From the NCBI GenBank assembly GCA_949299195.1, contig CASFZN010000019.1, forward strand, positions 1-64,000: DNA of 64,000 nucleotides, read 5' to 3'. Source of the stretch: an uncultured bacterium (GTDB lineage Bacteria; Bacillota_I; Bacilli_A; RFN20; CAG-826). Both the position numbers and the translations under genes were made by a program. Shown in pieces: positions 1-64,000 of the stretch (positions within the stretch are counted from its first letter, which is position 1; the number at the start of each line of letters is the position of its first letter). The notes below the pieces were generated by a model, which worked only from the letters and a program-made list of their open reading frames with translations, had not been told where the DNA came from and did no database searches.

Positions 1-2
1 AG

Positions 3-95
3 TATATGCGGTATTATAATAATAAAAGAATAAAGAAAAAAACAGGCTGGCTATCACCTGTCCAATACAGGCTTAAAAATGGTTATAATTGGTAA
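3..95 (+). CDS. IS3-family transposase, C-terminal fragment (partial)
   Basis: The window opens inside a reading frame whose residues include YNNKRI and SPVQYR, the usual C-terminal end of IS150-group OrfB integrases. Translation stops at TAA 93-95. Only about 30 residues are in the window, so the integrity of the element upstream cannot be judged. A sequence ending GGGTACCCACC at 138 is probably the right terminal inverted repeat. Unlike the copy at 5.2 kb, its Trp codons here are TGG. Confidence 0.75.
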   Translation, partial: YMRYYNNKRIKKKTGWLSPVQYRLKNGYNW

Positions 96-151
96 AAAAA
101 CGATAGCAAAAAACGGTCCAGTAAATAGGGTACCCACCATTATAAAAATTT

Positions 152-174
152 CCCCTTAAATAAGGGGTTTTTTA
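152..174 (+). terminator. rho-independent terminator
   Basis: CCCC-TTAAATAA-GGGG stem followed by six T. It lies just beyond the IS end and would stop read-through out of the element. Confidence 0.6.
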
Positions 175-253
175 TTACTTTCGAAGACTTTTTTATAAAT
201 TAAACTTCGCTTCCTTATTTATATATAATATGGGATTAATCGTACATTTTGAT

Positions 254-312
254 AAAGAGAGTTGAGATTTTCTGTAAAGCACCGCTTTTGGTGGATTTCA
301 ACTCTCTTTTTT
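254..312 (+). terminator. long branched hairpin with T-tract
   Basis: A perfect 12 bp stem (254-265 with 298-309) encloses a second hairpin CACC-N6-GGTG (280-293) and is followed by a T run. No gene precedes it directly, so it may end a short non-coding transcript. On the minus strand it has no equivalent tract. The rest of 175-402 holds no gene. Confidence 0.45.
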
Positions 313-324
313 CATGGATAAATA

Positions 325-339
325 TTTCTACGTGTAAAC
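325..339. promoter_or_regulatory. imperfect CTACGTG palindromic site (dispersed motif)
   Basis: TTTCTACGTGTAAAC is an imperfect copy of a palindrome that also occurs at 40716-40731 and, perfectly, at 47721-47742. It is probably a chromosomal protein-binding site. Confidence 0.35.
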
Positions 340-402
340 TTTTGTATACTAGAAGTTAACTGGAAAACTACTAAAAAACTACTAATATTAGGTTTTTGGC
401 GT

Positions 403-1290
403 TTATCTTCTAATTTTAATAATATCATCCTCTTCTAAATGCCCGACTAATAATGAAGAATTTTTATCATGATTTTTATAATTGCTTTTTACCAAGTTTT
501 CGTCAAAATTAGCATAACAATATCTACAAAAATTTAAGCAAGTGTTATATTCGCCAACATCTACTAGTTCTACACAGTTACATTTATTGCCTTTTCTAGC
601 TCTCCACTTCTTAAAATTTTTGCCAGTCATTTTAAAAGCTAGCTCTTTTGATATGCAATCACCTTTTTTAAAGCCATATTCAGTTAAATCTCTATCTTCA
701 AAACAAGTTTGAACTTCCATATTATTTTTATGAGCTTCCTCACTAAAAAATGTACCAATTTCTTTATAATCTTCTTCTTTTATTTCTCTATAATTCAAAA
801 TATTACGATTTTTTTTGACATTTTTATAAATATCTAAAAAAGAAATAATAAACAAAGATACATACCCATTAAGTTCTCTTGTTAATTTAGAAAACGCTAA
901 TTTATGATATTCAAGATTATATTTATTCGATAAAAATACTGGATCATATCTAATAACCACATTATCTTTTCCTATAATATTCGATAATTTCTTAATACTT
1001 TCTATTACTTCTTTTTTATCTATAACATGAGGCTCGATATCTTTTTTATAAGGAGTTAATGTAACATGCACCAATATCGGTTTATCTAAAAAATATTGAA
1101 TATTATCTACTAAGTTTTTAGGATTTTTAGTTATAAAAAAGTATAAATCTACATCTTTAATATAGATTCTAGACACTAACTTCTTATAAAAAGGATTTCT
1201 AACATCTAAATACCCTTCTTTTATTCTATTTATTAACCATTCCATATAATAGTTAACAACATCACTTCTACCGCTAATATTTAAAATCAT
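403..1290 (-). CDS. DUF1848 family protein
   Basis: A 295-residue protein starting at ATG 1290 with the N-terminal ILNISGRSDVVNYY block typical of DUF1848. Near the C-terminus it has the Cys-rich signature CNCVELVDVGEYNTC-N3-CRYCYANF followed by NYKNHDKNSSLLVG. In this family the Cys cluster is thought to bind an Fe-S centre, by analogy with radical SAM proteins, but no reaction has been established to my knowledge. Its length is near the family norm. It is monocistronic and divergent from the acyltransferase gene across about 80 bp, so the two promoters must lie in that gap. Confidence 0.85.
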   Translation of the reverse strand: MILNISGRSDVVNYYMEWLINRIKEGYLDVRNPFYKKLVSRIYIKDVDLYFFITKNPKNLVDNIQYFLDKPILVHVTLTPYKKDIEPHVIDKKEVIESIKKLSNIIGKDNVVIRYDPVFLSNKYNLEYHKLAFSKLTRELNGYVSLFIISFLDIYKNVKKNRNILNYREIKEEDYKEIGTFFSEEAHKNNMEVQTCFEDRDLTEYGFKKGDCISKELAFKMTGKNFKKWRARKGNKCNCVELVDVGEYNTCLNFCRYCYANFDENLVKSNYKNHDKNSSLLVGHLEEDDIIKIRR

Positions 1291-1368
1291 AAGTAATAAT
1301 CTATATTTTTTAATTATATATCTTTTTTAAGTGATATAATTAAAAAAGAAAAAGGGACTATTTTAATT

Positions 1369-2694
1369 ATGGCAAAACAAACACTACACGATAAGTTATA
1401 TTCAAGAAAATTACATCTACCAAATAGATTTTTATATGGCGCAATCTATCATTTAGGCAAATTAGTATTTAAAAAATATAATATGACTTTTAACTATATT
1501 GATGATCCTCGTAAAGAAAAAGGAAATATCGTAATGGTAGCAAATCACGCTAATCGTAACGACTTTTTATTTACTGCCATCCCTTCTTATCCAAAATTAT
1601 TTAATTATGTTGCCGCATATAATGAATTTTTTAGAACTAACCTTAAAGATTTATTTAGAATCATGCAACTAGTCCCAAAAAGACAATTTTTTAATGATTC
1701 TTACACTGTTTTTGAAATATTATCATTAGTTAAAAAATATAACGCTAATATCTGTTTTTATCCTGAAGGATTATCAGGAATTAGTGGTGCTAATCAACCA
1801 ATTACTCCAGGAAGTGGAAAATTATTAAAATTCTTAAAACTCCCAGTTTATGCCTGTATTACCCAAGGAGCATATCTAATTTATCCTAAATACGTTAAGT
1901 TTGGTGCTAAAGAAAGATATGCAAAAACCATCACTACTGTTTCTAAAATCTTTACTCCTGAAGATTTAGAAAAGTTAAGCGTTAGTGAAATCGATCAAAA
2001 ATTAAACGAAATCTTATTTAACGATGATTATGAATGGGCTTTAAAAAATAATATTCACTATAAAGATAATGGTTATCCAATTGCAAAAGATTTAGAGTCT
2101 TTACTTTATAAATGCCCTAAATGCGGTGCAGAATTTAAAAACGTTGGGGAAGGCAACGTTATTAAATGCCAAGCGTGTGGAAATGGCGCTTCAATTAGTG
2201 ATACCTATGCTTTAACTAAACTTAATAAAGACGATAAAATTCCAATTACTCAAACAAAATGGCGGAATTATCAAAGAATTCAAATTAAAAAAGCTATTGA
2301 AAATGACCTTAATTTTACCTTTGAAGTCGAAACAACTATTTCAGGACTTCCTAAATATCGATACGTTAAACCTAAAGAAAATGCTATTAAAGAAGGTGAA
2401 GGTAAACTAGTCTTATCCTTAAAAGATGGCTTTAAATATATTGGAACTAGAAATGGTGAAAATGTAATTTTAAGTGTTCCTAATAAAGAGTTATATACTT
2501 TCTGCATGTCTTATGATGGAGATATAATTCACTTCTTCTATCAAGGAGTTTTAACGCAATTTACCTTTAAAACTAAAGGAATGGCCGCAAAAATATTATT
2601 AACCCAACAAGAATTACATCGTGCAAGTGGTGGCGAATGGAAAGCTTTAAAAGATGAATATAATGAAGATTTAATCTTTCCTAAAGATGAATAA
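1369..2694 (+). CDS. PlsC-like 1-acyl-glycerol-3-phosphate acyltransferase with zinc ribbon
   Basis: A 441-residue protein. Residues about 50-200 form a PlsC domain with the NHxxxxD catalytic box (ANHANRNDF) and a later YPEG acceptor motif. This indicates acyl transfer to lysophosphatidate or a related glycerolipid at the membrane. Residues about 245-270 add a CPKC-N12-CQAC zinc ribbon and a long C-terminal domain, so it is longer than a minimal PlsC. The ribbon is unusual and its role is unknown. A SD-like AAAGGGA precedes ATG 1369. A terminator follows at 2735. Confidence 0.75.
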   Translation: MAKQTLHDKLYSRKLHLPNRFLYGAIYHLGKLVFKKYNMTFNYIDDPRKEKGNIVMVANHANRNDFLFTAIPSYPKLFNYVAAYNEFFRTNLKDLFRIMQLVPKRQFFNDSYTVFEILSLVKKYNANICFYPEGLSGISGANQPITPGSGKLLKFLKLPVYACITQGAYLIYPKYVKFGAKERYAKTITTVSKIFTPEDLEKLSVSEIDQKLNEILFNDDYEWALKNNIHYKDNGYPIAKDLESLLYKCPKCGAEFKNVGEGNVIKCQACGNGASISDTYALTKLNKDDKIPITQTKWRNYQRIQIKKAIENDLNFTFEVETTISGLPKYRYVKPKENAIKEGEGKLVLSLKDGFKYIGTRNGENVILSVPNKELYTFCMSYDGDIIHFFYQGVLTQFTFKTKGMAAKILLTQQELHRASGGEWKALKDEYNEDLIFPKDE

Positions 2695-2734
2695 TAACTA
2701 ATAAGAAATATTTATTTTTTGTAATTAATAATAA

Positions 2735-2775
2735 AAATTAGGATGATAGCTTAAACTAGTTCATCCTAATTTTTT
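2735..2775 (+). terminator. rho-independent terminator
   Basis: AAATTAGGATGA pairs with TCATCCTAATTT (12 bp arms), followed by a T run. It ends the acyltransferase transcript and may also serve the convergent htpG. Confidence 0.7.
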
Positions 2776-2798
2776 ATTAATTACTAAAATTTTTAATA

Positions 2799-4724
2799 TT
2801 ATTTAAGCATTATCTTATTTAAAGCTTTAGTAAATTCTTCTTTATCACTTACTTCAAGACCTCCTAAAAGTAAGGCTTGGTTATAAAGAATAATCGAATA
2901 ATCTTTAATTTCTTCATCACTTAATGAAGTCATTTTCTTAAATACTTCATGATCTGGATTAATCTCTAAAACCTTTTCACTCTTATATGAATCCATTCCT
3001 GGAATTTGATTTGCTTGATTTAAAGCATTTAAAATCTTTTCCATATTAAGACTCATTCCGTCTTTATTAACAATAGCAACTGGAGAATCTACTAATTTAG
3101 TTGAGAATTTAACTTCTCCGACCTTATCTTTTAATGATTCTTTAATTTCATCAAGTTGTCTTTTATAAGTTACATTTAAATCTTCGATCTTTTGTTTTTC
3201 TTCTTCACTTAATTCGGAATCATTAAATTCACTAATAGATTTAAATTCTTTATCTTTATATTTATTTAAAGCTCTAATTGCGAATTCATCGACATCTTTA
3301 TCAAAGAATAAAACATCAATTCCATCTTTTTTAAATCTTTCTAGTTCTGGAGAAAGTTTAATTTCATCAATTTTTAAGCCGCTAGCAAAATAGATTGCTT
3401 TTTGGTCTTCTTTCATCTCTTCAACATATTTATTTAAATCAATATATTCATTTTCATGATTTAAAGATTTAAACATTAATAAATCTTGAAGTAATTCGTT
3501 TTTATTTCCATACGATTCATATAATCCATATTTTAATGCTGAGCCATATAAATCATAGATTTTTGAATATTTATCAAATTCTTTCTCTTTTAATTCCTTT
3601 AAATTAGAAATGACTTTATTTTCGATAGAATTACGGATTCTTATGATGTTTTTATTCTCTTGGAGCATTTCTCTTGAGATGTTTAAATCTAAATCAGATG
3701 AATCGACAATTCCTTCTAAGAAATAAAGATAATTTGGCAATAAATCTTTACATTTATCCATAATAAAGACATTTTTAGCATATAAAGAGAGTCCGATATT
3801 TTCCCTGTTATATACTTCGTTTTTAAGTCTTGATGGGATAAAGATTAATGAAGAATATGAAAACACTCCTTCAACATTAATTGATATTGAATTTAATGGG
3901 TCTTGATAATCATGGAAATTAGTTTTATAGAATTTAGTTAATTCTTCATCAGTAATATCTTTTTTATTCTTTTTCCATAAAGGAACCATTGAATTTAAAA
4001 TTTTAGTAACGACCTTATTTTCATATTCGTTTTCAATTATTTTGCCATTTTCATCTTTTTTAGGTTCTCTTTCAATTACATCCATTTTAATAGGATATTT
4101 GACGTAATTTGAGTATTTTTCTACTAAATATTCAATGGTATAGTGATCTAAATAAGTTGAATATGTAGTATCATCGGTATCATCTTTTAAATATAAAGTA
4201 ATTGAAGATCCTACATCTTCTCTATCGATATCTTCGATTGTATATGATTCACTTCCTTCGCTTTCAAAGCGATAACCTTTTTTAGCATTTAAGCCTCTAG
4301 TTTCAATAACAATCTTTTTAGCAACCATGAATGCGCTATAAAAGCCAACACCAAATTGTCCAATAATATCTAAATCTTCTTTGCCTTCTTTAGCTTCTTT
4401 AATTTTATTTATGAATTCTTTAGAGCCGCTTTTTGCGATAGTACCGATATTTTTCACTAATTCATCGTGATTCATACCAATTCCATTATCTGAAATTGTT
4501 AATGTTTTTTCTTCTTCGTTAATTTTTAACCAGATTTCAGGATTCTCTAGAAGCGGAATTTTACCATTGCTATTAAAAGCTTCATATTTTCTCTTATCAA
4601 TTGCATCACTTGCATTAGAGATTAATTCTCTTAGAAATATTTCTTTATTACTATAAATAGAGTTAATCATTAAATTTAATAACTCTTTAGATTCTGCTTG
4701 AAATTCTTTCTTTTCAACTGCCAT
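2799..4724 (-). CDS. htpG: HtpG, Hsp90-family chaperone
   Basis: A 641-residue cytosolic ATP-dependent chaperone. The GHKL ATPase motifs are all present near the N-terminus: ELISNASDAIDK, DNGIGM, GTIAKSGS and GQFGVGFYSAF. The middle and dimerization domains follow and length is normal for bacterial HtpG. The SD AAGGAGGT lies about 7 bases before the start. A CIRCE operator sits about 47 bp upstream of the start, so HrcA probably represses it, unlike Bacillus subtilis htpG, which is outside the HrcA regulon. Confidence 0.97.
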   Translation of the reverse strand: MAVEKKEFQAESKELLNLMINSIYSNKEIFLRELISNASDAIDKRKYEAFNSNGKIPLLENPEIWLKINEEEKTLTISDNGIGMNHDELVKNIGTIAKSGSKEFINKIKEAKEGKEDLDIIGQFGVGFYSAFMVAKKIVIETRGLNAKKGYRFESEGSESYTIEDIDREDVGSSITLYLKDDTDDTTYSTYLDHYTIEYLVEKYSNYVKYPIKMDVIEREPKKDENGKIIENEYENKVVTKILNSMVPLWKKNKKDITDEELTKFYKTNFHDYQDPLNSISINVEGVFSYSSLIFIPSRLKNEVYNRENIGLSLYAKNVFIMDKCKDLLPNYLYFLEGIVDSSDLDLNISREMLQENKNIIRIRNSIENKVISNLKELKEKEFDKYSKIYDLYGSALKYGLYESYGNKNELLQDLLMFKSLNHENEYIDLNKYVEEMKEDQKAIYFASGLKIDEIKLSPELERFKKDGIDVLFFDKDVDEFAIRALNKYKDKEFKSISEFNDSELSEEEKQKIEDLNVTYKRQLDEIKESLKDKVGEVKFSTKLVDSPVAIVNKDGMSLNMEKILNALNQANQIPGMDSYKSEKVLEINPDHEVFKKMTSLSDEEIKDYSIILYNQALLLGGLEVSDKEEFTKALNKIMLK

Positions 4725-4770
4725 TTGAACTACCTCCTTAACAGATACTTTCTATATTTTAATACAAATT

Positions 4771-4797
4771 TTAGCACTTGCAAGAGGAAAGTGCTAA
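4771..4797. promoter_or_regulatory. CIRCE operator (HrcA site) upstream of htpG
   Basis: TTAGCACTT-N9-AAGTGCTAA, a perfect 9 bp inverted repeat with the canonical 9-base spacer. It differs from consensus TTAGCACTC-N9-GAGTGCTAA only in the innermost pair. Two further copies precede hsp20 at 35.8 kb. Confidence 0.9.
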
Positions 4798-4895
4798 AAA
4801 TTATAATTACTAGAAAACTACTAAATATCTACTAATAATCTACTATTTCTTTACTTTATCTAAACATCCTACAAATAAATAGCTTTATTTAATAT

Positions 4896-5075
4896 TTACG
4901 ATAAAATTCGTACTACATTTGATGTAAATCTTAATGTTTCTATTATGACCTCAAGAATACTACTAGCAATTGACATATTTGATTCAAAAGTTTCACTTCT
5001 TTTATCTTCGCTTTTACTTTTTGAAGTTTTATTACTTAATAAAAAACTCCAAACACTAATGGAGTAATCGATTAT
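4896..5075 (-). pseudogene. possible gene remnant in intergenic region
   Basis: In the 400 bp gap between htpG and the IS, one minus-strand frame is open for about 60 codons and ends at TAA 4896-4898 with a hydrophobic tail (SILEVIIETLRF). I see no start codon with a ribosome site and cannot assign a family. The flanks contain one copy of the ACTAGAAAACTACTAAA repeat (4809-4825) and otherwise nothing recognisable. Confidence 0.25.
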
Positions 5076-5203
5076 ATAAATTATTTAAAGAGTATAGGAT
5101 AAAGCTAATATGTGTTCTTGCATCCATTTAAGAAGCAATCTCTTTTTATTAAATCAAATTTATAAATAAAATTTGATAAAGTCAATTTAATTTTTACCAA
5201 TTT

Positions 5204-6753
5204 GGGCGTGCGGACAAAAAGTTGGGCATTAAATTAAGGGAGACTTAATTTATATGTACGATTTAAAAACAACAAAGAAAACGCTTAAACTACTTCAGAA
5301 ATACGATTGCCAATTTGCAAAGATATCAAGAGAAACTGGAATTAAAGCAAGAACTATAAGAAGATGATACAACTGCGAAAAAGCTGGTTACCTCTTTGGT
5401 AAGACCATTTGTTCATACTAAAAAGGGGAAACGGACTTCTGAACAAATGAAACAGATGTGTGATTATTATTTCGAACATGGAGAAAATATTTCTAATGCA
5501 GTTAAAAAATTTGGGTATCCATCAAAATCTTGTTTAAAATTATGGGTTAAAAAAGATAAAAGATATAAAAAGCCTAAAAGAAAAATGAAAGTAAATAAAA
5601 ATAATTGTTCGGAAGATGATAAAATTGCTATTGTAAAAGAATTTGCCAATAGGACAATTCCTGGGAAAGAAATGGCTGAAAAATTAGGTGTTACAAGAGA
5701 AATTATTTATATGTGGCGAAAAAATTAACGGGAGGAAAAATGGATATTGACAAGAGTAACAATAAAGACGAATTACTCACTGAAATTGATAAATTAAGGA
5801 AAGAGAAAAATGATTTAGAGTTTGAAAATAAAATACTAAAAAAGGCAAATGAATTAATAAAAAAAGAAATAGGCGTTAATTACGGTAATTTAACCAACAA
5901 AGAAAAAACTATTGTAGTTAACGCCTTAAAATGAACATATTCAATCACAGCTTTATTAAAGAAATTAAAACTCAAAAGATCTACTTTTTACTATGAATGT
6001 ACTAGAAATTTATTCGATAAATACAATGATATTAAAGAAAAAATAAAAATAATATCTAATGAAAATTATAAATGTTATGGCTATAGAAGAATCAAAATAG
6101 CTCTTATTGATACTTTCGACATTAATATTAGCGAAAAAGTTGTTAGACGCTTAATGAAACAAAACGGCCTTGTAGTTTATCAAAAGAGAAAAAGAAAATA
6201 CTAGTCTTATGAAGGTAAAATTTCCCCTGAAGTTCCTAATTTATTAAATAGAGATTTTAAAGTGAATAAACCATATACAAAAGTATTGACCGATATAACA
6301 GAATTCTCTTTAAAAGATGGAAAATTAAACTTATCTCCTTTAATTGATTGTTATGATGGTTTGCCAATAGTTTATACTTGTGGCACATCACCTAATTCTG
6401 AACTTACTAATACAATGCTTATAAAAGCCATGAAATAATTAAAAATAATAATTGTACTATTCATAACGATAGAGGATTTCATTATCGTTTCCCAAGTCGG
6501 ATAACATTAATGTAAAAATTTGGTTATACAAGATCTATGAGCAAAAAAGGGTGTTCGCCGGATAATTCAATGTGTGAGGGTTTCTTTGGAACAATAAAAA
6601 ACGAATTTTATTATCCTTACGATCGGACAAAGACAACATGCACTGACTTCATTGATAAATTAAATAAATATTTAAAATGGTTTAGAGAAAAAAGAATAAA
6701 AGTTAGACTATGGAAAAATTTAAAAACTGTCCAACAAAATGTCCGCATCCCCC
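5204..6753 (+). mobile_element. IS3-family (IS150-like) insertion sequence, decayed
   Basis: About 1.55 kb bounded by imperfect 25 bp inverted repeats at 5204-5228 and 6729-6753, sharing TGCGGACA and GTTGG blocks in the same order. A possible 3 bp TTT target duplication flanks it. It encloses one disrupted transposase reading frame. The right end abuts exactly the left copy of the tRNA-Glu direct repeat (6754), so the IS entered at or beside the element junction. Confidence 0.85.
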
Positions 6754-6758
6754 TTTAA
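5254..6758 (+). pseudogene. IS3-family transposase OrfA/OrfB, disrupted
   Basis: Starts at ATG 5254. OrfA has two helix-turn-helix stretches, OrfB the DDE integrase core (TDITEF, NDRGF, CEGFFGTIKNEFY). Disruptions include TGA 5365-5367 where RRWYN is expected, a frameshift near 5390, TGA 5932-5934 where ALKW is expected, TAG 6202-6204, a frameshift plus TAA near 6436 and another TAA near 6513. The OrfA-OrfB junction CGA AAA AAT TAA (about 5716-5728) contains A AAA AAT, an X XXY YYZ heptamer suited to the -1 frameshift typical of IS3. The TGA codons may be decay or a trace of a UGA=Trp donor. Confidence 0.85.
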
Positions 6759-6897
6759 ATAATTTTTAAAGTTTTACTAGATTTTTTTATACTGTAAAAC
6801 AAATTGCGATTGATACAATAGATACAATTTTTTAAGATTCAAAAATAAAAAAACGCGATGGTTATCGCGATTTTTGCAAGATGGTGACCTATACGGG
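6754..6897. repeat. attL: left direct repeat with tRNA-Glu 3' fragment
   Basis: 144 bp, about 93% identical by eye to 23717-23862. It includes the tRNA-Glu terminator and the last 16 bases of the tRNA gene (TGGTGACCTATACGGG on the plus strand), after which similarity stops. This is the displaced 3' end expected when an element integrates into the tRNA 3' end. Confidence 0.85.
6848..6875. terminator. terminator hairpin (displaced tRNA-Glu terminator)
   Basis: CGCGAT-GGTT-ATCGCG with A tract before and T tract after, so functional on either strand. The twin lies at 23811-23840. Confidence 0.7.
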
Positions 6898-7103
6898 GTT
6901 TTATTCAATTAAATTTATAAATAAAATTTATATTTTATTTATTAAAAATTGTTTTTTATAAATTTAAATTATGTAAAAATTTTCAATTTTTATTTTTTGT
7001 ATCAAGATTGTATCAGAGGATAGAAAAGGTTGGACATACAGGTTTGGGTGTGATGTTATCTGGAAGAATTAGAATGAGTTCTTTTAATTCCCTTGCAATA
7101 TAG

Positions 7104-7211
7104 TTAATTAAGAATTAAACTTATAATAGTTACAATGATTTCGACCAAAGTAACAATTATTTGAAGAATTAGAAGGGCGAGTTCTAATTCTTTTTTCTTT
7201 ACTTTTTTCAT
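7104..7211 (-). CDS. 35-residue membrane micro-protein (toxin-like)
   Basis: ATG at 7211 is preceded by a strong AGGAGGT site 4 bases upstream. The product has a basic head (MKKVKKKELE) and a 25-residue hydrophobic segment (LALLILQIIVTLVEII...) ending at TAA 7104. Short basic-plus-one-helix peptides like this are typical of type I toxins (Fst/holin-like). A related ORF follows at 7412-7528. A start-region duplicate in inverted orientation lies at 7274-7303. No family is assigned with certainty. Confidence 0.6.
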   Translation of the reverse strand: MKKVKKKELELALLILQIIVTLVEIIVTIISLILN

Positions 7212-7273
7212 AGCACCTCCTATTATCAAAAAAGATAGATTTATTTCTATCCAATTACTAAGAAGGTGGTGTT

Positions 7274-7303
7274 ATGAGGAAAGTCAAGAAAAAAGATAAT
7301 TAG
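7274..7303 (+). other. 9-codon divergent mini-ORF, inverted copy of the 7211 start
   Basis: ATG AGG AAA GTC AAG AAA AAA GAT AAT TAG, preceded by AGAAGGTGG. Its first ten codons resemble the opposing 35-residue gene (MRKVKKK versus MKKVKKK), so the two starts form a diverging duplicate around a 60 bp centre. TCTATCCAAT (7247-7256) and ATTGGATAGA (7333-7342) flank it as an inverted repeat. It may be a leader or part of an antisense RNA. Confidence 0.35.
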
Positions 7304-7411
7304 GTCTATCCTTATAAATAATTTCTAGGGTTATTGGATAGAGGGAGGAAAGATTTAGCGTTGAGGAAAAAATAAAATAAGTATAAAATAAAAGTGCTTA
7401 AAGGTTATGCT

Positions 7412-7528
7412 TTAAAGCAATATTGTTTTAATAATTTCAATTATGGTTGAAATTATTTTGAGTATTAGAAGTGCTAGTTCTAGTACTCTTTTTTTATTTT
7501 TTTCATTTTTGAAAATCCTCCTTCTCAT
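7412..7528 (-). CDS. 38-residue membrane micro-protein, paralogue of 7104-7211
   Basis: The hydrophobic part VLELALLILKIISTIIEII matches LELALLILQIIVTLVEII of the neighbour. The open frame starts at ATG 7528, but the better ribosome site (AGGAGGATTTTC) serves an internal ATG at 7506 whose frame ends after eight codons. One extra A in the AAAAAAA run (7488-7494) would join that start to the hydrophobic frame. So this is a frameshifted, slippage-decoded or alternatively started copy. A divergent partner ORF (from 7588, MREIIYIF...) again shares its upstream sequence in inverted orientation. Confidence 0.45.
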   Translation of the reverse strand: MRRRIFKNEKNKKRVLELALLILKIISTIIEIIKTILL

Positions 7529-7661
7529 ATTTGTTTAAATCACAATGTTTTGTGATAAAATCGGTTGGAGAAGGTGGATTTTAAAAAATGAGGGAAATTA
7601 TTTATATTTTTTTAATGAATGGATTCCTTTTTTTAATCTTAAATAATAAAAAAACAAAAAT

Positions 7662-7943
7662 TTACTTGTTTAATTTTTGTTTTTTCTCTAATTCATTAAT
7701 AATATTTTTTGCTTCTATTAATATATCTAATTGTTCTTTTGTTAAATAAATATTATTAGCAGGATCAATTAAATCAGATACTGGTATTTTATATAATTTT
7801 GATAAAAGATTTGCATAGTCAAAATTAAGCTTAACTTTACCAGTTTCAATGTTTGAGTAATTGGGCTGTGTAATTCTTAAATAATCTGCAACAAATTTTT
7901 GATCATATTTGTTTTTTGTTCTATAGTATTTTAATTTATTCAT
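7662..7943 (-). CDS. XRE-family HTH regulator
   Basis: A 93-residue protein with an N-terminal lambda-Cro-type HTH (KYDQKFVADYLRITQPNYSNIETGK) and a short C-terminal helix rich in Lys and Glu. It is a paralogue of the 94-residue regulator at 8238-8522: both end in TKEQLDxLIEAKNIIxE-like sequences. Its start overlaps the end of the 101-residue gene by 8 bases. The three genes form one minus-strand operon, probably the repressor module of the integrated element. Confidence 0.8.
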   Translation of the reverse strand: MNKLKYYRTKNKYDQKFVADYLRITQPNYSNIETGKVKLNFDYANLLSKLYKIPVSDLIDPANNIYLTKEQLDILIEAKNIINELEKKQKLNK

Positions 7944-8241
7944 ATTTTTCTTGTTTTTCTAGTTTTTTTATATTTTTAAAGGAATCTTTTAAATAATCTA
8001 AAAAATCATAAATGGTAAAATTTTCTTTATTAAAATTTCCTTCGTTGATTGTAAATTCATACATAGAATTTACTAAATATAACATTGGTAAAAAACCATT
8101 AGTCATTGAATCTTTAGAATATGCATGTTCATATAAAAGGATGGCTGAAGAAAATAATTTATCTGATAGTTCTTCAATTGATGAATATATATGTTCTTGC
8201 ATTGAAGTGACTTTTTGTTCTTCGTGATTATGAATGTTCAT
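7936..8241 (-). CDS. hypothetical protein between the two XRE regulators
   Basis: A 101-residue, mostly helical soluble protein with no signal peptide or membrane segment and no motif I recognise. Its start overlaps the preceding regulator by 4 bases (ATGA type) and its end overlaps the next, so translation is coupled. Its place between two repressors suggests a partner or modulator of them (an inference). The name of any family is unknown to me. Confidence 0.65.
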   Translation of the reverse strand: MNIHNHEEQKVTSMQEHIYSSIEELSDKLFSSAILLYEHAYSKDSMTNGFLPMLYLVNSMYEFTINEGNFNKENFTIYDFLDYLKDSFKNIKKLEKQEKYE

Positions 8242-8522
8242 TTTGTTGTCTCCTCTATTTCTTCAATTATGTTTTTAGCTTCTATTAGTTTTTTAAATTG
8301 ATGTTCGGTTATTAATATTTCTTTTGGATTATCATCTAAAAGATATGTTAATGAAACATTAAAATATGATGAAATCTTTTTGATGTGTTCAATCGTAAAT
8401 GATTGTTCTCCAGATTCATATCTAGAATAATTACTTCCTTTAGTGCCAATTATTTTGGCCATTTTTTCTTGTGTTAATTTATTTGTTTTCCTTAAATATT
8501 TAACTTTTTTGTTAAGTTCCAT
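8238..8522 (-). CDS. XRE-family HTH regulator (promoter-proximal)
   Basis: A 94-residue protein with HTH residues about 8-60 (NKLTQEKMAKIIGTKGSNYSRYESG) and a C-terminal helical tail. It is the first gene of the minus-strand regulatory operon and faces the forward gene set across a 113 bp region with two identical-spacing inverted repeats. It is the most likely ligand of those repeats and so a cI-like switch controlling the element's forward genes. Confidence 0.82.
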   Translation of the reverse strand: MELNKKVKYLRKTNKLTQEKMAKIIGTKGSNYSRYESGEQSFTIEHIKKISSYFNVSLTYLLDDNPKEILITEHQFKKLIEAKNIIEEIEETTK

Positions 8523-8541
8523 ACCTTTATCTTTTCTTTTA

Positions 8542-8618
8542 TTTGAGGAAAAATCAAATTTCTCTTGACTTTATATATATATATATAAACTAGAAATAGA
8601 TTTTGAGGATTCTTCAAA
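8542..8618. promoter_or_regulatory. twin operators TTTGA-N7-TCAAA around a promoter
   Basis: Inverted repeats TTTGAGG-N5-TCAAA at 8542-8558 and TTTGAGG-N5-TCAAA at 8602-8618 have identical arms and spacing, 60 bp apart. Between them lie TTGACT (8565-8570) and a TA-rich TATATATAAA run, a plausible forward promoter. The arrangement fits cooperative binding by the divergent XRE proteins. Confidence 0.6.
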
Positions 8619-8635
8619 TTTTGAGGTTTTAAATT

Positions 8636-8797
8636 ATGGATAAATTAAAAAAAGAAATAGCTTTAGATAATAGTATTAGATATCACCAAAGGGTAGCTTA
8701 TTGGCAAAAGAAAAACAGAAAATTTTGTCCAAAAAGCGTTAAGAAAAAAATCTATTCAGGTAAATACCGTGTCGAAATAGGGAAAGATTATTTATAA
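8636..8797 (+). CDS. small basic hypothetical protein (53 aa)
   Basis: ATG 8636, with a TTTTGAGG stretch upstream as a weak ribosome site. The 53 residues are strongly basic with a YWQKKNRKFCPKSVKKK core and no membrane segment. It is the first forward gene after the twin operators, so it may be an early gene (excisionase- or DNA-binding-like), but no family match is visible. Confidence 0.55.
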   Translation: MDKLKKEIALDNSIRYHQRVAYWQKKNRKFCPKSVKKKIYSGKYRVEIGKDYL

Positions 8798-8835
8798 AAA
8801 TAATTTGATTTTAATTTAAAAGGTGAGGATTAAGT

Positions 8836-9000
8836 ATGAGTAAAAAAGAAAAATTTCTTGTCTATGATGATTTAACTGATGAAGTTGTTGGATATGCGAC
8901 AACGCCTAAATCAGCAAAAAGTCTTAAATCTTCTTTTTTTAAAAATTGTTGCGACAGAGAAGACGATGGAGATATCCAAATTATAAAAATTTCTGGTTAA
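8836..9000 (+). CDS. small hypothetical protein (54 aa)
   Basis: ATG 8836, preceded by AGGTGAGG. The 54-residue product (SKKEKFLVYDDLTDEVVGYATTPKSAK...) is soluble and has a CC pair near the C-terminus followed by an acidic patch. It is followed 12 bases later by the next gene, which has its own AAGGAG site. Function is unknown. Confidence 0.6.
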   Translation: MSKKEKFLVYDDLTDEVVGYATTPKSAKSLKSSFFKNCCDREDDGDIQIIKISG

Positions 9001-9012
9001 AAGGAGAAAGAT

Positions 9013-9213
9013 ATGAAAATTAAATTAGTCGACGGCAAGGAAAATAGAGTTGGTGAATTACTAGATATCATTCCAATTTCAAAAAAAGAATATTTATTTG
9101 TTATTAGTGATATTGAAAAGGAAAAAATTATTAATTTACCAATTAGAATTGGAGAAACATATTATCAAGATAAATTGATTGAATCGTTTTATCCAGAAGC
9201 TTTTATGTACTAA
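9013..9213 (+). CDS. hypothetical protein (66 aa)
   Basis: ATG 9013, with AAAGGAGAAAG immediately upstream. A 66-residue soluble, beta-rich-looking protein without recognisable motifs. It is the last gene before the hairpin terminator at 9219-9265, so it closes the first forward transcription unit of the element. Confidence 0.65.
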   Translation: MKIKLVDGKENRVGELLDIIPISKKEYLFVISDIEKEKIINLPIRIGETYYQDKLIESFYPEAFMY

Positions 9214-9218
9214 TAATT

Positions 9219-9265
9219 AGAGGACTGAACCCCTGATAAATTTTTAAAATGTCAGTCCTCTTTTT
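9219..9265 (+). terminator. rho-independent terminator
   Basis: AGAGGACTGA pairs with TCAGTCCTCT (10 bp) followed by TTTTT. The 23-base loop is long. Confidence 0.7.
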
Positions 9266-9299
9266 ATAAATTATAAATTTTTAAGGAGGTGATCCATAA

Positions 9300-9611
9300 A
9301 TAAAGGTAAAAGAAAAAGATTGGTGGCATTTAAGAAAATATAAAAGAGGCGGGCATCCGCATATTGTGTTTGGTGGAGATAAAAATGAGAAAAAGAAAGG
9401 TAATTATTTTTCATTTCAAATTACATCACATCCTAGAAGCGGTAAGTCTAAAAATCTTTTATTAGATAGTAAAGGTAAAAATGGTTTACCTCATTATTTA
9501 CAGAAAAAGTTATATAAAAAGCCTAAAACTTATTATGGCAAAAAAATTAGTAACACATTAAATGCTAAGGATTATCAAATAATTAACAAGCAAATAAAAA
9601 AGAGACAATGA
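9300..9611 (+). CDS. small basic protein, non-ATG start (family member 1)
   Basis: The frame is open from upstream. A strong AAGGAGGTGATCC at 9282-9295 places initiation at AUA 9300 (next codons AAG GTA AAA GAA), since no ATG, GTG or TTG lies at a suitable distance and the GTG at 9366 would drop the conserved WWHLRKYKRGGHPHI. The product is 103 residues and very basic. It resembles the ORF at 17185-17475 in the order: aromatic/basic start, H-P, ITS/THS, LLLD/IKLS block, basic tail. It ends at TGA inside a hairpin (9601-9653). Confidence 0.55.
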   Translation: MKVKEKDWWHLRKYKRGGHPHIVFGGDKNEKKKGNYFSFQITSHPRSGKSKNLLLDSKGKNGLPHYLQKKLYKKPKTYYGKKISNTLNAKDYQIINKQIKKRQ

Positions 9612-9653
9612 ATTTACTTGGATGATTAATCCAAATGGAAGTAATTTGTCTCT
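9601..9653 (+). ncRNA. hairpin overlapping the end of the small basic gene
   Basis: AGAGACAA at 9601 pairs with TTGTCTCT ending at 9653, with further pairing of TTACTTGGAT to ATCCAAATGG-AAGTAA. No T tract follows, so it looks less like a simple terminator. Similar compact structures follow the other small basic genes of the element. Confidence 0.4.
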
Positions 9654-9750
9654 TGGCTTAATCTATCATTAATAATTTGTCGTTGTCAAGTGTTTTAGGT
9701 TATAAGAGTTAGCTTCACTGAAAGAAAGCATATAAAAAGGAGAATTTAAA

Positions 9751-10239
9751 ATGGCAGAAGAAAATAAAAACATTGTTACTAATAACAAAAAAGAAGAAAA
9801 AACAACATTTAAAAAAATGAGTGAAATTGGAAAGGATGATGTTAAAACATTTATCCCTGTTCAATGTAACTTATCAAAAATTAAAAGAAACAATTTTGAA
9901 ACTTATATTATTTCTATTCCTGTAGCTTTAGTGCATTTAGATATTAGATTGGATCAAATTGATTTCTTTAAAATTTGTGAAGTAAAAGGTTTAAATTCAT
10001 TTCAACAATCTAGAGGTGTTAATGGATTTATCAGATATGTTACAGGTAAAGATAAAAATGATAACGATTATCATCAAGTTCAATTATTTATCGCTACTGG
10101 AATATATTTCACATATTTATTAAGAGAGAAAGAATTACAGCTTTTCGATTTATGGATTAAAAATGGAAAAATGGATCCAATTAAATGGGCTGTTTGTCCA
10201 TCTAAAGAAATTGAAAGCGGGTTAGAATATTTTGACTAA
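9751..10239 (+). CDS. hypothetical protein (162 aa)
   Basis: ATG 9751, preceded by AAAAGGAG. The first 35 residues are Lys/Glu/Asn-rich and probably disordered. Residues 40-160 look like a compact alpha/beta domain (FIPVQCNLSKIKRNNFETYIISIPV...). There is no signal peptide or membrane helix. I recognise no family. Its position ahead of the structural cassette and its charged N-tail would suit an ssDNA-binding or assembly protein (an inference only). Confidence 0.7.
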   Translation: MAEENKNIVTNNKKEEKTTFKKMSEIGKDDVKTFIPVQCNLSKIKRNNFETYIISIPVALVHLDIRLDQIDFFKICEVKGLNSFQQSRGVNGFIRYVTGKDKNDNDYHQVQLFIATGIYFTYLLREKELQLFDLWIKNGKMDPIKWAVCPSKEIESGLEYFD

Positions 10240-10324
10240 TTCTTGTTACCCTCCTATATAAAAAGAAAAGAGTTCTTTAATAATTTCTCTCTAAAAGAAA
10301 TTATTCTTATTTAAGGATGTTTAA

Positions 10325-10591
10325 ATGAAATTAAAAATTTACAATCCTTTCTCTATGAAACAGAAAAGATATGCTAAAACTTTTACAGAAAATGAACTTA
10401 AAAATAGATATAAACAGACTGAAAAGGATTTAGCTAAACATTCTAAAAATAAAGATTGGGAATCATGGAAAAAGGCAATGAAAGAACATAGAGATTATGA
10501 ATATGCAATGTATTATAAAACTTCTTTAGGTTCTAAAAAGACAAAAATGACTGGTAATAAAAATAATAATTTAAGGAGAAATAAAAAATAA
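10325..10591 (+). CDS. basic hypothetical protein (88 aa)
   Basis: ATG 10325. An 88-residue Lys-rich helical protein with aromatic residues (YNPFSMKQKRYAKTF ... WESWKKAMKEHRDYEYAMYY) and a basic tail. It could bind nucleic acid. Its stop is directly adjacent to the next ATG (10592), whose ribosome site AAGGAG lies inside this gene, so the two are co-translated. No family is assigned. Confidence 0.65.
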   Translation: MKLKIYNPFSMKQKRYAKTFTENELKNRYKQTEKDLAKHSKNKDWESWKKAMKEHRDYEYAMYYKTSLGSKKTKMTGNKNNNLRRNKK

Positions 10592-11677
10592 ATGAAACAA
10601 AAAACAAAAACTATTATTTCATGTGCAGTCGCTTGTCTTGTACTTGCATTGGGTGTTGGTGCTTTAGCTACTGCTTCTAAAGGATTTACAGATTGGAACA
10701 CAGATAATTGGGGACAAAATTTCAAAGATTTAGTCAACAAGGATGAAGTTGATCCGACAGAAGAAAAAGTTGATACATTAATTGTTGAAGATACAGATAC
10801 TAATAAAACTTATTTAATGCCTGCAAAATCATTGAATTTCGGAAATGCTTATAGTGGTGACGATGAAGAAGTTGTTGATACTCTCGAAAAATCACCATTA
10901 GGAGTTGCTAAAACAATGTCTAAAGGCGTTGAGAATAATTTAATGGCTACCGGTTCTTCTATTACTTATCCACAAACAATTAATTTATCAGCTACTGTTA
11001 CTCCAGTTGAAGCTGAAGAGTATTGTGAATATCTTTGGGAAATTACTTGGGGTGGAACCGAAAGTATTTCAGCGTATATTACTTTAGAAAATGCAAATAC
11101 TAAAAATGTTGTCGTTAAAGTTTTAAAACCATTTAACCATACTGCAACTTTAAAAGTAACAGCGACTGCGAATGGTATTTTACCAGTTACTGATACTTGT
11201 TCTGTTGAATTCTATAAACAATTAACTGGAATTGATTTAACAATGACAGGCGCAATGGAAGATAAAATTTTAAATGAAGGTGACCAAATTACCTATACCG
11301 TTACACCTAAATATTCTGGTGGTACTGTAGATCAAGAAGATGAATCAGAAGTTGTTGTTACATATTCAAGTTTAATTAGCGACTACACCATTAATTACGA
11401 TTTCATGAAAAACGATATTAATAGCGGTAAGGTCGCATTTAGTCATAATGAATTCTATAACGCTTCTGGAAACTTTACTGGTGTCAATGTTTTAACTGGT
11501 GCCGGTAGAAATTTAATGAATGCAAAGCTTAAAACTTCATCTGGAGATTTTAAGATTACAGCTACAAAAGGTATTTATTCAAAATCTATTAATTTAGATA
11601 TTGATCCTGAAGATGTTGTTTATCCAGAATCTGTTCAAATTGGAGATGGTTCAGATATCGAAATTGGTGCAAATTAG
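10592..11677 (+). CDS. exported Ig-like-domain protein (361 aa)
   Basis: Residues 1-28 form a signal anchor (basic MKQKTK, then IISCAVACLVLALGVGALA). The exported part carries Ig-like beta-sandwich repeats around residues 120-225 and 225-360 (TYPQTINLSATVTPVEAEEY ... LTGIDLTMTGAMEDKI). Its leader resembles that of the 727-residue protein (MKKKTKNILGGIVCCLCLV), so the two are related at the N-terminus. First of four consecutive exported proteins. A surface or virion-like role is inferred. Confidence 0.7.
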   Translation: MKQKTKTIISCAVACLVLALGVGALATASKGFTDWNTDNWGQNFKDLVNKDEVDPTEEKVDTLIVEDTDTNKTYLMPAKSLNFGNAYSGDDEEVVDTLEKSPLGVAKTMSKGVENNLMATGSSITYPQTINLSATVTPVEAEEYCEYLWEITWGGTESISAYITLENANTKNVVVKVLKPFNHTATLKVTATANGILPVTDTCSVEFYKQLTGIDLTMTGAMEDKILNEGDQITYTVTPKYSGGTVDQEDESEVVVTYSSLISDYTINYDFMKNDINSGKVAFSHNEFYNASGNFTGVNVLTGAGRNLMNAKLKTSSGDFKITATKGIYSKSINLDIDPEDVVYPESVQIGDGSDIEIGAN

Positions 11678-11689
11678 AAGGTATTGACT

Positions 11690-13165
11690 ATGAAATTTAA
11701 TAAATTATTTGGAATATTTTCATCTTTATTAATTTCATTATTTTCTTATCCTTCTAATCAAAATTTAAATTTTAATTACTTAAATTGTGGAGAATGCTTT
11801 GGTTGTTGCGACCATGAGCATTCTCATAATCATAAGATTGAAGAATTAATTGTTGGGAATGATTTAAATACAAATGCTATTTATGATATTCCTTCATCGG
11901 TTATTTTTGCTACTTCGACATTAAATTCTACGGAAAATTATGGAGAAGTTATCATTCAAGCAAATTATGAACCTGAAGGATGTTTAGTTGATTCAATTTG
12001 GGAAACTAGTGATGAAACAAAAATCACAGTTACTCCAGATGATTCAGATAGTAGTATTTGTAAGTTAACTTGTATTGCTCCTTTCGATGATGAAGTAACA
12101 ATTACGGTTAAATCTTTATATTTTCCATCATTAAGTCATTCGATTAAAGTTACTTATGATTATGGAATTGTTATATCTGCCAAAGTTACTTCTGTAACTT
12201 TAAGTGGCAAATATAATTACAATTGCGATGGTTCTTCAATTACTTTAGGTGATGAATTTGATAGAGAATTATTAAGTGATATTTTTTCTGTTAGTGATTC
12301 ATCTTTAGTTTCATACAGTGTTCCAAATGGTAGTGATTATGCTGGTATTAGTGGAAGTTATCTAGTTCAATCATCCAGAAGTTCCTATTCTTCTGGAATT
12401 GTTAGATGTTATCAAACAAATAATCCTAGCAATTATGTTGATGTAAATTTTTCAACTACTTCAACTACTTATAGTCGTTCACATAGTTATTCGACTACTT
12501 CATCTGCTACTTGCACAAGCTCTGGTAAAAAAACTTGTTCTAATTGTGGCGATATAGTAACTATTTCTGCTCTAGGACATTCATATGGTTCTTGGACTAG
12601 TTATTCTGATCCTGTTGTTTCTAGCGAGTATGATGCAACTTGTACTGAAGATGGCTATACCAGATATATGAAATACAGAACTAGAACATGTTGGAGATGT
12701 GGAGATAAAGATTATGATTATGAATTTTATAATGATGATTATGTAGATGCTTTAGGACACTCTTATACAGATAAAGAATATAGTTATACTGCATATTCGG
12801 CTGCGCAACACACTAAATATACCTATGATGTCTGTTCTAGATGTGGTGAAAGGGATAGTGGTTCAACTAGTGTTAAAGAAAATCACACTATTAGCGGTAG
12901 CTGGTCTTATTATACAGCTACTTATCATAGAAAAACTGGAACATGTACAGATTGTGGCAGATCTTCTTCTTATGTACAAGCTACGCATTCTTATACCGGT
13001 AAATATTGTTATGAATGCAAAGGAAAATTGAATTTGCTTGGTTCAAGTGGTAGTAGTTCTGCTACTTATAAATGTAGTTCATGTAGTCGAACTTATTCTT
13101 TCACTTCATCATCAACTCCCGATTATTACACTAAATGTGAATGCGGGAACTATAAATTAGCTTAG
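11690..13165 (+). CDS. secreted Cys-repeat protein (491 aa)
   Basis: Translation should start at ATG 11690 (AGAAGG 9 bases upstream), not at TTG 11684. A signal peptide (KLFGIFSSLLISLFSYPS) is followed by a Cys/His patch (CGECFGCCDHEHSHNH), an Ig-like region, and at least four zinc-ribbon-like modules of the form TCxxCG..ALGHSY between residues 270 and 490. Such Cys-pair repeats are common in cell-surface proteins of gut Firmicutes. Function in the element is unknown; adhesion is plausible. Confidence 0.7.
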   Translation: MKFNKLFGIFSSLLISLFSYPSNQNLNFNYLNCGECFGCCDHEHSHNHKIEELIVGNDLNTNAIYDIPSSVIFATSTLNSTENYGEVIIQANYEPEGCLVDSIWETSDETKITVTPDDSDSSICKLTCIAPFDDEVTITVKSLYFPSLSHSIKVTYDYGIVISAKVTSVTLSGKYNYNCDGSSITLGDEFDRELLSDIFSVSDSSLVSYSVPNGSDYAGISGSYLVQSSRSSYSSGIVRCYQTNNPSNYVDVNFSTTSTTYSRSHSYSTTSSATCTSSGKKTCSNCGDIVTISALGHSYGSWTSYSDPVVSSEYDATCTEDGYTRYMKYRTRTCWRCGDKDYDYEFYNDDYVDALGHSYTDKEYSYTAYSAAQHTKYTYDVCSRCGERDSGSTSVKENHTISGSWSYYTATYHRKTGTCTDCGRSSSYVQATHSYTGKYCYECKGKLNLLGSSGSSSATYKCSSCSRTYSFTSSSTPDYYTKCECGNYKLA

Positions 13166-13176
13166 GAGATAATTTA

Positions 13177-15360
13177 ATGAAAAAGAAAACAAAAAATATT
13201 TTAGGTGGTATTGTTTGTTGTTTATGCTTAGTAGCTGTAGTTGGTGGAGTTACTGCATTATTAGTAAACACAGATAATCCAATTATTGATAAAGAAGAAA
13301 TTGGTATTAATTCTATTAATGGATTAGATAAGGTGACTTTAAACTCAGCTGAAACTTATTTAGATGAGAAGGAAGTTAAAGTAGTTGAAGATTATTATTT
13401 ATATAAATTTGAAGTAGATCCAGGAAATGCAAATAAATATGAGTTTGAAATAACTTCATCAAATCAATTTATAAAGATAGTCGATAATGACAAAACGGAC
13501 TTTGAATTTCAGATTAGTGCTTATTCTCAGTTTAAAGAACCTGCTTATATTAATATAAAAGATACTATTTCAAAAAAAGTAAAAACTATTGAAGTATTAT
13601 GGGATAACTATGATGAAGAAAAAGCTTCTATTATCTTTATATATAATTTCAATGGAATAGTTGATGATACTAAAACTTCTGTTTTAGAAGTCAATATTGG
13701 GGAAACTATTGATCCTAATCCTTATAAATTAGAATTCTCAGGTTATAAATTTGAAAAAGTTGAAGGTATTACAGAATTCGTTTCTTTTCAATTAAATGAA
13801 AATAAAGTAGTGGCCTTATATTATGTTAGCGATTTGGTTACTTTAACCGTTGAATATTATAAAGATGATGTTTTGGATGATTCTTTAACTGATATTTATT
13901 CATATGAAAAAGAGAAAGATATTTATATTAATTCTTTTAAAAAAGATATTTACGGATATAAATATAGTTCTTGTTCTATGACTGATAATTTTAAAATTTA
14001 CGAGAATACAACTTTAAAATATTATTACATTTTAGATGAATCTGTTGTAGATCCAGAGAATCCTCCAATTGATATTAATATTAGAGGTGAGGTTAATGGT
14101 GAATATATTACTAACTATAATGGCATAAGCGGTAATGTTTTAGGTGATCTAACTATTACAGGATATTCGGGAATAGTTTATTTATCTACTTCTTCATATT
14201 GTGATGATTATTCAAGTTTGGAAGTCACAGATGGTCAAGTAGTTGAAATTAACGACACATTTACAAGTGGTACTAGTGGTTCTAGTGGATTTGCTGGTGG
14301 TAACCTTTCATCTACTGGGGGAAGAATCTATGTATTTAATACTTCTAAAGAATTATTAGGATCATTTGTTTATACAATGGAAAATGTAACTGTTGAAGTT
14401 TCAGTTACAGGAGATATTGATGTTGATTATATTGTTGGTTATAACTCTGTTAGTGGTAATGTTTCTGGGAATATAACAGTTATAGGCTATACAGGTACTA
14501 TTTATTTATCAACTACTAGTGCTTGTGCAGATTATTCTGAATTATCAGTAGAAAATGGAATAGTTGAAACAATTAATGACACATTTACAAGTGGTACTAG
14601 TGGTTCTAGTGGATTTGCTGGTGGGAATTTATCTACTAACGGCGGAACAATTTATATTTTTAATACACGTAAAGTTATGATTGGTTCGATTACTTATACA
14701 GCCAATAATATAACTCCTGAAGTTACTTTATCTGGCAATTTAGCTGTTGAATATAATATTCAAAACAATACAATTAGCGGAAATGTTGAAGGTTTCATTA
14801 CTGTTGAAAATTATACTGGTGAAATCAGAGTTAGTACCTCTAATCCTATTGAAGATTATTCAACACTAAATGTAACAGCTGGACAAAAATTAACTATTAA
14901 GGAATCTTTTACTTCTGGCATTTCAGCTTCAAGCGGTTTTGCTGGAGGATATATTAATTCATCTGGTGGAACTTTTTATTTTTATAACACTCGAAATGTT
15001 TTAATCGGTGCTCTTAACTATGAATGTATTAATATGACTGAAAATATTGAAGTTACTGGTAATTTAACTTCGACTTATGAAACTGCTTCTAATGCTGTTC
15101 ATGGAGTCGTTAGTGGGAATGTTACTATAAATGGATACACAGGAACCGTATATGTAGCTACTACTAGCGATTTAGGAGAAGATTATTCTACTCTTACAGT
15201 TAGTGATGGAGTTTCAACTACATTAAATGAATCATGGAGTTCTGGAACAACTGGAGCTACAGGATTTGCTGGTGGCTATATCAATTCATCTGGCGGAACA
15301 TTTTACTTCTTTAATTCAAGTAAAGTATTAATTGGATCATTAGCTTATACAATAAGTTAA
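13177..15360 (+). CDS. exported four-repeat surface protein (727 aa)
   Basis: Signal anchor at residues 7-35. Residues about 50-300 are an unassigned region with MucBP/Flg_new-like pieces (VTLTVEYYKDDVLDDSL). Residues about 300-727 form four tandem repeats of roughly 105 residues, each with ITGYTGxIYLST, FTSGTSGSSGFAGGN and GGxIYxFNTRKVxIGS blocks. The glycine/serine-rich beta repeats suggest a fibre or adhesive stalk. Repeats 1 and 2 are nearly identical over FTSGTSGSSGFAGG, pointing to recent duplication. Confidence 0.72.
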   Translation: MKKKTKNILGGIVCCLCLVAVVGGVTALLVNTDNPIIDKEEIGINSINGLDKVTLNSAETYLDEKEVKVVEDYYLYKFEVDPGNANKYEFEITSSNQFIKIVDNDKTDFEFQISAYSQFKEPAYINIKDTISKKVKTIEVLWDNYDEEKASIIFIYNFNGIVDDTKTSVLEVNIGETIDPNPYKLEFSGYKFEKVEGITEFVSFQLNENKVVALYYVSDLVTLTVEYYKDDVLDDSLTDIYSYEKEKDIYINSFKKDIYGYKYSSCSMTDNFKIYENTTLKYYYILDESVVDPENPPIDINIRGEVNGEYITNYNGISGNVLGDLTITGYSGIVYLSTSSYCDDYSSLEVTDGQVVEINDTFTSGTSGSSGFAGGNLSSTGGRIYVFNTSKELLGSFVYTMENVTVEVSVTGDIDVDYIVGYNSVSGNVSGNITVIGYTGTIYLSTTSACADYSELSVENGIVETINDTFTSGTSGSSGFAGGNLSTNGGTIYIFNTRKVMIGSITYTANNITPEVTLSGNLAVEYNIQNNTISGNVEGFITVENYTGEIRVSTSNPIEDYSTLNVTAGQKLTIKESFTSGISASSGFAGGYINSSGGTFYFYNTRNVLIGALNYECINMTENIEVTGNLTSTYETASNAVHGVVSGNVTINGYTGTVYVATTSDLGEDYSTLTVSDGVSTTLNESWSSGTTGATGFAGGYINSSGGTFYFFNSSKVLIGSLAYTIS

Positions 15361-15373
15361 TAAGGAGTAGATT

Positions 15374-17188
15374 ATGTTAAAGGTTCTAAATTCTTTTGTT
15401 ATAGCTTTAACTATATTCTCTTCTTCCGTTCCTTTAGCTTTAAATAGTGAAGAATATGTAAAGTTTGATTCTACAACGATAGAAAGTGATTTAGAGAATG
15501 CTGGATATGATGTATCTGGCATTCAATCACTATCTCAACCTAAATTTATTGATTTTATAGAGTATGCTTATGGAAGTGAATATTATGGACTTTATTTTTA
15601 TGTTTATATTCCTACTTCTTATGATTTAGATTTAAGTTCAAGTTTAAATAAGATTCAATTAGCTGTAGCTTCAAATTCTAATTATCAAAAATATTCTATT
15701 GAATGTTTAGATGAAGCCGATAACATTTATAAATTTAAAGTTAATTTTACTGATGAAGAATTATCAATGATTATGAATAGGCTTTCAAATTTTGAGAGAG
15801 TTTATCAAGTTAGTGGGTTTGAAATTAAAGATATTAATTCATCTAATGCAACTGAATATGCTATTGGTGGTAAATATAAATATTCTGGGTTCGCAAAAGG
15901 TATTGATGGAAATACTTCTTCTACTTTAACTAGGAAAGTTAAAGAAATTGAAACTTTAAGTTTAGATGTTCAACAAACTTATTATAATTTTGAAGGTGAT
16001 AATTTTTATGATGATCATTATCAATTAAATAGTGTTTATTTCTCTATTCCAAATCAAATATTAAATGAATATGGGGAAATTTACGCTATAAATTTTGAAT
16101 ATTATGAATATAAAACTTCTCCAATTATTTTCTTAAGAGAAAGTGTATATGATTATTTTGATGATTATATAGGTGTTGTTCATACTGAAGAAAATAATCC
16201 TGGTAAAAAATTGGTTTATGACGTTTATGATGCCACTGCTGTAGCAGGCAGTAATTTAAGAACGTGTGATTTAGTTGATAAAGATCTTGGTGGACAAATA
16301 ACTGGAACTCCATATTTTAAAGAAAATAATTATCTAACTTGGTTATTTTCTGTTCCAGAAGGAGAAGAAACAACTTTTACTAGAGAACAATTATTAAATT
16401 ATTTATATAGCTATGATAAATCTTATTATAATGGTAAAAATTATCGTGGATTATCAATGGATTTATTAAATGGTACTGTTGATGAAGGTCATACACAAGG
16501 TTATAACAAAAAAGTTATAAATAGTGATGATACTTATTCTATTGATATTAAATTAAGAGATTTTTGGTCTAGTATTGCAGCTGGTTTTGGTCATCCGCAA
16601 TATGAAGAATTGGAATTAGATCCCTTTATAAAAATAGATAGCACTAATATTAATAATGAAAATTATATTTCGGATTTAGATTTAAACGATTTTAAAACTT
16701 TCGTTTCTGAATCTAATTCAAAAAATGAATCAACTTATTTATTTAGATTTAATCTTGGAAAATACCAGTATGCACCTATATATGATGTAACCTATGGGGA
16801 TCTATTTCGTGAGGGTAGAGATGGATATGTTTATGAATTAAATTTATTCTTAGATTTTGACATTATAGATATTACATTTATGAAAGATGGAATAACCACT
16901 ATCATTCCAGCGGTTAGCAATCCTATTGATATTATTTCTAATATAGTTGTTCCAGCGGTTCCAGAATATATTTCTAGCAAAATAATTACCATTATAAAAA
17001 TTGTAATTTTAATAGCTTTAATAATTTTAGGAATTTTCCTTTTAAATCAATTGTTTGGTTTATTTGGGATTTCTTTTAAAGATATTTTCAACTTTATTTT
17101 TGTAAAACCTTTTAAGTGGGTAAAGGGGAAATTTGAAGGAAATAAAAAGAAGAAATCCAATAAAAATAAAAAACGAACTAAAAAATAA
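15374..17188 (+). CDS. exported protein with C-terminal membrane anchor (604 aa)
   Basis: Signal peptide at residues 1-25 (LKVLNSFVIALTIFSSSVPLA), a ~500-residue extracytoplasmic region with no recognised domain, a membrane helix near residues 537-560 (IIKIVILIALIILGIFLL) and a Lys-rich cytoplasmic tail (KKKSNKNKKRTKK). The topology resembles an anchored receptor, pilus-base or pIII-like virion protein. It ends in AAA AAA TAA at 17181-17188. A -1 slip there would enter the next open frame (17185-17475). Confidence 0.72.
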   Translation: MLKVLNSFVIALTIFSSSVPLALNSEEYVKFDSTTIESDLENAGYDVSGIQSLSQPKFIDFIEYAYGSEYYGLYFYVYIPTSYDLDLSSSLNKIQLAVASNSNYQKYSIECLDEADNIYKFKVNFTDEELSMIMNRLSNFERVYQVSGFEIKDINSSNATEYAIGGKYKYSGFAKGIDGNTSSTLTRKVKEIETLSLDVQQTYYNFEGDNFYDDHYQLNSVYFSIPNQILNEYGEIYAINFEYYEYKTSPIIFLRESVYDYFDDYIGVVHTEENNPGKKLVYDVYDATAVAGSNLRTCDLVDKDLGGQITGTPYFKENNYLTWLFSVPEGEETTFTREQLLNYLYSYDKSYYNGKNYRGLSMDLLNGTVDEGHTQGYNKKVINSDDTYSIDIKLRDFWSSIAAGFGHPQYEELELDPFIKIDSTNINNENYISDLDLNDFKTFVSESNSKNESTYLFRFNLGKYQYAPIYDVTYGDLFREGRDGYVYELNLFLDFDIIDITFMKDGITTIIPAVSNPIDIISNIVVPAVPEYISSKIITIIKIVILIALIILGIFLLNQLFGLFGISFKDIFNFIFVKPFKWVKGKFEGNKKKKSNKNKKRTKK

Positions 17189-17475
17189 ATAGATGGAAGG
17201 TTTATTACAATAGACAAAATAAACATTCAGGAATTACTTGGGAAGAATACGATGATATTTGGGTTAACTTTACTGTTACTCACTCTAATAATTCTTCTGT
17301 AAGTAATATAAAACTTTCTAGTAATCCTAATAAAAATGATTCTAGAGATACATATATAAGAAACACTTCAAACAAAACAAAAAAATTTTTAAAAGGTAAG
17401 CAACTTAAAAATTTTAAAGTTTCAGATAAGGATAAGAAGAAAATTTATAAACTTATGAGAAATAAAAAAAGATAG
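17185..17475 (+). CDS. small basic protein without ATG (family member 2)
   Basis: An open frame of about 96 codons with coding character: WKVYYNRQNKHSGITWEEYDD, a THS motif, IKLSSNPNKNDSRDTYI and a basic end. No ATG, GTG or TTG lies near its start. It either begins at AUA 17185, is reached by a -1 slip from AAA AAA TAA of the preceding gene, or is a broken gene. The layout matches the ORF at 9300-9611. Its stop lies inside a three-way-junction structure (17470-17524). Confidence 0.5.
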   Translation: MNRWKVYYNRQNKHSGITWEEYDDIWVNFTVTHSNNSSVSNIKLSSNPNKNDSRDTYIRNTSNKTKKFLKGKQLKNFKVSDKDKKKIYKLMRNKKR

Positions 17476-17524
17476 ACGGAAACTTTTACATTTCCGAACT
17501 TCTCTAAGGAAGTTATGTCTATCT
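17470..17524 (+). ncRNA. three-way junction (cloverleaf-like) structure
   Basis: A perfect outer stem AGATAGAC/GTCTATCT (17470-17477 with 17517-17524) encloses two perfect hairpins, GGAAA/TTTCC (17478-17495) and AACTTC/GAAGTT (17497-17514). It has no T tract directly after it. It may be a structured RNA or, in single-stranded DNA, a replication or packaging signal. Confidence 0.5.
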
Positions 17525-17587
17525 GTTACTTATATTTTACTTAAATAAAGATAAAAGTAAATAAAAAATTAATAAGGACTGGTGAAT

Positions 17588-17944
17588 ATGAAAGAAAAAA
17601 CTAATGATAAATGGAAATTATTATTAATTATTCTAATAGGATTTTTAGCTATTGTTATTGGATATTATTTCATCAGTCCTTATATAAAAATTTTTAATGG
17701 AATTCATGTAGAACTTAATGAATTAGTAAATAAATATTATGTATCTGATGATAGTAATTATTTACTTTTAATTGATGAAGATAATTGTTTTTTAACTGAT
17801 GGTAATAATGATAAAACATTTAATTTTACATATGAAGAAGGCTTAATTTCTTCAACTGAAGATAATTTTATTGTCCTTACTTCAAGTAGTTTACGGTATA
17901 TAGAAGGGGGATGTTACTTTTATGAATATAATGAAGAAAATTAA
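17588..17944 (+). CDS. hypothetical single-pass membrane protein (118 aa)
   Basis: ATG 17588 is chosen because AAGGA lies 9 bases upstream; the GTG at 17582 is too close. Residues 10-32 are a membrane helix (KLLLIILIGFLAIVIGYYFI) followed by a ~85-residue acidic external or periplasmic domain. Its end overlaps the start of the 747-residue ATPase by 23 bases, which implies coupled expression and perhaps physical partnership. Confidence 0.65.
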   Translation: MKEKTNDKWKLLLIILIGFLAIVIGYYFISPYIKIFNGIHVELNELVNKYYVSDDSNYLLLIDEDNCFLTDGNNDKTFNFTYEEGLISSTEDNFIVLTSSSLRYIEGGCYFYEYNEEN

Positions 17945-20165
17945 AAATAAGAGATATTTTATCCCTTCTTTAATTATTGTTTTATTAATTATTACTCTAG
18001 GTTCAATTTTTTCATATGGATCATATTTTAAAATTGGACTTTCATTAGAATTTTTTATTAATAGTTGTGTTACTTATTTCCAAAGTTTATTAAGAATTGA
18101 AACAAGTGATGTTTATACTACTTTTGATTTGATAAAGGATGTAAATATGGGGGTAGTGGATTCCTCACCAGTCATTTCCACTATCCCTTTATTTGCATTA
18201 TCTTTTAATTTAGATAATTTAGTTCTTTACTTAAAAGAAGGCTTTTTTATGGCTTTTGACTATTATTCATTTATAAATTACTTTTCTGGATTTATTAATG
18301 TTTTTAGTTATTTAAATTTTATAGTTTTAATTTTAATTTTCTTAATAGCTTTAAAGATATTTATTTCTTCTATTTCATTTAACGAAGTAGATCCAGGAAA
18401 GATTGGATATACAAAAAAATATAAAGGATTTGAAAATTTTATTTATAAAGTTTTTCATCCTATTTATATATATTTAAAGAATTTTTATAAATATATTAAA
18501 GAAAAGAAGATTTTAACTTTAATAATTGTTTTACTTTTAGTTTATTCTAACTGCATTTCTATTATTATTGATTTATTCGCTTACTTTTTCTATTTTTCTT
18601 CTAGTTTTGACTTAATGTTAATTTTAGAAGCTTTAGTTAGTTCAATATATTTAGTATTTCCTATTATTAGCCAAATTAATTTATTTGGATGGATAGTTAT
18701 CTTCTATTTAATTTTTGATTATATAAGAAGAAAAAGAGCTTTAAATTTATTAATTTCTTTAGAAAGTTCAAACTTAAAGTTCTGTGATACTAAATTAGGA
18801 CTTGTTAATTTATTCGATGGATTAATGGGTGGCTTTAAAACTTCTACTATTACTGATTTTGCTTTGACAACATCCAAATTATTTAGATATAGCATTAATG
18901 ATAATTTATATAAATATCGTTCAATGTTGCCTTACTTTAATTTTTCTTATTTAGAAAAATATGTTGAAAGACTAGCTTTAGAAAATACTGTTTATAATCA
19001 TGCTCAACTTGAATATTTATTAGAATTGAGATTTAAAATTGCTAACACTTCTTTAACTAGCTATAAATCATATTATTATTTTTCTTATGATTTTAAAAAA
19101 TATAAAGATTATTACTGGGATGGAACTAAGAAAATTACTCTTGATTATATTTTAATAGAGTACGCCAAGAATTATTTTTATTATTTTACTCAAAATAATT
19201 ACATTTATTCTAACTATCCTATTAAAACTATTGAAGCTGTAATTAATCGTGGTTATTATCCAGAATATGCTTGTCACTATTTTTTCATTAAGGAAGAAGA
19301 ATATGATCTAACTGCTAGATTTTCGCATTGTATAAATCTTAATGAAATAAGAATTAAAAAATATTTCAATGATTTAAATAATTTTAATTTTAATAAAAAG
19401 GATAAAGACTTATCACCTTTATTCTCTTTTGGTGTTGTTGCTTATGCTGAAGCTGAAAAAGATTTGGGTAATCAAAATACTAATAAAATTTATGATTTAA
19501 AAGATTTAAATGCTAATCCTTTAAATGATGGAACAGATTTAATTTTAAAAATGATTCGTCATGTTTGTAATTTGAATTTTAAGCCATACATTAAATTGTT
19601 TTTAGATATGCAACGATTCGGCGATTTAGCTAGTAAATATAAAGATATTTCTACTTCTTTAATTAGAGCCGTTAATGTTCAAGATAAACTAGCTTTAAGA
19701 TTATGGACTATCGAAGGTATTTTCTGTCGATTTGTTATTAGGAAAAGAAAAGAAATAGATCATGAAATGAAAACAACCAGAAATAGATTTGGTATCTTAT
19801 ATTACATTTTTAATAAATGTACTTATTTCATCGAAAATTATTACAACAAAAATATTAATAAATATTCTTATAAAAAGTTAACTCTACTTGTTAAAGGTAG
19901 GGAAGAGGATGAAGGAGAAGAATATTCATACTTTTTAATTAACGCTAAGATCTTTGCTGATTCTTATAGAACTGACTCTCACTACTCATTGTTTAAGTCA
20001 GTTTTGAAAAAATCCAAAAAAGGTGTTTATTCAAATGACTTATATTCTGGATTAAATGCTACTGTAGGAGAAATGAACTCCCAACATAGCTATTTTAATG
20101 ATCGATTAGAAAGATTATTTGAGGATAACCTTAAAGCTGATAAAGGAGAAGATATATATGAGTAA
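17922..20165 (+). CDS. membrane ATPase upstream of rep (TcpA/Zot-like)
   Basis: A 747-residue protein. Residues 1-280 contain about six membrane helices. At about residue 297 is a P-loop-like GLMGGFKTS, in which the usual final glycine of GxxxxGKT is Phe. FGVVAYAEAEKDLGNQ (about 501) is a likely Walker B region and LDMQRFGDLASKY (about 560) resembles the sensor region of FtsK/HerA-type coupling or Zot-like ATPases. It would act at the membrane to drive DNA or virion export. The position directly before rep matches ConQ-NicK and TcpA-MobT pairs. No other secretion ATPase was found. Family assignment is tentative. Confidence 0.55.
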   Translation: MNIMKKIKNKRYFIPSLIIVLLIITLGSIFSYGSYFKIGLSLEFFINSCVTYFQSLLRIETSDVYTTFDLIKDVNMGVVDSSPVISTIPLFALSFNLDNLVLYLKEGFFMAFDYYSFINYFSGFINVFSYLNFIVLILIFLIALKIFISSISFNEVDPGKIGYTKKYKGFENFIYKVFHPIYIYLKNFYKYIKEKKILTLIIVLLLVYSNCISIIIDLFAYFFYFSSSFDLMLILEALVSSIYLVFPIISQINLFGWIVIFYLIFDYIRRKRALNLLISLESSNLKFCDTKLGLVNLFDGLMGGFKTSTITDFALTTSKLFRYSINDNLYKYRSMLPYFNFSYLEKYVERLALENTVYNHAQLEYLLELRFKIANTSLTSYKSYYYFSYDFKKYKDYYWDGTKKITLDYILIEYAKNYFYYFTQNNYIYSNYPIKTIEAVINRGYYPEYACHYFFIKEEEYDLTARFSHCINLNEIRIKKYFNDLNNFNFNKKDKDLSPLFSFGVVAYAEAEKDLGNQNTNKIYDLKDLNANPLNDGTDLILKMIRHVCNLNFKPYIKLFLDMQRFGDLASKYKDISTSLIRAVNVQDKLALRLWTIEGIFCRFVIRKRKEIDHEMKTTRNRFGILYYIFNKCTYFIENYYNKNINKYSYKKLTLLVKGREEDEGEEYSYFLINAKIFADSYRTDSHYSLFKSVLKKSKKGVYSNDLYSGLNATVGEMNSQHSYFNDRLERLFEDNLKADKGEDIYE

Positions 20166-21411
20166 AATTTTTTCATTGACAGAATTTAACTCCTTTATGA
20201 AGAGCACTAGGGGGGTTAGTAATACCCCCCTAGTGCAAGTAAAAAAGAAAAATTTTTGTATCGATTATTTATCGGTAGTTATCGACAAAAAGTTTATTTT
20301 TGATACCATCTTCGCTGACGAGGTCATGAAAGCACTTTCTATTGACAAAAATGTTGCTGTAAGGAAGTGCGGTTTAAATGGTTATGATGTTGGATATTTA
20401 TTCAATGAATATATATCTATTTATACTGGTGGAGAATTTACAAAAAAAGATGGAAAAGAAACAACTCAAATTGAATTAAAAGGTGAAGGATGTAGAAAAT
20501 TTGAAGAGTTAGGTGGTTCTTGGATAGAACTTTTTGAATTTTTAATTAAAAATGAGTTTGATTTTAAAAGAATAGATTTAGCTTATGATGATTTTGAAGG
20601 AACTTTAAATTATGACACTTTATTAGAGAAAGTTGTGAATCATGAATTTGTAAGTTGTTCAAAAAAATTACCAGTAATTTTGTTTTCTAAATTTGGAAAT
20701 GAATATAAAGGCTTTTCTATTACTTTTGGTTCTAGAAATTCATCTAGAAGTTTACAAATTTATGATAAAAAAAGTGAAAGAATGAATAAAAATTTTGCAT
20801 ATATCGATTGTAAAACTTGGACTCGTTGTGAGATAAGATTTAGAAACGATTATGCAAATGAAATTAAAGAAAGTGTTCTTGTTTCATTATATGAAAATAA
20901 GTTTGATTTACTCGTTAAATCATTGATTAGAAATGTTGTTGATTTTAAAGAATATTATGATTCAGATAACACGGCTAGATTAAAGACTTGGAAAGTTTGG
21001 GATAAATTTTTAGATGAATCAGTGCGTATCAAAATTGTCAGACAATATGATTTAGAAAAATCTTTATGTAAAAAAGCAAACTGGATGAAACGAAGTGTAG
21101 CTAAAACATTAATGGATTTATATTTATCTAATCCAAATTACTTCTATTCATTAATTAATTTCTTAATTATTTCTAAAATTGAAAAACTTGATAATGAAGA
21201 TTTATGTGTTGTTAATAATGGATCAGATAAATTTCATTCAAATAATAGATTTAGAAACAAAGAAGAATTAGTTAAATTCATAAAAGATAATTTAATGGTC
21301 GAATCGTTTAACATTGAATATCTACGAAGTCTTTTAGGAAATGATGTAAATGAAACAATTATGAATTTAGAAAAGATAATAAAAGGTGAGGATTATTTAT
21401 ATGATGAATAA
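20158..21411 (+). CDS. Rep_trans-family replication initiator / MobT-like relaxase
   Basis: ATG 20158, with AAAGGAG upstream, overlaps the ATPase stop by 8 bases. The 418-residue product has the Rep_trans signature: GEGCRKFEELGG-SWIELFEFL, KRIDLAYDDFEG (about residue 138), ITFGSRNSSRSLQIYDKKSE (about 185-206, with the candidate catalytic Tyr) and WTRCEIRFRN. In this family (RepC, NicK, MobT) a Tyr nicks DNA to start rolling-circle replication or transfer. A GC-rich palindrome lies within codons 16-27. The C-terminal 180 residues are less conserved. Confidence 0.8.
   Translation: MSKIFSLTEFNSFMKSTRGVSNTPLVQVKKKNFCIDYLSVVIDKKFIFDTIFADEVMKALSIDKNVAVRKCGLNGYDVGYLFNEYISIYTGGEFTKKDGKETTQIELKGEGCRKFEELGGSWIELFEFLIKNEFDFKRIDLAYDDFEGTLNYDTLLEKVVNHEFVSCSKKLPVILFSKFGNEYKGFSITFGSRNSSRSLQIYDKKSERMNKNFAYIDCKTWTRCEIRFRNDYANEIKESVLVSLYENKFDLLVKSLIRNVVDFKEYYDSDNTARLKTWKVWDKFLDESVRIKIVRQYDLEKSLCKKANWMKRSVAKTLMDLYLSNPNYFYSLINFLIISKIEKLDNEDLCVVNNGSDKFHSNNRFRNKEELVKFIKDNLMVESFNIEYLRSLLGNDVNETIMNLEKIIKGEDYLYDE
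20204..20236. promoter_or_regulatory. oriT / double-strand-origin-like palindrome inside rep
   Basis: Perfect 13 bp arms GCACTAGGGGGGT and ACCCCCCTAGTGC with a 7-base loop TAGTAAT. Six-G and six-C tracts are exceptional in this AT-rich sequence. From memory, oriT of ICEBs1 and Tn916 also have ACCCCCC...GGGGGG arms around a CTAAC-containing loop near their Rep_trans relaxase gene. Here CTAAC occurs on the minus strand at the loop edge. Confidence 0.7.
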
Positions 21412-21700
21412 TGTTTATAAAATTAAGGTTATTTTTTACGACAAATTTGGGAAAGCTTATTCTTATTTTAAAAGAGATTCTAATTTAAATGATTTAGAGT
21501 TTTGTAATTTATTAGAAGCTAAAAATTATTTTAGAAAGAAGTTTTTAAATAAATATGAAATCCGATTATTTAAATTTCGTTTTAATTCTGAATTTAAAAA
21601 TCCATCAGATTTTGACTATCAAGAAGTATATTTCATTTCTGAGATTATTAAGCTTAAAAATAAAAAGAAAAGTATTGTTTATAAATTTATTTTAGATTAA
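21401..21700 (+). CDS. hypothetical protein (99 aa)
   Basis: Start at ATG 21401, preceded by AAAGGTGAGG, overlapping the rep stop by 11 bases. A 99-residue basic, aromatic-rich soluble protein (KIKVIFYDKFGKAYSYFKRD ... NKYEIRLFKFRFNSEF) that is probably beta-rich. No family is recognised. Coupling to rep suggests a replication accessory such as an ssDNA-binding protein (an inference). Confidence 0.65.
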   Translation: MMNNVYKIKVIFYDKFGKAYSYFKRDSNLNDLEFCNLLEAKNYFRKKFLNKYEIRLFKFRFNSEFKNPSDFDYQEVYFISEIIKLKNKKKSIVYKFILD

Positions 21701-21710
21701 CGGAGGATTT

Positions 21711-22058
21711 ATGAGAAAGTTTGTAAATATAAATAAGGTTTATAGAGTTTATGATAAAGATTTAGGATTAGGAAAGAATAAAAAAGGTTTTCATCATGTA
21801 ATACTGGTGCGGAAAAATGAAAAAAAACAGATATGTAGAGTTAAAACTATTACTTCATTAGAAAAAAGGCATAATGGAAAGTTAAGTTATAATTTCGAAG
21901 CTCTTAAAAAAGCAAAAGAAGGAATAATAACCCCGTTTTCAGTTAAAGAATTAAATACTGAGCATTGGTCAGGAATTTATAACAAATCTAAAGTTATAAG
22001 TTTTAAAAAATTAAAAAGAGCAACAAAAAATTATAAAAAACCTAAAAAGTTATATTAA
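21711..22058 (+). CDS. small basic protein (family member 3)
   Basis: ATG 21711, preceded by CGGAGG. 115 residues with KVYRVYDKDLG..KNKKGFHHVILVRKN, CRVKTITS, a KAKEGIITPFSV block and a very basic tail. The order H-h-h, T-S, G-I-I recalls the ORFs at 9300 and 17185 and, more distantly, the MazF/PemK-type beta-barrel. That resemblance is weak and function is unknown. Three hairpins follow immediately. Confidence 0.6.
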   Translation: MRKFVNINKVYRVYDKDLGLGKNKKGFHHVILVRKNEKKQICRVKTITSLEKRHNGKLSYNFEALKKAKEGIITPFSVKELNTEHWSGIYNKSKVISFKKLKRATKNYKKPKKLY

Positions 22059-22068
22059 AAAGAAAAAT

Positions 22069-22138
22069 GCTCCAAAATATTGGAGCCATCTCTTATTTGT
22101 TAATAAGAGAAGAGGAAATATCCTCTTAACACTTTTTT
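22069..22138 (+). ncRNA. array of three hairpins ending in T-tract
   Basis: GCTCCAA-aata-TTGGAGC, then TCTCTTATT-tgtt-AATAAGAGA, then AAGAGGA-aata-TCCTCTT, spaced by 2 and 0 bases and followed by ACACTTTTTT. The last hairpin works as a terminator; three in a row is more than termination requires. Confidence 0.5.
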
Positions 22139-22172
22139 ATTTTATCAAAATTGATTAAAAAGTAAATCAAAT

Positions 22173-23231
22173 ATGTCTATATATAAAGATAAAGATCGTT
22201 ACATAGTTAAAGTTTGTATTAATGGAAGACAAATTTTAAGAAGAAAATATTTAGGAAGAATTATTGCTACTAAGCAAATGGCTTTAGATTGCGAAAGAGA
22301 TTTATTTTTACAATATAGTGATGAACAAAAGGATTATGAAATCAATGATTTGTTTAACCTTTTTGAAGAATATTTATTTAAAAAATATAAAGAAACTTCA
22401 GCAAAAAGATATTTGAATAGTTTCAATTATGTTATTAAAAAATATTTTGTTAAGAAAAAGATTTCAAACATTACTAGAAGTTATTGTGAATTTTTGAATG
22501 ACTCAATTAATAATCTTCCATATTCAGGAATTGAGATTTATATATTTTTAGTTAAAATTTTTATAAATTTTTTATCTTTATATGGATTAAAAATTAATAG
22601 TTCTGTTTTTTATGTTTATAAAAGATCAAGAATAAAGAAAAAAGATTATAAGTATTATTCTTTTAAAGAATTTTTAAAGCTTATAAAAGTTATAGATGAT
22701 TCAAAAGATAAGTTAATATTTTCACTTCTTTTTTATTATGGGTTAAGAGTTGGAGAGTTAAGAGCTTTGCAAGTTAAGGATTTTAAAAAGGATAGAATTT
22801 CAATTAATAAAGAATTAACTAATAAGGGAAGGTTTGGTGGACAAAAAATATTAGATCCAAAAACTTCTTCTTCATTTAGAGAATATCCATATGTAAGAGA
22901 TATTAAAAAATTATTTGATGCTGTTGTTATAGAAAATAAGCTTGAAGAAGATGATTTTATTTTTATTAATAAAAAACAAAATAAAGTAATCGGAGAATCA
23001 TCCATTAGAAGAAAGTTGGATGAATATTCTTCGCTAGCTAAATTAAAAAGAATTAAGATTCATGAGTTTAGACATTCATGTGCAACTTATTTAATTAATA
23101 AAGATATAGATCCAAAAGATATTGCTTCCTGGCTTGGTCATTCAAGTGTTGATACAACTTTAAGAGTTTATTCTCATTTATTGCCAATAAGGAAAGAAAA
23201 TATCAAAAATATATTCAATAAGGAGGAATAA
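22173..23231 (+). CDS. int: tyrosine site-specific recombinase (integrase)
   Basis: A 352-residue protein with N-terminal AP2-like and SAM-like DNA-binding domains and a C-terminal catalytic domain. The Arg lies in YGLRVGELRAL (about residue 192), HxxR in HEFRHSCATYL (about 296-299), His in LGHSSVDTT and the nucleophile in RVYSHL (about 332). It lies next to the intact tRNA-Glu and would recombine the tRNA 3' end with the circular element. ATG 22173 lacks a strong SD, perhaps keeping expression low. The next ORF starts 2 bases after it. Confidence 0.92.
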   Translation: MSIYKDKDRYIVKVCINGRQILRRKYLGRIIATKQMALDCERDLFLQYSDEQKDYEINDLFNLFEEYLFKKYKETSAKRYLNSFNYVIKKYFVKKKISNITRSYCEFLNDSINNLPYSGIEIYIFLVKIFINFLSLYGLKINSSVFYVYKRSRIKKKDYKYYSFKEFLKLIKVIDDSKDKLIFSLLFYYGLRVGELRALQVKDFKKDRISINKELTNKGRFGGQKILDPKTSSSFREYPYVRDIKKLFDAVVIENKLEEDDFIFINKKQNKVIGESSIRRKLDEYSSLAKLKRIKIHEFRHSCATYLINKDIDPKDIASWLGHSSVDTTLRVYSHLLPIRKENIKNIFNKEE

Positions 23232-23233
23232 AA

Positions 23234-23545
23234 ATGTTATTAGTAAAGTTGAATGATAAACTAATGTTTAATGGAGATAAAAATAAATCTCATTTATATT
23301 TAGTTTATAAAAATAAAAATAAAGTTAAATATTTAAGACAATTAACTCATTTATATATAAAGGATGAAAAAAGATTTAAACAAGTAAAACGCGGAATATT
23401 GGAAAAATATAATGTTAGTGGTTTTGATACAATACAAGGTGTTAAAGTTGATAAATATAAAAATTTAAATAATTTGAAGATTCATGATGTTAAAAAAATT
23501 AGCAATTTTTATAAGTATGTTAAGGTTTATAAAAAGAGAAAATAA
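23234..23545 (+). CDS. small basic protein (family member 4)
   Basis: ATG 23234, preceded by AAGGAGGA which lies inside the end of int. 103 residues, very Lys-rich, with HLYLVYKNKNKVKYLRQLTHLY, VKRGILEKYNVSGFDTIQGV and a basic tail. The pattern loosely follows the other small basic proteins of the element. Two nested hairpins follow at 23548-23631. It is co-translated with int, so a directionality factor is one possibility, but no HTH is evident. Confidence 0.6.
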   Translation: MLLVKLNDKLMFNGDKNKSHLYLVYKNKNKVKYLRQLTHLYIKDEKRFKQVKRGILEKYNVSGFDTIQGVKVDKYKNLNNLKIHDVKKISNFYKYVKVYKKRK

Positions 23546-23547
23546 AA

Positions 23548-23631
23548 AAACCTAGCTTCAACCTTTAAATAAAGGGCTAGGTTTAGAAAGACTCTTCTTT
23601 ATACTTGTACTTCGTATAAGCACCGTCTTTT
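23548..23631 (+). ncRNA. two nested hairpins
   Basis: AAACCTAGC/GCTAGGTTT (23548-23584) encloses CCTTT-aaat-AAAGG. It is followed by AAAGAC/GTCTTT (23587-23630) enclosing TTATAC/GTATAA, and then TTT. The remaining bases up to 23716 hold no gene. Confidence 0.45.
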
Positions 23632-23716
23632 TGCCAAGAAAAATATAACATATTTTATTCTTAGGGAAAAGTAAATTATTCAATGTCAAGTAAATTTCTT
23701 TTTTTGATTTGAAGCT

Positions 23717-23862
23717 TTTAAATAATTTTTAAAGGTTTACTAGAATTTTTTTACACTGTAAAACAAATTGCGTTTGATACAATTGATACAATTTTTTGAG
23801 GTTCAAAAATAAAAAAAACGCGATAGTTATCGCGATTTTTGCAAGATGGTGACCTATACGGG
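23717..23862. repeat. attR: right direct repeat at tRNA-Glu
   Basis: 146 bp matching 6754-6897 with about eight substitutions and two single-base indels by eye. It covers the 3' end of tRNA-Glu and 130 bp beyond it, including its terminator (23811-23840). The tRNA-internal 16 bases are identical. Confidence 0.85.
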
Positions 23863-23923
23863 ATTCGAACCCATGAATGCATGCGTGAAAGGCATGTGAG
23901 TTAAGCCGCTTCTCCAATAGGCC
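23847..23923 (-). tRNA. tRNA-Glu (UUC), integration site
   Basis: 77 nt with encoded CCA. The anticodon loop CCTTTCACG gives UUC, and the acceptor stem is GGCCTAT/ATAGGTC. The T-arm GGGTTCGAATCCC is intact. Its 3' end is supplied by the element. A terminator follows on the minus strand. Confidence 0.95.
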
Positions 23924-23931
23924 ATAATTTG

Positions 23932-24006
23932 TGGCGCTGACTATAGGACTCGAACCTACAACCGATCGGTTAACAGCCGATTGCTCTACCATTGAGCTAA
24001 GTCAGC
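23932..24006 (-). tRNA. tRNA-Asn (GUU)
   Basis: 75 nt with CCA. The acceptor is CTGACT-type, anticodon loop CTGTTAACC gives GUU. It lies 8 bases upstream of tRNA-Glu and is likely co-transcribed with it. Confidence 0.95.
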
Positions 24007-24085
24007 AGTCAGCGGATTTGCGCTTTAATAATATAGCAAAGGCCGGCTGAAAAAACAATAATAAATTTATAATTTTATAAATTAA

Positions 24086-24307
24086 TTATAATTTTTTTTC
24101 AATAACAGTTAATAAGTCCCCAACAGTCTTAATGTCTTTGGTTTCTTCTGCTTCAAAAGAGATATCAAATTTTTCTTCTAATTCTAAGATAAATTCAACA
24201 ACATCTAAAGAATCTAATCCATATGTTGATAAGGTTGCGCCTCTATCAATTTCGTCAATTTTTAATTTTTCTTTAATTAAAACTTCAACTTCTGCAATTC
24301 TACTCAT
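24086..24307 (-). CDS. acpP: acyl carrier protein
   Basis: Starts at ATG 24307 (GGAGGC about 9 bases upstream), giving 73 residues. The phosphopantetheine Ser lies in YGLDSLDVVEFI and length is normal for ACP. It carries acyl chains for type II fatty-acid or phospholipid synthesis in the cytosol. The Tad pilin gene lies upstream but is separated by a terminator, so it has its own promoter. The sequence up to 24382 is upstream read-through, not coding. Confidence 0.93.
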   Translation of the reverse strand: MSRIAEVEVLIKEKLKIDEIDRGATLSTYGLDSLDVVEFILELEEKFDISFEAEETKDIKTVGDLLTVIEKKL

Positions 24308-24365
24308 AGTATTTTTGCCTCCGAATATTATTATATTAAAAATGAATAATTTAGAAAATAATAAA

Positions 24366-24394
24366 GTTAAAAAGTCCTCCACTTTCAGAGGACT
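24366..24394 (-). terminator. terminator of the Tad operon
   Basis: AGTCCTC-N8-GAGGACT followed on the minus strand by a T run. It lies just after the pilin gene stop. Confidence 0.75.
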
Positions 24395-24416
24395 CTTTAA
24401 GTTATATGAATATTAA

Positions 24417-24629
24417 TTAGAATGTTAAGTTTCCAACAACAGCATCATCACTAGATATTGAAGCAGTTCCGGCTCCTTCCTTAATCTTTTCTGGATCTGT
24501 TGAAGATGTGATCTGATCTTTGACATTGTTTGATGCCGTACTAAAAGCATTATATAAAGCAGCACTAACTGCACCAAAAATAGCTAAAACCATAACAACA
24601 CCTAAAATTTGTCCTTTAATTTCACCCAT
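24417..24629 (-). CDS. Flp/Tad-type pilin-like protein (70 aa)
   Basis: ATG 24629, preceded by GGAGGTTTAATTTAT. A short protein with MGEIKGQILGVVMVLAIFGAVSAALYNAF: a Gly-containing leader, one hydrophobic helix starting at once and a ~40-residue soluble tail. This is the layout of class IVb prepilins. A leader cleavage site after GEIKG or GQ is possible; Flp pilins usually have an E at position 5 after cleavage. It is the last and probably the most abundant product of the Tad operon. Confidence 0.65.
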   Translation of the reverse strand: MGEIKGQILGVVMVLAIFGAVSAALYNAFSTASNNVKDQITSSTDPEKIKEGAGTASISSDDAVVGNLTF

Positions 24630-24660
24630 ATAAATTAAACCTCCGAGTATAAATAAATTA

Positions 24661-25005
24661 TTAATTTAAAATTGAAATAACGGTTGACCTTGTGATTTTG
24701 ACTTCAAAGCCTTCACTACTCATAACAAGAGGAAAATATTCTCTTGATAAAGAATAAGTAAAAACATCACCTTTTTGAAAACCCGTTTCTTGATCATTTA
24801 AACTTTCAATAACGACATTCTTTTCTTCGCAATATGCTAATAAAGTATCGCTTATTGTCGCATCTTTTGAAATTCGATAACTAATTACAGTCGATAAAGA
24901 ATCAAGTTCCGTATAATTAAGTTGAAGCATTACAAGATCGGCTCCGAATAAGAATGCGAAAAAGATAATTCCCATAGAGAGGATGACAGCTAATTTAGAA
25001 CCCAT
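24661..25005 (-). CDS. TadE-like pseudopilin (114 aa)
   Basis: The start is ATG 25005 (MGSKLAVILS), because an earlier ATG at 25020 overlaps the GGGGAGGT ribosome site. One membrane helix at residues 4-28 (LAVILSMGIIFFAFLFGADLV) is followed by a compact extracellular domain. This matches minor pseudopilins of Tad systems. It overlaps the TadC-like gene by 11 bases and lies 31 bases before the pilin gene. Confidence 0.65.
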   Translation of the reverse strand: MGSKLAVILSMGIIFFAFLFGADLVMLQLNYTELDSLSTVISYRISKDATISDTLLAYCEEKNVVIESLNDQETGFQKGDVFTYSLSREYFPLVMSSEGFEVKITRSTVISILN

Positions 25006-25663
25006 TTGATACCTCCCCAACTAAAGAGATGACTGCTAAAGATAAAATGATCATAATCATTCCACTTCCAACAAGTGAAAGCATATTATAACGATCAAAT
25101 TTATCGTATCTTTTAGTTTCTTTATCTTTTTCATAACGGTTTTTGAAATCTTCAAAAACCTTAATAAATTGGTTTAAATATAATTCACTATTTCCTGTAT
25201 TAACCATTTCATATAAAGAAATCATTACTTCTTCTATTAGCTTATTTTGAAATAATCTAGCAAAATCTATAAATGGCTGGATTGTTTTATTCTCATCAAT
25301 ACTTCCTAATAATCCTTCAATTCTTTCTTTCATTTTAGGAGAAGAAAATTCAAGGATATTTTTTAAAGAGGTATATACTGTTTCTTGATTAAACAAATAA
25401 ATTCTTATATATGAAAATAATTCGATAAATTCATTATCTAGTTTTAATTCTTTTTTATGTTTTAAAACCTGATAACGATTTAAATAGTAATAATTAAAAA
25501 TAGGAATCATTAAAACGTAAATAGCAATAAAAATAAATGATATATTTAAAAATAAAATCCCAACTAATCCTAAAATTAAGAAAATATCAATAGCTAATAA
25601 TATGCCGATTTCTTTTTTATAATTAAGATTTAATTCTTCAATTAGATTCTTTATCTTCTTCAT
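24995..25663 (-). CDS. TadC-like pilus membrane platform protein
   Basis: 222 residues. Two membrane helices near residues 20-65 and one at the C-terminus flank a cytoplasmic helical domain of the T2SSF type (ELYLNQFIKVFEDFKNRYEK). It would form the inner-membrane platform with the TadB-like protein. It is shorter than classical TadC (about 300). It overlaps the upstream gene by 26 bases. Sequence similarity is weak, so the assignment rests on topology, length and operon order. Confidence 0.65.
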   Translation of the reverse strand: MKKIKNLIEELNLNYKKEIGILLAIDIFLILGLVGILFLNISFIFIAIYVLMIPIFNYYYLNRYQVLKHKKELKLDNEFIELFSYIRIYLFNQETVYTSLKNILEFSSPKMKERIEGLLGSIDENKTIQPFIDFARLFQNKLIEEVMISLYEMVNTGNSELYLNQFIKVFEDFKNRYEKDKETKRYDKFDRYNMLSLVGSGMIMIILSLAVISLVGEVSNGF

Positions 25664-26396
25664 AACTTACTTCCCTCCAATCATTAATAAAACTTAAATT
25701 AAAGATATGTTTCATAAATAAATATAAAAATAATAAGAACACTAAGAAGAATCCAAATATTGATGGAGAATAAAATTCCATTTTTAGAATCGAATCATAA
25801 AACATTGATAAGGATAATTGAATGATTATTAAAATTAAGAAGGTTAAACCCCATAAACTAATAAATTCAATCGCTTTTCTTTTAGAAACAATCTTGAAAT
25901 CATCTAAAGATGTTTGAAGCTTACGGCTATCAAATATCAATAACTGAGTTAATTTCAAAATATCGCCACCATTATCAATATATTGTTTTATGATTTTTAC
26001 AAAAAAATCATAGATATTTAAATTAAAATATTCTCTTAAAGCACTTAAAGCATCTTCAACAGACTTATCTTCCATATTTTCAACTCTTATTTTAAGTTCA
26101 TCTTTTAAAGAATCTTTGATCGATTCAAAAGTTGTTTGAATACTATGATTAATCGATAAAGTAATGATGAATTGATTAATAAAAGCGATACATTCGTGGG
26201 TAGTTTTATCAATTCGTTTATATTTAACATATTCTTTTTCAATTAATAAAAAGAAAAATATTATTGAAATGATTAATAAAACTCCACTAAAAATAAAGTC
26301 TTTAGTTGTATATAGATTTAAAAGTGCTAAAAGAATGCTAGCAAGAAGATAGATTATAATCCTCTTGTTCATCTTTATTCTTGCTTTCTTTTTCAT
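25638..26396 (-). CDS. TadB-like pilus membrane platform protein
   Basis: ATG 26396 is favoured (GGAG 6 bases upstream) over 26417. The 252-residue product has two N-terminal and two C-terminal membrane helices around a helical T2SSF domain (FINQFIITLSINHSIQTTFESIKD ... IKQYIDNGGDILKL). The N-terminus overlaps the end of the TadA gene. It ends in TGA, one of the clear host uses of that codon as stop. It is the TadB counterpart of the following gene. Confidence 0.68.
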   Translation of the reverse strand: MKKKARIKMNKRIIIYLLASILLALLNLYTTKDFIFSGVLLIISIIFFFLLIEKEYVKYKRIDKTTHECIAFINQFIITLSINHSIQTTFESIKDSLKDELKIRVENMEDKSVEDALSALREYFNLNIYDFFVKIIKQYIDNGGDILKLTQLLIFDSRKLQTSLDDFKIVSKRKAIEFISLWGLTFLILIIIQLSLSMFYDSILKMEFYSPSIFGFFLVFLLFLYLFMKHIFNLSFINDWREVSYEEDKESN

Positions 26397-27513
26397 AATT
26401 TTCTCCATTATTATCACTAATTTCTCTTATTTTAGTTTTATTATTTATTGTTATTTCTTCTTCATTTATTATTTCGATATTAGCCCAAGATTTATTAAAT
26501 TCTATAAATTCATCTTCTTTCATATTTAGATGAATCCTAAAATCTTCTTTTAAGGGATAAAAGCTATTAGGATGGCTATAAATGTCATAATATCGATTTA
26601 AATAATTGCTACCAATCTTTTCTACATATCGATAAATATTTCTATATTTATCGAATTCTTTTTTTACATAGATCACTATTTTAAAGTGATCATAAATATC
26701 TTCAATAACATCCTTAAACCTCAAATTATCGTTTTGAAGAAGACACATTCTTCCCATTCTTCGATAAAGATATGAAGAATCTTTAGCATGAAGCGTAGAA
26801 ATAGTTGGATGACCAGTCATTGCTGAATTTAATATCGACATCATCTCTTTTCCTCTAGCTTCCGATACAATTAACCAATCAGGATTATTTCTTAAAGCAT
26901 TTTTAATTAATTCTTCAAAACTTATTCCGATGTTATCTTTTAAAAGCCAAGTTTGAGAATCAATATCCTTTAAAAAATCATCTGTTTCTAATTCTTCAAC
27001 ATTATCTAAAATGATAATTCTGGTATTTTTTGATAATAAACTTAATAAGAATTTTTGAAGTTCAGTTTTACCACTACTTGTTTGGCCTCCGATTATAATT
27101 GATTGTTTATTTTCAATTAATCTTTTTAAAAGTTTGACACATTTAGATGGAATAAAGGATTCGTCATCCTTAATTCTTAGACTTAAAAATCCAATTCTTA
27201 TTGAAAAATTTATCGTTGCTTCTCGATTTTTTCTTGCAAGCGCATAATGAGTTGCATTAAAACGATATTTATCAACACTAACATCTAAAATAGGTTTCGA
27301 ATAAGAAAATTGGGAATCGGTTAAATTAGCAATTTGTCTTACAAATTCATATGCTTCTCTGTAACTTATTTTTTTATCAAACTTTTGACGACCCAAATAG
27401 TTATCTTGATAATAGATATCTTCGCCATTATAAGAAATATCAGTGATTGAATCCTTATTTAATAACTCTTTTAAAAAAGAATTCTCTAAATAATTTTTTA
27501 GCTTTTCATTCAT
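26338..27513 (-). CDS. TadA-like secretion/pilus assembly ATPase
   Basis: 391 residues of the CpaF/TadA (VirB11/GspE) family. Walker A GGQTSSGKTE (near 143-152), Walker B IIILDNVEE, the Asp box PDWLIVSEARGKEMM and the His box TGHPTISTLHAK are all present. It hydrolyses ATP to power pilin insertion from the cytosol. The C-terminal ~40 residues are Glu/Lys/Asn-rich and overlap the TadB-like gene. It overlaps the upstream gene by 8 bases. Confidence 0.9.
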   Translation of the reverse strand: MNEKLKNYLENSFLKELLNKDSITDISYNGEDIYYQDNYLGRQKFDKKISYREAYEFVRQIANLTDSQFSYSKPILDVSVDKYRFNATHYALARKNREATINFSIRIGFLSLRIKDDESFIPSKCVKLLKRLIENKQSIIIGGQTSSGKTELQKFLLSLLSKNTRIIILDNVEELETDDFLKDIDSQTWLLKDNIGISFEELIKNALRNNPDWLIVSEARGKEMMSILNSAMTGHPTISTLHAKDSSYLYRRMGRMCLLQNDNLRFKDVIEDIYDHFKIVIYVKKEFDKYRNIYRYVEKIGSNYLNRYYDIYSHPNSFYPLKEDFRIHLNMKEDEFIEFNKSWANIEIINEEEITINNKTKIREISDNNGENYEKESKNKDEQEDYNLSSC

Positions 27514-28003
27514 TAAGATTCACCACTCCTTCTTTAATATAAAAGCTGATATAAGAATCAAATCCATAATTTTGATAGTAATTTGCCTTAAATCTAATTT
27601 GTACACCAGTAGGATTATTACCAAAATATTCATTAATTTCGCTAGATTCATTATAAATATAGTATTTAAAGCCGATTTGATACTTATTGATCTTTCCTTT
27701 TAAATTCATGTTTAAATAATTTTTAACATCATTTTCGATACCGCTCTTATCAAAATAAAAATGAACTTCTTCTTCATTATTTAAATTTAATAATGAATTC
27801 TCATTAAATCTTAATAAAGAAGAGTCGTTTAAATCATTTAGCTCACTCTCTTCATTACCAATTTCTAAAACATTAGCCTCAAAAAGTGATAAAGGCATAT
27901 TTAAAAATGTGCGATTAATAAACATTCCTTTGGTTGATATGAAAAAACTTGATAGGAATGTAGTCACAATTAGAAATGAAAATAAAATTGGAACCATGCT
28001 CAT
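27506..28003 (-). CDS. TadE-like pseudopilin (165 aa)
   Basis: One N-terminal membrane helix (VPILFSFLIVTTFLSSFFIS) without a preceding signal-peptidase region, then a ~140-residue extracellular domain. A GGAGG lies about 10 bases before ATG 28003. Position directly before TadA and topology suggest a minor pseudopilin or assembly factor. It overlaps the upstream gene by 4 bases (ATGA-like), so it is translationally coupled. Confidence 0.6.
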   Translation of the reverse strand: MSMVPILFSFLIVTTFLSSFFISTKGMFINRTFLNMPLSLFEANVLEIGNEESELNDLNDSSLLRFNENSLLNLNNEEEVHFYFDKSGIENDVKNYLNMNLKGKINKYQIGFKYYIYNESSEINEYFGNNPTGVQIRFKANYYQNYGFDSYISFYIKEGVVNLNE

Positions 28004-29091
28004 GTTAAATTAACCTCCTCTAAATCATCATCTTCAATCTCACCGCTTATTTCACCGACAATTTTGTAATTTTTAACCTCATAATCTTTAATAAAATTAA
28101 GTTTAAATGGATAAATAAAGATTGTTTGGGTTAAACATCCAGCCTCAATTTTGATTCCTAGTTCAATATTTTGAAAATAATCAATATATCCTTGAGGAAA
28201 ATATATTTCATTACTTTCAAAACTGTTTTCACTCTTATTTTTGGAAGCAATAAGAGTGTCTTTATCTATAAAATATGTTTCTTCAATAGATAAAGTAATA
28301 TAACTAGATTCATCAATTGGATGTACCCTTAAAGGAATATCTTTTGTGGCGTAAATAAATGGAATTTTATTCCCCTTTTCATCAACTAAAATCTCCTTAT
28401 TTAAAACCGTTAAGGATGCATTTACTCTTTTTAAGTAACTTCTTTGATAAATGTGACAATAAATTGAAAAGGTTAATTCATTAAAATCTAAAGAGCTAAA
28501 TGAAGGTAAAATTAGATTTTGTGATAAACCTTTTATTTCAAAATATTCACTTTTTACATCAACATATCCTTCATTAGGATAAACATTTGCTTCCCAAGGC
28601 ACTTTTAAACTAGTTTGATTTTTTAAAACCTCATAATAAGGAAAATAGAGTTTAAAAGAAGCATAATAATGGGTGTTATTGGTGGTAAAACCACTTCTAA
28701 CATAGAATTTAAATTCAATTAATCCTTTAAATTCTTCAGTTTCAGGAACATAAAAGATATATTCAATTGTGTCCCCTTCTATCCCTGATTTTACTCTTTC
28801 ATTTTTTTCTACTAATATTTCTCCATTCTTATTAAAAGCAATAACTCCGAATCCATAATCTAAATCAACGATTTCTTTTGAAACTATTAATTTAAGAGGG
28901 GAATGATTACGAATGGCTTTAACGCTAAAAACAAAAGAATGGATAAAACTTTTATAAGGTTTTTCAAAATAATATCGATCGACTATTAAAGGATTAATAT
29001 TATTTGCCGATAAAGGAGAATGACTTTCTTGAAAGAAAGAACCATTATTAATAAACATCAATAGTGTTAAGAAAAAAGAACAAAACTTCAC
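28000..29091 (-). CDS. secreted protein of the Tad locus (363 aa)
   Basis: Starts at GTG 29091 (GAGGGGG upstream). A signal peptide (MKFCSFFLTLLMFINNGSF) precedes a beta-rich protein with no known domain. It is a paralogue of the 368-residue protein at 29206-30312: both share a VPWEA/VPYEA block, EYFEIxGL/NM, an FPxxYxDxFxxIE motif and a VGE-containing acidic C-terminus. It may be a pilus tip or anchoring component; this is inferred from context only. Confidence 0.65.
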   Translation of the reverse strand: MKFCSFFLTLLMFINNGSFFQESHSPLSANNINPLIVDRYYFEKPYKSFIHSFVFSVKAIRNHSPLKLIVSKEIVDLDYGFGVIAFNKNGEILVEKNERVKSGIEGDTIEYIFYVPETEEFKGLIEFKFYVRSGFTTNNTHYYASFKLYFPYYEVLKNQTSLKVPWEANVYPNEGYVDVKSEYFEIKGLSQNLILPSFSSLDFNELTFSIYCHIYQRSYLKRVNASLTVLNKEILVDEKGNKIPFIYATKDIPLRVHPIDESSYITLSIEETYFIDKDTLIASKNKSENSFESNEIYFPQGYIDYFQNIELGIKIEAGCLTQTIFIYPFKLNFIKDYEVKNYKIVGEISGEIEDDDLEEVNLT

Positions 29092-29110
29092 GACTATTAC
29101 CCCCTCTTAC

Positions 29111-29146
29111 TATACAAGAACGCTCTAATTTCAAAAATTATTCACT
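29111..29146 (-). promoter_or_regulatory. bipartite promoter-like motif (copy 2)
   Basis: On the minus strand AGTGAATAA, 15 bases, then CG-TCTTGTATA (29146 to 29111). The same two blocks with the same 15-base gap precede the other secreted-protein gene at 30330-30365. TTGTATA may be a -10 element. Confidence 0.55.
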
Positions 29147-29205
29147 AAATTTTTATAAAAATTAAAAAATACGATAACTATCGAAGAAAAAAGTTTTAAA
29201 AATTT

Positions 29206-30312
29206 TTATAAATATATGTCGACTAGCTCTTCATCTAAAATTGGATCCGGATATTCCCCAACTACTTCAAAGCTATATTCCTCATATTTAGCGTCTTCTA
29301 AAAACTTAATTTTAAATGTGTCATAAAGAACAATGTCACTTCTTCCAAAAGAAGAAAAATAGATTGTGAATTCTATGGAATCAAAAACGTCATAATAGTG
29401 TTTTGGAAAATAAAAATCTTGGGTCTTTTTATTAAAGACATTACTTTCGGAATAGCTCATATTCCGTTTATTATCTATATAATAATATCTTCCTACATAT
29501 GGATAGACTTGATTCCCATTACTTACACTATAACTAAGTCCAATATTTATACCCTTAAATAAATGAGTAGCATATTCTTTATTAGAAGCTGAATAATATC
29601 CTCCATCTGGATACATTGTTAAATAAACATATCCTGATAAAGATGAGGAATAGGTTTCTCCATATAAATACATTGAACACGAATCATTAAAATTCCATTT
29701 CATATAGGTAGGAATATTAAATAGGGACTTCATGTTACGAATTTCAAAATATTCTCCATATGAAATACAATATCCTTCAGAATTTCTTATTCTTGCTTCA
29801 TAAGGAACAAAAACACTACTTCTTTTAGCTCTTGCATCTCCAAAATATAACTTAAAATAAAAATAAGTTTCTTCATGGCCTGGAGCTCCTCCTTGAAGAC
29901 GCCATAACGTCATTCTAAAGGTTACTATTCCCCAATATTCATTTGCTTCACTAAAATAAAAATCTAGCGGAAACCACTTCTTTGTTCCTCCACTAGGATT
30001 ACGATAAAAATCACCTACATCATCAAAATCTCTGCCATCACTATTATAAACTTGGAAAATAAACTTATAGTAATCAGAGTGATGTAATCCCTTAACCTTA
30101 ATATGAATTCCATTTCCCAAAATATCACTAGGAGTAACATCAAAATCTGAAAAAGTATGGTAAGAATTATGATAAACGCTATAAGTTTCACTTCTTATTC
30201 CATAACTTGATGAATTAACTTTATTAGAAAATAATTCAGTATTATTTCCAATTGCTACATTTCCTAATAGATAAATTGAAAGCGGAATAAAGTTTAATAA
30301 TTTTAAAAACAT
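29206..30312 (-). CDS. secreted protein of the Tad locus (368 aa)
   Basis: ATG 30312 is preferred over 30336 because TAGGAGG lies about 10 bases upstream. A signal peptide (MFLKLLNFIPLSIYLLGNVAIG) leads a Tyr/Ser-rich beta-protein, paralogous to the next gene in its VPYEARI, EYFEIRNM and FYFPKHYYDVFDSIE motifs. It is the first gene of the Tad locus and separated from the second by 114 bp that holds its own promoter-like motif. No family is known to me. Confidence 0.65.
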   Translation of the reverse strand: MFLKLLNFIPLSIYLLGNVAIGNNTELFSNKVNSSSYGIRSETYSVYHNSYHTFSDFDVTPSDILGNGIHIKVKGLHHSDYYKFIFQVYNSDGRDFDDVGDFYRNPSGGTKKWFPLDFYFSEANEYWGIVTFRMTLWRLQGGAPGHEETYFYFKLYFGDARAKRSSVFVPYEARIRNSEGYCISYGEYFEIRNMKSLFNIPTYMKWNFNDSCSMYLYGETYSSSLSGYVYLTMYPDGGYYSASNKEYATHLFKGINIGLSYSVSNGNQVYPYVGRYYYIDNKRNMSYSESNVFNKKTQDFYFPKHYYDVFDSIEFTIYFSSFGRSDIVLYDTFKIKFLEDAKYEEYSFEVVGEYPDPILDEELVDIYL

Positions 30313-30329
30313 TTTTGCTATACCTCCTA

Positions 30330-30365
30330 TATACAAGAACGTTTTAAAATTATTTTTTATTCACT
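30330..30365 (-). promoter_or_regulatory. bipartite promoter-like motif (copy 1)
   Basis: Minus strand AGTGAATAA (30365-30357), 15 bases, then CGTTCTTGTATA (30341-30330), ending just before the ribosome site of the first Tad-locus gene. Identical blocks and spacing occur at 29111-29146. Confidence 0.55.
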
Positions 30366-30399
30366 TAATTTTATTTTTCTTTTACTCTATAATGTCTAT

Positions 30400-30942
30400 A
30401 TGATTATTTTAGTAGGCCCAAGTGCCAGTGGAAAAACTGAGGTAGGAAAAGCATTAACCAGTAGACATGGTTTTAAAAAATTCGTTACAACTACGACTAG
30501 AAATCCTCGAATCGGAGAGATTAACGGACTTGATTATAACTTTGTTACGGTTGATACTTTTTTAAAAAAGATTGAAAATAACGAATTTATTGAATACACC
30601 TTTTATAATGGTAATTATTATGGCACTGAAAAAAGAATGATTGATGATAATACTGTTTTAATTGTTGATTATAATGGACTTATCTCTTTTAAAAAATCTT
30701 CTTTCCCTAACATCTATTCTTATTATTTAATCTGTGAAGAAGCTAAAAGAATAAAAAGAATGGAAAATAGAGGCGACACTAAAGAAATGATTCAACAAAG
30801 ATTAAATCATGATCGCTTTAAATTTGATTCAATAGTCTTAGAATATGTTGATGAACAAGTTGTTGAAAAAGATATGAGTATTGAAGAAGTTGCTGAATAT
30901 ATCTATAAAGATTATAAAAATAAACTAGAAAATAAAAAATAA
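30400..30942 (+). CDS. guanylate kinase
   Basis: 180 residues. P-loop GPSASGKTEVGK at residues 6-17, TTTTRNPRIGEINGLDY (GMP-binding) and the lid EFIEYTFYNGNYYGT match guanylate kinase, which converts GMP to GDP. RGDTKEMIQQRL follows as in the family. It is slightly shorter than the usual 190-205, so a close paralogue with a different nucleotide preference is possible. It starts divergently from the Tad locus. Confidence 0.85.
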   Translation: MIILVGPSASGKTEVGKALTSRHGFKKFVTTTTRNPRIGEINGLDYNFVTVDTFLKKIENNEFIEYTFYNGNYYGTEKRMIDDNTVLIVDYNGLISFKKSSFPNIYSYYLICEEAKRIKRMENRGDTKEMIQQRLNHDRFKFDSIVLEYVDEQVVEKDMSIEEVAEYIYKDYKNKLENKK

Positions 30943-30969
30943 AAAATGCGATAGTAATCGCATTTTTTT
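30943..30969. terminator. bidirectional terminator
   Basis: AAAATGCGAT-agta-ATCGCATTTT with an A tract before and T tract after. It lies between the convergent guanylate kinase and tdk genes. Confidence 0.8.
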
Positions 30970-31010
30970 AATATTTAATTAGTAATAATAACCATTTAGA
31001 TTATAAATAA

Positions 31011-31592
31011 TTACTTTTTAATAACCTCATGACAATGTCTACATCTAGGTTCATAGCTTTCAGCAGCTCCAATTAAAACAATTGGACCATCACTACTTGC
31101 AGGCTTTCCATCAACTAATCTTTGAGTTCTTGTAGCTTCATGACCACATTTAACACAGATTGCAGTTAATTTAGTAACTTCTTCAGCTCTTGCTAATAAA
31201 TTTGCTGTTATTGGGAATGGTTCTCCTCTAAAATCGGTATCAAGTCCTGCACAAATTACTCTTATTCCTCTATTAGCTAAAGTTTCAATAACAGTGATGA
31301 TATCTTCATCAAAAAAGGATACTTCATCAATACAAACAACCTCTAAATCATGAGTAACATATTTTAAAATATCCACTGATTTTGAAATTGGATGAGATTT
31401 ATATGATTTTTTATCATGAGATACTACTTCATCTTTACTATATCGATCATCAATCGTTGGTTTAAAAACTAAAAATTTCTTTTTAGCATATTTTAAACGA
31501 TTAATTCTTCTTAATAATTCTTCGCTTTTTCCAGCAAACATTGGACCGCAGATTACTTCAATCCAGCCGCCTCTTTTTTCATCAATTCCCAT
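31011..31592 (-). CDS. tdk: thymidine kinase
   Basis: 193 residues, type II TK. P-loop [14 protein letters not shown], Walker [12 protein letters not shown], the lasso region with FRGEPFPI and the zinc ligands CVKCGHEA and CRHCHE are intact. It phosphorylates thymidine in the salvage pathway. ATG 31592 is preceded by GGGAGTTG, a moderate ribosome site. Length is normal. It appears monocistronic. Confidence 0.95.
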
Positions 31593-31661
31593 ATATATAA
31601 CAACTCCCTTAAAAACTTTATTATTATAATAAATAGATTTTTTATTTCATACTATTTTAAA

Positions 31662-32591
31662 TTATTTATCGTAACTATATTTATCTTTATCAAGTCCTAA
31701 TGCATCTGCTAAAAGCATTGGAATTAAGAATTCATTAGCGTAACTATTAAAGATTTCAAGAGTAAACTTCTTATAGATACTTAAAGGAATATTACTTGAA
31801 TAACTAGCCATAAATACGTAGATAAATCTACCATCAATAGCGATTTTTAAATGCGATTTAAATACGACATCAAAATCAATTAAATTTACTTGTTCTACTG
31901 GAGTAATTAAATAATTTGCTTTTAATGTATCACTACATTTAACAGTGAACTTTTCATTAAAATCAATGGATTCAAATTCGATTTTTTCTCCAATACGAGG
32001 ATCTTTAAACATCTCATTACCACTATTTTTTTCAAATATAGTCATATATGCCTTATTATCCTTATTTACTTCATAACGAATGAATCTTCCAGGATAATCA
32101 TTATAGTAGGTGGTAGTATTACCTTTAGCGTCGGAACGAGTATGACGATATGAAAAAACATAATCAGAAGAAATAAAATTAATTGTTCCTTTTCTAGCAT
32201 TAAAACATCTTTTTGAGGTGAATCTATCAGGATGATTTGTAAATCCACATTTACTCATTGTTTCTAAGCTTAAGCCTTGGAATTCAAAATATTCATAGTT
32301 TTCACCATAATTTTGTTTAATTGCATAAATGGTTAAATCATTTTTAAACTTTTTAACATATTTATTATTAGCGTTATAATAGCTAACTACATAGGTAACT
32401 CCAGCAATTATTAAACAAATAATAAAAATTAAAAATAATATGTCAAAAGCGCGATCCATAAAGACAAAAGTAAATATTAAAAATAAGATTCCTAAACCTA
32501 AAAACGCAACTGCAACATAAGTTGCAGTTTTAAGTGGTTTTAAGAATTGTTGACGTGTATTTTCTATTTCCTTAACAAAATTTTGAGTCAT
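31662..32591 (-). CDS. DUF3137 membrane protein
   Basis: 309 residues. Two membrane helices near residues 20-75 (TYVAVAFLGLGILFLIFTFVF and ILFLIFIICLIIAGVTYVV) and a large cytosolic domain with the EFIxxxL-like C-terminus seen in DUF3137. This family often lies next to LemA, as here (33 bp apart). Its biochemical role is unknown; a membrane-associated partner of LemA is the usual guess. Confidence 0.8.
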   Translation of the reverse strand: MTQNFVKEIENTRQQFLKPLKTATYVAVAFLGLGILFLIFTFVFMDRAFDILFLIFIICLIIAGVTYVVSYYNANNKYVKKFKNDLTIYAIKQNYGENYEYFEFQGLSLETMSKCGFTNHPDRFTSKRCFNARKGTINFISSDYVFSYRHTRSDAKGNTTTYYNDYPGRFIRYEVNKDNKAYMTIFEKNSGNEMFKDPRIGEKIEFESIDFNEKFTVKCSDTLKANYLITPVEQVNLIDFDVVFKSHLKIAIDGRFIYVFMASYSSNIPLSIYKKFTLEIFNSYANEFLIPMLLADALGLDKDKYSYDK

Positions 32592-32623
32592 ATATAACCT
32601 TTATATATATAAATAGACAAAAA

Positions 32624-33226
32624 TTAGAAATCAAATTTAACATCTTCTCTTTTACCTTCTTCGACTTGGAAGAATTCTAAATCTTCATTAAACTTAATCA
32701 TTTTAGCGATGATTGATGAAGGGAAAACATTTCTTTTTTGGTTAAATGCAGAGACGTTTGAATTATAAACTCTTCTTGCGGCTTGGAGATGTTCTTCACA
32801 ATCAAGTGATTGTTTTTGTAATTCTAAAAAGTTTTGAGATGCTTTTAAATCTGGATATTGTTCAACCAAGATATTGAGATCTTTGGTGACTTTTGCAAGG
32901 TCATTATTGTAATCCATTTTTTCTTTCATTGACAAATTTGCAGGGTTTTGTCCGCTTCTTAAAGCGACAACTTTTTCTAAGGCTTCAACCTCGTGTTTTG
33001 CATAACCTTTAATAGCTGCTAATGATTTAGTTAAAAGATCATATCTTTTATTTAAAGCAACATCAATTCCTGAATTTGCTTCTTCAACTTTAACCTTCAT
33101 TCGTTTGAAAGTATTACTTGTTGAGATTCCCCAAATAAGAATGATGATAGCAATAAGTACTACAACAGCAACCGCAACGATAATTCCAATAACGGTTGAA
33201 CTTAAGCCTTCGGCGTAAATTGGCAT
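32624..33226 (-). CDS. lemA: LemA family protein
   Basis: 200 residues. One N-terminal membrane helix (IGIIVAVAVVVLIAIIILIW) then a four-helix LemA domain with NSGIDVALNKRYDLL, KGYAKHEVEALEKV and a C-terminal RRVYNSNVSAFNQKRNVFPSSI block typical of the family. The head is extracytoplasmic or cytosolic depending on species. ATG 33226 has AAGGAGG upstream. It forms an operon with DUF3137. Function is not established. Confidence 0.92.
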   Translation of the reverse strand: MPIYAEGLSSTVIGIIVAVAVVVLIAIIILIWGISTSNTFKRMKVKVEEANSGIDVALNKRYDLLTKSLAAIKGYAKHEVEALEKVVALRSGQNPANLSMKEKMDYNNDLAKVTKDLNILVEQYPDLKASQNFLELQKQSLDCEEHLQAARRVYNSNVSAFNQKRNVFPSSIIAKMIKFNEDLEFFQVEEGKREDVKFDF

Positions 33227-34056
33227 AAATTATGTTCCTCCTTAAATTGACTAAATCTATTTTAATACATATGGAGAAATTTTTTTATAAGAAAAAGGAA
33301 TTTTTTATAATTTTGTTCTTAAATTTGACCCTGATATAGAATGAATTTTTAATCCTATTTATATATAAGAAAGTAATTTATTTCTTAAAACTAAATGTTT
33401 TAACCTTTATTTTTATATAAAACTTACGTCTTAAAAAGCTGTTTTAATTTTTTGCCTCTTTTCATATAAAAAAATTTTATCAAGGTTTGAAGAAAAGTCG
33501 TCAATTAAAAAATTGAATTTAGGTTAATAAAATTTATAGTTTTGTCAATTTATCAAAAATGGTTAAAAATTTTTTCAAAATAATTTTTAGATCCTCCCAA
33601 AATTGCACTAGTAGTACTAGTTTTGACTTGCAAACTACTAGAAAACTACTAAAATTAGGTATATGTAAGATTTACATATACTAGAAAACTACTAAAATTG
33701 CGTTTTTTGAAAAAATTTTGTAAAAAATTGGCTTCTTTTGAAGATGAATAGCATCTTAGTAATTTTAAAATAAGTTTCAATTTTTCTTATTAAAAAATAT
33801 ATTTTTCTCAATAAAAATTAGTCAAAAAAATCAATTAAAAATTAAAATTTTAACTACCTCTACTTTTGTCAAAAATCGAGATCGCTTTTGAAAATTTTTT
33901 TTAAATTTTTTGAAATTTTTTCTTGATTATTTTTCTCTATTTATGTATTTAAAAGATCTAGCAACACCCAAATTTGCTACACACGAAAAAAATGTAATTT
34001 GGACAACTTCTACTTTTGTTTGTAAATTTTACTTACTAATTATATAATGTATTCAT
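33227..34056. other. 830 bp gene-free region with repeats
   Basis: Extremely AT-rich, with no open frame that looks coding. It holds two copies of ACTAGAAAACTACTAAA (33637-33653 and 33680-33696), a perfect palindrome GTATATGTAA-GAT-TTACATATAC (33659-33681) and CTAGTAGTACTAG (33608-33620). A promoter for the XRE gene probably lies near its right end. Its role is not clear. Confidence 0.5.
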
Positions 34057-34425
34057 ATGAAACTTCCAGACATGTTGAAGATATTGAGAAACGCAAAAAG
34101 CTTGACTCAACAAGATGCTGCAAAAGCATTAAAAATTAGACAATATAATCTATCTGATTATGAAACAGGTAGAGCTACTCCTTCTATCGAATTATTAATC
34201 AAGATGGCAGATCTTTATGAAGTAACTTTAGATGATATGTTAGGTAGAGAATTTAAAAATACTCCTTACCTTTCTTCTACTTCTTCTAGCAATTTAATTA
34301 TTGATAATATTGCTGATTTACATACTCTAAAAATCGTTAGAAGGGTTCAAAAATTAAGCGATAAAGAAAAGGAACAGGTATATCAAACTATTGATGCAAT
34401 GATCAAAGCAATGTTCCAAAAATAG
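34057..34425 (+). CDS. XRE-family transcriptional regulator
   Basis: 122 residues. The HTH (residues 5-60) contains KSLTQQDAAKALKIRQYNLSDYETGRATPS. A Ser-rich linker (SSTSSSN) follows, then a C-terminal helix ending in DKEKEQVYQTIDAMIKAM. The shape is that of a chromosomal SinR-like regulator. It starts after a long gene-free region containing a perfect palindrome, a possible operator. The DUF5662 gene follows 18 bases later and is likely in the same transcript. Confidence 0.85.
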   Translation: MKLPDMLKILRNAKSLTQQDAAKALKIRQYNLSDYETGRATPSIELLIKMADLYEVTLDDMLGREFKNTPYLSSTSSSNLIIDNIADLHTLKIVRRVQKLSDKEKEQVYQTIDAMIKAMFQK

Positions 34426-34443
34426 TTTTTAATTGACAAAATT

Positions 34444-35028
34444 ATGGGTAAAAATTTCTTTAAACATTTACGTGTTGTAAACTCTCATCGATGGAAGGTT
34501 TTCCTCTTCTCTTGTAAGGTAGGAATTCCTCTTCAAGGACTAGTGCATGATATGTCTAAATATTCGTATTTAGAATTTTCAATAAGCCAAAAATATTATC
34601 AAGGAACTTCTTCTCCTATCTTTGAAGAACGTAAGCATAATAATTTTTATAGTGAAGTTGCAGTTCATCATCAAAACAATAATAAACATCATTATGAATA
34701 TTGGATTGATGTTTATAAGGGTGAAATTTTAATTAAAAATATGCCATTTAAATATGCTTTAGAAATGGTGATTGATATGATCTCAGCTTCAATGACTTAT
34801 CAAAAGAAAAACTTTGTTAGAGGATATGTTTTAGATTATTTTAATGAGCGAAAAGATAAATACTTAATGCATCCAGGAACTAAAGATTTTATTACATATA
34901 CATTAAATTTATATAAAGAAAGTGATTTTAAATATTTAAAGAAAAAACCATTAAAAGCTAAATATGATGAGTTTATTTCCTTTTATCCACCTATAATTTT
35001 TTATACCTTAACTAAAAAGGAAGATTAA
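34444..35028 (+). CDS. DUF5662 family protein
   Basis: 194 residues. It has HLRVVNSHRWKV, GLVHDMSKYSYLEF, SEVAVHHQNNNKHHYEYW and MPFKYALEMVIDMISASMTY: a set of conserved His and Asp residues reminiscent of HD-type metal sites. The family is common in Firmicutes and their phages, and its reaction is unknown. It overlaps no neighbour and ends before a terminator at 35044. Confidence 0.78.
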   Translation: MGKNFFKHLRVVNSHRWKVFLFSCKVGIPLQGLVHDMSKYSYLEFSISQKYYQGTSSPIFEERKHNNFYSEVAVHHQNNNKHHYEYWIDVYKGEILIKNMPFKYALEMVIDMISASMTYQKKNFVRGYVLDYFNERKDKYLMHPGTKDFITYTLNLYKESDFKYLKKKPLKAKYDEFISFYPPIIFYTLTKKED

Positions 35029-35043
35029 ATTAAAAATTAAAAT

Positions 35044-35071
35044 AAAAAAGCACGACCATTGTCGTGCTTTT
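35044..35071. terminator. bidirectional terminator
   Basis: AAAAAAGCACGAC-catt-GTCGTGCTTTT, between the DUF5662 gene and tRNA-Arg. Confidence 0.8.
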
Positions 35072-35089
35072 ATTAATATTTTAATCAAT

Positions 35090-35166
35090 TGGCGCGCCAG
35101 GCAGGAGTCGAACCCGCAACCTCTTGGTTCGTAGCCAAACACTCTATCCAGTTGAGCTACTGGCGC
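35090..35166 (-). tRNA. tRNA-Arg (ACG)
   Basis: 77 nt including CCA. Acceptor GCGCCAG/CTGGCGC; anticodon loop GCTACGAAC gives ACG, read as ICG after deamination. Confidence 0.95.
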
Positions 35167-35221
35167 ATCGAGATATTATATTACATTTTTTATTCATAAA
35201 TATCAATTATGAAAAGATATA

Positions 35222-35294
35222 AAAAAGCCCACAATTTAGTTTGATTTAATTACAACTATAGCAATAAAACACTATTACTAACCATGGGCTTTTT
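35222..35294. terminator. long hairpin AAAAAGCCCA/TGGGCTTTTT
   Basis: 10 bp arms separated by a 53-base loop, with A and T tracts. It could terminate the hsp20 transcript on the minus strand. Confidence 0.5.
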
Positions 35295-35377
35295 AATTTA
35301 TTCAACAGCTAAACTACTTAATGATTAAATAACTTTTCTTTTAAGAGGGACTATTTTAGGGGTTTAGGGATAAAAAA

Positions 35378-35770
35378 TTACTTAATCTCAATAGATTTAA
35401 CACTATTGACAACGTTTTTATATAATTCTACGTTTAATACTCCATCATTATATGAAGCATTAATAGAATTAGCGTCGATATTAGGAATGAAATAACTTCT
35501 TGAATAGCTTCCTACAAATCTTTCTTTCTTAATGAATTTAACTTTATCTTTATTTTCTTCATCATTATTTTCTTTAATTTTGAAAGAGATCTTTAAATAG
35601 TTATCACTATAGGATAATTTAATATCTTCTTTTTTAACTCCTGGGATATCGACTGATAAAAGATATTTATCATCATCTTCTTTAATGTCAGTTCTTAAAA
35701 GATTAAAGACTCTTGAATGAGAATCTGAAGAGAAGAAATCATCAAATAAATTGTTATAAAGTTCGTACAT
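35378..35770 (-). CDS. hsp20: Hsp20/alpha-crystallin small heat-shock protein
   Basis: 130 residues. An alpha-crystallin domain spans residues 22-130 with LSVDIPGVKKEDIKLSYSDNYLKI and a C-terminal INASYNDGVLNVEL (the GVL/G-x-L motif). It binds unfolding proteins without ATP. The GGAGG ribosome site lies about 8 bases before ATG 35770. Two CIRCE operators sit 37 and 83 bases upstream, so HrcA repression should be tight. Confidence 0.93.
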   Translation of the reverse strand: MYELYNNLFDDFFSSDSHSRVFNLLRTDIKEDDDKYLLSVDIPGVKKEDIKLSYSDNYLKISFKIKENNDEENKDKVKFIKKERFVGSYSRSYFIPNIDANSINASYNDGVLNVELYKNVVNSVKSIEIK

Positions 35771-35806
35771 ATTTAAATCCTCCTGTAACGTAATCTTTTT
35801 GTATTT

Positions 35807-35833
35807 TTAGCACTCTTCTTTTTCAAGTGCTAA
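35807..35833. promoter_or_regulatory. CIRCE operator 1 of hsp20
   Basis: TTAGCACTC-N9-AAGTGCTAA, one mismatch from the CIRCE consensus. Confidence 0.92.
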
Positions 35834-35852
35834 CTATATTATAGTCAAAGTT

Positions 35853-35879
35853 TTAGCACTGTCAAGTCAAAAGTGCTAA
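35853..35879. promoter_or_regulatory. CIRCE operator 2 of hsp20
   Basis: TTAGCACTG-N9-AAGTGCTAA, the second site. Centre-to-centre distance to site 1 is 46 bp. The next 330 bp (35880-36209) hold no gene, only the presumed promoter of the ABC exporter. Confidence 0.9.
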
Positions 35880-36209
35880 TTTTTTAGAAATTTTTAATTT
35901 TTTCGATAGTTGTCGTACTTTTTATATCTTTAATTGACTTAAACTTAACTAATTTAATCTTTAAAATCGGCGAATTTATTGTCTACTATTTATTTCAAAT
36001 TGACGCATTATTAAATATTCATTATTCTTAAAAAAATATTTTAAAATTAATTAAATACCACTATTTATTTTTAATATTCCAAATATTTTTATTTCAATAA
36101 ATCTAAATGATTGTATAAACAAAAAATACATGAATATAAACATATAAATTATTAATTAATTAATAATTTTGTTATATAATTGTTAAGATTTTAAAAGTCA
36201 AAGAGAAAT

Positions 36210-37955
36210 ATGATTAAGTTAGTATTAAAGTTTTCAAAACCATATAAAAAAGAATTAATAATCTCTATATTGTGTATATTCTTAGAATCTTTACTTGAAA
36301 TAAGTTGTCCTTTTTTAATGTCAATGCTATTAGAACATGGAATTATTTCTAATGGCACTACTTATTCTTTAAATACCAACATTGTTATCTTACTTTCTTC
36401 ATTAATGATTCTTTTTGGTATTTTAGCCTTCTTCTTTGGACTTAATTTTGCAAAATATTTAGGAATTTATTCTAAAGGTGTTGGATACGAAATTAGAAAA
36501 TATGAATATTTAAAATTAAAAGAATATTCTTTCCATAATTTAGATAATGTTTCATCTTCATCCCTTTTAACTCGTTTAACAACTGATGTTAATATCATTT
36601 CAGATACCTTATCTACTTCTTTTAGACCTCTTTTTAGAGCTCCAGTCATGTTAATTTCAACTCTTATTTTAACGGTTATTACTTCTCCTCAATTATCATT
36701 AGTTTTCTTTATTTCAATCCCGCTTTTATCAATAATTATGTTTTTAATTGTTAGAAGCGTCAAACCTAGATTTTTAAAGATTCAAAAAATAGTAGATAAA
36801 ATGAACCGTTCAACCAAAGAATCAATTATCGCAATAAAAACTATTAAGTCTTATGTAAAAGAAGACTATGAAAAAGAAAAGTTTAATGAAATTAACGAAG
36901 AAAATCGAAAATCTTCAAATAGTGCTATGAGCATCAATCAACTTATGATGCCATTAAATGAAATTGTTTTATATGGAACAATTGTAGGAATTTTATATGT
37001 AGGAGCTTATCTTTCTCTTGATCCTCAATTCTCTTCTTTGGTTATTAATATCTCTTTATTTTTAACTTATGTTACTCAAGTTTTAGCTTCTGTCCAAATG
37101 TTTACTAACGTTACGCTACAGGTCAATAGAGCCGAAGCAAGTGTAACCAGAATCAACGATTTATTTAGTGTTAATAGCGAAATTATTGATAATAAAGATT
37201 CTAAGGAAGTTATTAATAGTGGCGAAATCGAATTTAAAGACGTTTCTTTTTCATATTTTATGAATGATATCTATGTTATTAATAACTGTTCATTTAAAAT
37301 TAATAACGGCGAATTTGTTGGAATAGTAGGTCAAACTGGATCTTCAAAAACTACCTTAATTAATCTTATATTAAGATTTTATGATGTATCTAAAGGCGAA
37401 ATTTTAATTGATAATAAAAACATTAAAGACTATTCAATCAATGAATTAAGGAAAAATATCTCTGTAAGTTTCCAAAATCCATTCTTATTTAATGATACTA
37501 TTTTAAATAATTTAAAATGGGGCAAAAAAGATGCCACAATGGATGAAGTTATAAGGGCATGTAAAATTGCTTGTTGCTATGATTTTATCGTTAATGATTT
37601 AAAAGATGGATTTAATACAATTCTTTCGGAAGGTGGAACTAATCTTTCAGGAGGTCAAAGACAAAGAGTTTGTTTAGCAAGAGCAATTTTAATACATCCT
37701 AAAATTTTAATTTTAGATGATTCTTTTAGCGCTTTAGACCGTATTACTGAAGCAAAGGTCAAAGAAAATTTAAAAAATGAATTAAAAGATATTACTAAAA
37801 TTGTTATCTCTCAAAAGATTTCTACTATCAAAGATAGCGATAAAATAATTGTTTTAGAAAAAGGTTATATCACTAATATTGGTAAACACGATTATTTAAA
37901 TAAGGTTGATGAAATCTATATGGATATTAATAAAGTACAAAACGAGGGCTTATAA
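36210..37955 (+). CDS. ABC exporter subunit 1 (degenerate-site half)
   Basis: 581 residues: six-helix membrane domain (1-320) and nucleotide-binding domain. Walker A reads GQTGSSKTT, with Ser in place of the final Gly. The signature is NLSGGQRQR and the Walker B ILILDDSFSALD has Asp in place of the catalytic Glu, typical of the inactive site in heterodimeric exporters such as BmrCD and TM287/288. It exports an unidentified substrate, drug or lipid. The partner gene begins 5 bases after it. Confidence 0.88.
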   Translation: MIKLVLKFSKPYKKELIISILCIFLESLLEISCPFLMSMLLEHGIISNGTTYSLNTNIVILLSSLMILFGILAFFFGLNFAKYLGIYSKGVGYEIRKYEYLKLKEYSFHNLDNVSSSSLLTRLTTDVNIISDTLSTSFRPLFRAPVMLISTLILTVITSPQLSLVFFISIPLLSIIMFLIVRSVKPRFLKIQKIVDKMNRSTKESIIAIKTIKSYVKEDYEKEKFNEINEENRKSSNSAMSINQLMMPLNEIVLYGTIVGILYVGAYLSLDPQFSSLVINISLFLTYVTQVLASVQMFTNVTLQVNRAEASVTRINDLFSVNSEIIDNKDSKEVINSGEIEFKDVSFSYFMNDIYVINNCSFKINNGEFVGIVGQTGSSKTTLINLILRFYDVSKGEILIDNKNIKDYSINELRKNISVSFQNPFLFNDTILNNLKWGKKDATMDEVIRACKIACCYDFIVNDLKDGFNTILSEGGTNLSGGQRQRVCLARAILIHPKILILDDSFSALDRITEAKVKENLKNELKDITKIVISQKISTIKDSDKIIVLEKGYITNIGKHDYLNKVDEIYMDINKVQNEGL

Positions 37956-37959
37956 AATT

Positions 37960-39783
37960 ATGAATAGTAGCATTAAAAATAAAAACAATAAATATAAGTC
38001 TAGTTTTATAACTTTATATCGATTATTTGGATATTTTAAAGGGTATCGATTCCTTTTGATTTTAGTTATTTTACTTGTTGTTTATACCTCTTTTGCTCAA
38101 ATTTATGGCACATATATGCTTAAAGATATAATTTCTTTAGGATTTGAAAAAGGAGATTTTAACTATATTATTATTCATACCTCAATGATGTTAATAATCT
38201 ATACTTTAGGAGCTTTAGCAAACTTTTCTTATACTCAAATTATGGTTAGATTATCTCAAAAAGTTATCTACAGAATAAGAAAAGACTTAAATAGAAAGAT
38301 TTTAGCTCTTCCTTTATCTTATTTTGATAAACATCAAGTTGGAGAATTAATGAATTATTTTACTAACGATGTTGATTCAACAATCAATGCTTTAAATGTT
38401 TCTTTTGCAAACATCGTCTTCTCTTTATGTAACATTATTGGAACTATGTTAGGAATGTTTATGCTTGATATTTATTTATCGTTAATTGCATTATTTATAA
38501 TCACTATAATCGTTGTTTTTATTACGATAAATTCTTATAAATGTCGTAAATATTATCGTGCTCAACAAAACGCTTTACAAAAATTAAATGGAGTTATTGA
38601 AGAAGATATTAGAGGAATCAAAGTAAATAAAGCTTTTGAACATGAAGATGATTCTTTTATTAAATTTGATGAAAAAAATAAAGTATGGAAAAAAGCAGCT
38701 ACTAGTGCTTTTTTCCATACTATGCTTAATACTCCTTTTATTGTTTCTTTATCTTATTTAAACTTTGCAATTTGTTCTATAGTAGGGGTTTTATTTTTAG
38801 TAAACGGAATAATTCCTAGTATTGGTACTTTATCCCCTCTTTTAATATATGTTAGACAAAGCGCACAACCATTTAACTTCTTTACAGTACATTTTAATAC
38901 TATTTTAACTGCATTAGCAGGCGCTGAAAGAATCTTTACTTTCTTAGATGTTGAAGAAGAAAACGTTAAAGATAAAGGTAAAATTCAATTAATAAAAAAT
39001 AGTGATAATAAGTATTATTGGCAAAAAGAAGATAAAACTCTTATTCCTTTAAAAGGAGATATTATCTTTGATCATGTTTCTTTTTCTTATGATGGAAAAA
39101 ATAAAGTCTTAAATGATGTTAGTTTTTATGCTAAATATGGTCAAAAAATTGCTTTCGTTGGTTCTACTGGTGCTGGAAAAACTACAATCATTTCCCTTCT
39201 TCCTCGTTTTTATGACATTCAAGAAGGAACTATTACTTATGATGGATTAAATATCTTTGATATTAAAATTTCTTCTTTAAGAAGAGCCTTATCTATTGTT
39301 AATCAAGAAACTCATTTATTTAATGATACTATCTTAAATAATATTAAATATCCTAGAAGACATTCGACCTTTGACGAAGTAGAAAAAGCTGCTGATATCG
39401 GAGGAGCAACTCATTTTATTTCAAAGCTTAAAGATAATTATGAAACTCTTCTTTATGATGATGCAATAAACTTAAGCGAAGGTGAAAGACAACTTGTTTC
39501 TCTTTCTAGAGCTGCCATTTCCCATCCACCACTTTTAATCTTAGATGAAGCAACTTCAAACATTGATACTAGAACTGAAAAACTAATTGAAAAATCTATG
39601 GATGAATTAATGAATGAAAGAACAGTTTTAGTTATTGCACATAGACTATCAACAGTTAGAAATAGTAATACAATTTTAGTTTTAGAACATGGGAAAATTA
39701 TTGAAAGAGGATATCATGAAGATCTATTAAAACAAAAAGGAAGATATTATTCCTTATATAAAGGCGTAGTAGAATTAGATTAA
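37960..39783 (+). CDS. ABC exporter subunit 2 (canonical half)
   Basis: Start at ATG 37960, just after the first subunit; 607 residues. Six membrane helices then an NBD with canonical Walker A GSTGAGKTT, signature NLSEGERQL (Glu in place of the second Gly) and Walker B LLILDEATSNID with catalytic Glu. With subunit 1 it forms one consensus and one degenerate ATP site. Length is normal for the family. A terminator follows at once. Confidence 0.9.
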   Translation: MNSSIKNKNNKYKSSFITLYRLFGYFKGYRFLLILVILLVVYTSFAQIYGTYMLKDIISLGFEKGDFNYIIIHTSMMLIIYTLGALANFSYTQIMVRLSQKVIYRIRKDLNRKILALPLSYFDKHQVGELMNYFTNDVDSTINALNVSFANIVFSLCNIIGTMLGMFMLDIYLSLIALFIITIIVVFITINSYKCRKYYRAQQNALQKLNGVIEEDIRGIKVNKAFEHEDDSFIKFDEKNKVWKKAATSAFFHTMLNTPFIVSLSYLNFAICSIVGVLFLVNGIIPSIGTLSPLLIYVRQSAQPFNFFTVHFNTILTALAGAERIFTFLDVEEENVKDKGKIQLIKNSDNKYYWQKEDKTLIPLKGDIIFDHVSFSYDGKNKVLNDVSFYAKYGQKIAFVGSTGAGKTTIISLLPRFYDIQEGTITYDGLNIFDIKISSLRRALSIVNQETHLFNDTILNNIKYPRRHSTFDEVEKAADIGGATHFISKLKDNYETLLYDDAINLSEGERQLVSLSRAAISHPPLLILDEATSNIDTRTEKLIEKSMDELMNERTVLVIAHRLSTVRNSNTILVLEHGKIIERGYHEDLLKQKGRYYSLYKGVVELD

Positions 39784-39809
39784 AAAAAAGACGATATTAA
39801 TCGTCTTTT
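39784..39809. terminator. bidirectional terminator
   Basis: AAAAAGACGAT-atta-ATCGTCTTTTC between convergent ABC and DUF308 genes; it overlaps the last codons of the latter. Confidence 0.75.
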
Positions 39810-40489
39810 CTATTATCCTCTTCTCCTACAATTTCTCCTTCAATTACATCACTTTCATTATAATCAAATGGCTTGGATGATTGAATAGAGGAATCGCTAT
39901 TTTCATAACTAGATTGAGGTTCCTCAATCTTTTTATTTCTTTTTTCTACCTTTTTAATATCTTTAAGACTAATTGAGTAATCGATTAATGAAATAGATCC
40001 AATTACTATAAACATAACTCCAACAACAATTGCTAAGGTGTCGTTAGCTTCGCTTCTAAAGATTAAAGCAAGGAGGGATAAAACAATATAAATAATTGAG
40101 AAGATAAGAGGAATAAACCAATGTTTATCTTTTAATTTATTAAGTTTTAATACATAGGTTAATTTATTAATACCAGTTATAAATAAATATATAAATAAGA
40201 TAACAGGGATTAATGTTGAAACTAATCCACCATCAACAATGAAGCTAATACCAAATCCTATAAATGAAATTCCTAGTAAAAGCATCAAGACAAATCCAAA
40301 TATCGTATATCTTAAAAAGAACGAGAATATAGCCATAAAGAAGCCAACAATTATTAATCCAATTCCTAAGATTAATCCTACACTTGAGATAAAAATATCT
40401 GGTTTAACAACAAAAACAACACCTAAGACAATAAATACTATAGATAGAATTATTCCGATAATTCCGCCACTACTATTTGATCTTTTCAT
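39797..40489 (-). CDS. DUF308 (HdeD-like) membrane protein
   Basis: 230 residues with six hydrophobic helices in the first 170 residues, Gly/Ile-rich (GIIGIILSIVFIVLGVVFVV ... LILGIGLIIVGFFMAIF), and a polar acidic tail (EGEIVGEEDNRKDD). The topology matches DUF308/HdeD membrane proteins, whose function outside acid stress is unknown. It has its own promoter in the region above 40490. Confidence 0.78.
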   Translation of the reverse strand: MKRSNSSGGIIGIILSIVFIVLGVVFVVKPDIFISSVGLILGIGLIIVGFFMAIFSFFLRYTIFGFVLMLLLGISFIGFGISFIVDGGLVSTLIPVILFIYLFITGINKLTYVLKLNKLKDKHWFIPLIFSIIYIVLSLLALIFRSEANDTLAIVVGVMFIVIGSISLIDYSISLKDIKKVEKRNKKIEEPQSSYENSDSSIQSSKPFDYNESDVIEGEIVGEEDNRKDD

Positions 40490-40837
40490 CTTTCATAAAC
40501 TCCTTGAATAATAGGTTCGTGATTTCTCACGTTGCTTTATTTTATCTCAATTTTAATTTTTTAAAAATAAAATTACTTGCGAATTTTTTCCTCATTTTTT
40601 TAATTGATAAAGTGTCTTTTTCTTAAAATTGGATTCGTTTAAAAATTCAAAAAATAATTTATTCCAATTTTTAAATTTTATCAAAATAAAACATCGATAA
40701 ATATCAATTAAAAAAGTTTCTACGTGGAAACTTTTATTTTATTCCTTATGCCTACTTTATTTCTTACTAAGCATTAAATTTTCTATTGAGTGACAAAAAT
40801 ATCACTTTAAAATTTTTATAAATATTTTTATTTAATT
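40490..40837. other. gene-free region with a CTACGTGG palindrome
   Basis: No plausible gene. The GTTTCTACGTGGAAAC site (40716-40731) is the main structure, otherwise AT-rich sequence with the DUF308 promoter at its left end. Confidence 0.5.
40716..40731. promoter_or_regulatory. dispersed palindrome GTTTCTACGTGGAAAC
   Basis: One central mismatch from perfect symmetry; flanked by AAAA and TTTT. It shares its core with sites at 325-339, 47721-47742 and 49714-49737. It resembles a parS or Noc-type site with one extra base per arm. Confidence 0.45.
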
Positions 40838-41361
40838 TATTCCTTTTTCTCCATTCAAATAACCAATTCCTCAGTTTTCAAAATTCCACTTTCTATCATA
40901 AATATTACATTCATAATCTATATAATAAATAAGGTTATTTTCTTTATTTATAACAATATTAGTTGGGCCATAATCAACATTTAAATCATTCTAATAAAGT
41001 AATGGAAGCATCTCTTTTAATTGTTCTATATATTCACTTACATCAATTTGATTTTAAACTAGTTCAGATATTATATCTCCATCAATATATTCTTTAATAA
41101 TAATTACTTTTTCTACATCAAACTTCAATAAGTTTATGCATTCTTAATCCAATAGAAAATAGTTTTTCATAATCTCTAAGTTCCGCTTCGATTTTATTTC
41201 CAAAATTATAACATTCACATGGTTCATGATGAATTTGCTTTAAAGTAAAGTATTTATCATTAATTTTCGCTTAAAAAAGAATATCCTCCTTTACATTTTC
41301 CAGTGCTTTTAATAATTAAATGCTCTTAATCATTAACTAATACTAAATCGTTCTCTTTCAT
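40838..41361 (-). pseudogene. kinase-like protein (APH/choline-kinase fold), decayed
   Basis: From ATG 41361 the frame reads MKENDLVLVND then TAA; later stretches in more than one frame give CECYNFGNKIEAELRDYE, KEYIDGDIISEL, DYGPTNIVI and YYIDYECNIYDRKWNFEN followed by TGA where Trp is expected. The DYGPTN and YIDYE pieces fit the active site of small phosphotransferases. Several stops (TAA, TAA, TAG, TGA) and frameshifts make it non-functional. Confidence 0.65.
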
Positions 41362-41659
41362 AAAACCTATTTAGAAGGAACGAACCTTAAACCCTAATAT
41401 ATTATTTTATCAAATGGAGTTGATAATCTATATTTTGCACATTTTTTTAACTCAATAAAATGCGAAAATCATCGTGTTTTTTTCTATAAAAAATCTAATT
41501 TAGAAAATAATTTTCGAAAGTTTGGCGAAAAATTAATCAAAAAGTTATCATCACCTCGCATTTTTGCGGGTTAAGTCTTCCGTCAAGCATAAATTTCATA
41601 TAAAAATCCCTTTCATTTTACCCTAATTTGAGCAAAATTGTGGGGTGAATTTAATCATT
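41362..41659. other. gene-free region before tRNA-Leu
   Basis: No gene, apart from a weak GCATTTTTGCGGG hairpin. I see no regulatory signal I can name. Confidence 0.4.
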
Positions 41660-41744
41660 TGGTGCACAGGATGAGGATTGAACTCATAAGGATTTCTCCA
41701 TAAGCTTCTGAGACTTACGCGTTTACCAATTTCGCCACCTGTGC
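41660..41744 (-). tRNA. tRNA-Leu (CAG)
   Basis: 85 nt with long variable arm and encoded CCA. Acceptor GCACAGG/CCTGTGC. Anticodon loop CTCAGAA gives CAG. Confidence 0.9.
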
Positions 41745-41751
41745 ATATTTG

Positions 41752-42693
41752 TTAATTAAATGGTAAATTACCATCATCATGAATTTCAGGATTAACGTGT
41801 ACTAAACAATTTTTAATCTCTAAATGTGAATTTAAAACTTTTTCTTTTACAACTTCACTAATTTTATGTGCGTCATATAAAGATAAATTGCCATCAACTG
41901 TAATTTCAACCTCAATAAAGATTCTATTAGCAGCAATTCTGCTTCTAAAAGAATCAATGTGAATTACGCCTTCAACACTTAAAATTTCTTTAATTACTTC
42001 TTCTTTTATTTTCTTAGGTGAAGAATGGTCGATTAAAGCTTTAGAATTCTCAATAAAAATTTGTAAAGCTCCGCTAGCGAAAATTAATGAAATAATAATT
42101 GAAGAAATAGGATCTAAGATTCTAAATAACTCATTATCAGCAAAAATATAAATAAATAGTAAGGAAAAGAAAGTTAATAAGGTGCCTATACTATCTAAAT
42201 AATGGTCTAATGCTTGAGCTTTTAATAAGGGAGAATTATTTTTCTTTGATTCTTTAAAAACAACTAAACCCATAATAAATTTAGTAATTAAAGATATAAA
42301 TGCAATTCCTAAACCTATCAAAAGTTTATAAGAAATATCGATATTAACATATGTTTTATCAATTAAAGAAATAATTGCATCATAAATTAAAAATCCTGCA
42401 GAAGCTATTAAAACAAGTGAAAAAATAAATGTTACTAAATTCTCTATCTTTTCATGACCAAATTCATGAGTATCATCAGCTTTTTTACTGCTTAATTTAT
42501 TTCCAATCATTCCTATAAAAGATGTAACAACATCTCCAAGTGAGTCAACACCATCACTTATTAAAGCGCTAGAGGTTGAAATAAATCCTCCAACAAGTTT
42601 AATAATTGATAAAACTAAATTAGTTATAAATTGAAATAAACCAAGCCTAGCAACTTTTTTATAATACTTTTCTTTATATTCTTTTTGCTGCAT
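41752..42693 (-). CDS. cation diffusion facilitator (CDF) metal transporter
   Basis: 313 residues. Six membrane helices; the metal site Asp residues lie in ALISDGVDSLGDVV (TM2) and ALDHYLDSIGTL (TM5), with a cytosolic C-terminal ferredoxin-like domain (GVIHIDSFRSRIAANRIFIEVEITVDG). It exports Zn2+, Mn2+ or Fe2+ by proton antiport; the metal is not predictable here. Length is typical. It faces the sirtuin gene divergently across about 80 bp. Confidence 0.92.
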   Translation of the reverse strand: MQQKEYKEKYYKKVARLGLFQFITNLVLSIIKLVGGFISTSSALISDGVDSLGDVVTSFIGMIGNKLSSKKADDTHEFGHEKIENLVTFIFSLVLIASAGFLIYDAIISLIDKTYVNIDISYKLLIGLGIAFISLITKFIMGLVVFKESKKNNSPLLKAQALDHYLDSIGTLLTFFSLLFIYIFADNELFRILDPISSIIISLIFASGALQIFIENSKALIDHSSPKKIKEEVIKEILSVEGVIHIDSFRSRIAANRIFIEVEITVDGNLSLYDAHKISEVVKEKVLNSHLEIKNCLVHVNPEIHDDGNLPFN

Positions 42694-42772
42694 AGTTAAG
42701 ATTATAATGTTTTGTCATCCAAAATCACATATAAATCTTTAAATTATTATAAAAATTAATATAATTAAGTTA

Positions 42773-43516
42773 ATGGAACTAGAAAAAATAAAATTATTAA
42801 ATGATGCTATAAAAAATGCGAAATCAATCGTATTTTTTGGTGGAGCAGGTGTTTCTACTGAAAGTGGAATTAAGGATTTTAGAAGTAAAGAAGGATTATA
42901 TAATTTAAAAAGTAAATACGGGGTTGAATATGAAACAATCCTTTCTAGGGGTTATTATGAATATGATAAAGATACCTTCTTTAAGTTTTATAGAGAATTT
43001 ATGATTAATCTTGATGCCAAACCAAATTACGCCCATAAATATCTAGCAAAACTTGAAAAAGAAGGCAAAGATATCACAATTATTACTCAAAATATTGATG
43101 GACTTCATACTCTTGCAGGAAGTAAGAATGTAGTTGAATTACATGGTTCAATTTATCGAAATTACTGTGAAAAATGTGCTAAATTCTATACTTTAGAAGA
43201 CATATTAAAACTAGATAATGTTCCTATTTGTTCTAAGTGTGGAGGAGTTATTAAACCAGACGTCACTTTATATGAAGAGGCATTAAATGAGAGTGCAATA
43301 ACTAAAGCAATTATAGCTATAGAAAGAGCTGATTTACTTATAATTGCAGGTACGAGTTTAAGAGTATATCCAGCAAATGGATTAATTAGATACTTTTTTG
43401 GAGATAATATATTCGTAATAAACAAAGAAAATCTCAGCCTTAATAACGTTAAAGCTGAGATTAATGATAATATCGCTGAAGTATTTAAAGTAATTGATGA
43501 ATTAAATAGTAAATAA
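42773..43516 (+). CDS. Sir2-family NAD-dependent deacylase
   Basis: 247 residues with GAGVSTESGIKDFRSKEGLY, TQNIDGLH, catalytic His in ELHGSIYRN and the zinc ligands CEKC and CSKCGG. It removes acyl groups from lysine with NAD+ consumption. The GTSLRVYPA motif closes the Rossmann fold. Length and order are normal. It is convergent with upp, only 5 bases apart. A promoter should lie in the short gap before it. Confidence 0.95.
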   Translation: MELEKIKLLNDAIKNAKSIVFFGGAGVSTESGIKDFRSKEGLYNLKSKYGVEYETILSRGYYEYDKDTFFKFYREFMINLDAKPNYAHKYLAKLEKEGKDITIITQNIDGLHTLAGSKNVVELHGSIYRNYCEKCAKFYTLEDILKLDNVPICSKCGGVIKPDVTLYEEALNESAITKAIIAIERADLLIIAGTSLRVYPANGLIRYFFGDNIFVINKENLSLNNVKAEINDNIAEVFKVIDELNSK

Positions 43517-43521
43517 ATTAA

Positions 43522-44148
43522 TTAATAAGTACCAAAAATACGGTCTCCGGCATCTCCAAGTCCTGGAATGATATATCCTTTTTCATTTAATTTTTCATCT
43601 AATGCACAAAGATAAATATCAACATCTGGATGTTCTTCTTCTATTTTTTTAACGCCTTCAGGGGCTCCTACTAAACATAAAAGTCTAATATTGTTATAGC
43701 CTCTTTTCTTTAATATTAAGATTGCATCACTTGCACTTCCTCCGGTTGCAAGCATTGGATCACAAATTAAAACAAGAGGATTATCTACCTTAGGGAGTTT
43801 ACAGAAATATTCAACTGGCTTTAAGGTTTTTTCATCTCTATAAAGTCCAATATGACCAATTCTAGCGGTAGGAAGCATATTAATAACCCCATTACTCATT
43901 CCGATTCCGGCCCTTAAAATTGGACAGACAATTAAATCATATTCTAGCTTTAATTTATCAACGACAACTCCGGTAGGAGTTTCAATGGTTTTTCCAGTTT
44001 TAATAACTTTTAAATCTTTATAAACTTCATAAGTCATTAAGGATGCGATTTCATCTAAAAGGGTTCTAAAATCTTTAGTTTTAGTGTTTTTATCTCTCAT
44101 TTTATTGAGTTTCATATTAATAAGTGGATGATTGACTAGATGTAACAT
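43522..44148 (-). CDS. upp: uracil phosphoribosyltransferase
   Basis: 208 residues. HPLINMKLNKMRDKNTKTKDFR at the N-terminus, the PRPP loop CDPMLATGGSA and C-terminal GLGDAGDRIFGT identify Upp. It converts uracil and PRPP to UMP. ATG 44148, with a GGGAGGAAAA region upstream. It is the pyrimidine salvage partner of tdk in this region, but not in one operon. Confidence 0.95.
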   Translation of the reverse strand: MLHLVNHPLINMKLNKMRDKNTKTKDFRTLLDEIASLMTYEVYKDLKVIKTGKTIETPTGVVVDKLKLEYDLIVCPILRAGIGMSNGVINMLPTARIGHIGLYRDEKTLKPVEYFCKLPKVDNPLVLICDPMLATGGSASDAILILKKRGYNNIRLLCLVGAPEGVKKIEEEHPDVDIYLCALDEKLNEKGYIIPGLGDAGDRIFGTY

Positions 44149-44184
44149 AATTAATTTTTATTTTTCCTCCCATTATTTTTAAAA

Positions 44185-44217
44185 AAATATCAAAGGAATA
44201 AAATACCTTTGATATTT
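44185..44217 (-). terminator. terminator of the SGNH hydrolase gene
   Basis: AAATATCAAAGG/CCTTTGATATTT (12 bp arms) followed on the minus strand by TTTT. It separates it from upp. Confidence 0.7.
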
Positions 44218-44317
44218 ATTAATTTTTAAATTTTTAACTAACTTTTAATAAGTTATATGTTGAATAAGTGATTAACTTTTTCATTAATTGTTATTATAAA
44301 CTAAATAATAAAATAGT

Positions 44318-44947
44318 TTAGAGTTTTTTTCCTATTTCTTCATAAATTTTATAATGTCCATTTTTATTTGGATGGACCCCATCAGGAAAATTATCTAAAT
44401 ATTTATTAATTATTTTCTTTATTTCGATATATTCAACATTTTCTTTTCTAGAAATATTTTTAATTAATGAATCGTATCTTTTTACTTCTTTAGTAGTTAA
44501 ATATAAATTTTCGATAGTAAAAGATAAATTATTAGTTAAATCTTCGTTGATATTATTTAATCCAATAAAGATTATTTTATAAGGATTATATTCTTTTAAT
44601 TTTTTAATTATAAAATTAATATTTTCTATAAAATTAGAGACTGAAACTTGATGATAATTATTTTCTAAATATTGAGAAACATCGTTAATTCCAATATTAA
44701 TAATAAAAATTATCTCTATTTCTTCTTTATTAGATAATTCTTTTAATTTATCTAATTTATATTTATCACTTTTTAAATCTTTAACTAGATTTAAACTGGT
44801 ATAACCACAGACTCCATAATTAATTACTTCATATTCTTTTTTAAGTAGATTCATAAAAGATTTATCAAATACTTTATAACCATAGGTTATTGAATCTCCT
44901 AATCCAATTAAAAGAATATTTTTATTGCTACTACTACTTTTATCCAT
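44318..44947 (-). CDS. SGNH/GDSL-family esterase
   Basis: 209 residues without signal peptide. Block I GLGDSITYGY (catalytic Ser), block II GVCGYTS, block III GINDVS and block V DGVHPNKNGH (Asp/His) are all present in the correct order. It is a cytosolic acyl or acetyl esterase of unknown substrate. Its ATG is preceded by only a weak ribosome site. It reads toward upp and has its own terminator. Confidence 0.85.
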   Translation of the reverse strand: MDKSSSSNKNILLIGLGDSITYGYKVFDKSFMNLLKKEYEVINYGVCGYTSLNLVKDLKSDKYKLDKLKELSNKEEIEIIFIINIGINDVSQYLENNYHQVSVSNFIENINFIIKKLKEYNPYKIIFIGLNNINEDLTNNLSFTIENLYLTTKEVKRYDSLIKNISRKENVEYIEIKKIINKYLDNFPDGVHPNKNGHYKIYEEIGKKL

Positions 44948-45034
44948 AAAATAAATATAACCATCTTTTTTATGAAATTCTATCCTTAATTTTATATATA
45001 AGAATAATAAATTTATGATAAAATTATTGATGCT

Positions 45035-45110
45035 GCCGACTTAGCTTAGCTGGTAGAGCAACGCACTCGTAACGCGTAGGTCGAAGGTTCGAATCCTTTA
45101 GTCGGCACCA
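45035..45110 (+). tRNA. tRNA-Thr (CGU)
   Basis: 76 nt with CCA. Acceptor GCCGACT/AGTCGGC; loop CTCGTAA gives CGU, a Thr anticodon reading ACG. Confidence 0.93.
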
Positions 45111-45166
45111 TCAATAATATTATCCTTGACTTAGTATTAGAAATTGGTGTATTATTATTGAGCGTT

Positions 45167-45242
45167 GGGTGTTTAGCTCAGCTGGGAGAGCATCTGTTTG
45201 ACGTACAGAAGGTCATAGGTTCGATCCCTATAGCACCCACCA
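45167..45242 (+). tRNA. tRNA-Val (GAC)
   Basis: 76 nt with CCA. Acceptor GGGTGTT/AGCACCC; anticodon loop TTGACGT gives GAC. It lies 56 bases after tRNA-Thr. Confidence 0.93.
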
Positions 45243-45257
45243 TTAATAAAAAGATTT

Positions 45258-45288
45258 CCCTAAATTATATGATAATTTAGGGTTTTTT
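45258..45288 (+). terminator. terminator of the tRNA pair
   Basis: CCCTAAATTAT-atg... pairs with ATAATTTAGGG, followed by TTTTTT. Confidence 0.75.
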
Positions 45289-45319
45289 ATTTATTTAGTT
45301 AATTATTTATTTAATTATT

Positions 45320-46180
45320 TTATATAGATTTATCTTTAGTAAGGTTAGTGTTTTGATGCGATACTTTAGATGGATCATCTACTTTAATATATTTAATATA
45401 TTCTTCTTGAACAACACTTTCGCTAGCTTCTTTCATCACATTAAAACAATAATCTCTTAAATATTCTCTATTTTCAGAGTCCGTTTTATATTTTAAAGGA
45501 ATGTTTGGTTTTAAAATATATACTACTTTTTTCGGTTTACTCCATTTAAAAGTACCTTTTTGGAAAGTTGTAACTATTGGAAGAATTGGAGTTTTAAATT
45601 TTACAGGATAATGGAAAGAACCTGAAACAAATGGTCTAATTTTAGTGTAATAAGGCCATACATGAGCTTCAGGATAGATAATAATATCTTGTTTTTTATC
45701 CTTTACATAATATCTTAAACATTCGTTATATTCTTTATATTTTTTATGATTAGGAAGTGGGATATATCCTAAAATTCTTGAAATCCAGGAGATGAATTTA
45801 TTAGAAAGAATGTTAGGAGCACCGATTATATTAACTCTTCTTTTTCTAATTACAGTGGTTTGAATATAAAAAGGATCGACATTAGAGACATGATTAGCAT
45901 AAATAAATCCAGCACAATCATTTAATTTACATAATTCATAATAATGTTTTAAGTTCTTCTTATTTTTAACTCTTACTCCCATGAAATAAGAAACGATCGC
46001 TAAAATCCAAGAAGCTAAACCCCAATAAATAACGCTAGAAAGCACTTTAAAAGGTCCTTTTCTTATGTATTTATGATCATCAGGAACTTCAATTGATTCA
46101 ATTTCAATAGTTCCAAAATCATTGTTTAATTCATCGTTATAATAAATTACTCTTTTATCTTTATTTTTTTCTTTTTTCAT
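45320..46180 (-). CDS. PlsC-like acyltransferase
   Basis: 286 residues. The NHxxxxD box is ANHVSNVDPFY and the acceptor motif YPEAHVW. One hydrophobic segment (VLSSVIYWGLASWILAIVSY) near residue 50 anchors it to the membrane. It overlaps the glycosyltransferase gene by 20 bases and is likely co-transcribed; the two may build or acylate a glycolipid. It is shorter than the zinc-ribbon acyltransferase at 1.4 kb and not a close paralogue. Confidence 0.82.
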   Translation of the reverse strand: MKKEKNKDKRVIYYNDELNNDFGTIEIESIEVPDDHKYIRKGPFKVLSSVIYWGLASWILAIVSYFMGVRVKNKKNLKHYYELCKLNDCAGFIYANHVSNVDPFYIQTTVIRKRRVNIIGAPNILSNKFISWISRILGYIPLPNHKKYKEYNECLRYYVKDKKQDIIIYPEAHVWPYYTKIRPFVSGSFHYPVKFKTPILPIVTTFQKGTFKWSKPKKVVYILKPNIPLKYKTDSENREYLRDYCFNVMKEASESVVQEEYIKYIKVDDPSKVSHQNTNLTKDKSI

Positions 46181-47531
46181 TATTTATTTGCTCCAAAGCC
46201 TTTTTATTCGAAACATTTCCTTTATGTTCAACCTTATCCCAACTAGTTCTTTTATATCTATGGATTAATCCATCTAAAACAGCTAGAACGAAATCAAACA
46301 TGAAGAAAACATAAGTAGACATGACTTTTAATGAAGTTCTGACATTAAAATGCAAGAATTTATTCGAAATTATTATGGTAATAAAGGCAACAAAAGCAAA
46401 AACTCCCCATAATAAAACAAAATAAACTAAGGCATAGAATCCAAGCGTTAAAGTAACATCAAGAACCCTAAATTCTTCATAAATACAGGTATAAGGGATT
46501 GAAACTAAAAATACAATAAATGAAGCAAAAGCTGATAATAAAAGTAAAACATAGATACAAACAATTGGATAAATCGAGACATTATATTCAAATAATGAGA
46601 TATTTTGGGCACCTTTTTTTAAACATTTATAATCAGGATTATTCTTTTTAGAGAATCTTTTTTTATTAGCGAAATATCCCCAAACCCAACGAATATGTTG
46701 AGTATGAACTACCTTAAATTTTTCAGGTTGTTCATCATAATATTGAGCAATTGGATAATATTTCATCGAAATGTTGTGATAATAGCAGTATCTTGTTATT
46801 TCAACATCTTCAGTCATTCCGTTAAAAATCCATCCGCCCTCAGCATCAATTATATCCTTATCTATATAATAACCAGTTCCAATTAGGGTGAGTTTTTTAA
46901 AAACTTGAGATCTACCTTTAGAAGTGAATTGGTTCATATATCCAAATAAAGTAGCACTACAGGCACTAACCCAGTTTTTGGTAGAGTTAGTGAAATTTCT
47001 AAATCCCATTCCAACTTTAAAGCCTTGATTCTTAACGTCGTTTAATAAATCAATATAATCATTCGCTACAACGTTATCAGCGTCAAAAACAATGATAGAG
47101 TCGTAGGTTTTATCTTTTAACTCATTAATATATTTATATGCTTCATCTAAAGCATAACCTTTTGTTCTTTTATTAACTAAATCTTTACGAATAATAGAGA
47201 AATATCCGTATTTTTTGGTTATTTTAACTGTTGGGTCGTTTTTAGATTCAACAATTACATAAACATCAAAATAATTTGGATCATAGGTTTGCATTTTTAA
47301 AGATTTTAAGCAGTTTCCTATGACTTTATCTTCATTTCTAGCTGGAACAAATACTGCATATCTATATTTTTTAGTTCCTTTAGGCAATACCTTGTCTTTA
47401 GTTAAGCTATAACAGAAATAGGCAAAAAAGTACCACAATAGTAGTACGAATATTAATAGAGCTAATAAAACTGAATAAAAATAATAATCCGAAGAGGATA
47501 AAAACCACTCTGCAATTTCTTCTATACTCAT
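46161..47531 (-). CDS. membrane glycosyltransferase, family 2
   Basis: 456 residues. One N-terminal helix, a GT2 catalytic domain (FVPARNEDKVIGNCL, VFDADN as DxD, GWIFNGMTEDVEI and the QHIRWVWG motif of processive or cellulose-synthase-like enzymes) and three C-terminal helices. It transfers a sugar at the cytosolic face, to a lipid or polymer. Start ATG 47531 has no strong ribosome site. It overlaps the PlsC-like gene. Confidence 0.88.
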   Translation of the reverse strand: MSIEEIAEWFLSSSDYYFYSVLLALLIFVLLLWYFFAYFCYSLTKDKVLPKGTKKYRYAVFVPARNEDKVIGNCLKSLKMQTYDPNYFDVYVIVESKNDPTVKITKKYGYFSIIRKDLVNKRTKGYALDEAYKYINELKDKTYDSIIVFDADNVVANDYIDLLNDVKNQGFKVGMGFRNFTNSTKNWVSACSATLFGYMNQFTSKGRSQVFKKLTLIGTGYYIDKDIIDAEGGWIFNGMTEDVEITRYCYYHNISMKYYPIAQYYDEQPEKFKVVHTQHIRWVWGYFANKKRFSKKNNPDYKCLKKGAQNISLFEYNVSIYPIVCIYVLLLLSAFASFIVFLVSIPYTCIYEEFRVLDVTLTLGFYALVYFVLLWGVFAFVAFITIIISNKFLHFNVRTSLKVMSTYVFFMFDFVLAVLDGLIHRYKRTSWDKVEHKGNVSNKKALEQINNEKRKK

Positions 47532-47720
47532 GGCTATATTTTAAACTAACTAAATACTAAATACAAATTAATGTAAGAATTTGTAAATATTAAAAACTAA
47601 TGCATCTAGTTTTGAATACTAAAAAATTTGGTTTTAATACAAACACGCGATAATCGGCTTATTATTTAGTCATATAACTTAATAGAAATGAATCGAATAA
47701 TCAAAACTCTAATTTAACCA

Positions 47721-47742
47721 AAAGTTTCCACGTGGAAACTTT
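47721..47742. promoter_or_regulatory. perfect palindrome centred on CACGTG
   Basis: A 22 bp perfect inverted repeat with the core GTTTCCACGTGGAAAC. It matches the weaker sites at 325-339, 40716-40731 and the related 49714-49737. Confidence 0.55.
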
Positions 47743-47973
47743 AAACACTTTTAACATTAAGTGTTCAATATCTTTACACTTAATTAACAAAGTATATCGT
47801 CATCCCTAATTTTATATATATAGAAATTAATAATTACGAAATTATTTTATAAAAATCTAAATAGATTGTTCGAAGACACAATTTAAGTTCGCTTCGTTCG
47901 AACCAAAAATGATTTTTATATTTCGTGAGAGTCGAGTTCTGATATCGGACGCCATAAGCCTAAAAAAGGCAAT

Positions 47974-47998
47974 AAAAAAACGATCTATAATAGATCGT
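47974..47998 (-). terminator. hairpin terminator
   Basis: ACGATCTA-TAA-TAGATCGT; on the minus strand it is followed by seven T. Confidence 0.65.
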
Positions 47999-48071
47999 GA
48001 CTAATTCTAATTGACTTTGTGCCATCGCTTTAATACAAAATGACACCACTACTAGCAAAACGACACCCTTA

Positions 48072-48272
48072 CTAGATAAACGAAACCTCTTGATAAATAC
48101 TATTATTAAGAAGAATAAATGACTCACCACTTTCAAAGCAGAACTTCAAATAATAGATTTCAGACTTATCTACTATTGGTTCTACAATAATCGGATTAAA
48201 TGGATATAAAGCTTTAAGTTCTAATGTATCTTTTTCATAAAGCAAATAGACAAAAGAATTGTCATTTAGCAA
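48072..48272 (-). CDS. hypothetical protein (66 aa), possibly a remnant
   Basis: A 66-residue open frame with an acidic/aromatic beta-like sequence (YEKDTLELKALYPFNPIIVEPIV...). It stops directly inside repeated ACACC sequences and is flanked by related GATAAAC repeats, so it may be the end of a truncated gene. There is no convincing ribosome site and no recognised family. Confidence 0.3.
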   Translation of the reverse strand: MLNDNSFVYLLYEKDTLELKALYPFNPIIVEPIVDKSEIYYLKFCFESGESFILLNNSIYQEVSFI

Positions 48273-48337
48273 AAGAAATGAAACGACCTTATAGATAAAC
48301 TGGTAAGGGTCATATATTCTTTAGGTTTTACTACAAT

Positions 48338-48362
48338 AAAAAGAGAGGTTTTGTTCCTCTCC
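48338..48362 (-). terminator. hairpin terminator
   Basis: GAGAGG/CCTCTC; on the minus strand followed by TTTTTATT. It ends the DUF4143 remnant transcript. Confidence 0.6.
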
Positions 48363-48520
48363 GTAATTATATAAATTCATAGTTACCACTTACATAAATT
48401 AGGTAAGTTATTTTGAATCTTTAGCTCTAATTGCCGCAGATTATCTATTCATTCTATAGTCAACAAAATACTTTATTTTGATACTACTTAATGTCATTAA
48501 ATACATCTTTTAACAAGTTT

Positions 48521-49348
48521 TTAATCTTCATTAATTACACCTTTTTGCAGATTATCTAAAAAGAAAGGCAAATAATAATAAGGCAATGTTAAGATTAAAT
48601 TATTTTGATTATAACCATATTGATTAGATGAAATTTTAATAGCTAAATCCTTTTTATTATGCATTCTAAATTCATTCAATGAATTAAGTTTTCCTCTACT
48701 TTTTTTAACATCGATAGGAATAATTCTTGAATCAATGTCAATAATAAATTCTAGTTCGCTATTGCGCTTACCTTTCCAATAAAATAGATTAAAATTACGA
48801 GAAACTAGTTCATTGCTAACATAGTTTTCATAAAAAATACCTGACAAAGTATTATCAGTATGTAAGAAAAAACTTTTTGCATTCATCTTGCTTTGATAAG
48901 TAAAAAGGCCTTGATCAGAAAGGTATAATCGCATTAAGGAATCTTCTTCTTTTATTAAGGGCGAAGTAACTGTTTCTTTTAATAAAAAAGATTGATAAAC
49001 TATCTTAGCTTCAATAAGCCAACTAATTGGATTTATCATATCTCTACTTTTTGCTCCTTCAACAGATAAAGAATATTTAAAATTTTTATTTTCTTTATTA
49101 AGTTGCTTATATATGTCTCTATAAATCATTCTACTTCTAATAATAGATTCGGGTGAAGCTTGATATAAATCCATATCAGCAAGATAATTATCATATATTT
49201 CTTTAAGTTTTTCGCTGACTAAGGAATAAGTTTTAACTTTATCTTGACTATTAGAAATAAAAGTGTCAACAACTTCAGGCATGCCTCCAACATAAAGAAA
49301 ATCATTAAATATTAAGAATTTATATCTTAAATTTCGTATTTTTAACAA
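48521..49348 (-). pseudogene. AAA+/DUF4143 ATPase, 5'-truncated
   Basis: 275 residues corresponding to the C-terminal half of the AAA_14/DUF4143 family: FLYVGGMPEVVDTFI, a winged region, and a DUF4143 nuclease-like core with YENYVSNELVS, FYWKGKRNSELEFIID and VKKSRGKLNS. The N-terminal ATPase (P-loop) is missing. The frame starts with a doubtful TTG at 49348, right beside a small inverted repeat (49350-49439), so a rearrangement removed the front half. Confidence 0.7.
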
Positions 49349-49349
49349 A

Positions 49350-49439
49350 GGTGTTAGTTATTCATCAGGTTTTAAGAACACAAAAGATAGATAAATCCGT
49401 TAAATACGTTTGCAAAAATAACTGACACCATAATAAAAA
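49350..49439. repeat. 90 bp segment with inverted-repeat ends
   Basis: GGTGTTAGTTATT at 49350-49362 is an inverted copy (one mismatch) of AATAACTGACACC at 49427-49439. It abuts the truncation point of the DUF4143 gene. Confidence 0.45.
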
Positions 49440-49493
49440 ATACTCTTAGTTTAGTTCAAAAACTATACGAAAACGCACTTATTTTAAAAATCT

Positions 49494-49620
49494 CTAATCA
49501 CCTAATTTAAACATTGTGTCTAAATCATTAAGATGTAATCTAACATTTTTAACTTTTTTTAATTCTTCACCAAATCCGTTTGCCCCAAATAAACAAATTT
49601 CTATATAGTAATTTGAAACA
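49494..49620 (-). pseudogene. C-terminal gene fragment
   Basis: A minus-strand frame of about 40 codons (EICLFGANGFGEELKKVKNVRLHLNDLDTMFKLGD) ending at TAG 49494-49496. The composition looks coding, but no start is present and the family is unknown. The surrounding 49349-49823 holds no complete gene. Confidence 0.3.
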
Positions 49621-49713
49621 AATACTAAATAATTGTGCTTATCAGAAAAGGTTCTTTTTGTTTACGGTGACTATATTTTTCCATTATTTTATAGCTATTC
49701 TTTATTCAAATAA

Positions 49714-49737
49714 GTTAGTAACTACGTGGTTACTAAC
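49714..49737. promoter_or_regulatory. palindrome with CTACGTGG core
   Basis: GTTAGTAAC / GTTACTAAC arms around TACGTG, one central mismatch. It shares the core of the dispersed GTTTCYACGTGGAAAC sites. Confidence 0.4.
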
Positions 49738-49823
49738 ATTTTTAAGTAACCACAAAAAGAAAAAAAGTCATGAAATTACTTCACCTTTTATATGTCTTTC
49801 CAGATTATTTAACTTAACAAAAA

Positions 49824-50618
49824 TTAATCAATTATTCCTTTTTTATAGTTAATATTAAATGCTTTAGCAAGTTCTTTTAAATTATCATTTGTTATTGATT
49901 GAACTACCTTTTTATCACAAATTTTCATGTAAATCTCGGCTGCTTTTTCAATAGTTTCAATTAAACCAAAAACTTCATCTAAAGTTTTTCCGGTTGAAAA
50001 TAAACCATGTTGCGCCCAAACAACACTTCTATATTCTTTCATTTTTAAAGCAGTTGCTTCCCCAATTTCATCTCCACCACAAATTATCCAAGGAAGAACG
50101 CCAATTCCTTCTGGAAAAACAACTAAAGATTCAGTTTGCATCTTCCATAAAATTTCAGTCCATTTATTTTCATCAAGTTCTAAAATGTGGCTCATGCAAA
50201 TAATGTTTGTTGGATGACAATGAATAACTAAACGATGTTCTTTATCTATTTTTAGTCTTTCAATATGACATTTTAAATGAGTTGGTGCTTCGCTAGTTGG
50301 TCTTCCTCCATCTTTATAACCCCATAATAAAGATAAAGTATTCTTGTCTTTTACTTTTAAAAGTCCAAGATTAGCTTCTGGATCTTTTAAACAGTTTTTA
50401 AAATATTTTTGGGTGCCTGTTATTAAAAAATATTTTCCAATTAAAGAACTCATATCAAAATCATATTTAAATTCTTTAATTTCTTTTTCTTCTTTAATAA
50501 TAGTTTTTACTTCTTCATCAGTAAGAATATAAGAAAAGTTCCCGCCATTTCTTTCATCCCATCCATGTTTATAAAGTAAATCGATAATTTCTGTTGCTTC
50601 CTCTATAACTTTTACCAT
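49824..50618 (-). CDS. rhaD: rhamnulose-1-phosphate aldolase
   Basis: 264 residues, class II aldolase/adducin fold. The GTQKYFK, zinc ligands HCHPTN and the C-terminal WAQHGLFSTG are characteristic. It cleaves L-rhamnulose 1-phosphate into DHAP and L-lactaldehyde. The start lies 1 base after the rhaA stop and its ribosome site (GAGGAAAC) is inside rhaA. It is the last gene of the rhamnoside operon. Confidence 0.93.
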   Translation of the reverse strand: MVKVIEEATEIIDLLYKHGWDERNGGNFSYILTDEEVKTIIKEEKEIKEFKYDFDMSSLIGKYFLITGTQKYFKNCLKDPEANLGLLKVKDKNTLSLLWGYKDGGRPTSEAPTHLKCHIERLKIDKEHRLVIHCHPTNIICMSHILELDENKWTEILWKMQTESLVVFPEGIGVLPWIICGGDEIGEATALKMKEYRSVVWAQHGLFSTGKTLDEVFGLIETIEKAAEIYMKICDKKVVQSITNDNLKELAKAFNINYKKGIID

Positions 50619-50619
50619 T

Positions 50620-51849
50620 TTAGTTTCCTCTTTTGCTCATTACTTCTTTTTCGTATTTTTTAATATCTTCATAGAAGTCATTTTTAACGTTTTCTTCTTT
50701 AAGATATTCTTCATAGACTTCTGCCCAAGGAAGTTCTTTGATTTTTTCTTGTAAATATAAAATTTTAGTGTGATCTCCTTCTTTTTGAGCTTCACTTAAT
50801 AAATCCCAAGGTGTTAATAAAGATCTTAAAAGTGATTTTATAAGATTACGAGCTCCAATTATTAAAGCATCAACTCTATTTATTGAGCCATCAAAGAAAT
50901 CCATTGCTAAATAAGTGCGATTTAAGGCATCATTTTTTACAAGTTCATCCGTGACTTCTTGAAGTTCGTCATTAAGTTTTAAAACGTGGTCACTATCCCA
51001 TCTTACTCCACGCGAAACATGTAGTGCAATTTTAGGGAAGAAAAGTAAAAGTGACGAAATTTTATCACTTACGTTTTCTGTTGGATGGAAATGCCCCATG
51101 TCTAAAAGTGGTACAAGATTATTTTCTTTAGCGTAGTTTAGATAAAATTCAAATGAACCAGCTGTAAAAGATTCAACACCAATTCCAAAAACTTTAGATT
51201 CAACGCTAATATCAACTAAGTTTTTATCGTAACCACAAGAAATAATTTCATCTAATGATTTTTTAAGATTTTTTCTTAAAGAAATTCTGTCTGAAGGAGA
51301 TTCTTTTAAGCCATCTGGAACCCAAATATTCATTAAGACCTTCTTGTTTAATTCTCTAGCGATTCCTTCGCTAGTCGTGATTGAATTAACGCAGTGCTTA
51401 ACCCAATATTTTCTAACCTCTTCATCATAAGATGATAAAGATTGATTATCTTTTAACATGCTTGAAGCAAAGCAAGTTGGGTTAAAATCAATGCCTAAGT
51501 TATTTTCTTTAGCAAAATCAATCCATCTTTTGAAGTTTTTAGCACTAATTTCACTTCTATCATCAACATCATCACTTTCATAAATTGCATGTAAATTTAC
51601 TCTTTTTTTACCAGGAATATATTTAATAGCTTCTTTAAAGTCACTTGTTAATTCTTCAAAATTTCTTGATTTATAAGGATAGTTTCCTGTTGATTGAATA
51701 CCTCCAGTTAATGTTTCGGCATTTAAAAACCCATCGATATCATCAAGTTGCCAACATTGAATAGAAATTGGAACTTCTTTTAATTTTTCAATAGCAAGAT
51801 TTGGATCAATTCCAAATTCTTTAAACTTTTTTATTGTTTCTTCTTTCAT
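50620..51849 (-). CDS. rhaA: L-rhamnose isomerase
   Basis: Start at ATG 51849 (TGGAGGAAAAA about 8 bases upstream), giving 409 residues. HAIYESDDVDDRSEI, DFNPTCFAS, metal-binding LLDMGHFHPTENVSDK and HVSRGVRWDSDHV identify RhaA, which isomerises L-rhamnose to L-rhamnulose with Mn2+/Zn2+. It overlaps no gene at the end but starts 1 base after rhaB. Confidence 0.96.
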   Translation of the reverse strand: MKEETIKKFKEFGIDPNLAIEKLKEVPISIQCWQLDDIDGFLNAETLTGGIQSTGNYPYKSRNFEELTSDFKEAIKYIPGKKRVNLHAIYESDDVDDRSEISAKNFKRWIDFAKENNLGIDFNPTCFASSMLKDNQSLSSYDEEVRKYWVKHCVNSITTSEGIARELNKKVLMNIWVPDGLKESPSDRISLRKNLKKSLDEIISCGYDKNLVDISVESKVFGIGVESFTAGSFEFYLNYAKENNLVPLLDMGHFHPTENVSDKISSLLLFFPKIALHVSRGVRWDSDHVLKLNDELQEVTDELVKNDALNRTYLAMDFFDGSINRVDALIIGARNLIKSLLRSLLTPWDLLSEAQKEGDHTKILYLQEKIKELPWAEVYEEYLKEENVKNDFYEDIKKYEKEVMSKRGN

Positions 51850-51850
51850 T

Positions 51851-53176
51851 TTATTTTTCCTCCACATTTTCAATTTGAGAATAAATATTTCCTAAAGCAC
51901 TAGCTTCAATTGGTAAAGCTATTACTTTTTTCTTTGTTATTTTTTCTGTTAATTTATTTAAGTAATCGTTTTTGGCTCCGCCTCCAATTATATAAATCTC
52001 TTTATATTTTTTATTAGTTAGTTCTTGAACTTCATCTATAGCTTTTTTATAAGCACGAGCTAAAGAGATAAAAGAAGAATTAAAGATATCCTCATCTTTA
52101 CTAACTTCAATATTCCTTTCTTTAAAGTAATTTATTATTTCTTCTTTCATGTTTTTAGGAGATAAGAAACGGGGATCATTAACATCAAACTCTACATTAA
52201 AATTAGAAGTTTTTGCTAACTTTATAATTTCAGGAAAATCTAAAGCGCACTCTTTACTTAAACATTGAACAATCCATAATCCCATTATGTTTTTTTGAAA
52301 ACGAACATAATTTGGTCCAAGTTCATTTGAAAAATTATAAGTTTTAGCTTTCAAAGTTGTAATTGGGTTATTTAACTTTGTACCAAGTAAAGACCAGGTT
52401 CCACTTGATATATAAAGTGAATCTTCTTTAAGGTCCTTTAAAGCTTCAACAGCACTTGCTGTATCATGACTTGGAGCAAGTTTAACAAGTAAATTCCCAT
52501 GAACTTCTTTTTCTATTTCCTCTTTTAAATTACCAATAATATAGCCAGGTTTTTGAAGCTTTTTATCTAAAAATCCTGCAAAACCTAACTTATTATCTAA
52601 AACAAGAGAAAATTGTCTTGCTTTAATATCGAGTAAATTTGTTGTTGAAGCATTCGTTAATTCATAAACTTTTTTACCGGTTAAAAGAAAAGATAAATAT
52701 TCAGGAATCATTAAAAAATCTTTTGCTTTTTTAAGTCTTCCATCCTTTTTGTCTTTATATAATTGATAAATTGTATTGAATTCTTGAAATTGAGACCCAG
52801 TAATTTCATAAAGTTTATTTTCATCAATAAGTTCATTAACTTCTTTAATAATATCTTTAGTTCTTGAATCACGATAAGCGTAAACTGGTTCGATGATATT
52901 ATCTTTTTCATCAAGTAAAACATAGTCGCATCCCCATGTATCAATAGCCAAAGATTCAATTTTAGAAAATCTTAAAAAAGCTTCTTTAATTCCATTTTTG
53001 ACTTCTTGAAAAATATGAATTATGTCCCAACATTTATGTCTATCTTTTTCAATAAAAGAATTTTTAAAGCGAAAAACTTCAATTAATTCTTTTGAATCGC
53101 TTTTATAAGCTTCGACTTTGCCTCCGCTTGCGCCAATATCAATAGCAAGATATATTTTTTCATCATTTGTTTTCAT
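51851..53176 (-). CDS. rhaB: rhamnulokinase
   Basis: Start ATG 53176 (MKTNDEKIYLAIDIGASGGK) overlaps the esterase TGA stop, so it is translationally coupled; the frame extends to 53197 but that is less likely. 441 residues, FGGY family: N-terminal IDIGASGGK, SSGTWSLLG and C-terminal YIIGGGAKNDYLN. It phosphorylates L-rhamnulose. Length (about 440-490 usual) is slightly short. Confidence 0.93.
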   Translation of the reverse strand: MKTNDEKIYLAIDIGASGGKVEAYKSDSKELIEVFRFKNSFIEKDRHKCWDIIHIFQEVKNGIKEAFLRFSKIESLAIDTWGCDYVLLDEKDNIIEPVYAYRDSRTKDIIKEVNELIDENKLYEITGSQFQEFNTIYQLYKDKKDGRLKKAKDFLMIPEYLSFLLTGKKVYELTNASTTNLLDIKARQFSLVLDNKLGFAGFLDKKLQKPGYIIGNLKEEIEKEVHGNLLVKLAPSHDTASAVEALKDLKEDSLYISSGTWSLLGTKLNNPITTLKAKTYNFSNELGPNYVRFQKNIMGLWIVQCLSKECALDFPEIIKLAKTSNFNVEFDVNDPRFLSPKNMKEEIINYFKERNIEVSKDEDIFNSSFISLARAYKKAIDEVQELTNKKYKEIYIIGGGAKNDYLNKLTEKITKKKVIALPIEASALGNIYSQIENVEEK

Positions 53177-54110
53177 AATTTTTAATAATGGCCTCAACGC
53201 CTTCTTTAAGCCAGCCTTCCGCTTTTGTTCCTCGTCCTAAAGGAAAACCATGATCGATTTTATCAATTTCAATGAATTTATGTTTTACATTAGCTTTATT
53301 TAACGCTTCATTAAATCTATGAGCATGATTTATTGATAAAACAGTATCGTCTTTTGATTGGAAAAAATAAGTTAAAGGATATGTTTCATCAAGAGCAACA
53401 TCAACACTATATTTTTCTAATAATTCTTTGTTATTAAAATTTTCTTCGCCAAATAATCTTTTTCTTGCGATTTCTTTACAATCAGCATTTAAAGATATAA
53501 GAGGATATCCTAAAAGTAATCCAAGTGGTTTTTCGTTATTAAATTTTCCATAACCAACATTTTTTAAAGCAAAAGAAGATGCTAAATGTCCTCCAGCTGA
53601 AAAGCCACTTAAAATATATTTTCCTTTTTGAACATCAAAATTTTGATCAATAAAGTTTAAGAAATTACTTACATCTTGATGCGGACCTGGAAATTTTGCA
53701 TTTTTATCGATTCCATATATCCCAACAAAAACAGAGTACCCTAGACTATTAAAATATTTAGCAAGCGGAAAGCCTTCAACCATTGCACAAACTTCGTGAT
53801 AACCTCCACCTGGCAAAATCAAAATATATGGCTTATTTGATTTTATTGGAAAAGCAAATAAGCCTTTATCTTTTCCAAAGCTATAATAAATTTTCTTATT
53901 TTCGTCTACTTCTTCTTTCAAAAATTTAAAACCATCTGCAATTGAAAACGGGTCGTAACACATAAAAAGTTTTAAATGTTTAATTTTATAAACGCCCATA
54001 CAAGCGGCCCATTTTCTAGGTGTAAAAAGAATTTTTTTGAACTCTTTAAACTTAGGGTAATTTCTAATTTTATATAATCTTGTGTTTTCAGTTATTTGAA
54101 AATCTTTCAT
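53163..54110 (-). CDS. alpha/beta-hydrolase esterase
   Basis: 315 residues, BD-FAE/acetyl-esterase type. LILPGGGYHEVCAMVEGFPLAKY (oxyanion HGG-like GGGYH), nucleophile in LSGFSAGGHLASSF, and catalytic Asp/His in SKDDTVLSI and KIDHGFPLG. No signal peptide. It probably removes acetyl groups from imported rhamnosides or oligosaccharides. It ends in TGA, overlapping rhaB by 14 bases, and starts 3 bases after the rhamnosidase. Confidence 0.85.
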   Translation of the reverse strand: MKDFQITENTRLYKIRNYPKFKEFKKILFTPRKWAACMGVYKIKHLKLFMCYDPFSIADGFKFLKEEVDENKKIYYSFGKDKGLFAFPIKSNKPYILILPGGGYHEVCAMVEGFPLAKYFNSLGYSVFVGIYGIDKNAKFPGPHQDVSNFLNFIDQNFDVQKGKYILSGFSAGGHLASSFALKNVGYGKFNNEKPLGLLLGYPLISLNADCKEIARKRLFGEENFNNKELLEKYSVDVALDETYPLTYFFQSKDDTVLSINHAHRFNEALNKANVKHKFIEIDKIDHGFPLGRGTKAEGWLKEGVEAIIKNYENK

Positions 54111-54113
54111 ATA

Positions 54114-56687
54114 CTAAATCTCGTACTCAAAATGATGTTCTCCACCTTTTACATTCTCTAAAATTTTATTATTGATCTCGATTTTAGAGATTGTATTTGT
54201 TGGCAAACTTACGTTAATTTTATATTTATTATTTTCTTTAACCCAACTTACAGAAACTTTTCCATAAATGCTTTCATAACTTCCTTTAGCGTAAGTTAAG
54301 TGTCCTCCAATTATAGGTTTAATTAAAAAGCGATTCTCACCAATAACATTAATTCCAAGCATTCCTTTAAACAGCCACTCAACAAGGGCGCCTTTTGAAT
54401 AGTGATTTAAAGAGGCAACACCAGTTTTGGCAACTGGTCCTTCCCAAGATTCCCAAATTGATGTTGTATCGTTTTTAGCCATGAAAAGCCAGCCAGGATT
54501 TTCCTCATTTTCAAGAAGTCTATAAGCATACTCTGGATTAATCTCAGTTAATACATCAAGAATAAATGGTGTAGAAAGGAAACCAGTTCCTATTCTCCAG
54601 TTAAAATCGTCTAAAGCTTTTACTAATCTATCTTGAGTATATTTTTTAATCTTGTCTTCAAGAAGATTCATGTAAAGTGGCCTGACAAGTTTAGCTTGTC
54701 TATTTGTATCTAACTTATAACCATCAATTTTTATAAGTTCTTGATAGGCTCTTTTTGTGCCGTCAATATATTTTTCTAAATATTTTGCATCATTCTCTTT
54801 TCCTAAAATTAAAGCAATTTCTCTCATTTTAGAAAGAGTGTAATTTGTATAAGCAGTTGATTCTTCAGGATGAGGAACTGCAACGTCTTTCCAAGATTGA
54901 TCATAAATTTCTCTTGGCTCTAACCATTCTCCATATGATTGACCTTTGTTTACAAGATATTTTTTAACCTTATGATCCATCTTTAATTTAGGAGCAAGTA
55001 CGCCTGTTTTCCCACATCTTGAAATCATAAACTTGGCATATCTAAACATATTTTCATAAGAATTTTCTAAAATACGTTTGTCGCCGTATTTAAGATAAAA
55101 TCTATAAGGAATTAATACGCCAGCACACGCCCATCCAACAGATCCATTAAGAAAACTCATGTAAAAATCTTCACCAACTGTTGGGACAATTTGGTAATAT
55201 TTTCCACTATTTGTTTGTGTATCATTTAAATCATTAATATATTTACGAGCAAAAGAAGCATAATTTACAAGATACGCAGCTGAGTCAAAAAATATTTGTG
55301 CATCTCCTGTCCAACCCGCTCTTTCTCTAGTAGGGCAATCTGTAGGAACGTCAACCGAATTATCTTTTAACGACCACAAAGTATTGTTATAAAATTTATT
55401 AATTAATTCATTTGAACATTCAAAAAATGATGCATCTTCAAAAGCATTATATATAGCGATTGCTTCAACTTCTAATTTGTCTTCAACATCTATGATGTTG
55501 CTTTCTACTTCAATGTATTTAAAGCCGCCATAATAAAATTTAGGTTTATATCCGTTCAAGCCATCCTTGCATTCATAAACAACCATTTGGAGTGGAGTTA
55601 CTTGCCAACCAGCCTTAAGTTGGATGTTATTTTGGTTAATTTCTCCTTTTTCATCAACCATTTCTGCGAATTTAATTTTTATTAAATCCCCTTGTTTTGC
55701 ATTGATTTTAAATGAAACGTAACCAGTAATCATCTGCGGAAACTCAATTACTATCTTTCCACTAGGTGAAACATATTTCGCTTTTGGTTTGAAAAAGTTC
55801 ATCTCTTTTATCGCAAAGTTATTTGATGATTTTAAGTTAACTACTTTATCTTTTGTCATCAATGCTTTCTTGCTATAAGTAGGTGCCAAATAAGCCCTTA
55901 CTCTTTCACCATCTTTAAGATCATTAATGCCAATAGGTCCATCATTTGACCATAAGAATGAGTCATCAGACAAAACTTTAATCACATTTTCATGTTCATC
56001 ATAAATTTCAAGTTGTGCATAAAGTTTTGTTTCTTTGCCATAAACATTACGATGTCCCCAGGCTCCATTACTACCTCTATACCAACCATCACCAAGTACA
56101 AAATTTAAAGAGTTTGTGCCAGTCTTAATTAAATTCGTAACATCATAAGTTTGATATTGAATTCTATGATGGTAGTTTGTTGAACCTGGATTTAAAACAG
56201 AATCATCAACTTTTTCTCCATTTAAAGAAGCTTCATAAACGCCTAATGCTGTAGCATATAATCTTGCTCTTTTAACTTTGAAATTAATTTCAAATTCTTT
56301 TTTAAAATAGTCAGCTGGATATCTTCTTTTTTTATTAACTTTATAATTGCCTTTAATCCAATGAGCGGCAAACTCTTTTTCATCAAGTAGACCAAACTCG
56401 AAGAAAGCGTGCTCGCTTTCTTCACTTAAATTTCCTTCTTCATCAACAAGAGTTATAAAATATTCAACGCGGTCTCTACTTTTAAAGTTTTCACTTTCAA
56501 AAGTGTAATTCATTGAACTAGTTTTAATAAGTTCTGTTTTCTTAAACTCGCCTTCATTAACTCGATAAGTTACAATGAATCCTTTTTGATCTTTTGTTCC
56601 TTCTACATTCCAAGTAATACGAGGATTTTTAATATCAATTCCACTAGGATTTTTTAAAAACTCACATTTTAAATTTACTGCTTTCAT
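54114..56687 (-). CDS. alpha-L-rhamnosidase, GH78
   Basis: 857 residues. N-terminal Fn3-like and two beta-sandwich domains (RARLYATALGVYEASLNG), then the six-hairpin catalytic domain with the hallmark DVPTDCPTRERAGWTGDAQIF and a later WESWEGPVAKTG-N-NHYSKGALVEWLF (general acid/base region), and a C-terminal beta-domain. No signal peptide, so it acts in the cytosol on imported glycosides and releases L-rhamnose. It starts 2 bases after the transporter. Confidence 0.95.
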   Translation of the reverse strand: MKAVNLKCEFLKNPSGIDIKNPRITWNVEGTKDQKGFIVTYRVNEGEFKKTELIKTSSMNYTFESENFKSRDRVEYFITLVDEEGNLSEESEHAFFEFGLLDEKEFAAHWIKGNYKVNKKRRYPADYFKKEFEINFKVKRARLYATALGVYEASLNGEKVDDSVLNPGSTNYHHRIQYQTYDVTNLIKTGTNSLNFVLGDGWYRGSNGAWGHRNVYGKETKLYAQLEIYDEHENVIKVLSDDSFLWSNDGPIGINDLKDGERVRAYLAPTYSKKALMTKDKVVNLKSSNNFAIKEMNFFKPKAKYVSPSGKIVIEFPQMITGYVSFKINAKQGDLIKIKFAEMVDEKGEINQNNIQLKAGWQVTPLQMVVYECKDGLNGYKPKFYYGGFKYIEVESNIIDVEDKLEVEAIAIYNAFEDASFFECSNELINKFYNNTLWSLKDNSVDVPTDCPTRERAGWTGDAQIFFDSAAYLVNYASFARKYINDLNDTQTNSGKYYQIVPTVGEDFYMSFLNGSVGWACAGVLIPYRFYLKYGDKRILENSYENMFRYAKFMISRCGKTGVLAPKLKMDHKVKKYLVNKGQSYGEWLEPREIYDQSWKDVAVPHPEESTAYTNYTLSKMREIALILGKENDAKYLEKYIDGTKRAYQELIKIDGYKLDTNRQAKLVRPLYMNLLEDKIKKYTQDRLVKALDDFNWRIGTGFLSTPFILDVLTEINPEYAYRLLENEENPGWLFMAKNDTTSIWESWEGPVAKTGVASLNHYSKGALVEWLFKGMLGINVIGENRFLIKPIIGGHLTYAKGSYESIYGKVSVSWVKENNKYKINVSLPTNTISKIEINNKILENVKGGEHHFEYEI

Positions 56688-56689
56688 TT

Positions 56690-58612
56690 TTATAAAGCCT
56701 CACTTACTTTTAAAGATTCTTGATAATCTTTATAAATTTCATGACCTTTAGCTTGTTCTTTAAGCCAGTATTCGCCAAGTTTTTCTTCTTTTAACTTAAC
56801 TTTTGCAAGGTATTTATCTTTTTCACCATCACTAAGAGCGCTCCATTTAGCTTCTTTTTTCTCTTTCGCTTTTAAAGCTTTTGCTTCGTTCTTTTCTTTT
56901 TGAAGTCTTTCTTTCTCTTTTTCTTTGTTAGCCTTCTTTTCTAACATGTGAAGATGAATTGCATATTCTTTTTCATAATCAAGACCTTTAGCAACACATT
57001 TTTCTTTTAATTCTTTTTTATAGATTTCTTCTGCTTCTTTATCTTGTTTTTCAACTAAGATAGCATTTCTAATTTCAGCAGGTCGCCATTCTTTACCTTG
57101 TTCTTTAAAAGTTTCTTTTTCTCTTTCAACAAGTTCTTCTTGTTTGAAGTGAATTGTCTTTTCTGGATTAATAAAGAGAATAAGAATAGCACAAATTATT
57201 CCTGTAAAAATTTCAATTCCAAGGAATGCCCAAATTATAAAATTATTAACATTGTCATTTTGAATAAAGACAGTAGAGACTGTGCCATCAATATTCTCGA
57301 TGGTTTTTTGAATTTCATTTGTTATATCGCTAGGAACTGTACCTGTAACTGGCTCAATATAACCTAAATTAGTAATCATTAAATTAAAGAAGCCGGTTCC
57401 GATTCCGACAGCGCTAGTTGAAATAATGTTATAAAGAGCCATTGCACTTCCATCACTTCTAAATCCAGTCTTCCACTCAAGTGAATCAAGACAATCAGAG
57501 AATAAAGCCATGAAGACATAAGCACATGGTAAGCCGCCAATATTTTTAATAAATTGGCCAATTAAAACAACGACCATATTATAAGGATTTAAGATACAGA
57601 TTATGCCGCCAAGTGCATAAAGTAAGAAACCAACAACAGTGATGTTTCTTTTACCAAATTTTTTAGCAAGAGGCCAAACTGCAAAGATTCCTATTCCCAT
57701 TGGTACCCCACCAATTACAGAAATCATAGTTTGCGTAATTCCATCACTATAAGTTCCTAAAATATAATTAGAATAATAAACAAGTCCTAAGTTTTTAATT
57801 TGTGATCCAAAGCTATAAAATACGAAATAAATCATTAAAAGAATAATGTATTTATCGCTAAATATAGCTTTTAATTGAAGCTTATAAGGTATTTTCGTTT
57901 CTTCAATGTTTTCGTTTTCTTCAGTAATTCTTTCTTTGGTATAAAGATATTCAATAAGAGTCAAAGGTAGAACAAGACATGAGAAAATTGACATTGCAAC
58001 AATCCAAGCGGTTGATGAAACGCCAATCATAGGTAAAACAACGAATGGGAAAACAAGAGCAACAATGATTCCAGAGGTACAAATTGTTGCAATTTGAGTA
58101 AAGACAGAGAGTTTGCCTCTTTGGGTAACATTACGTGTTGAAAGAGGAACCATCATGTTATGAGCCATGCTATAAATTGAGTAAGCAAAGGAATAGAAAA
58201 GATTATAACAAAGCATTACCCAAATTGATTGAACTATTTCATTAGTTTGAGGAATTATAAATAGTAAAATTCCAAATATAGTCATTAAAGGCGCACTTAT
58301 AAGTAACCAAGGTCTAGCTTTACCTTGTTTAGATTTAGTGTGATCAATTAAATAACCATAGCCAACATCAACTACTGCGTCAATTATTTTAGAAATAATT
58401 GGGAATAAGCCTAAAAAGAGTCCTCCCCAAAGATAACCAAGTCCAGCAACATCAAGATAGAATTGGTTTAAGTAGCTTCCTAAAATTGCATTTAAAAGTA
58501 AGGCACCAGCTGGACCAACAAGATAACCAAGCCACGTTTCTTTCCCTTTTACGTTATAGGATTTAACTTTTGAATTAAAAATCCTATTTCCAAGTGTCAT
58601 TTTAACTTCCAT
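56690..58612 (-). CDS. GPH-family glycoside:cation symporter with C-terminal extension
   Basis: 640 residues. Twelve membrane helices in the first ~495 residues with the GPH motif KGKARPWLLISAP. A long, highly charged C-terminal tail (residues about 500-640, rich in Lys/Glu: KANKEKEKERLQKEKNEAKALKAKEK type) is probably a coiled coil. It likely imports the rhamnoside with Na+ or H+. The tail has no known function in GPH transporters I know, and may be regulatory. Confidence 0.85.
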   Translation of the reverse strand: MEVKMTLGNRIFNSKVKSYNVKGKETWLGYLVGPAGALLLNAILGSYLNQFYLDVAGLGYLWGGLFLGLFPIISKIIDAVVDVGYGYLIDHTKSKQGKARPWLLISAPLMTIFGILLFIIPQTNEIVQSIWVMLCYNLFYSFAYSIYSMAHNMMVPLSTRNVTQRGKLSVFTQIATICTSGIIVALVFPFVVLPMIGVSSTAWIVAMSIFSCLVLPLTLIEYLYTKERITEENENIEETKIPYKLQLKAIFSDKYIILLMIYFVFYSFGSQIKNLGLVYYSNYILGTYSDGITQTMISVIGGVPMGIGIFAVWPLAKKFGKRNITVVGFLLYALGGIICILNPYNMVVVLIGQFIKNIGGLPCAYVFMALFSDCLDSLEWKTGFRSDGSAMALYNIISTSAVGIGTGFFNLMITNLGYIEPVTGTVPSDITNEIQKTIENIDGTVSTVFIQNDNVNNFIIWAFLGIEIFTGIICAILILFINPEKTIHFKQEELVEREKETFKEQGKEWRPAEIRNAILVEKQDKEAEEIYKKELKEKCVAKGLDYEKEYAIHLHMLEKKANKEKEKERLQKEKNEAKALKAKEKKEAKWSALSDGEKDKYLAKVKLKEEKLGEYWLKEQAKGHEIYKDYQESLKVSEAL

Positions 58613-58616
58613 AAAA

Positions 58617-61061
58617 TTATTTCTCCTTCCTCATTAATATCTTTATCCCCTTTATATAATGACCGTTAATGAATTCAACTAAAGCTAAAGCAACTTTAAA
58701 CTTTAATTGACCACTTGAAGAGAAAGAAAGGCTACGAATATTGTTGTTTGGCATCATTTTTGCTACAAAATAGCCACTTTTCATTTCTCTTTCTCTGAAA
58801 GTTTTATCTTCTATTTTTTTAGATTTTTCAAATTTCTTTAATCCGACATTAACAGTTGCTTTTTTAAATATTTTGCCAACAAAAGAATCAAATTCTCCAA
58901 TTGGTGTTTCTAAGGTATAAGGCTTTTTATTAAATTCATATTTAGGAATTTTATAAGTTAAAATTTCTTCAAAAATTTGATCAGAAATAACTTCTTCATT
59001 TAATTTCTTATTTTCTTTAAAAGAATAAGCTTTATTAAGTTCTTCTGAATAATTATTTAATGTTTTTTCGCCTTTAAGAGAAATAACTTCTTTAAAAATT
59101 TCTTCTCTTGAATTTTTAGAGATGATGAATTCATATTCTCCATCTTCTAAAACAAAACTTTTTGCGTTAATGTCATATACTTTTAAAACTTCATAAGGTA
59201 TCTCAATTTCAATAAGTTTATTTTCATTTACTTTAATTTCTTCTTTTTTGAAACCTTTTAATTCTTTTACAGGCCTTAAAACATTTGAATTAAGTTTTCT
59301 AACAAAAACTTCAACAACATCTTTTGCATCAATTTTTCCTACATTTTTAACGATTAATGAGATGTTTATCTTTTTATTAAAATTGTCATTTCTAATATTA
59401 AAATCAGAATATTCAAATTTTGAATAACTTAGTCCATAACCAAAGGGATAATTTATATCAATGTTAAAGGAATCATAATAGCGGTATCCAACAAAAATAG
59501 ATTCTTTATAAATCTCATTTGGAGTTTTTGTAAATGATTCACCAAAAGGAACATCTTCATAAGTTTTAATATAAGTTTCGTTTAATCTACCAGAAGGGGA
59601 AACTTCGCCATATAAAATTTTATAGAAGATTTCTCCAATTGCTTCGCCAGCCATTCCAAAGTTTAATATGGCATCAACCTTATCTTTAAAAGGCAATTCA
59701 ATTACCGAACCATTAAAATTAGCGATAATTATCTTTTTATTTAATTTAATTAGTTCATTTAATAAGTATAATTGGTTATCGGCAAGTTTAATAGAATCGC
59801 GGTCAAAGCCTTCTGATTCAACAAAGTCATTTTGAGCAACTAGAAAGACAATTTTTTCATAATTCTTAGCTTTTTCAATAGCTTCTTTTTCTAAAGTTAA
59901 ATTAACTTTATCTTCAATTAATTCATAACCTTTTGCGTATTCATATTTTAAGAAAGTTTTGCATTTTAAAAATTTATTAATCGAAACAAGTTTATAAGGA
60001 TTAAGCAAAGATGAGCCGCTTCCTTGATATTTGTTTTCTTCAAAAAGTTCTCCAACAAATAATATTTTTTCTTCCTTGCTTAAAGGCAAAACATCATTAT
60101 CGTTTTTAAGTAAAGTTGTTCCTTCTAAACCAACTTCAAGAGCAAGTTTATAATTTTCTTCAAAAATAGATTCGTCATATTTTGCTTTATTCTCTGTTTG
60201 ATTAAGTAAATTTAATACTCTTCTAACCGAGTTATTTATAGTTTCTTTTTTTACTTTATTGTCTTTTACGCCCTTTACAAGAAGATCAATGTTATGCTTC
60301 ACTTGGCCTGGCATCTCAAGGTCGTTTCCGTTTTCTAAAGCAATATCTCTATGAACAATTCCACCCCAATCAGTTACATTAACCCCGCAAAAACCCCATT
60401 TTTTTCTTAAAAGTTCGTTTTGGGTGTAATTATTTTCACTTGCATTAATTCCATTAATCTTGTTATAAGAAGACATTATTCCTAGAGGTTTAGCTTCTTT
60501 AACAATCATTTCAAATGGCTTTAAATAAATTTCATTTAATGCGCGTTCATCTAAAACAGAGTTTCCAGCAAAACGATATTTTTCATTATTATTACAAGCA
60601 AAATGTTTTGGAGTTACTCCTACATTTTCACTTTGAACACCTTTTACAAAACTTGCTCCAATTCTTCCAGCAAGAAAAGGATCTTCGCTATAATATTCAA
60701 AATTTCTTCCGCAAAGTGGATTACGCTTAATATTTACAGAAGGACCTAGAAGTAAATCAACACCATAATAAGCCCCTTCTTTTCCAATAGCCTTCCCATA
60801 TTTATAAGCAATATCAGGATTAAAAGTTGATGCTAAAACAGTTCCTGTAGGAAAGGCGGTAGCTGGTAAAGAATCAGAAACACCAGTTAAATTATCACTA
60901 TCTGGACGAGTCATTCTAATTCCTGTTGGACCATCAGACATTTTTAAAGAGCGTATACCATATTTAGAATATGAAATTAAGTCCATGTTTTTATAGCCGC
61001 TTAAAAGTTTAGCTTTTTCTTCTAGACTCATCTTCTTTATCGTTTCTTCAATATAGATCAT
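58617..61061 (-). CDS. GH3 beta-glucosidase-type glycosidase
   Basis: 814 residues. N-terminal TIM barrel with DGPTGIRM, NIKRNPLCGRNFEYYSEDP, KHFACNNNEKYR and the nucleophile Asp in VTDWGGIVHRD, then the alpha/beta sandwich (LVAQNDFVESEGFDRD) and fibronectin-like domain (EVFVRKLNSNVLRPVKELKGFK). No signal peptide, so it is cytosolic. It could remove glucose (or another beta-sugar) left after rhamnose is cut off. It is the first gene of the operon, transcribed divergently from the AraC gene. Confidence 0.93.
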   Translation of the reverse strand: MIYIEETIKKMSLEEKAKLLSGYKNMDLISYSKYGIRSLKMSDGPTGIRMTRPDSDNLTGVSDSLPATAFPTGTVLASTFNPDIAYKYGKAIGKEGAYYGVDLLLGPSVNIKRNPLCGRNFEYYSEDPFLAGRIGASFVKGVQSENVGVTPKHFACNNNEKYRFAGNSVLDERALNEIYLKPFEMIVKEAKPLGIMSSYNKINGINASENNYTQNELLRKKWGFCGVNVTDWGGIVHRDIALENGNDLEMPGQVKHNIDLLVKGVKDNKVKKETINNSVRRVLNLLNQTENKAKYDESIFEENYKLALEVGLEGTTLLKNDNDVLPLSKEEKILFVGELFEENKYQGSGSSLLNPYKLVSINKFLKCKTFLKYEYAKGYELIEDKVNLTLEKEAIEKAKNYEKIVFLVAQNDFVESEGFDRDSIKLADNQLYLLNELIKLNKKIIIANFNGSVIELPFKDKVDAILNFGMAGEAIGEIFYKILYGEVSPSGRLNETYIKTYEDVPFGESFTKTPNEIYKESIFVGYRYYDSFNIDINYPFGYGLSYSKFEYSDFNIRNDNFNKKINISLIVKNVGKIDAKDVVEVFVRKLNSNVLRPVKELKGFKKEEIKVNENKLIEIEIPYEVLKVYDINAKSFVLEDGEYEFIISKNSREEIFKEVISLKGEKTLNNYSEELNKAYSFKENKKLNEEVISDQIFEEILTYKIPKYEFNKKPYTLETPIGEFDSFVGKIFKKATVNVGLKKFEKSKKIEDKTFREREMKSGYFVAKMMPNNNIRSLSFSSSGQLKFKVALALVEFINGHYIKGIKILMRKEK

Positions 61062-61154
61062 AAATTCACCTATGAAAGCTCTTACAATAATATTTTAAAC
61101 TAAAAAAATCAAATAATCTTGTCATTTTGTTCAAATATTTATATTATTGTTCTA
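61062..61154. promoter_or_regulatory. divergent promoter region GH3/AraC
   Basis: 93 bp between the two start codons. It holds AT-rich -10-like sequences for both sides but no obvious long inverted repeat. It is where the AraC-type protein is expected to bind. Confidence 0.4.
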
Positions 61155-62327
61155 ATGAAAGATTTTGATTTAGATTACCTCATAAAAAATGTAGCCGATC
61201 TTTGTTCAATACCAATAAGGTATTATAAAAGTAATGGTGAAATTATTGTTTACACTAGAGTCGAACTAAAAATTGATCCTTTTGATTATGTAAAAAACGA
61301 AGTTTTTAAACTTAAAAACAATATTGATTATTATGTATCAAAAAACAACTTTTACTACATTATCACTCAAAATAAAGATGAAAAAATAGTAATTGGTCCT
61401 TCCGCTTTCACTCAACCACAAGACTACGAATTAAATAGAATTATTTTTGAACTTAAGTTAAATCTAGAAGAAGGAATTTCATTTAAAAATACAATGAAAA
61501 CTATTATTCCTTATCCAATTGAAACACTTCTTCAGATTGCATGTTCAATAAATTATGTTTTAAACAATGAAAAAGTTAAACTATCGGATATTTTGCTTAA
61601 AGATTTGCCAGCCTTTACTCCTTCTATTTCTATTCAAGAAAACGAAGAAGAAACTCATTTTTCTCATAACACATTAAAGATTGAAAATGAAATTTTAGAT
61701 ATAGTTAGATCTGGCGATTTAAATAGACTAGATTTATATGTTGAAAATATTGGAGCCATAAGAACAAATCTTGTTGCTGATACTCTTTTAAGACAAACTA
61801 AAGACATGTTTATAGTAACTGTAACTTTAGCTTCCAGAACAGCAATGAAAGAAGGGCTTGATAACGAAGAAGGTTTGAGTTTAAGTGATCTCTTTATACA
61901 TAGAATTGAAAATGCTCATAACACTAACGAACTGAATGCCGTAATCTTAGATGCCTTAAGAGAATACACAACTCGAGTTCATTATCTTAAAAGTGTCAAA
62001 AATCAAAGCAAGTTCACTCTCGAACTTTCTAACTACATAATTCATAACATTTCTAAGAAAATCACTATACAAGATTTAGTTAATAAATTTTATATTTCAA
62101 AAACATCTTTATGTAACAAAGTTAAAAAAGAAAGCGGGTATTCTATTAACGAATTCATTAACCAAACAAAAATAACTGTTGCTAAAAATCTTTTAGAAAC
62201 TACTACTAACTCTATTCTTTCAATCAGCGATTATTTAGGATATAGTTCTCAAAATCATTTTGAAAAAGTCTTTAAAAAAATAGTAGGAATTACTCCTCGA
62301 AAATTTAGAAACTCTAAAAATAATTAA
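61155..62327 (+). CDS. AraC-family transcriptional regulator
   Basis: Start ATG 61155 (MKDFDLDYLIKN); the frame extends upstream to 61119 through a TTG but without signals. 390 residues. The N-terminal ~290 residues are a sensor-like region, and the C-terminal 100 carry the double HTH (KKITIQDLVNKFYISKTSLCNKVKK ... ISDYLGYSSQNHFEKVFKKIVGITPRKFR). It probably activates the divergent rhamnoside operon in response to rhamnose or a rhamnoside; this is inferred from position. Confidence 0.9.
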   Translation: MKDFDLDYLIKNVADLCSIPIRYYKSNGEIIVYTRVELKIDPFDYVKNEVFKLKNNIDYYVSKNNFYYIITQNKDEKIVIGPSAFTQPQDYELNRIIFELKLNLEEGISFKNTMKTIIPYPIETLLQIACSINYVLNNEKVKLSDILLKDLPAFTPSISIQENEEETHFSHNTLKIENEILDIVRSGDLNRLDLYVENIGAIRTNLVADTLLRQTKDMFIVTVTLASRTAMKEGLDNEEGLSLSDLFIHRIENAHNTNELNAVILDALREYTTRVHYLKSVKNQSKFTLELSNYIIHNISKKITIQDLVNKFYISKTSLCNKVKKESGYSINEFINQTKITVAKNLLETTTNSILSISDYLGYSSQNHFEKVFKKIVGITPRKFRNSKNN

Positions 62328-62366
62328 GATTTGCAGGTTTTTTCTAAAAAACAAAAAACTCTCCTT

Positions 62367-62390
62367 GAAAATCAAAGAGAGTTATTGTTC
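62367..62390 (+). terminator. hairpin terminator
   Basis: AACTCTC/GAGAGTT following the AraC gene, with TTATTG. A weak T tract. Confidence 0.5.
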
Positions 62391-62492
62391 ATTTTAAGAT
62401 GCAAATTTTACCTATTCTTCTTTTTTTATTTTTAAAACTAAACCAGTAAAATCTTTTCTTTTTAGTTTCTTTATTTTCGTTTTCTAGGTTAT

Positions 62493-62980
62493 TGAATATT
62501 CTAAAGCTTGAGAGCCACCAGTTTAAAGCTTGAGAGCCATACCCTATTTAATTAATAATTTTGAACTTAGGAGCCATCTATAAATTCTATCTCCTAAAAT
62601 ATTTTTGCATGAATTTTCATTGACTAATTTCAACCATAATTCAGAAAAATATTATTTATAATATTTTTTAAATACAGACATCCTTCAATTTTTAAAACTT
62701 CAAATTCATATAAAAAAACATTATCTTTAGTATGATTTAAATAAGATGGATATGATTTTAGCTAAGATACGTTTTATATATGAATAAATACAATATTAGT
62801 AATAAGAAATAATAAAATAAATTTTCTTAATTAATTGACAAAATATAGAAAGAAAATTTTAACGATTTATTTTATGCATTTATTTAAAAATATAGGTGGC
62901 TCTGAAGATTTAAATTGCTATTTAAAATGGGTATGGCTCTCAAGACCTAAACTGATGGCTCCGAAGCGCTAGAATATTCA
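62493..62980. mobile_element. MITE-like element with three-fold repeated termini
   Basis: About 488 bp with no coding frame. The two ~90 bp ends are inverted copies (left 62493-62581, right 62892-62980), about 75-80% identical. Each end holds three GAGCCA-type motifs, such as AGCTTGAGAGCCA twice and TTAGGAGCCAT. Repeated transposase-site arrays at both ends recall IS21 termini, so this is likely a non-autonomous derivative. Target duplications are not clear. The sequences 62391-62492 and 62981-63161 beside it hold no gene. Confidence 0.65.
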
Positions 62981-63161
62981 TAGAGAAACGTTTATCTAGT
63001 AGGCTTTCATTTTTCTAGTAGAACCAAATTTTAAAAATCCGTCGGTTCGAATCAATTTTTATCTACTAGCAAAACGCCAAAAATGAAAAAATGCCCGATT
63101 TCTCGAGCAAGTATCGTTCATTTCAATACCTTTAGTTTGTATCAAAATGTTAGTTATAAGA

Positions 63162-63238
63162 TGGTTGCGAGGGTAGGATTTGAACCTACGACCTCAGGGT
63201 TATGAGCCCTGCAAGCTACCGGACTGCTCTACCTCGCG
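63162..63238 (-). tRNA. tRNA-fMet (CAU)
   Basis: 77 nt with CCA. 5' CGCGAGG with C1 unpaired against the A of the acceptor end, GGGCTCATAACCC anticodon arm with three G-C pairs typical of initiators. Confidence 0.92.
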
Positions 63239-63255
63239 ATATCGTGTAATATAAA

Positions 63256-63346
63256 TGGCGGAGAAAGAGGGATTCGAACCCTCGCAAGACTTGCATCTTC
63301 TATCGGTTTTCAAGACCGACCCCTTCAGCCGCTTGGGTATTTCTCC
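63256..63346 (-). tRNA. tRNA-Ser (UGA)
   Basis: 91 nt, long variable arm. Anticodon loop TCTTGAAAA gives UGA; acceptor GGAGAAA/TTTCTCC. Confidence 0.93.
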
Positions 63347-63351
63347 ATAGA

Positions 63352-63428
63352 TGGTGGACCATCTAGGACTTGAACCCAGAACCTAACCGTTATGAGCGGT
63401 CCGCTCTAACCAATTGCGCTAATGGTCC
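63352..63428 (-). tRNA. tRNA with CAU anticodon, probably tRNA-Ile2
   Basis: 77 nt with CCA, acceptor GGACCAT/ATGGTCC and loop CTCATAA. From memory it resembles Bacillus tRNA-Ile2 (GGACC-type acceptor) rather than elongator Met, and would be read as lysidine-AU after TilS modification. Confidence 0.75.
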
Positions 63429-63435
63429 TTTATAT

Positions 63436-63512
63436 TGGTAGCAGCGGGGGGACTCGAACCCTCGACGCGCCGGGTATGAGCCGACTGCTCTAACCAACTG
63501 AGCTACGCTGCC
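63436..63512 (-). tRNA. tRNA-Met elongator (CAU)
   Basis: 77 nt with CCA, acceptor GGCAGCG/CGCTGCT, loop CTCATAC. Its body differs from the fMet and Ile2 genes nearby. Confidence 0.85.
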
Positions 63513-63545
63513 ATATCGGTATTTGCAGATTAATTCTTTTTTAAG

Positions 63546-63619
63546 TGGTGGACCCTAGGAGAATCGAACTCCTAACCCAAGCTTGCAAAGCTAGTGTTAT
63601 CCCATTTAACTAAGGGCCC
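63546..63619 (-). tRNA. tRNA-Ala (UGC)
   Basis: 74 nt with CCA. Anticodon loop CTTTGCAAG gives UGC; acceptor GGGCCCT/AGGGTCC. First of the five-tRNA cluster in transcription order. Confidence 0.9.
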
Positions 63620-63694
63620 ATTCGAACTAATGCTTGATAATAATATCATTACTTTAACCATAAATCAAGCAGTTAATTTCGCTTTTTTCACTAA

Positions 63695-63730
63695 TTGGCA
63701 AAAGCTAGTCAGGAAACTAGCTTTTACCAA
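63695..63730. terminator. bidirectional hairpin terminator
   Basis: AAAAGCTAGT/ACTAGCTTTT with TTGG/CCAA extension. It separates the Cys-rich gene from the tRNA cluster. Confidence 0.7.
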
Positions 63731-63751
63731 TAGTAAGTTACTTATTTTTAA

Positions 63752-63994
63752 TTAAGAACTAGTTTTTTTGTTAGGATTATTATTTGTTAAAGAGTGGTTA
63801 GCGGAACAAGAACATCCACATTTTTGACCTTTCTTTTTATATTTTTTATGATATGCCTTTACTAAATTTTTGCCTTTAGAAGCGCAATCACATTCTGAAA
63901 TAGACTCTCCTCTCATCTTCTTTCTAATGAAATAGATAGCCATCCCAATTAAATATAAACAAATAATAACTATAACTAAAATTTCAATCCACAT
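63752..63994 (-). CDS. small Cys-rich membrane protein (FeoB-associated-like)
   Basis: 80 residues. One N-terminal membrane helix (IEILVIVIICLYLIGMAIYFI), a basic stretch, then ECDCASKGKN and KCGCSCSANH: six Cys in two clusters. The layout resembles FeoB-associated Cys-rich proteins, which lie beside ferrous-iron transporters, but the rest of any feo operon would lie beyond the window. The start ATG is 6 bases from the window edge, so its ribosome site is not visible. Confidence 0.55.
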   Translation of the reverse strand: MWIEILVIVIICLYLIGMAIYFIRKKMRGESISECDCASKGKNLVKAYHKKYKKKGQKCGCSCSANHSLTNNNPNKKTSS

Positions 63995-64000
63995 AATATA

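What the first reader, a model, noticed from the sequence alone, without database searches (positions are those of the whole stretch)
10592..17188. Exported gene cassette with shared leader peptides
Four consecutive exported proteins form one transcription unit; two have closely similar signal anchors (MKQKTKTII and MKKKTKNIL), one has Cys-pair ribbons, one has four glycine-rich repeats and the last has a membrane anchor. It looks like a multi-part surface or virion structure rather than independent adhesins.
Basis: inference. Interest (0 to 1): 0.52.

Follow-up and report, generated by a model that had tools for sequence, protein, structure and literature searches.

The report
Surface-protein cassette of unrecognised provirus-like element
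The four exported genes are part of a mobile element of about 17,000 bases that has inserted into a transfer-RNA gene of a bacterium lacking cell-wall genes, and similar elements in many related bacteria suggest that they are the outer parts of an undescribed, non-tailed virus-like particle.

Summary
In detail: four exported ORFs, 6-13 nt apart, two with similar N-terminal anchors, one with CxxC pairs, one with four ~108-aa Gly-rich repeats, one with a C-terminal membrane anchor. They sit inside a 16,965-bp element between direct repeats at a tRNA-Glu 3' end, with repressors, an inovirus-type rolling-circle initiator and a tyrosine integrase. The conserved core is: exported N-anchored proteins, C-anchored protein (window 15374), ~118-aa membrane protein, membrane P-loop ATPase (17922), initiator. 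The ATPase occurs in 30 of 279 genomes of the order; 33 of 37 ATPase loci with enough upstream DNA carry the C-anchored family. Relatives end at other tRNA/tmRNA genes, one is a circular contig, and three carry diversity-generating retroelements that mutate an exported protein. No terminase, tailed-phage capsid, conjugation or Zot match was seen (17 of 42 PHROG families not shown). Gene order equals that of plasmavirus L2 and inoviruses; profile matches to L2 are weak. The host lacks transpeptidase and Mur-ligase genes. Best reading: a provirus of an undescribed non-tailed, membrane-assembled virus group, the four proteins being particle-surface components. No particle has been shown.

The parts
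6754..6900 (.). left attachment repeat (attL): tRNA-Glu 3' end plus terminator-like hairpin
   Evidence: direct repeat with 23718-23865, 83-88%; exact 37-nt core 6861-6897 / 23826-23862, spacing 16,965
7662..8522 (-). control region: two HTH repressor-like ORFs (7662-7943, 8238-8522) and a 101-aa ORF between them
   Evidence: ORFs; both HTH ORFs fall in cluster c2 with relatives' ORFs; HTH families found among 133 element proteins; assignment of these two is by reading
9751..10239 (+). 162-aa cytosolic protein just upstream of the cassette (possible ssDNA-binding protein by position only)
   Evidence: cluster c14 in the same position in L031-L033 and L056; no Pfam or PHROG match
10325..10591 (+). 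88-aa basic cytosolic protein, conserved neighbour
   Evidence: cluster c12
10592..11677 (+). exported protein 1, 361 aa, N-terminal membrane anchor 'KTIISCAVACLVLALGVGALATASKGFTDW', then an ectodomain
   Evidence: anchor motif in 17 of 164 distinct N-anchored upstream proteins, 13 of 42 loci
11684..13165 (+). exported protein 2, 493 aa, eight CxxC pairs; ATG start at 11690 also possible
   Evidence: relatives cluster c9
13177..15360 (+). exported protein 3, 727 aa, N-terminal anchor and four ~108-aa Gly-rich repeats
   Evidence: relatives in L031 and L034 have three GFAGG copies against four here
15374..17188 (+). C-anchored protein, 604 aa: signal, ectodomain, C-terminal membrane segment, basic tail; most conserved exported component
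   Evidence: one family across 36 of 40 candidates; alignment A8; AF2 of relative L059 is beta-rich, pLDDT 67.7
17582..17944 (+). 120-aa single-TM protein between the C-anchored protein and the ATPase
   Evidence: small N-TM gene found in 24 of 37 loci
17922..20165 (+). 747-aa membrane ATPase: four N-terminal TM segments, Walker A-like GLMGGFKTS, then conserved E, RH and Q motifs
   Evidence: homologues in 30 of 279 genomes; no convincing Pfam, PHROG or PDB match
20119..21411 (+). rolling-circle replication initiator
   Evidence: PF02486 Rep_trans 1.9e-33 and PF18106 3.2e-7
21711..22058 (+). 115-aa small basic protein, conserved neighbour
   Evidence: cluster c11
22173..23231 (+). tyrosine integrase
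   Evidence: PF00589 3.5e-22
23718..23865 (.). right attachment repeat (attR) overlapping the tRNA-Glu gene (23847-23923, - strand)

Best explanation
The four genes are the surface part of a temperate, integrated, circularising element that is most likely a provirus of an undescribed group of non-tailed viruses assembling at the cell membrane. Shown: integration between att-like repeats at a tRNA 3' end; an integrase; a rolling-circle initiator of the inovirus type; a module conserved in order of N-anchored exported proteins, a C-anchored protein, a small membrane protein and a membrane ATPase. Inferred mechanism: after excision the DNA is replicated by rolling circle; the exported proteins collect in the membrane through their N- or C-terminal anchors; the ATPase, in position and motifs the counterpart of the inovirus pI/Zot and plasmavirus ORF3 ATPases, drives DNA into the assembling particle and out of the cell without lysis; the N-anchored proteins cover the particle and bind the next host, which is why some relatives hypermutate one of them with a diversity-generating retroelement. 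In this host, which lacks peptidoglycan-synthesis genes, budding of a plasmavirus-like vesicle is the simplest exit.
For: Att repeats and integrase. Relatives bounded by repeats at other tRNA/tmRNA 3' ends, 11.0-16.7 kb: L031, L033, L035, L040, L042, L049, L051, L052; L039 is a contig with a 55-nt terminal overlap, i.e. a 16,053-bp circle. Gene order conserved in 33 of 37 loci. Initiator exchange: Rep_trans, REP_ORF2-G2P PF23343 in L041 and L067, Rep_OBD in one of 133 proteins; the closest phage initiators are mostly inoviral. DGRs in L039, L051 and L053: RT PF00078 in L039 and L051; TR-adenine mismatches 14/15, 17/20 and 16/16, with the VR at the 3' end of an N-anchored exported protein. Pfam scan of 133 proteins >=100 aa from 11 bounded elements found no terminase, portal, capsid, T4SS or Zot match. 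Same order as inoviruses and plasmavirus L2: C-anchored - small TM - ATPase. L2 ORF1 and ORF3 families are the best non-self matches of the C-anchored and ATPase families among 60 families, after sub-families of the same group; a lengthened alignment puts Walker A, acidic motif, RH and Q of the 618-aa branch in register with L2 ORF3. Host without PF00905 and PF08245.
Against: No recognised capsid or coat protein and no short (30-90 aa) coat gene in the window's own element. The profile matches to L2 are weak (C-anchored/ORF1 52.5% over 21 columns; ATPase/ORF3 59-77% over the P-loop region only). The AF2 model of the ATPase failed in its core, so the fold is untested. Relatives also live in walled bacteria (13 of 49 genomes examined have PF00905), so budding cannot be the universal exit. 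No relative was found in seven IMG/VR scans, though such pattern scans reach only close kin. The initiator also resembles MobT relaxases (far below cut-off). PHROGs gave one 'tail protein' family for 2 of 133 proteins and 17 of 42 matched families were not displayed.
Confidence: 0.6

Rival explanations
1. A true filamentous phage (Tubulavirales) with a strongly diverged pI ATPase: the particle is a filament, the N-anchor segments or small TM proteins are the major coat, and the C-anchored protein is the tip/attachment protein.
For: Initiator type and gene order equal those of inoviruses; a remote branch (618-629 aa ATPases, L093-L096, L099) has a 50-60 aa hydrophobic coat-like protein directly downstream of a ~150-aa cytosolic protein and upstream of the C-anchored proteins; L104 has an 88-aa stand-alone anchor protein; acidic, RH and Q motifs resemble those of pI, and a lengthened alignment of the 436-448 aa set with pI puts DE, an RH-like pair and Q in register.
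Against: No Zot match; four TM segments instead of one or two; most exported proteins are 160-730 aa; the standard alignment to Zot covers only 17 columns.
Confidence: 0.22
2. A conjugative or mobilisable element with an unknown contact/transfer apparatus: the exported proteins form a surface adhesin or channel and the ATPase is a coupling protein.
For: Rep_trans is shared with MobT relaxases (NCBIfam MobT 1.6e-18, score 66.7 against cut-off 600); integrase at tRNA; membrane P-loop ATPase; DGR targets are often membrane-anchored cellular proteins (PMC8144416, passages seen).
Against: No T4SS family among 133 proteins of 11 elements; the replaceable initiator includes the G2P and Rep_OBD types; no match in 72,556 plasmid records.
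Confidence: 0.13
3. A cell-surface adhesin or fitness island carried by an ordinary integrative plasmid, with no transfer role.
For: Large repetitive, Cys-rich exported proteins resemble bacterial adhesins; the N-anchored proteins vary greatly between elements.
Against: The ATPase and C-anchored protein are the most constant parts and travel together, usually with replication or integration genes.
Confidence: 0.05

Closest known systems
Plasmaviridae (Acholeplasma phage L2 and L2-like proviruses)
   Same: Temperate, integrates in tRNA genes, ~12 kb, wall-less Bacilli hosts; order exported proteins - ~600-aa C-anchored protein (ORF1) - small TM protein (ORF2) - ATPase with N-terminal TM segments (ORF3) - integrase (ICTV profile PMC12662186 read whole). 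AF2 model of the C-anchored family has L2 ORF1 at rank 3 of the viral library (E 6e-4 but TM 0.13).
   Different: L2 lacks a recognised initiator and is described as replicating bidirectionally; here there is a rolling-circle initiator. No significant sequence homology outside the integrase; the L2-like genomes examined were all without PF00905 (0 of 8, G378 included), whereas this group also occurs in walled hosts.
Tubulavirales (Inoviridae, Paulinoviridae, Plectroviridae)
   Same: Rep_trans or G2P-type initiator; order small/coat genes - attachment protein - ~90-140 aa membrane protein - ATPase - initiator; chronic non-lytic lifestyle would fit.
   Different: No Zot/pI profile match, four TM segments, no short coat gene in the window element, 17 kb, large ectodomain proteins.
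Pleolipoviridae (archaeal pleomorphic viruses)
   Same: Works-like comparison only (recalled; start of the abstract of PMC7547991 seen in a search listing): membrane vesicle with spike proteins carrying small DNA.
   Different: Archaeal; no sequence comparison was made.
Tn916-type ICEs (MobT relaxase)
   Same: Related initiator/relaxase superfamily and tyrosine integrase.
   Different: No T4SS or coupling-protein families.

Membership tests
Tubulavirales / inoviruses (criteria in PMC6813254, passages seen) | pI-like ATPase whose closest Pfam domain is Zot | tested here: not met
   No Zot match for the window ATPase, for the 618- and 448-aa relatives, or among 133 element proteins; hhalign to 8 pI proteins covers 17 columns
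Tubulavirales / inoviruses | pI with one or two TM segments | tested here: not met
   four N-terminal TM segments in the window and most relatives
Tubulavirales / inoviruses | short structural proteins of 30-90 aa with one TM | tested here: not met
   none recognised between the repressors and the ATPase in the window element; present in some relatives, e.g. L093-L096, L104, L106
Tubulavirales / inoviruses | rolling-circle initiator of an inovirus type | tested here: met
   PF02486 1.9e-33; 22 phage records matched, many of them inoviral
Tubulavirales / inoviruses | filamentous virion | not testable with these tools
   no virion data
Plasmaviridae | homology of structural proteins and ATPase to L2 | tested here: inconclusive
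   phmmer: only the integrase matches L2; hmmsearch of both profiles against the L2-like loci: no hit; hhalign 52.5% and 59-77%, best non-self of 60 families
Plasmaviridae | temperate provirus integrated in tRNA genes of wall-less Bacilli | tested here: met
   tRNA-Glu; host without PF00905 and PF08245
Plasmaviridae | gene order C-anchored - small TM - N-TM ATPase - integrase | tested here: met
   (an initiator lies between ATPase and integrase here)
Plasmaviridae | enveloped pleomorphic virion released by budding | not testable with these tools
   no virion data
Tn916-type ICE | T4SS ATPase and channel genes | tested here: not met
   no such family among 133 proteins of 11 bounded elements
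Tailed phage | terminase, portal, HK97 capsid | tested here: not met
   none in the Pfam scan; PHROG scan showed 25 of 42 families, none of these, but one 'tail protein' family for 2 of 133 proteins

The most novel reading that the evidence does not exclude
A new family-level group of temperate non-tailed viruses, found in this survey of the class Bacilli in both wall-less and walled hosts, that links plasmaviruses and inoviruses: rolling-circle initiators of filamentous phages combined with a membrane-anchored, DGR-diversified surface coat and an ATPase distantly related to plasmavirus ORF3 and pI/Zot. If so, budding vesicle-like phages and extruded filamentous phages share one assembly engine, and a non-tailed phage uses targeted hypermutation of its surface ligand.
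Probability: 0.4. Interest if true: 0.85.

Novelty: new variant of a known kind. Interest (0 to 1): 0.68.

Why it matters
If true, a common class of mobile elements in gut and rumen Bacilli (30 of 279 genomes of the order; 20 of 395 of the class sample) has escaped the viral collections searched here because its ATPase matches no Pfam, PHROG or PDB profile. It would tie the isolated Plasmaviridae, for which the ICTV profile of 2018 named no homologues in other viruses beyond the integrase, to filamentous phages through their ATPases, and would put a diversity-generating retroelement on a membrane-anchored ligand of a non-tailed element. It also gives testable markers (C-anchored protein plus ATPase) for finding such viruses.

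Tried and rejected
Zot/pI by sequence: rejected as a direct match. Plasmavirus by sequence: no direct homology except the integrase; kept only as order plus weak profile and motif similarity. AF2 of the ATPase (alignment A6, 10 sequences): core under pLDDT 50, model discarded, no fold search made with it. AF2 of the C-anchored protein: usable ectodomain, but fold hits are generic Ig/FnIII-like domains, best Z 6.2; the L2 ORF1 hit has TM 0.13 and herpesvirus glycoproteins score similarly, so it is only suggestive. IMG/VR: seven scans, no relatives. Plasmid search empty. Empty-site test: not achieved; in six relatives htpG lies on the other side of the tRNA locus than in the window, so the flanks are rearranged. 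Of nine relatives' loci examined there, one (G150, L173) has a related integrase next to the same tRNA-Glu; the other eight have none in the flanks held. PDB look at two neighbouring chromosomal genes: nothing. Literature: seven searches returned no title that describes this group; of the papers I read the ICTV Plasmaviridae profile whole and passages of PMC8144416, PMC8530359, PMC6813254 and PMC10868615; the others were seen only as listings. Preprints and most subscription journals are not in that library. The Pfam scan of the 11 elements left out proteins under 100 aa and ORFs touching contig ends. A link of PHROG 5302 'tail protein' to the DGR targets is a guess; per-protein results were not shown.
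Full report
OBSERVATION. The four ORFs are present as described, 6-13 nt apart, without a + strand terminator-like site between them. Similarity of the two N-termini (1 of 2000 shuffles as high), the CxxC pairs (8 against a shuffle mean of 1.2) and the four repeats (324-327 nt) are beyond chance or nearly so (for CxxC the maximum of 2000 shuffles was also 8). The second ORF may start at ATG 11690; its signal is weak in the window but clearer in relatives.

THE UNIT IS LARGER. The cassette lies in an element bounded by direct repeats 6754-6900 and 23718-23865 that include the 3' end of a tRNA-Glu gene; an exact 37-nt core is spaced 16,965 bp. Inside are repressor-like ORFs, small ORFs, the cassette, a 120-aa single-TM protein, a 747-aa membrane ATPase, a Rep_trans initiator (PF02486 1.9e-33), and a tyrosine integrase (PF00589 3.5e-22).

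DISTRIBUTION. The ATPase is found in 30 of 279 genomes of the order, and with a profile in 20 of 395 of the class sample and 19 of 392 of the phylum sample (the two samples overlap heavily). One phage-collection record matches (MT835493.1, unannotated human-faecal clone); plasmids none; IMG/VR none in seven scans. Nine loci come from named 'Bacilli bacterium' or uncultured MAG records, several from rumen samples. A remote branch has 618-629 aa ATPases (hhalign 99.9% over 462 columns); a three-member set of 436-448 aa proteins also aligns (98.4% over 353 columns).

CONSERVED ORDER. In 33 of 37 ATPase loci with at least 3.5 kb upstream in hand, a member of one C-anchored family (window 15374-17188) lies on the same strand within 6 kb; the remaining five of the 42 loci had too little sequence. 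By single-linkage BLAST, 36 of 40 candidate C-anchored proteins form one family, including the remote branch. N-anchored exported proteins precede it and differ widely in ectodomain; an anchor followed by a (T/S/A)(K/R/D/N/S)GF pattern occurs in 17 of 164 distinct N-anchored upstream proteins from 13 of 42 loci, once as an 88-aa protein (L104).

MOBILITY. Direct repeats at tRNA or tmRNA 3' ends bound eight relatives: L031 tRNA-Arg 16,576 bp, L033 tRNA-Cys 16,748, L035 tRNA-Thr 11,049, L040 tRNA-Thr 14,091, L042 tRNA-Ala 11,460, L049 tRNA-Leu 12,776, L051 tRNA-Ser 16,534, L052 tmRNA 13,029. L039 is a contig with a 55-nt terminal overlap outside any tRNA (16,053-bp circle). L106 has a 77-nt terminal repeat that looks like a tRNA 3' end, so it could be a circle or an assembly break at att. 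A sister genome, G150, has a related integrase at the same tRNA-Glu. The ATPase tree places the window with L031-L033 (100/100), while walled and wall-less hosts are intermixed: at least 6 changes of the label over 36 labelled rows.

REPLICATION. Initiators are exchanged: Rep_trans, REP_ORF2-G2P (L041, L067), and Rep_OBD in one of 133 proteins. The nearest phage initiators are mostly inoviral. No initiator was recognised in L106 in the two proteins tested there.

HYPERMUTATION. L051, L039 and L053 carry DGRs: reverse transcriptase PF00078 7.7e-15 and 3.8e-15 for L051 and L039 (the RT of L053, cut by the end of the stretch, was assigned only by its cluster); TR/VR pairs in which 17 of 20, 14 of 15 and 16 of 16 mismatches fall on TR adenines. 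The VR is at the 3' end of an N-anchored exported protein (468, 497 and 550 aa) in the cassette or beside it. In L051 the order is exported proteins - DGR target - TR - RT - C-anchored protein - small TM - ATPase - initiator - integrase. This favours a ligand that must track a changing receptor (inference).

WHAT IS ABSENT. In 133 proteins of at least 100 aa from 11 bounded elements, Pfam shows integrases, repressors, initiators, two RTs, nucleases and little else: no terminase, portal, capsid, T4SS or Zot. PHROGs gave the same picture, with a 'tail protein' family for two members and a 'structural protein with Ig domain' for one; 17 of 42 families were not displayed.

RELATION TO KNOWN VIRUSES. 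The ATPase has a pI-type series of motifs: Walker A, an acidic residue after a hydrophobic strand, RH, hydrophobic strand, Q, in a different frame: four N-terminal TM segments and a long insert. Inoviruses have the order coat genes - attachment protein - ~90-140 aa membrane protein - pI - initiator. Plasmavirus L2 has exported proteins - ORF1 C-anchored - ORF2 small TM - ORF3 ATPase with N-terminal TM - integrase, repeated in L2-like proviruses found in 12 of 296 class genomes by ORF3 (11 stretches from 10 of them fetched). hhalign of the L2 ORF3 family against pI proteins gives 96.6%, E 6e-10 over 68 columns covering acidic, RH and Q motifs: plasmavirus ORF3 itself looks like a pI-type ATPase. 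Between this group and L2 the scores are weak (59-77% for the ATPase over the P-loop region, 52.5% for the C-anchored protein over 21 juxtamembrane columns), but apart from sub-families of the group itself each is the best partner among 60 families for the ATPase, and the L2 ORF1 family is the best for the C-anchored families after one further C-anchored sub-family; the two pairs occupy corresponding positions. A lengthened alignment of the 618-aa branch with the ORF3 family puts Walker A, SE/DE, RH and Q in register; the 436-448 aa set aligned with ORF3 only at Walker A and DE, but with pI at DE, an RH-like pair and Q; the 618-aa branch against pI was in register only at Walker A. The AF2 model of a C-anchored relative is beta-rich; L2 ORF1 is third in the viral library, with a TM-score too low to rely on.

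HOST. The window's genome (95.4% complete) has no transpeptidase (PF00905) and no Mur ligase (PF08245), while the controls ring in 10 and 12 of 14. Among 49 genomes carrying the ATPase or an L2-like ORF3, 13 have PF00905, 3 of 26 in the window's family; single Mur-ligase-like hits of about 410-430 aa in the others are probably FolC (recalled). Mixed walled and wall-less families agree with PMC10868615 (passages), which makes an order such as RFN20 plausible; I did not identify the taxon.

JUDGEMENT. Mobile element with a conserved multi-part surface module: near certain. Virus rather than conjugative element: about 0.8. Membrane-vesicle (plasmavirus-like) rather than filament: somewhat more likely in this host, undecided for the group. 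Not filed as a member of Inoviridae (defining features tested and not met) nor of Plasmaviridae (homology inconclusive).

Noticed in passing
L068 2278-3216 (plasmavirus L2 ORF3) and L161-L171: The L2 ORF3 family aligns with filamentous-phage pI/Zot ATPases (96.6%, E 6e-10, 68 columns). The 2018 ICTV profile says plasmaviruses share no homologous proteins except the integrase with other viruses.
   Followed up: partly
L161-L171: L2-like ORF3 genes occur in 12 of 296 genomes sampled from the class, most in proviruses of conserved order, beyond the single classified plasmavirus.
   Followed up: partly
window 5240-6760: Broken remains of what looks like an IS3-type transposase directly left of attL (by reading the ORFs).
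   Followed up: no
window 7104-7254 (-): Short very hydrophobic ORF beside attL, with a similar stretch near 7400-7500; possibly a small membrane toxin-like peptide.
   Followed up: no
window 24417-30336 (-): Row of chromosomal genes beginning with a 70-aa pilin-like protein and ending with a 376-aa protein, perhaps a pilus or Tad-like cluster; PDB sequence searches with two of them found nothing.
   Followed up: partly
window 2799-4724 versus relatives L173-L179: htpG lies left of the element here, but on the other side of the tRNA-Glu locus in six relatives, so the region was rearranged.
   Followed up: partly
L067 (MT835493.1): A GenBank 'Bacteriophage sp.' human-faecal clone without annotation carries the module with a G2P-type initiator.
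   Followed up: partly
L093-L099: The remote branch carries a UvrD-like helicase gene and a ~80-aa gene after its initiator (helicase by reading), an unusual addition for a small element.
   Followed up: no
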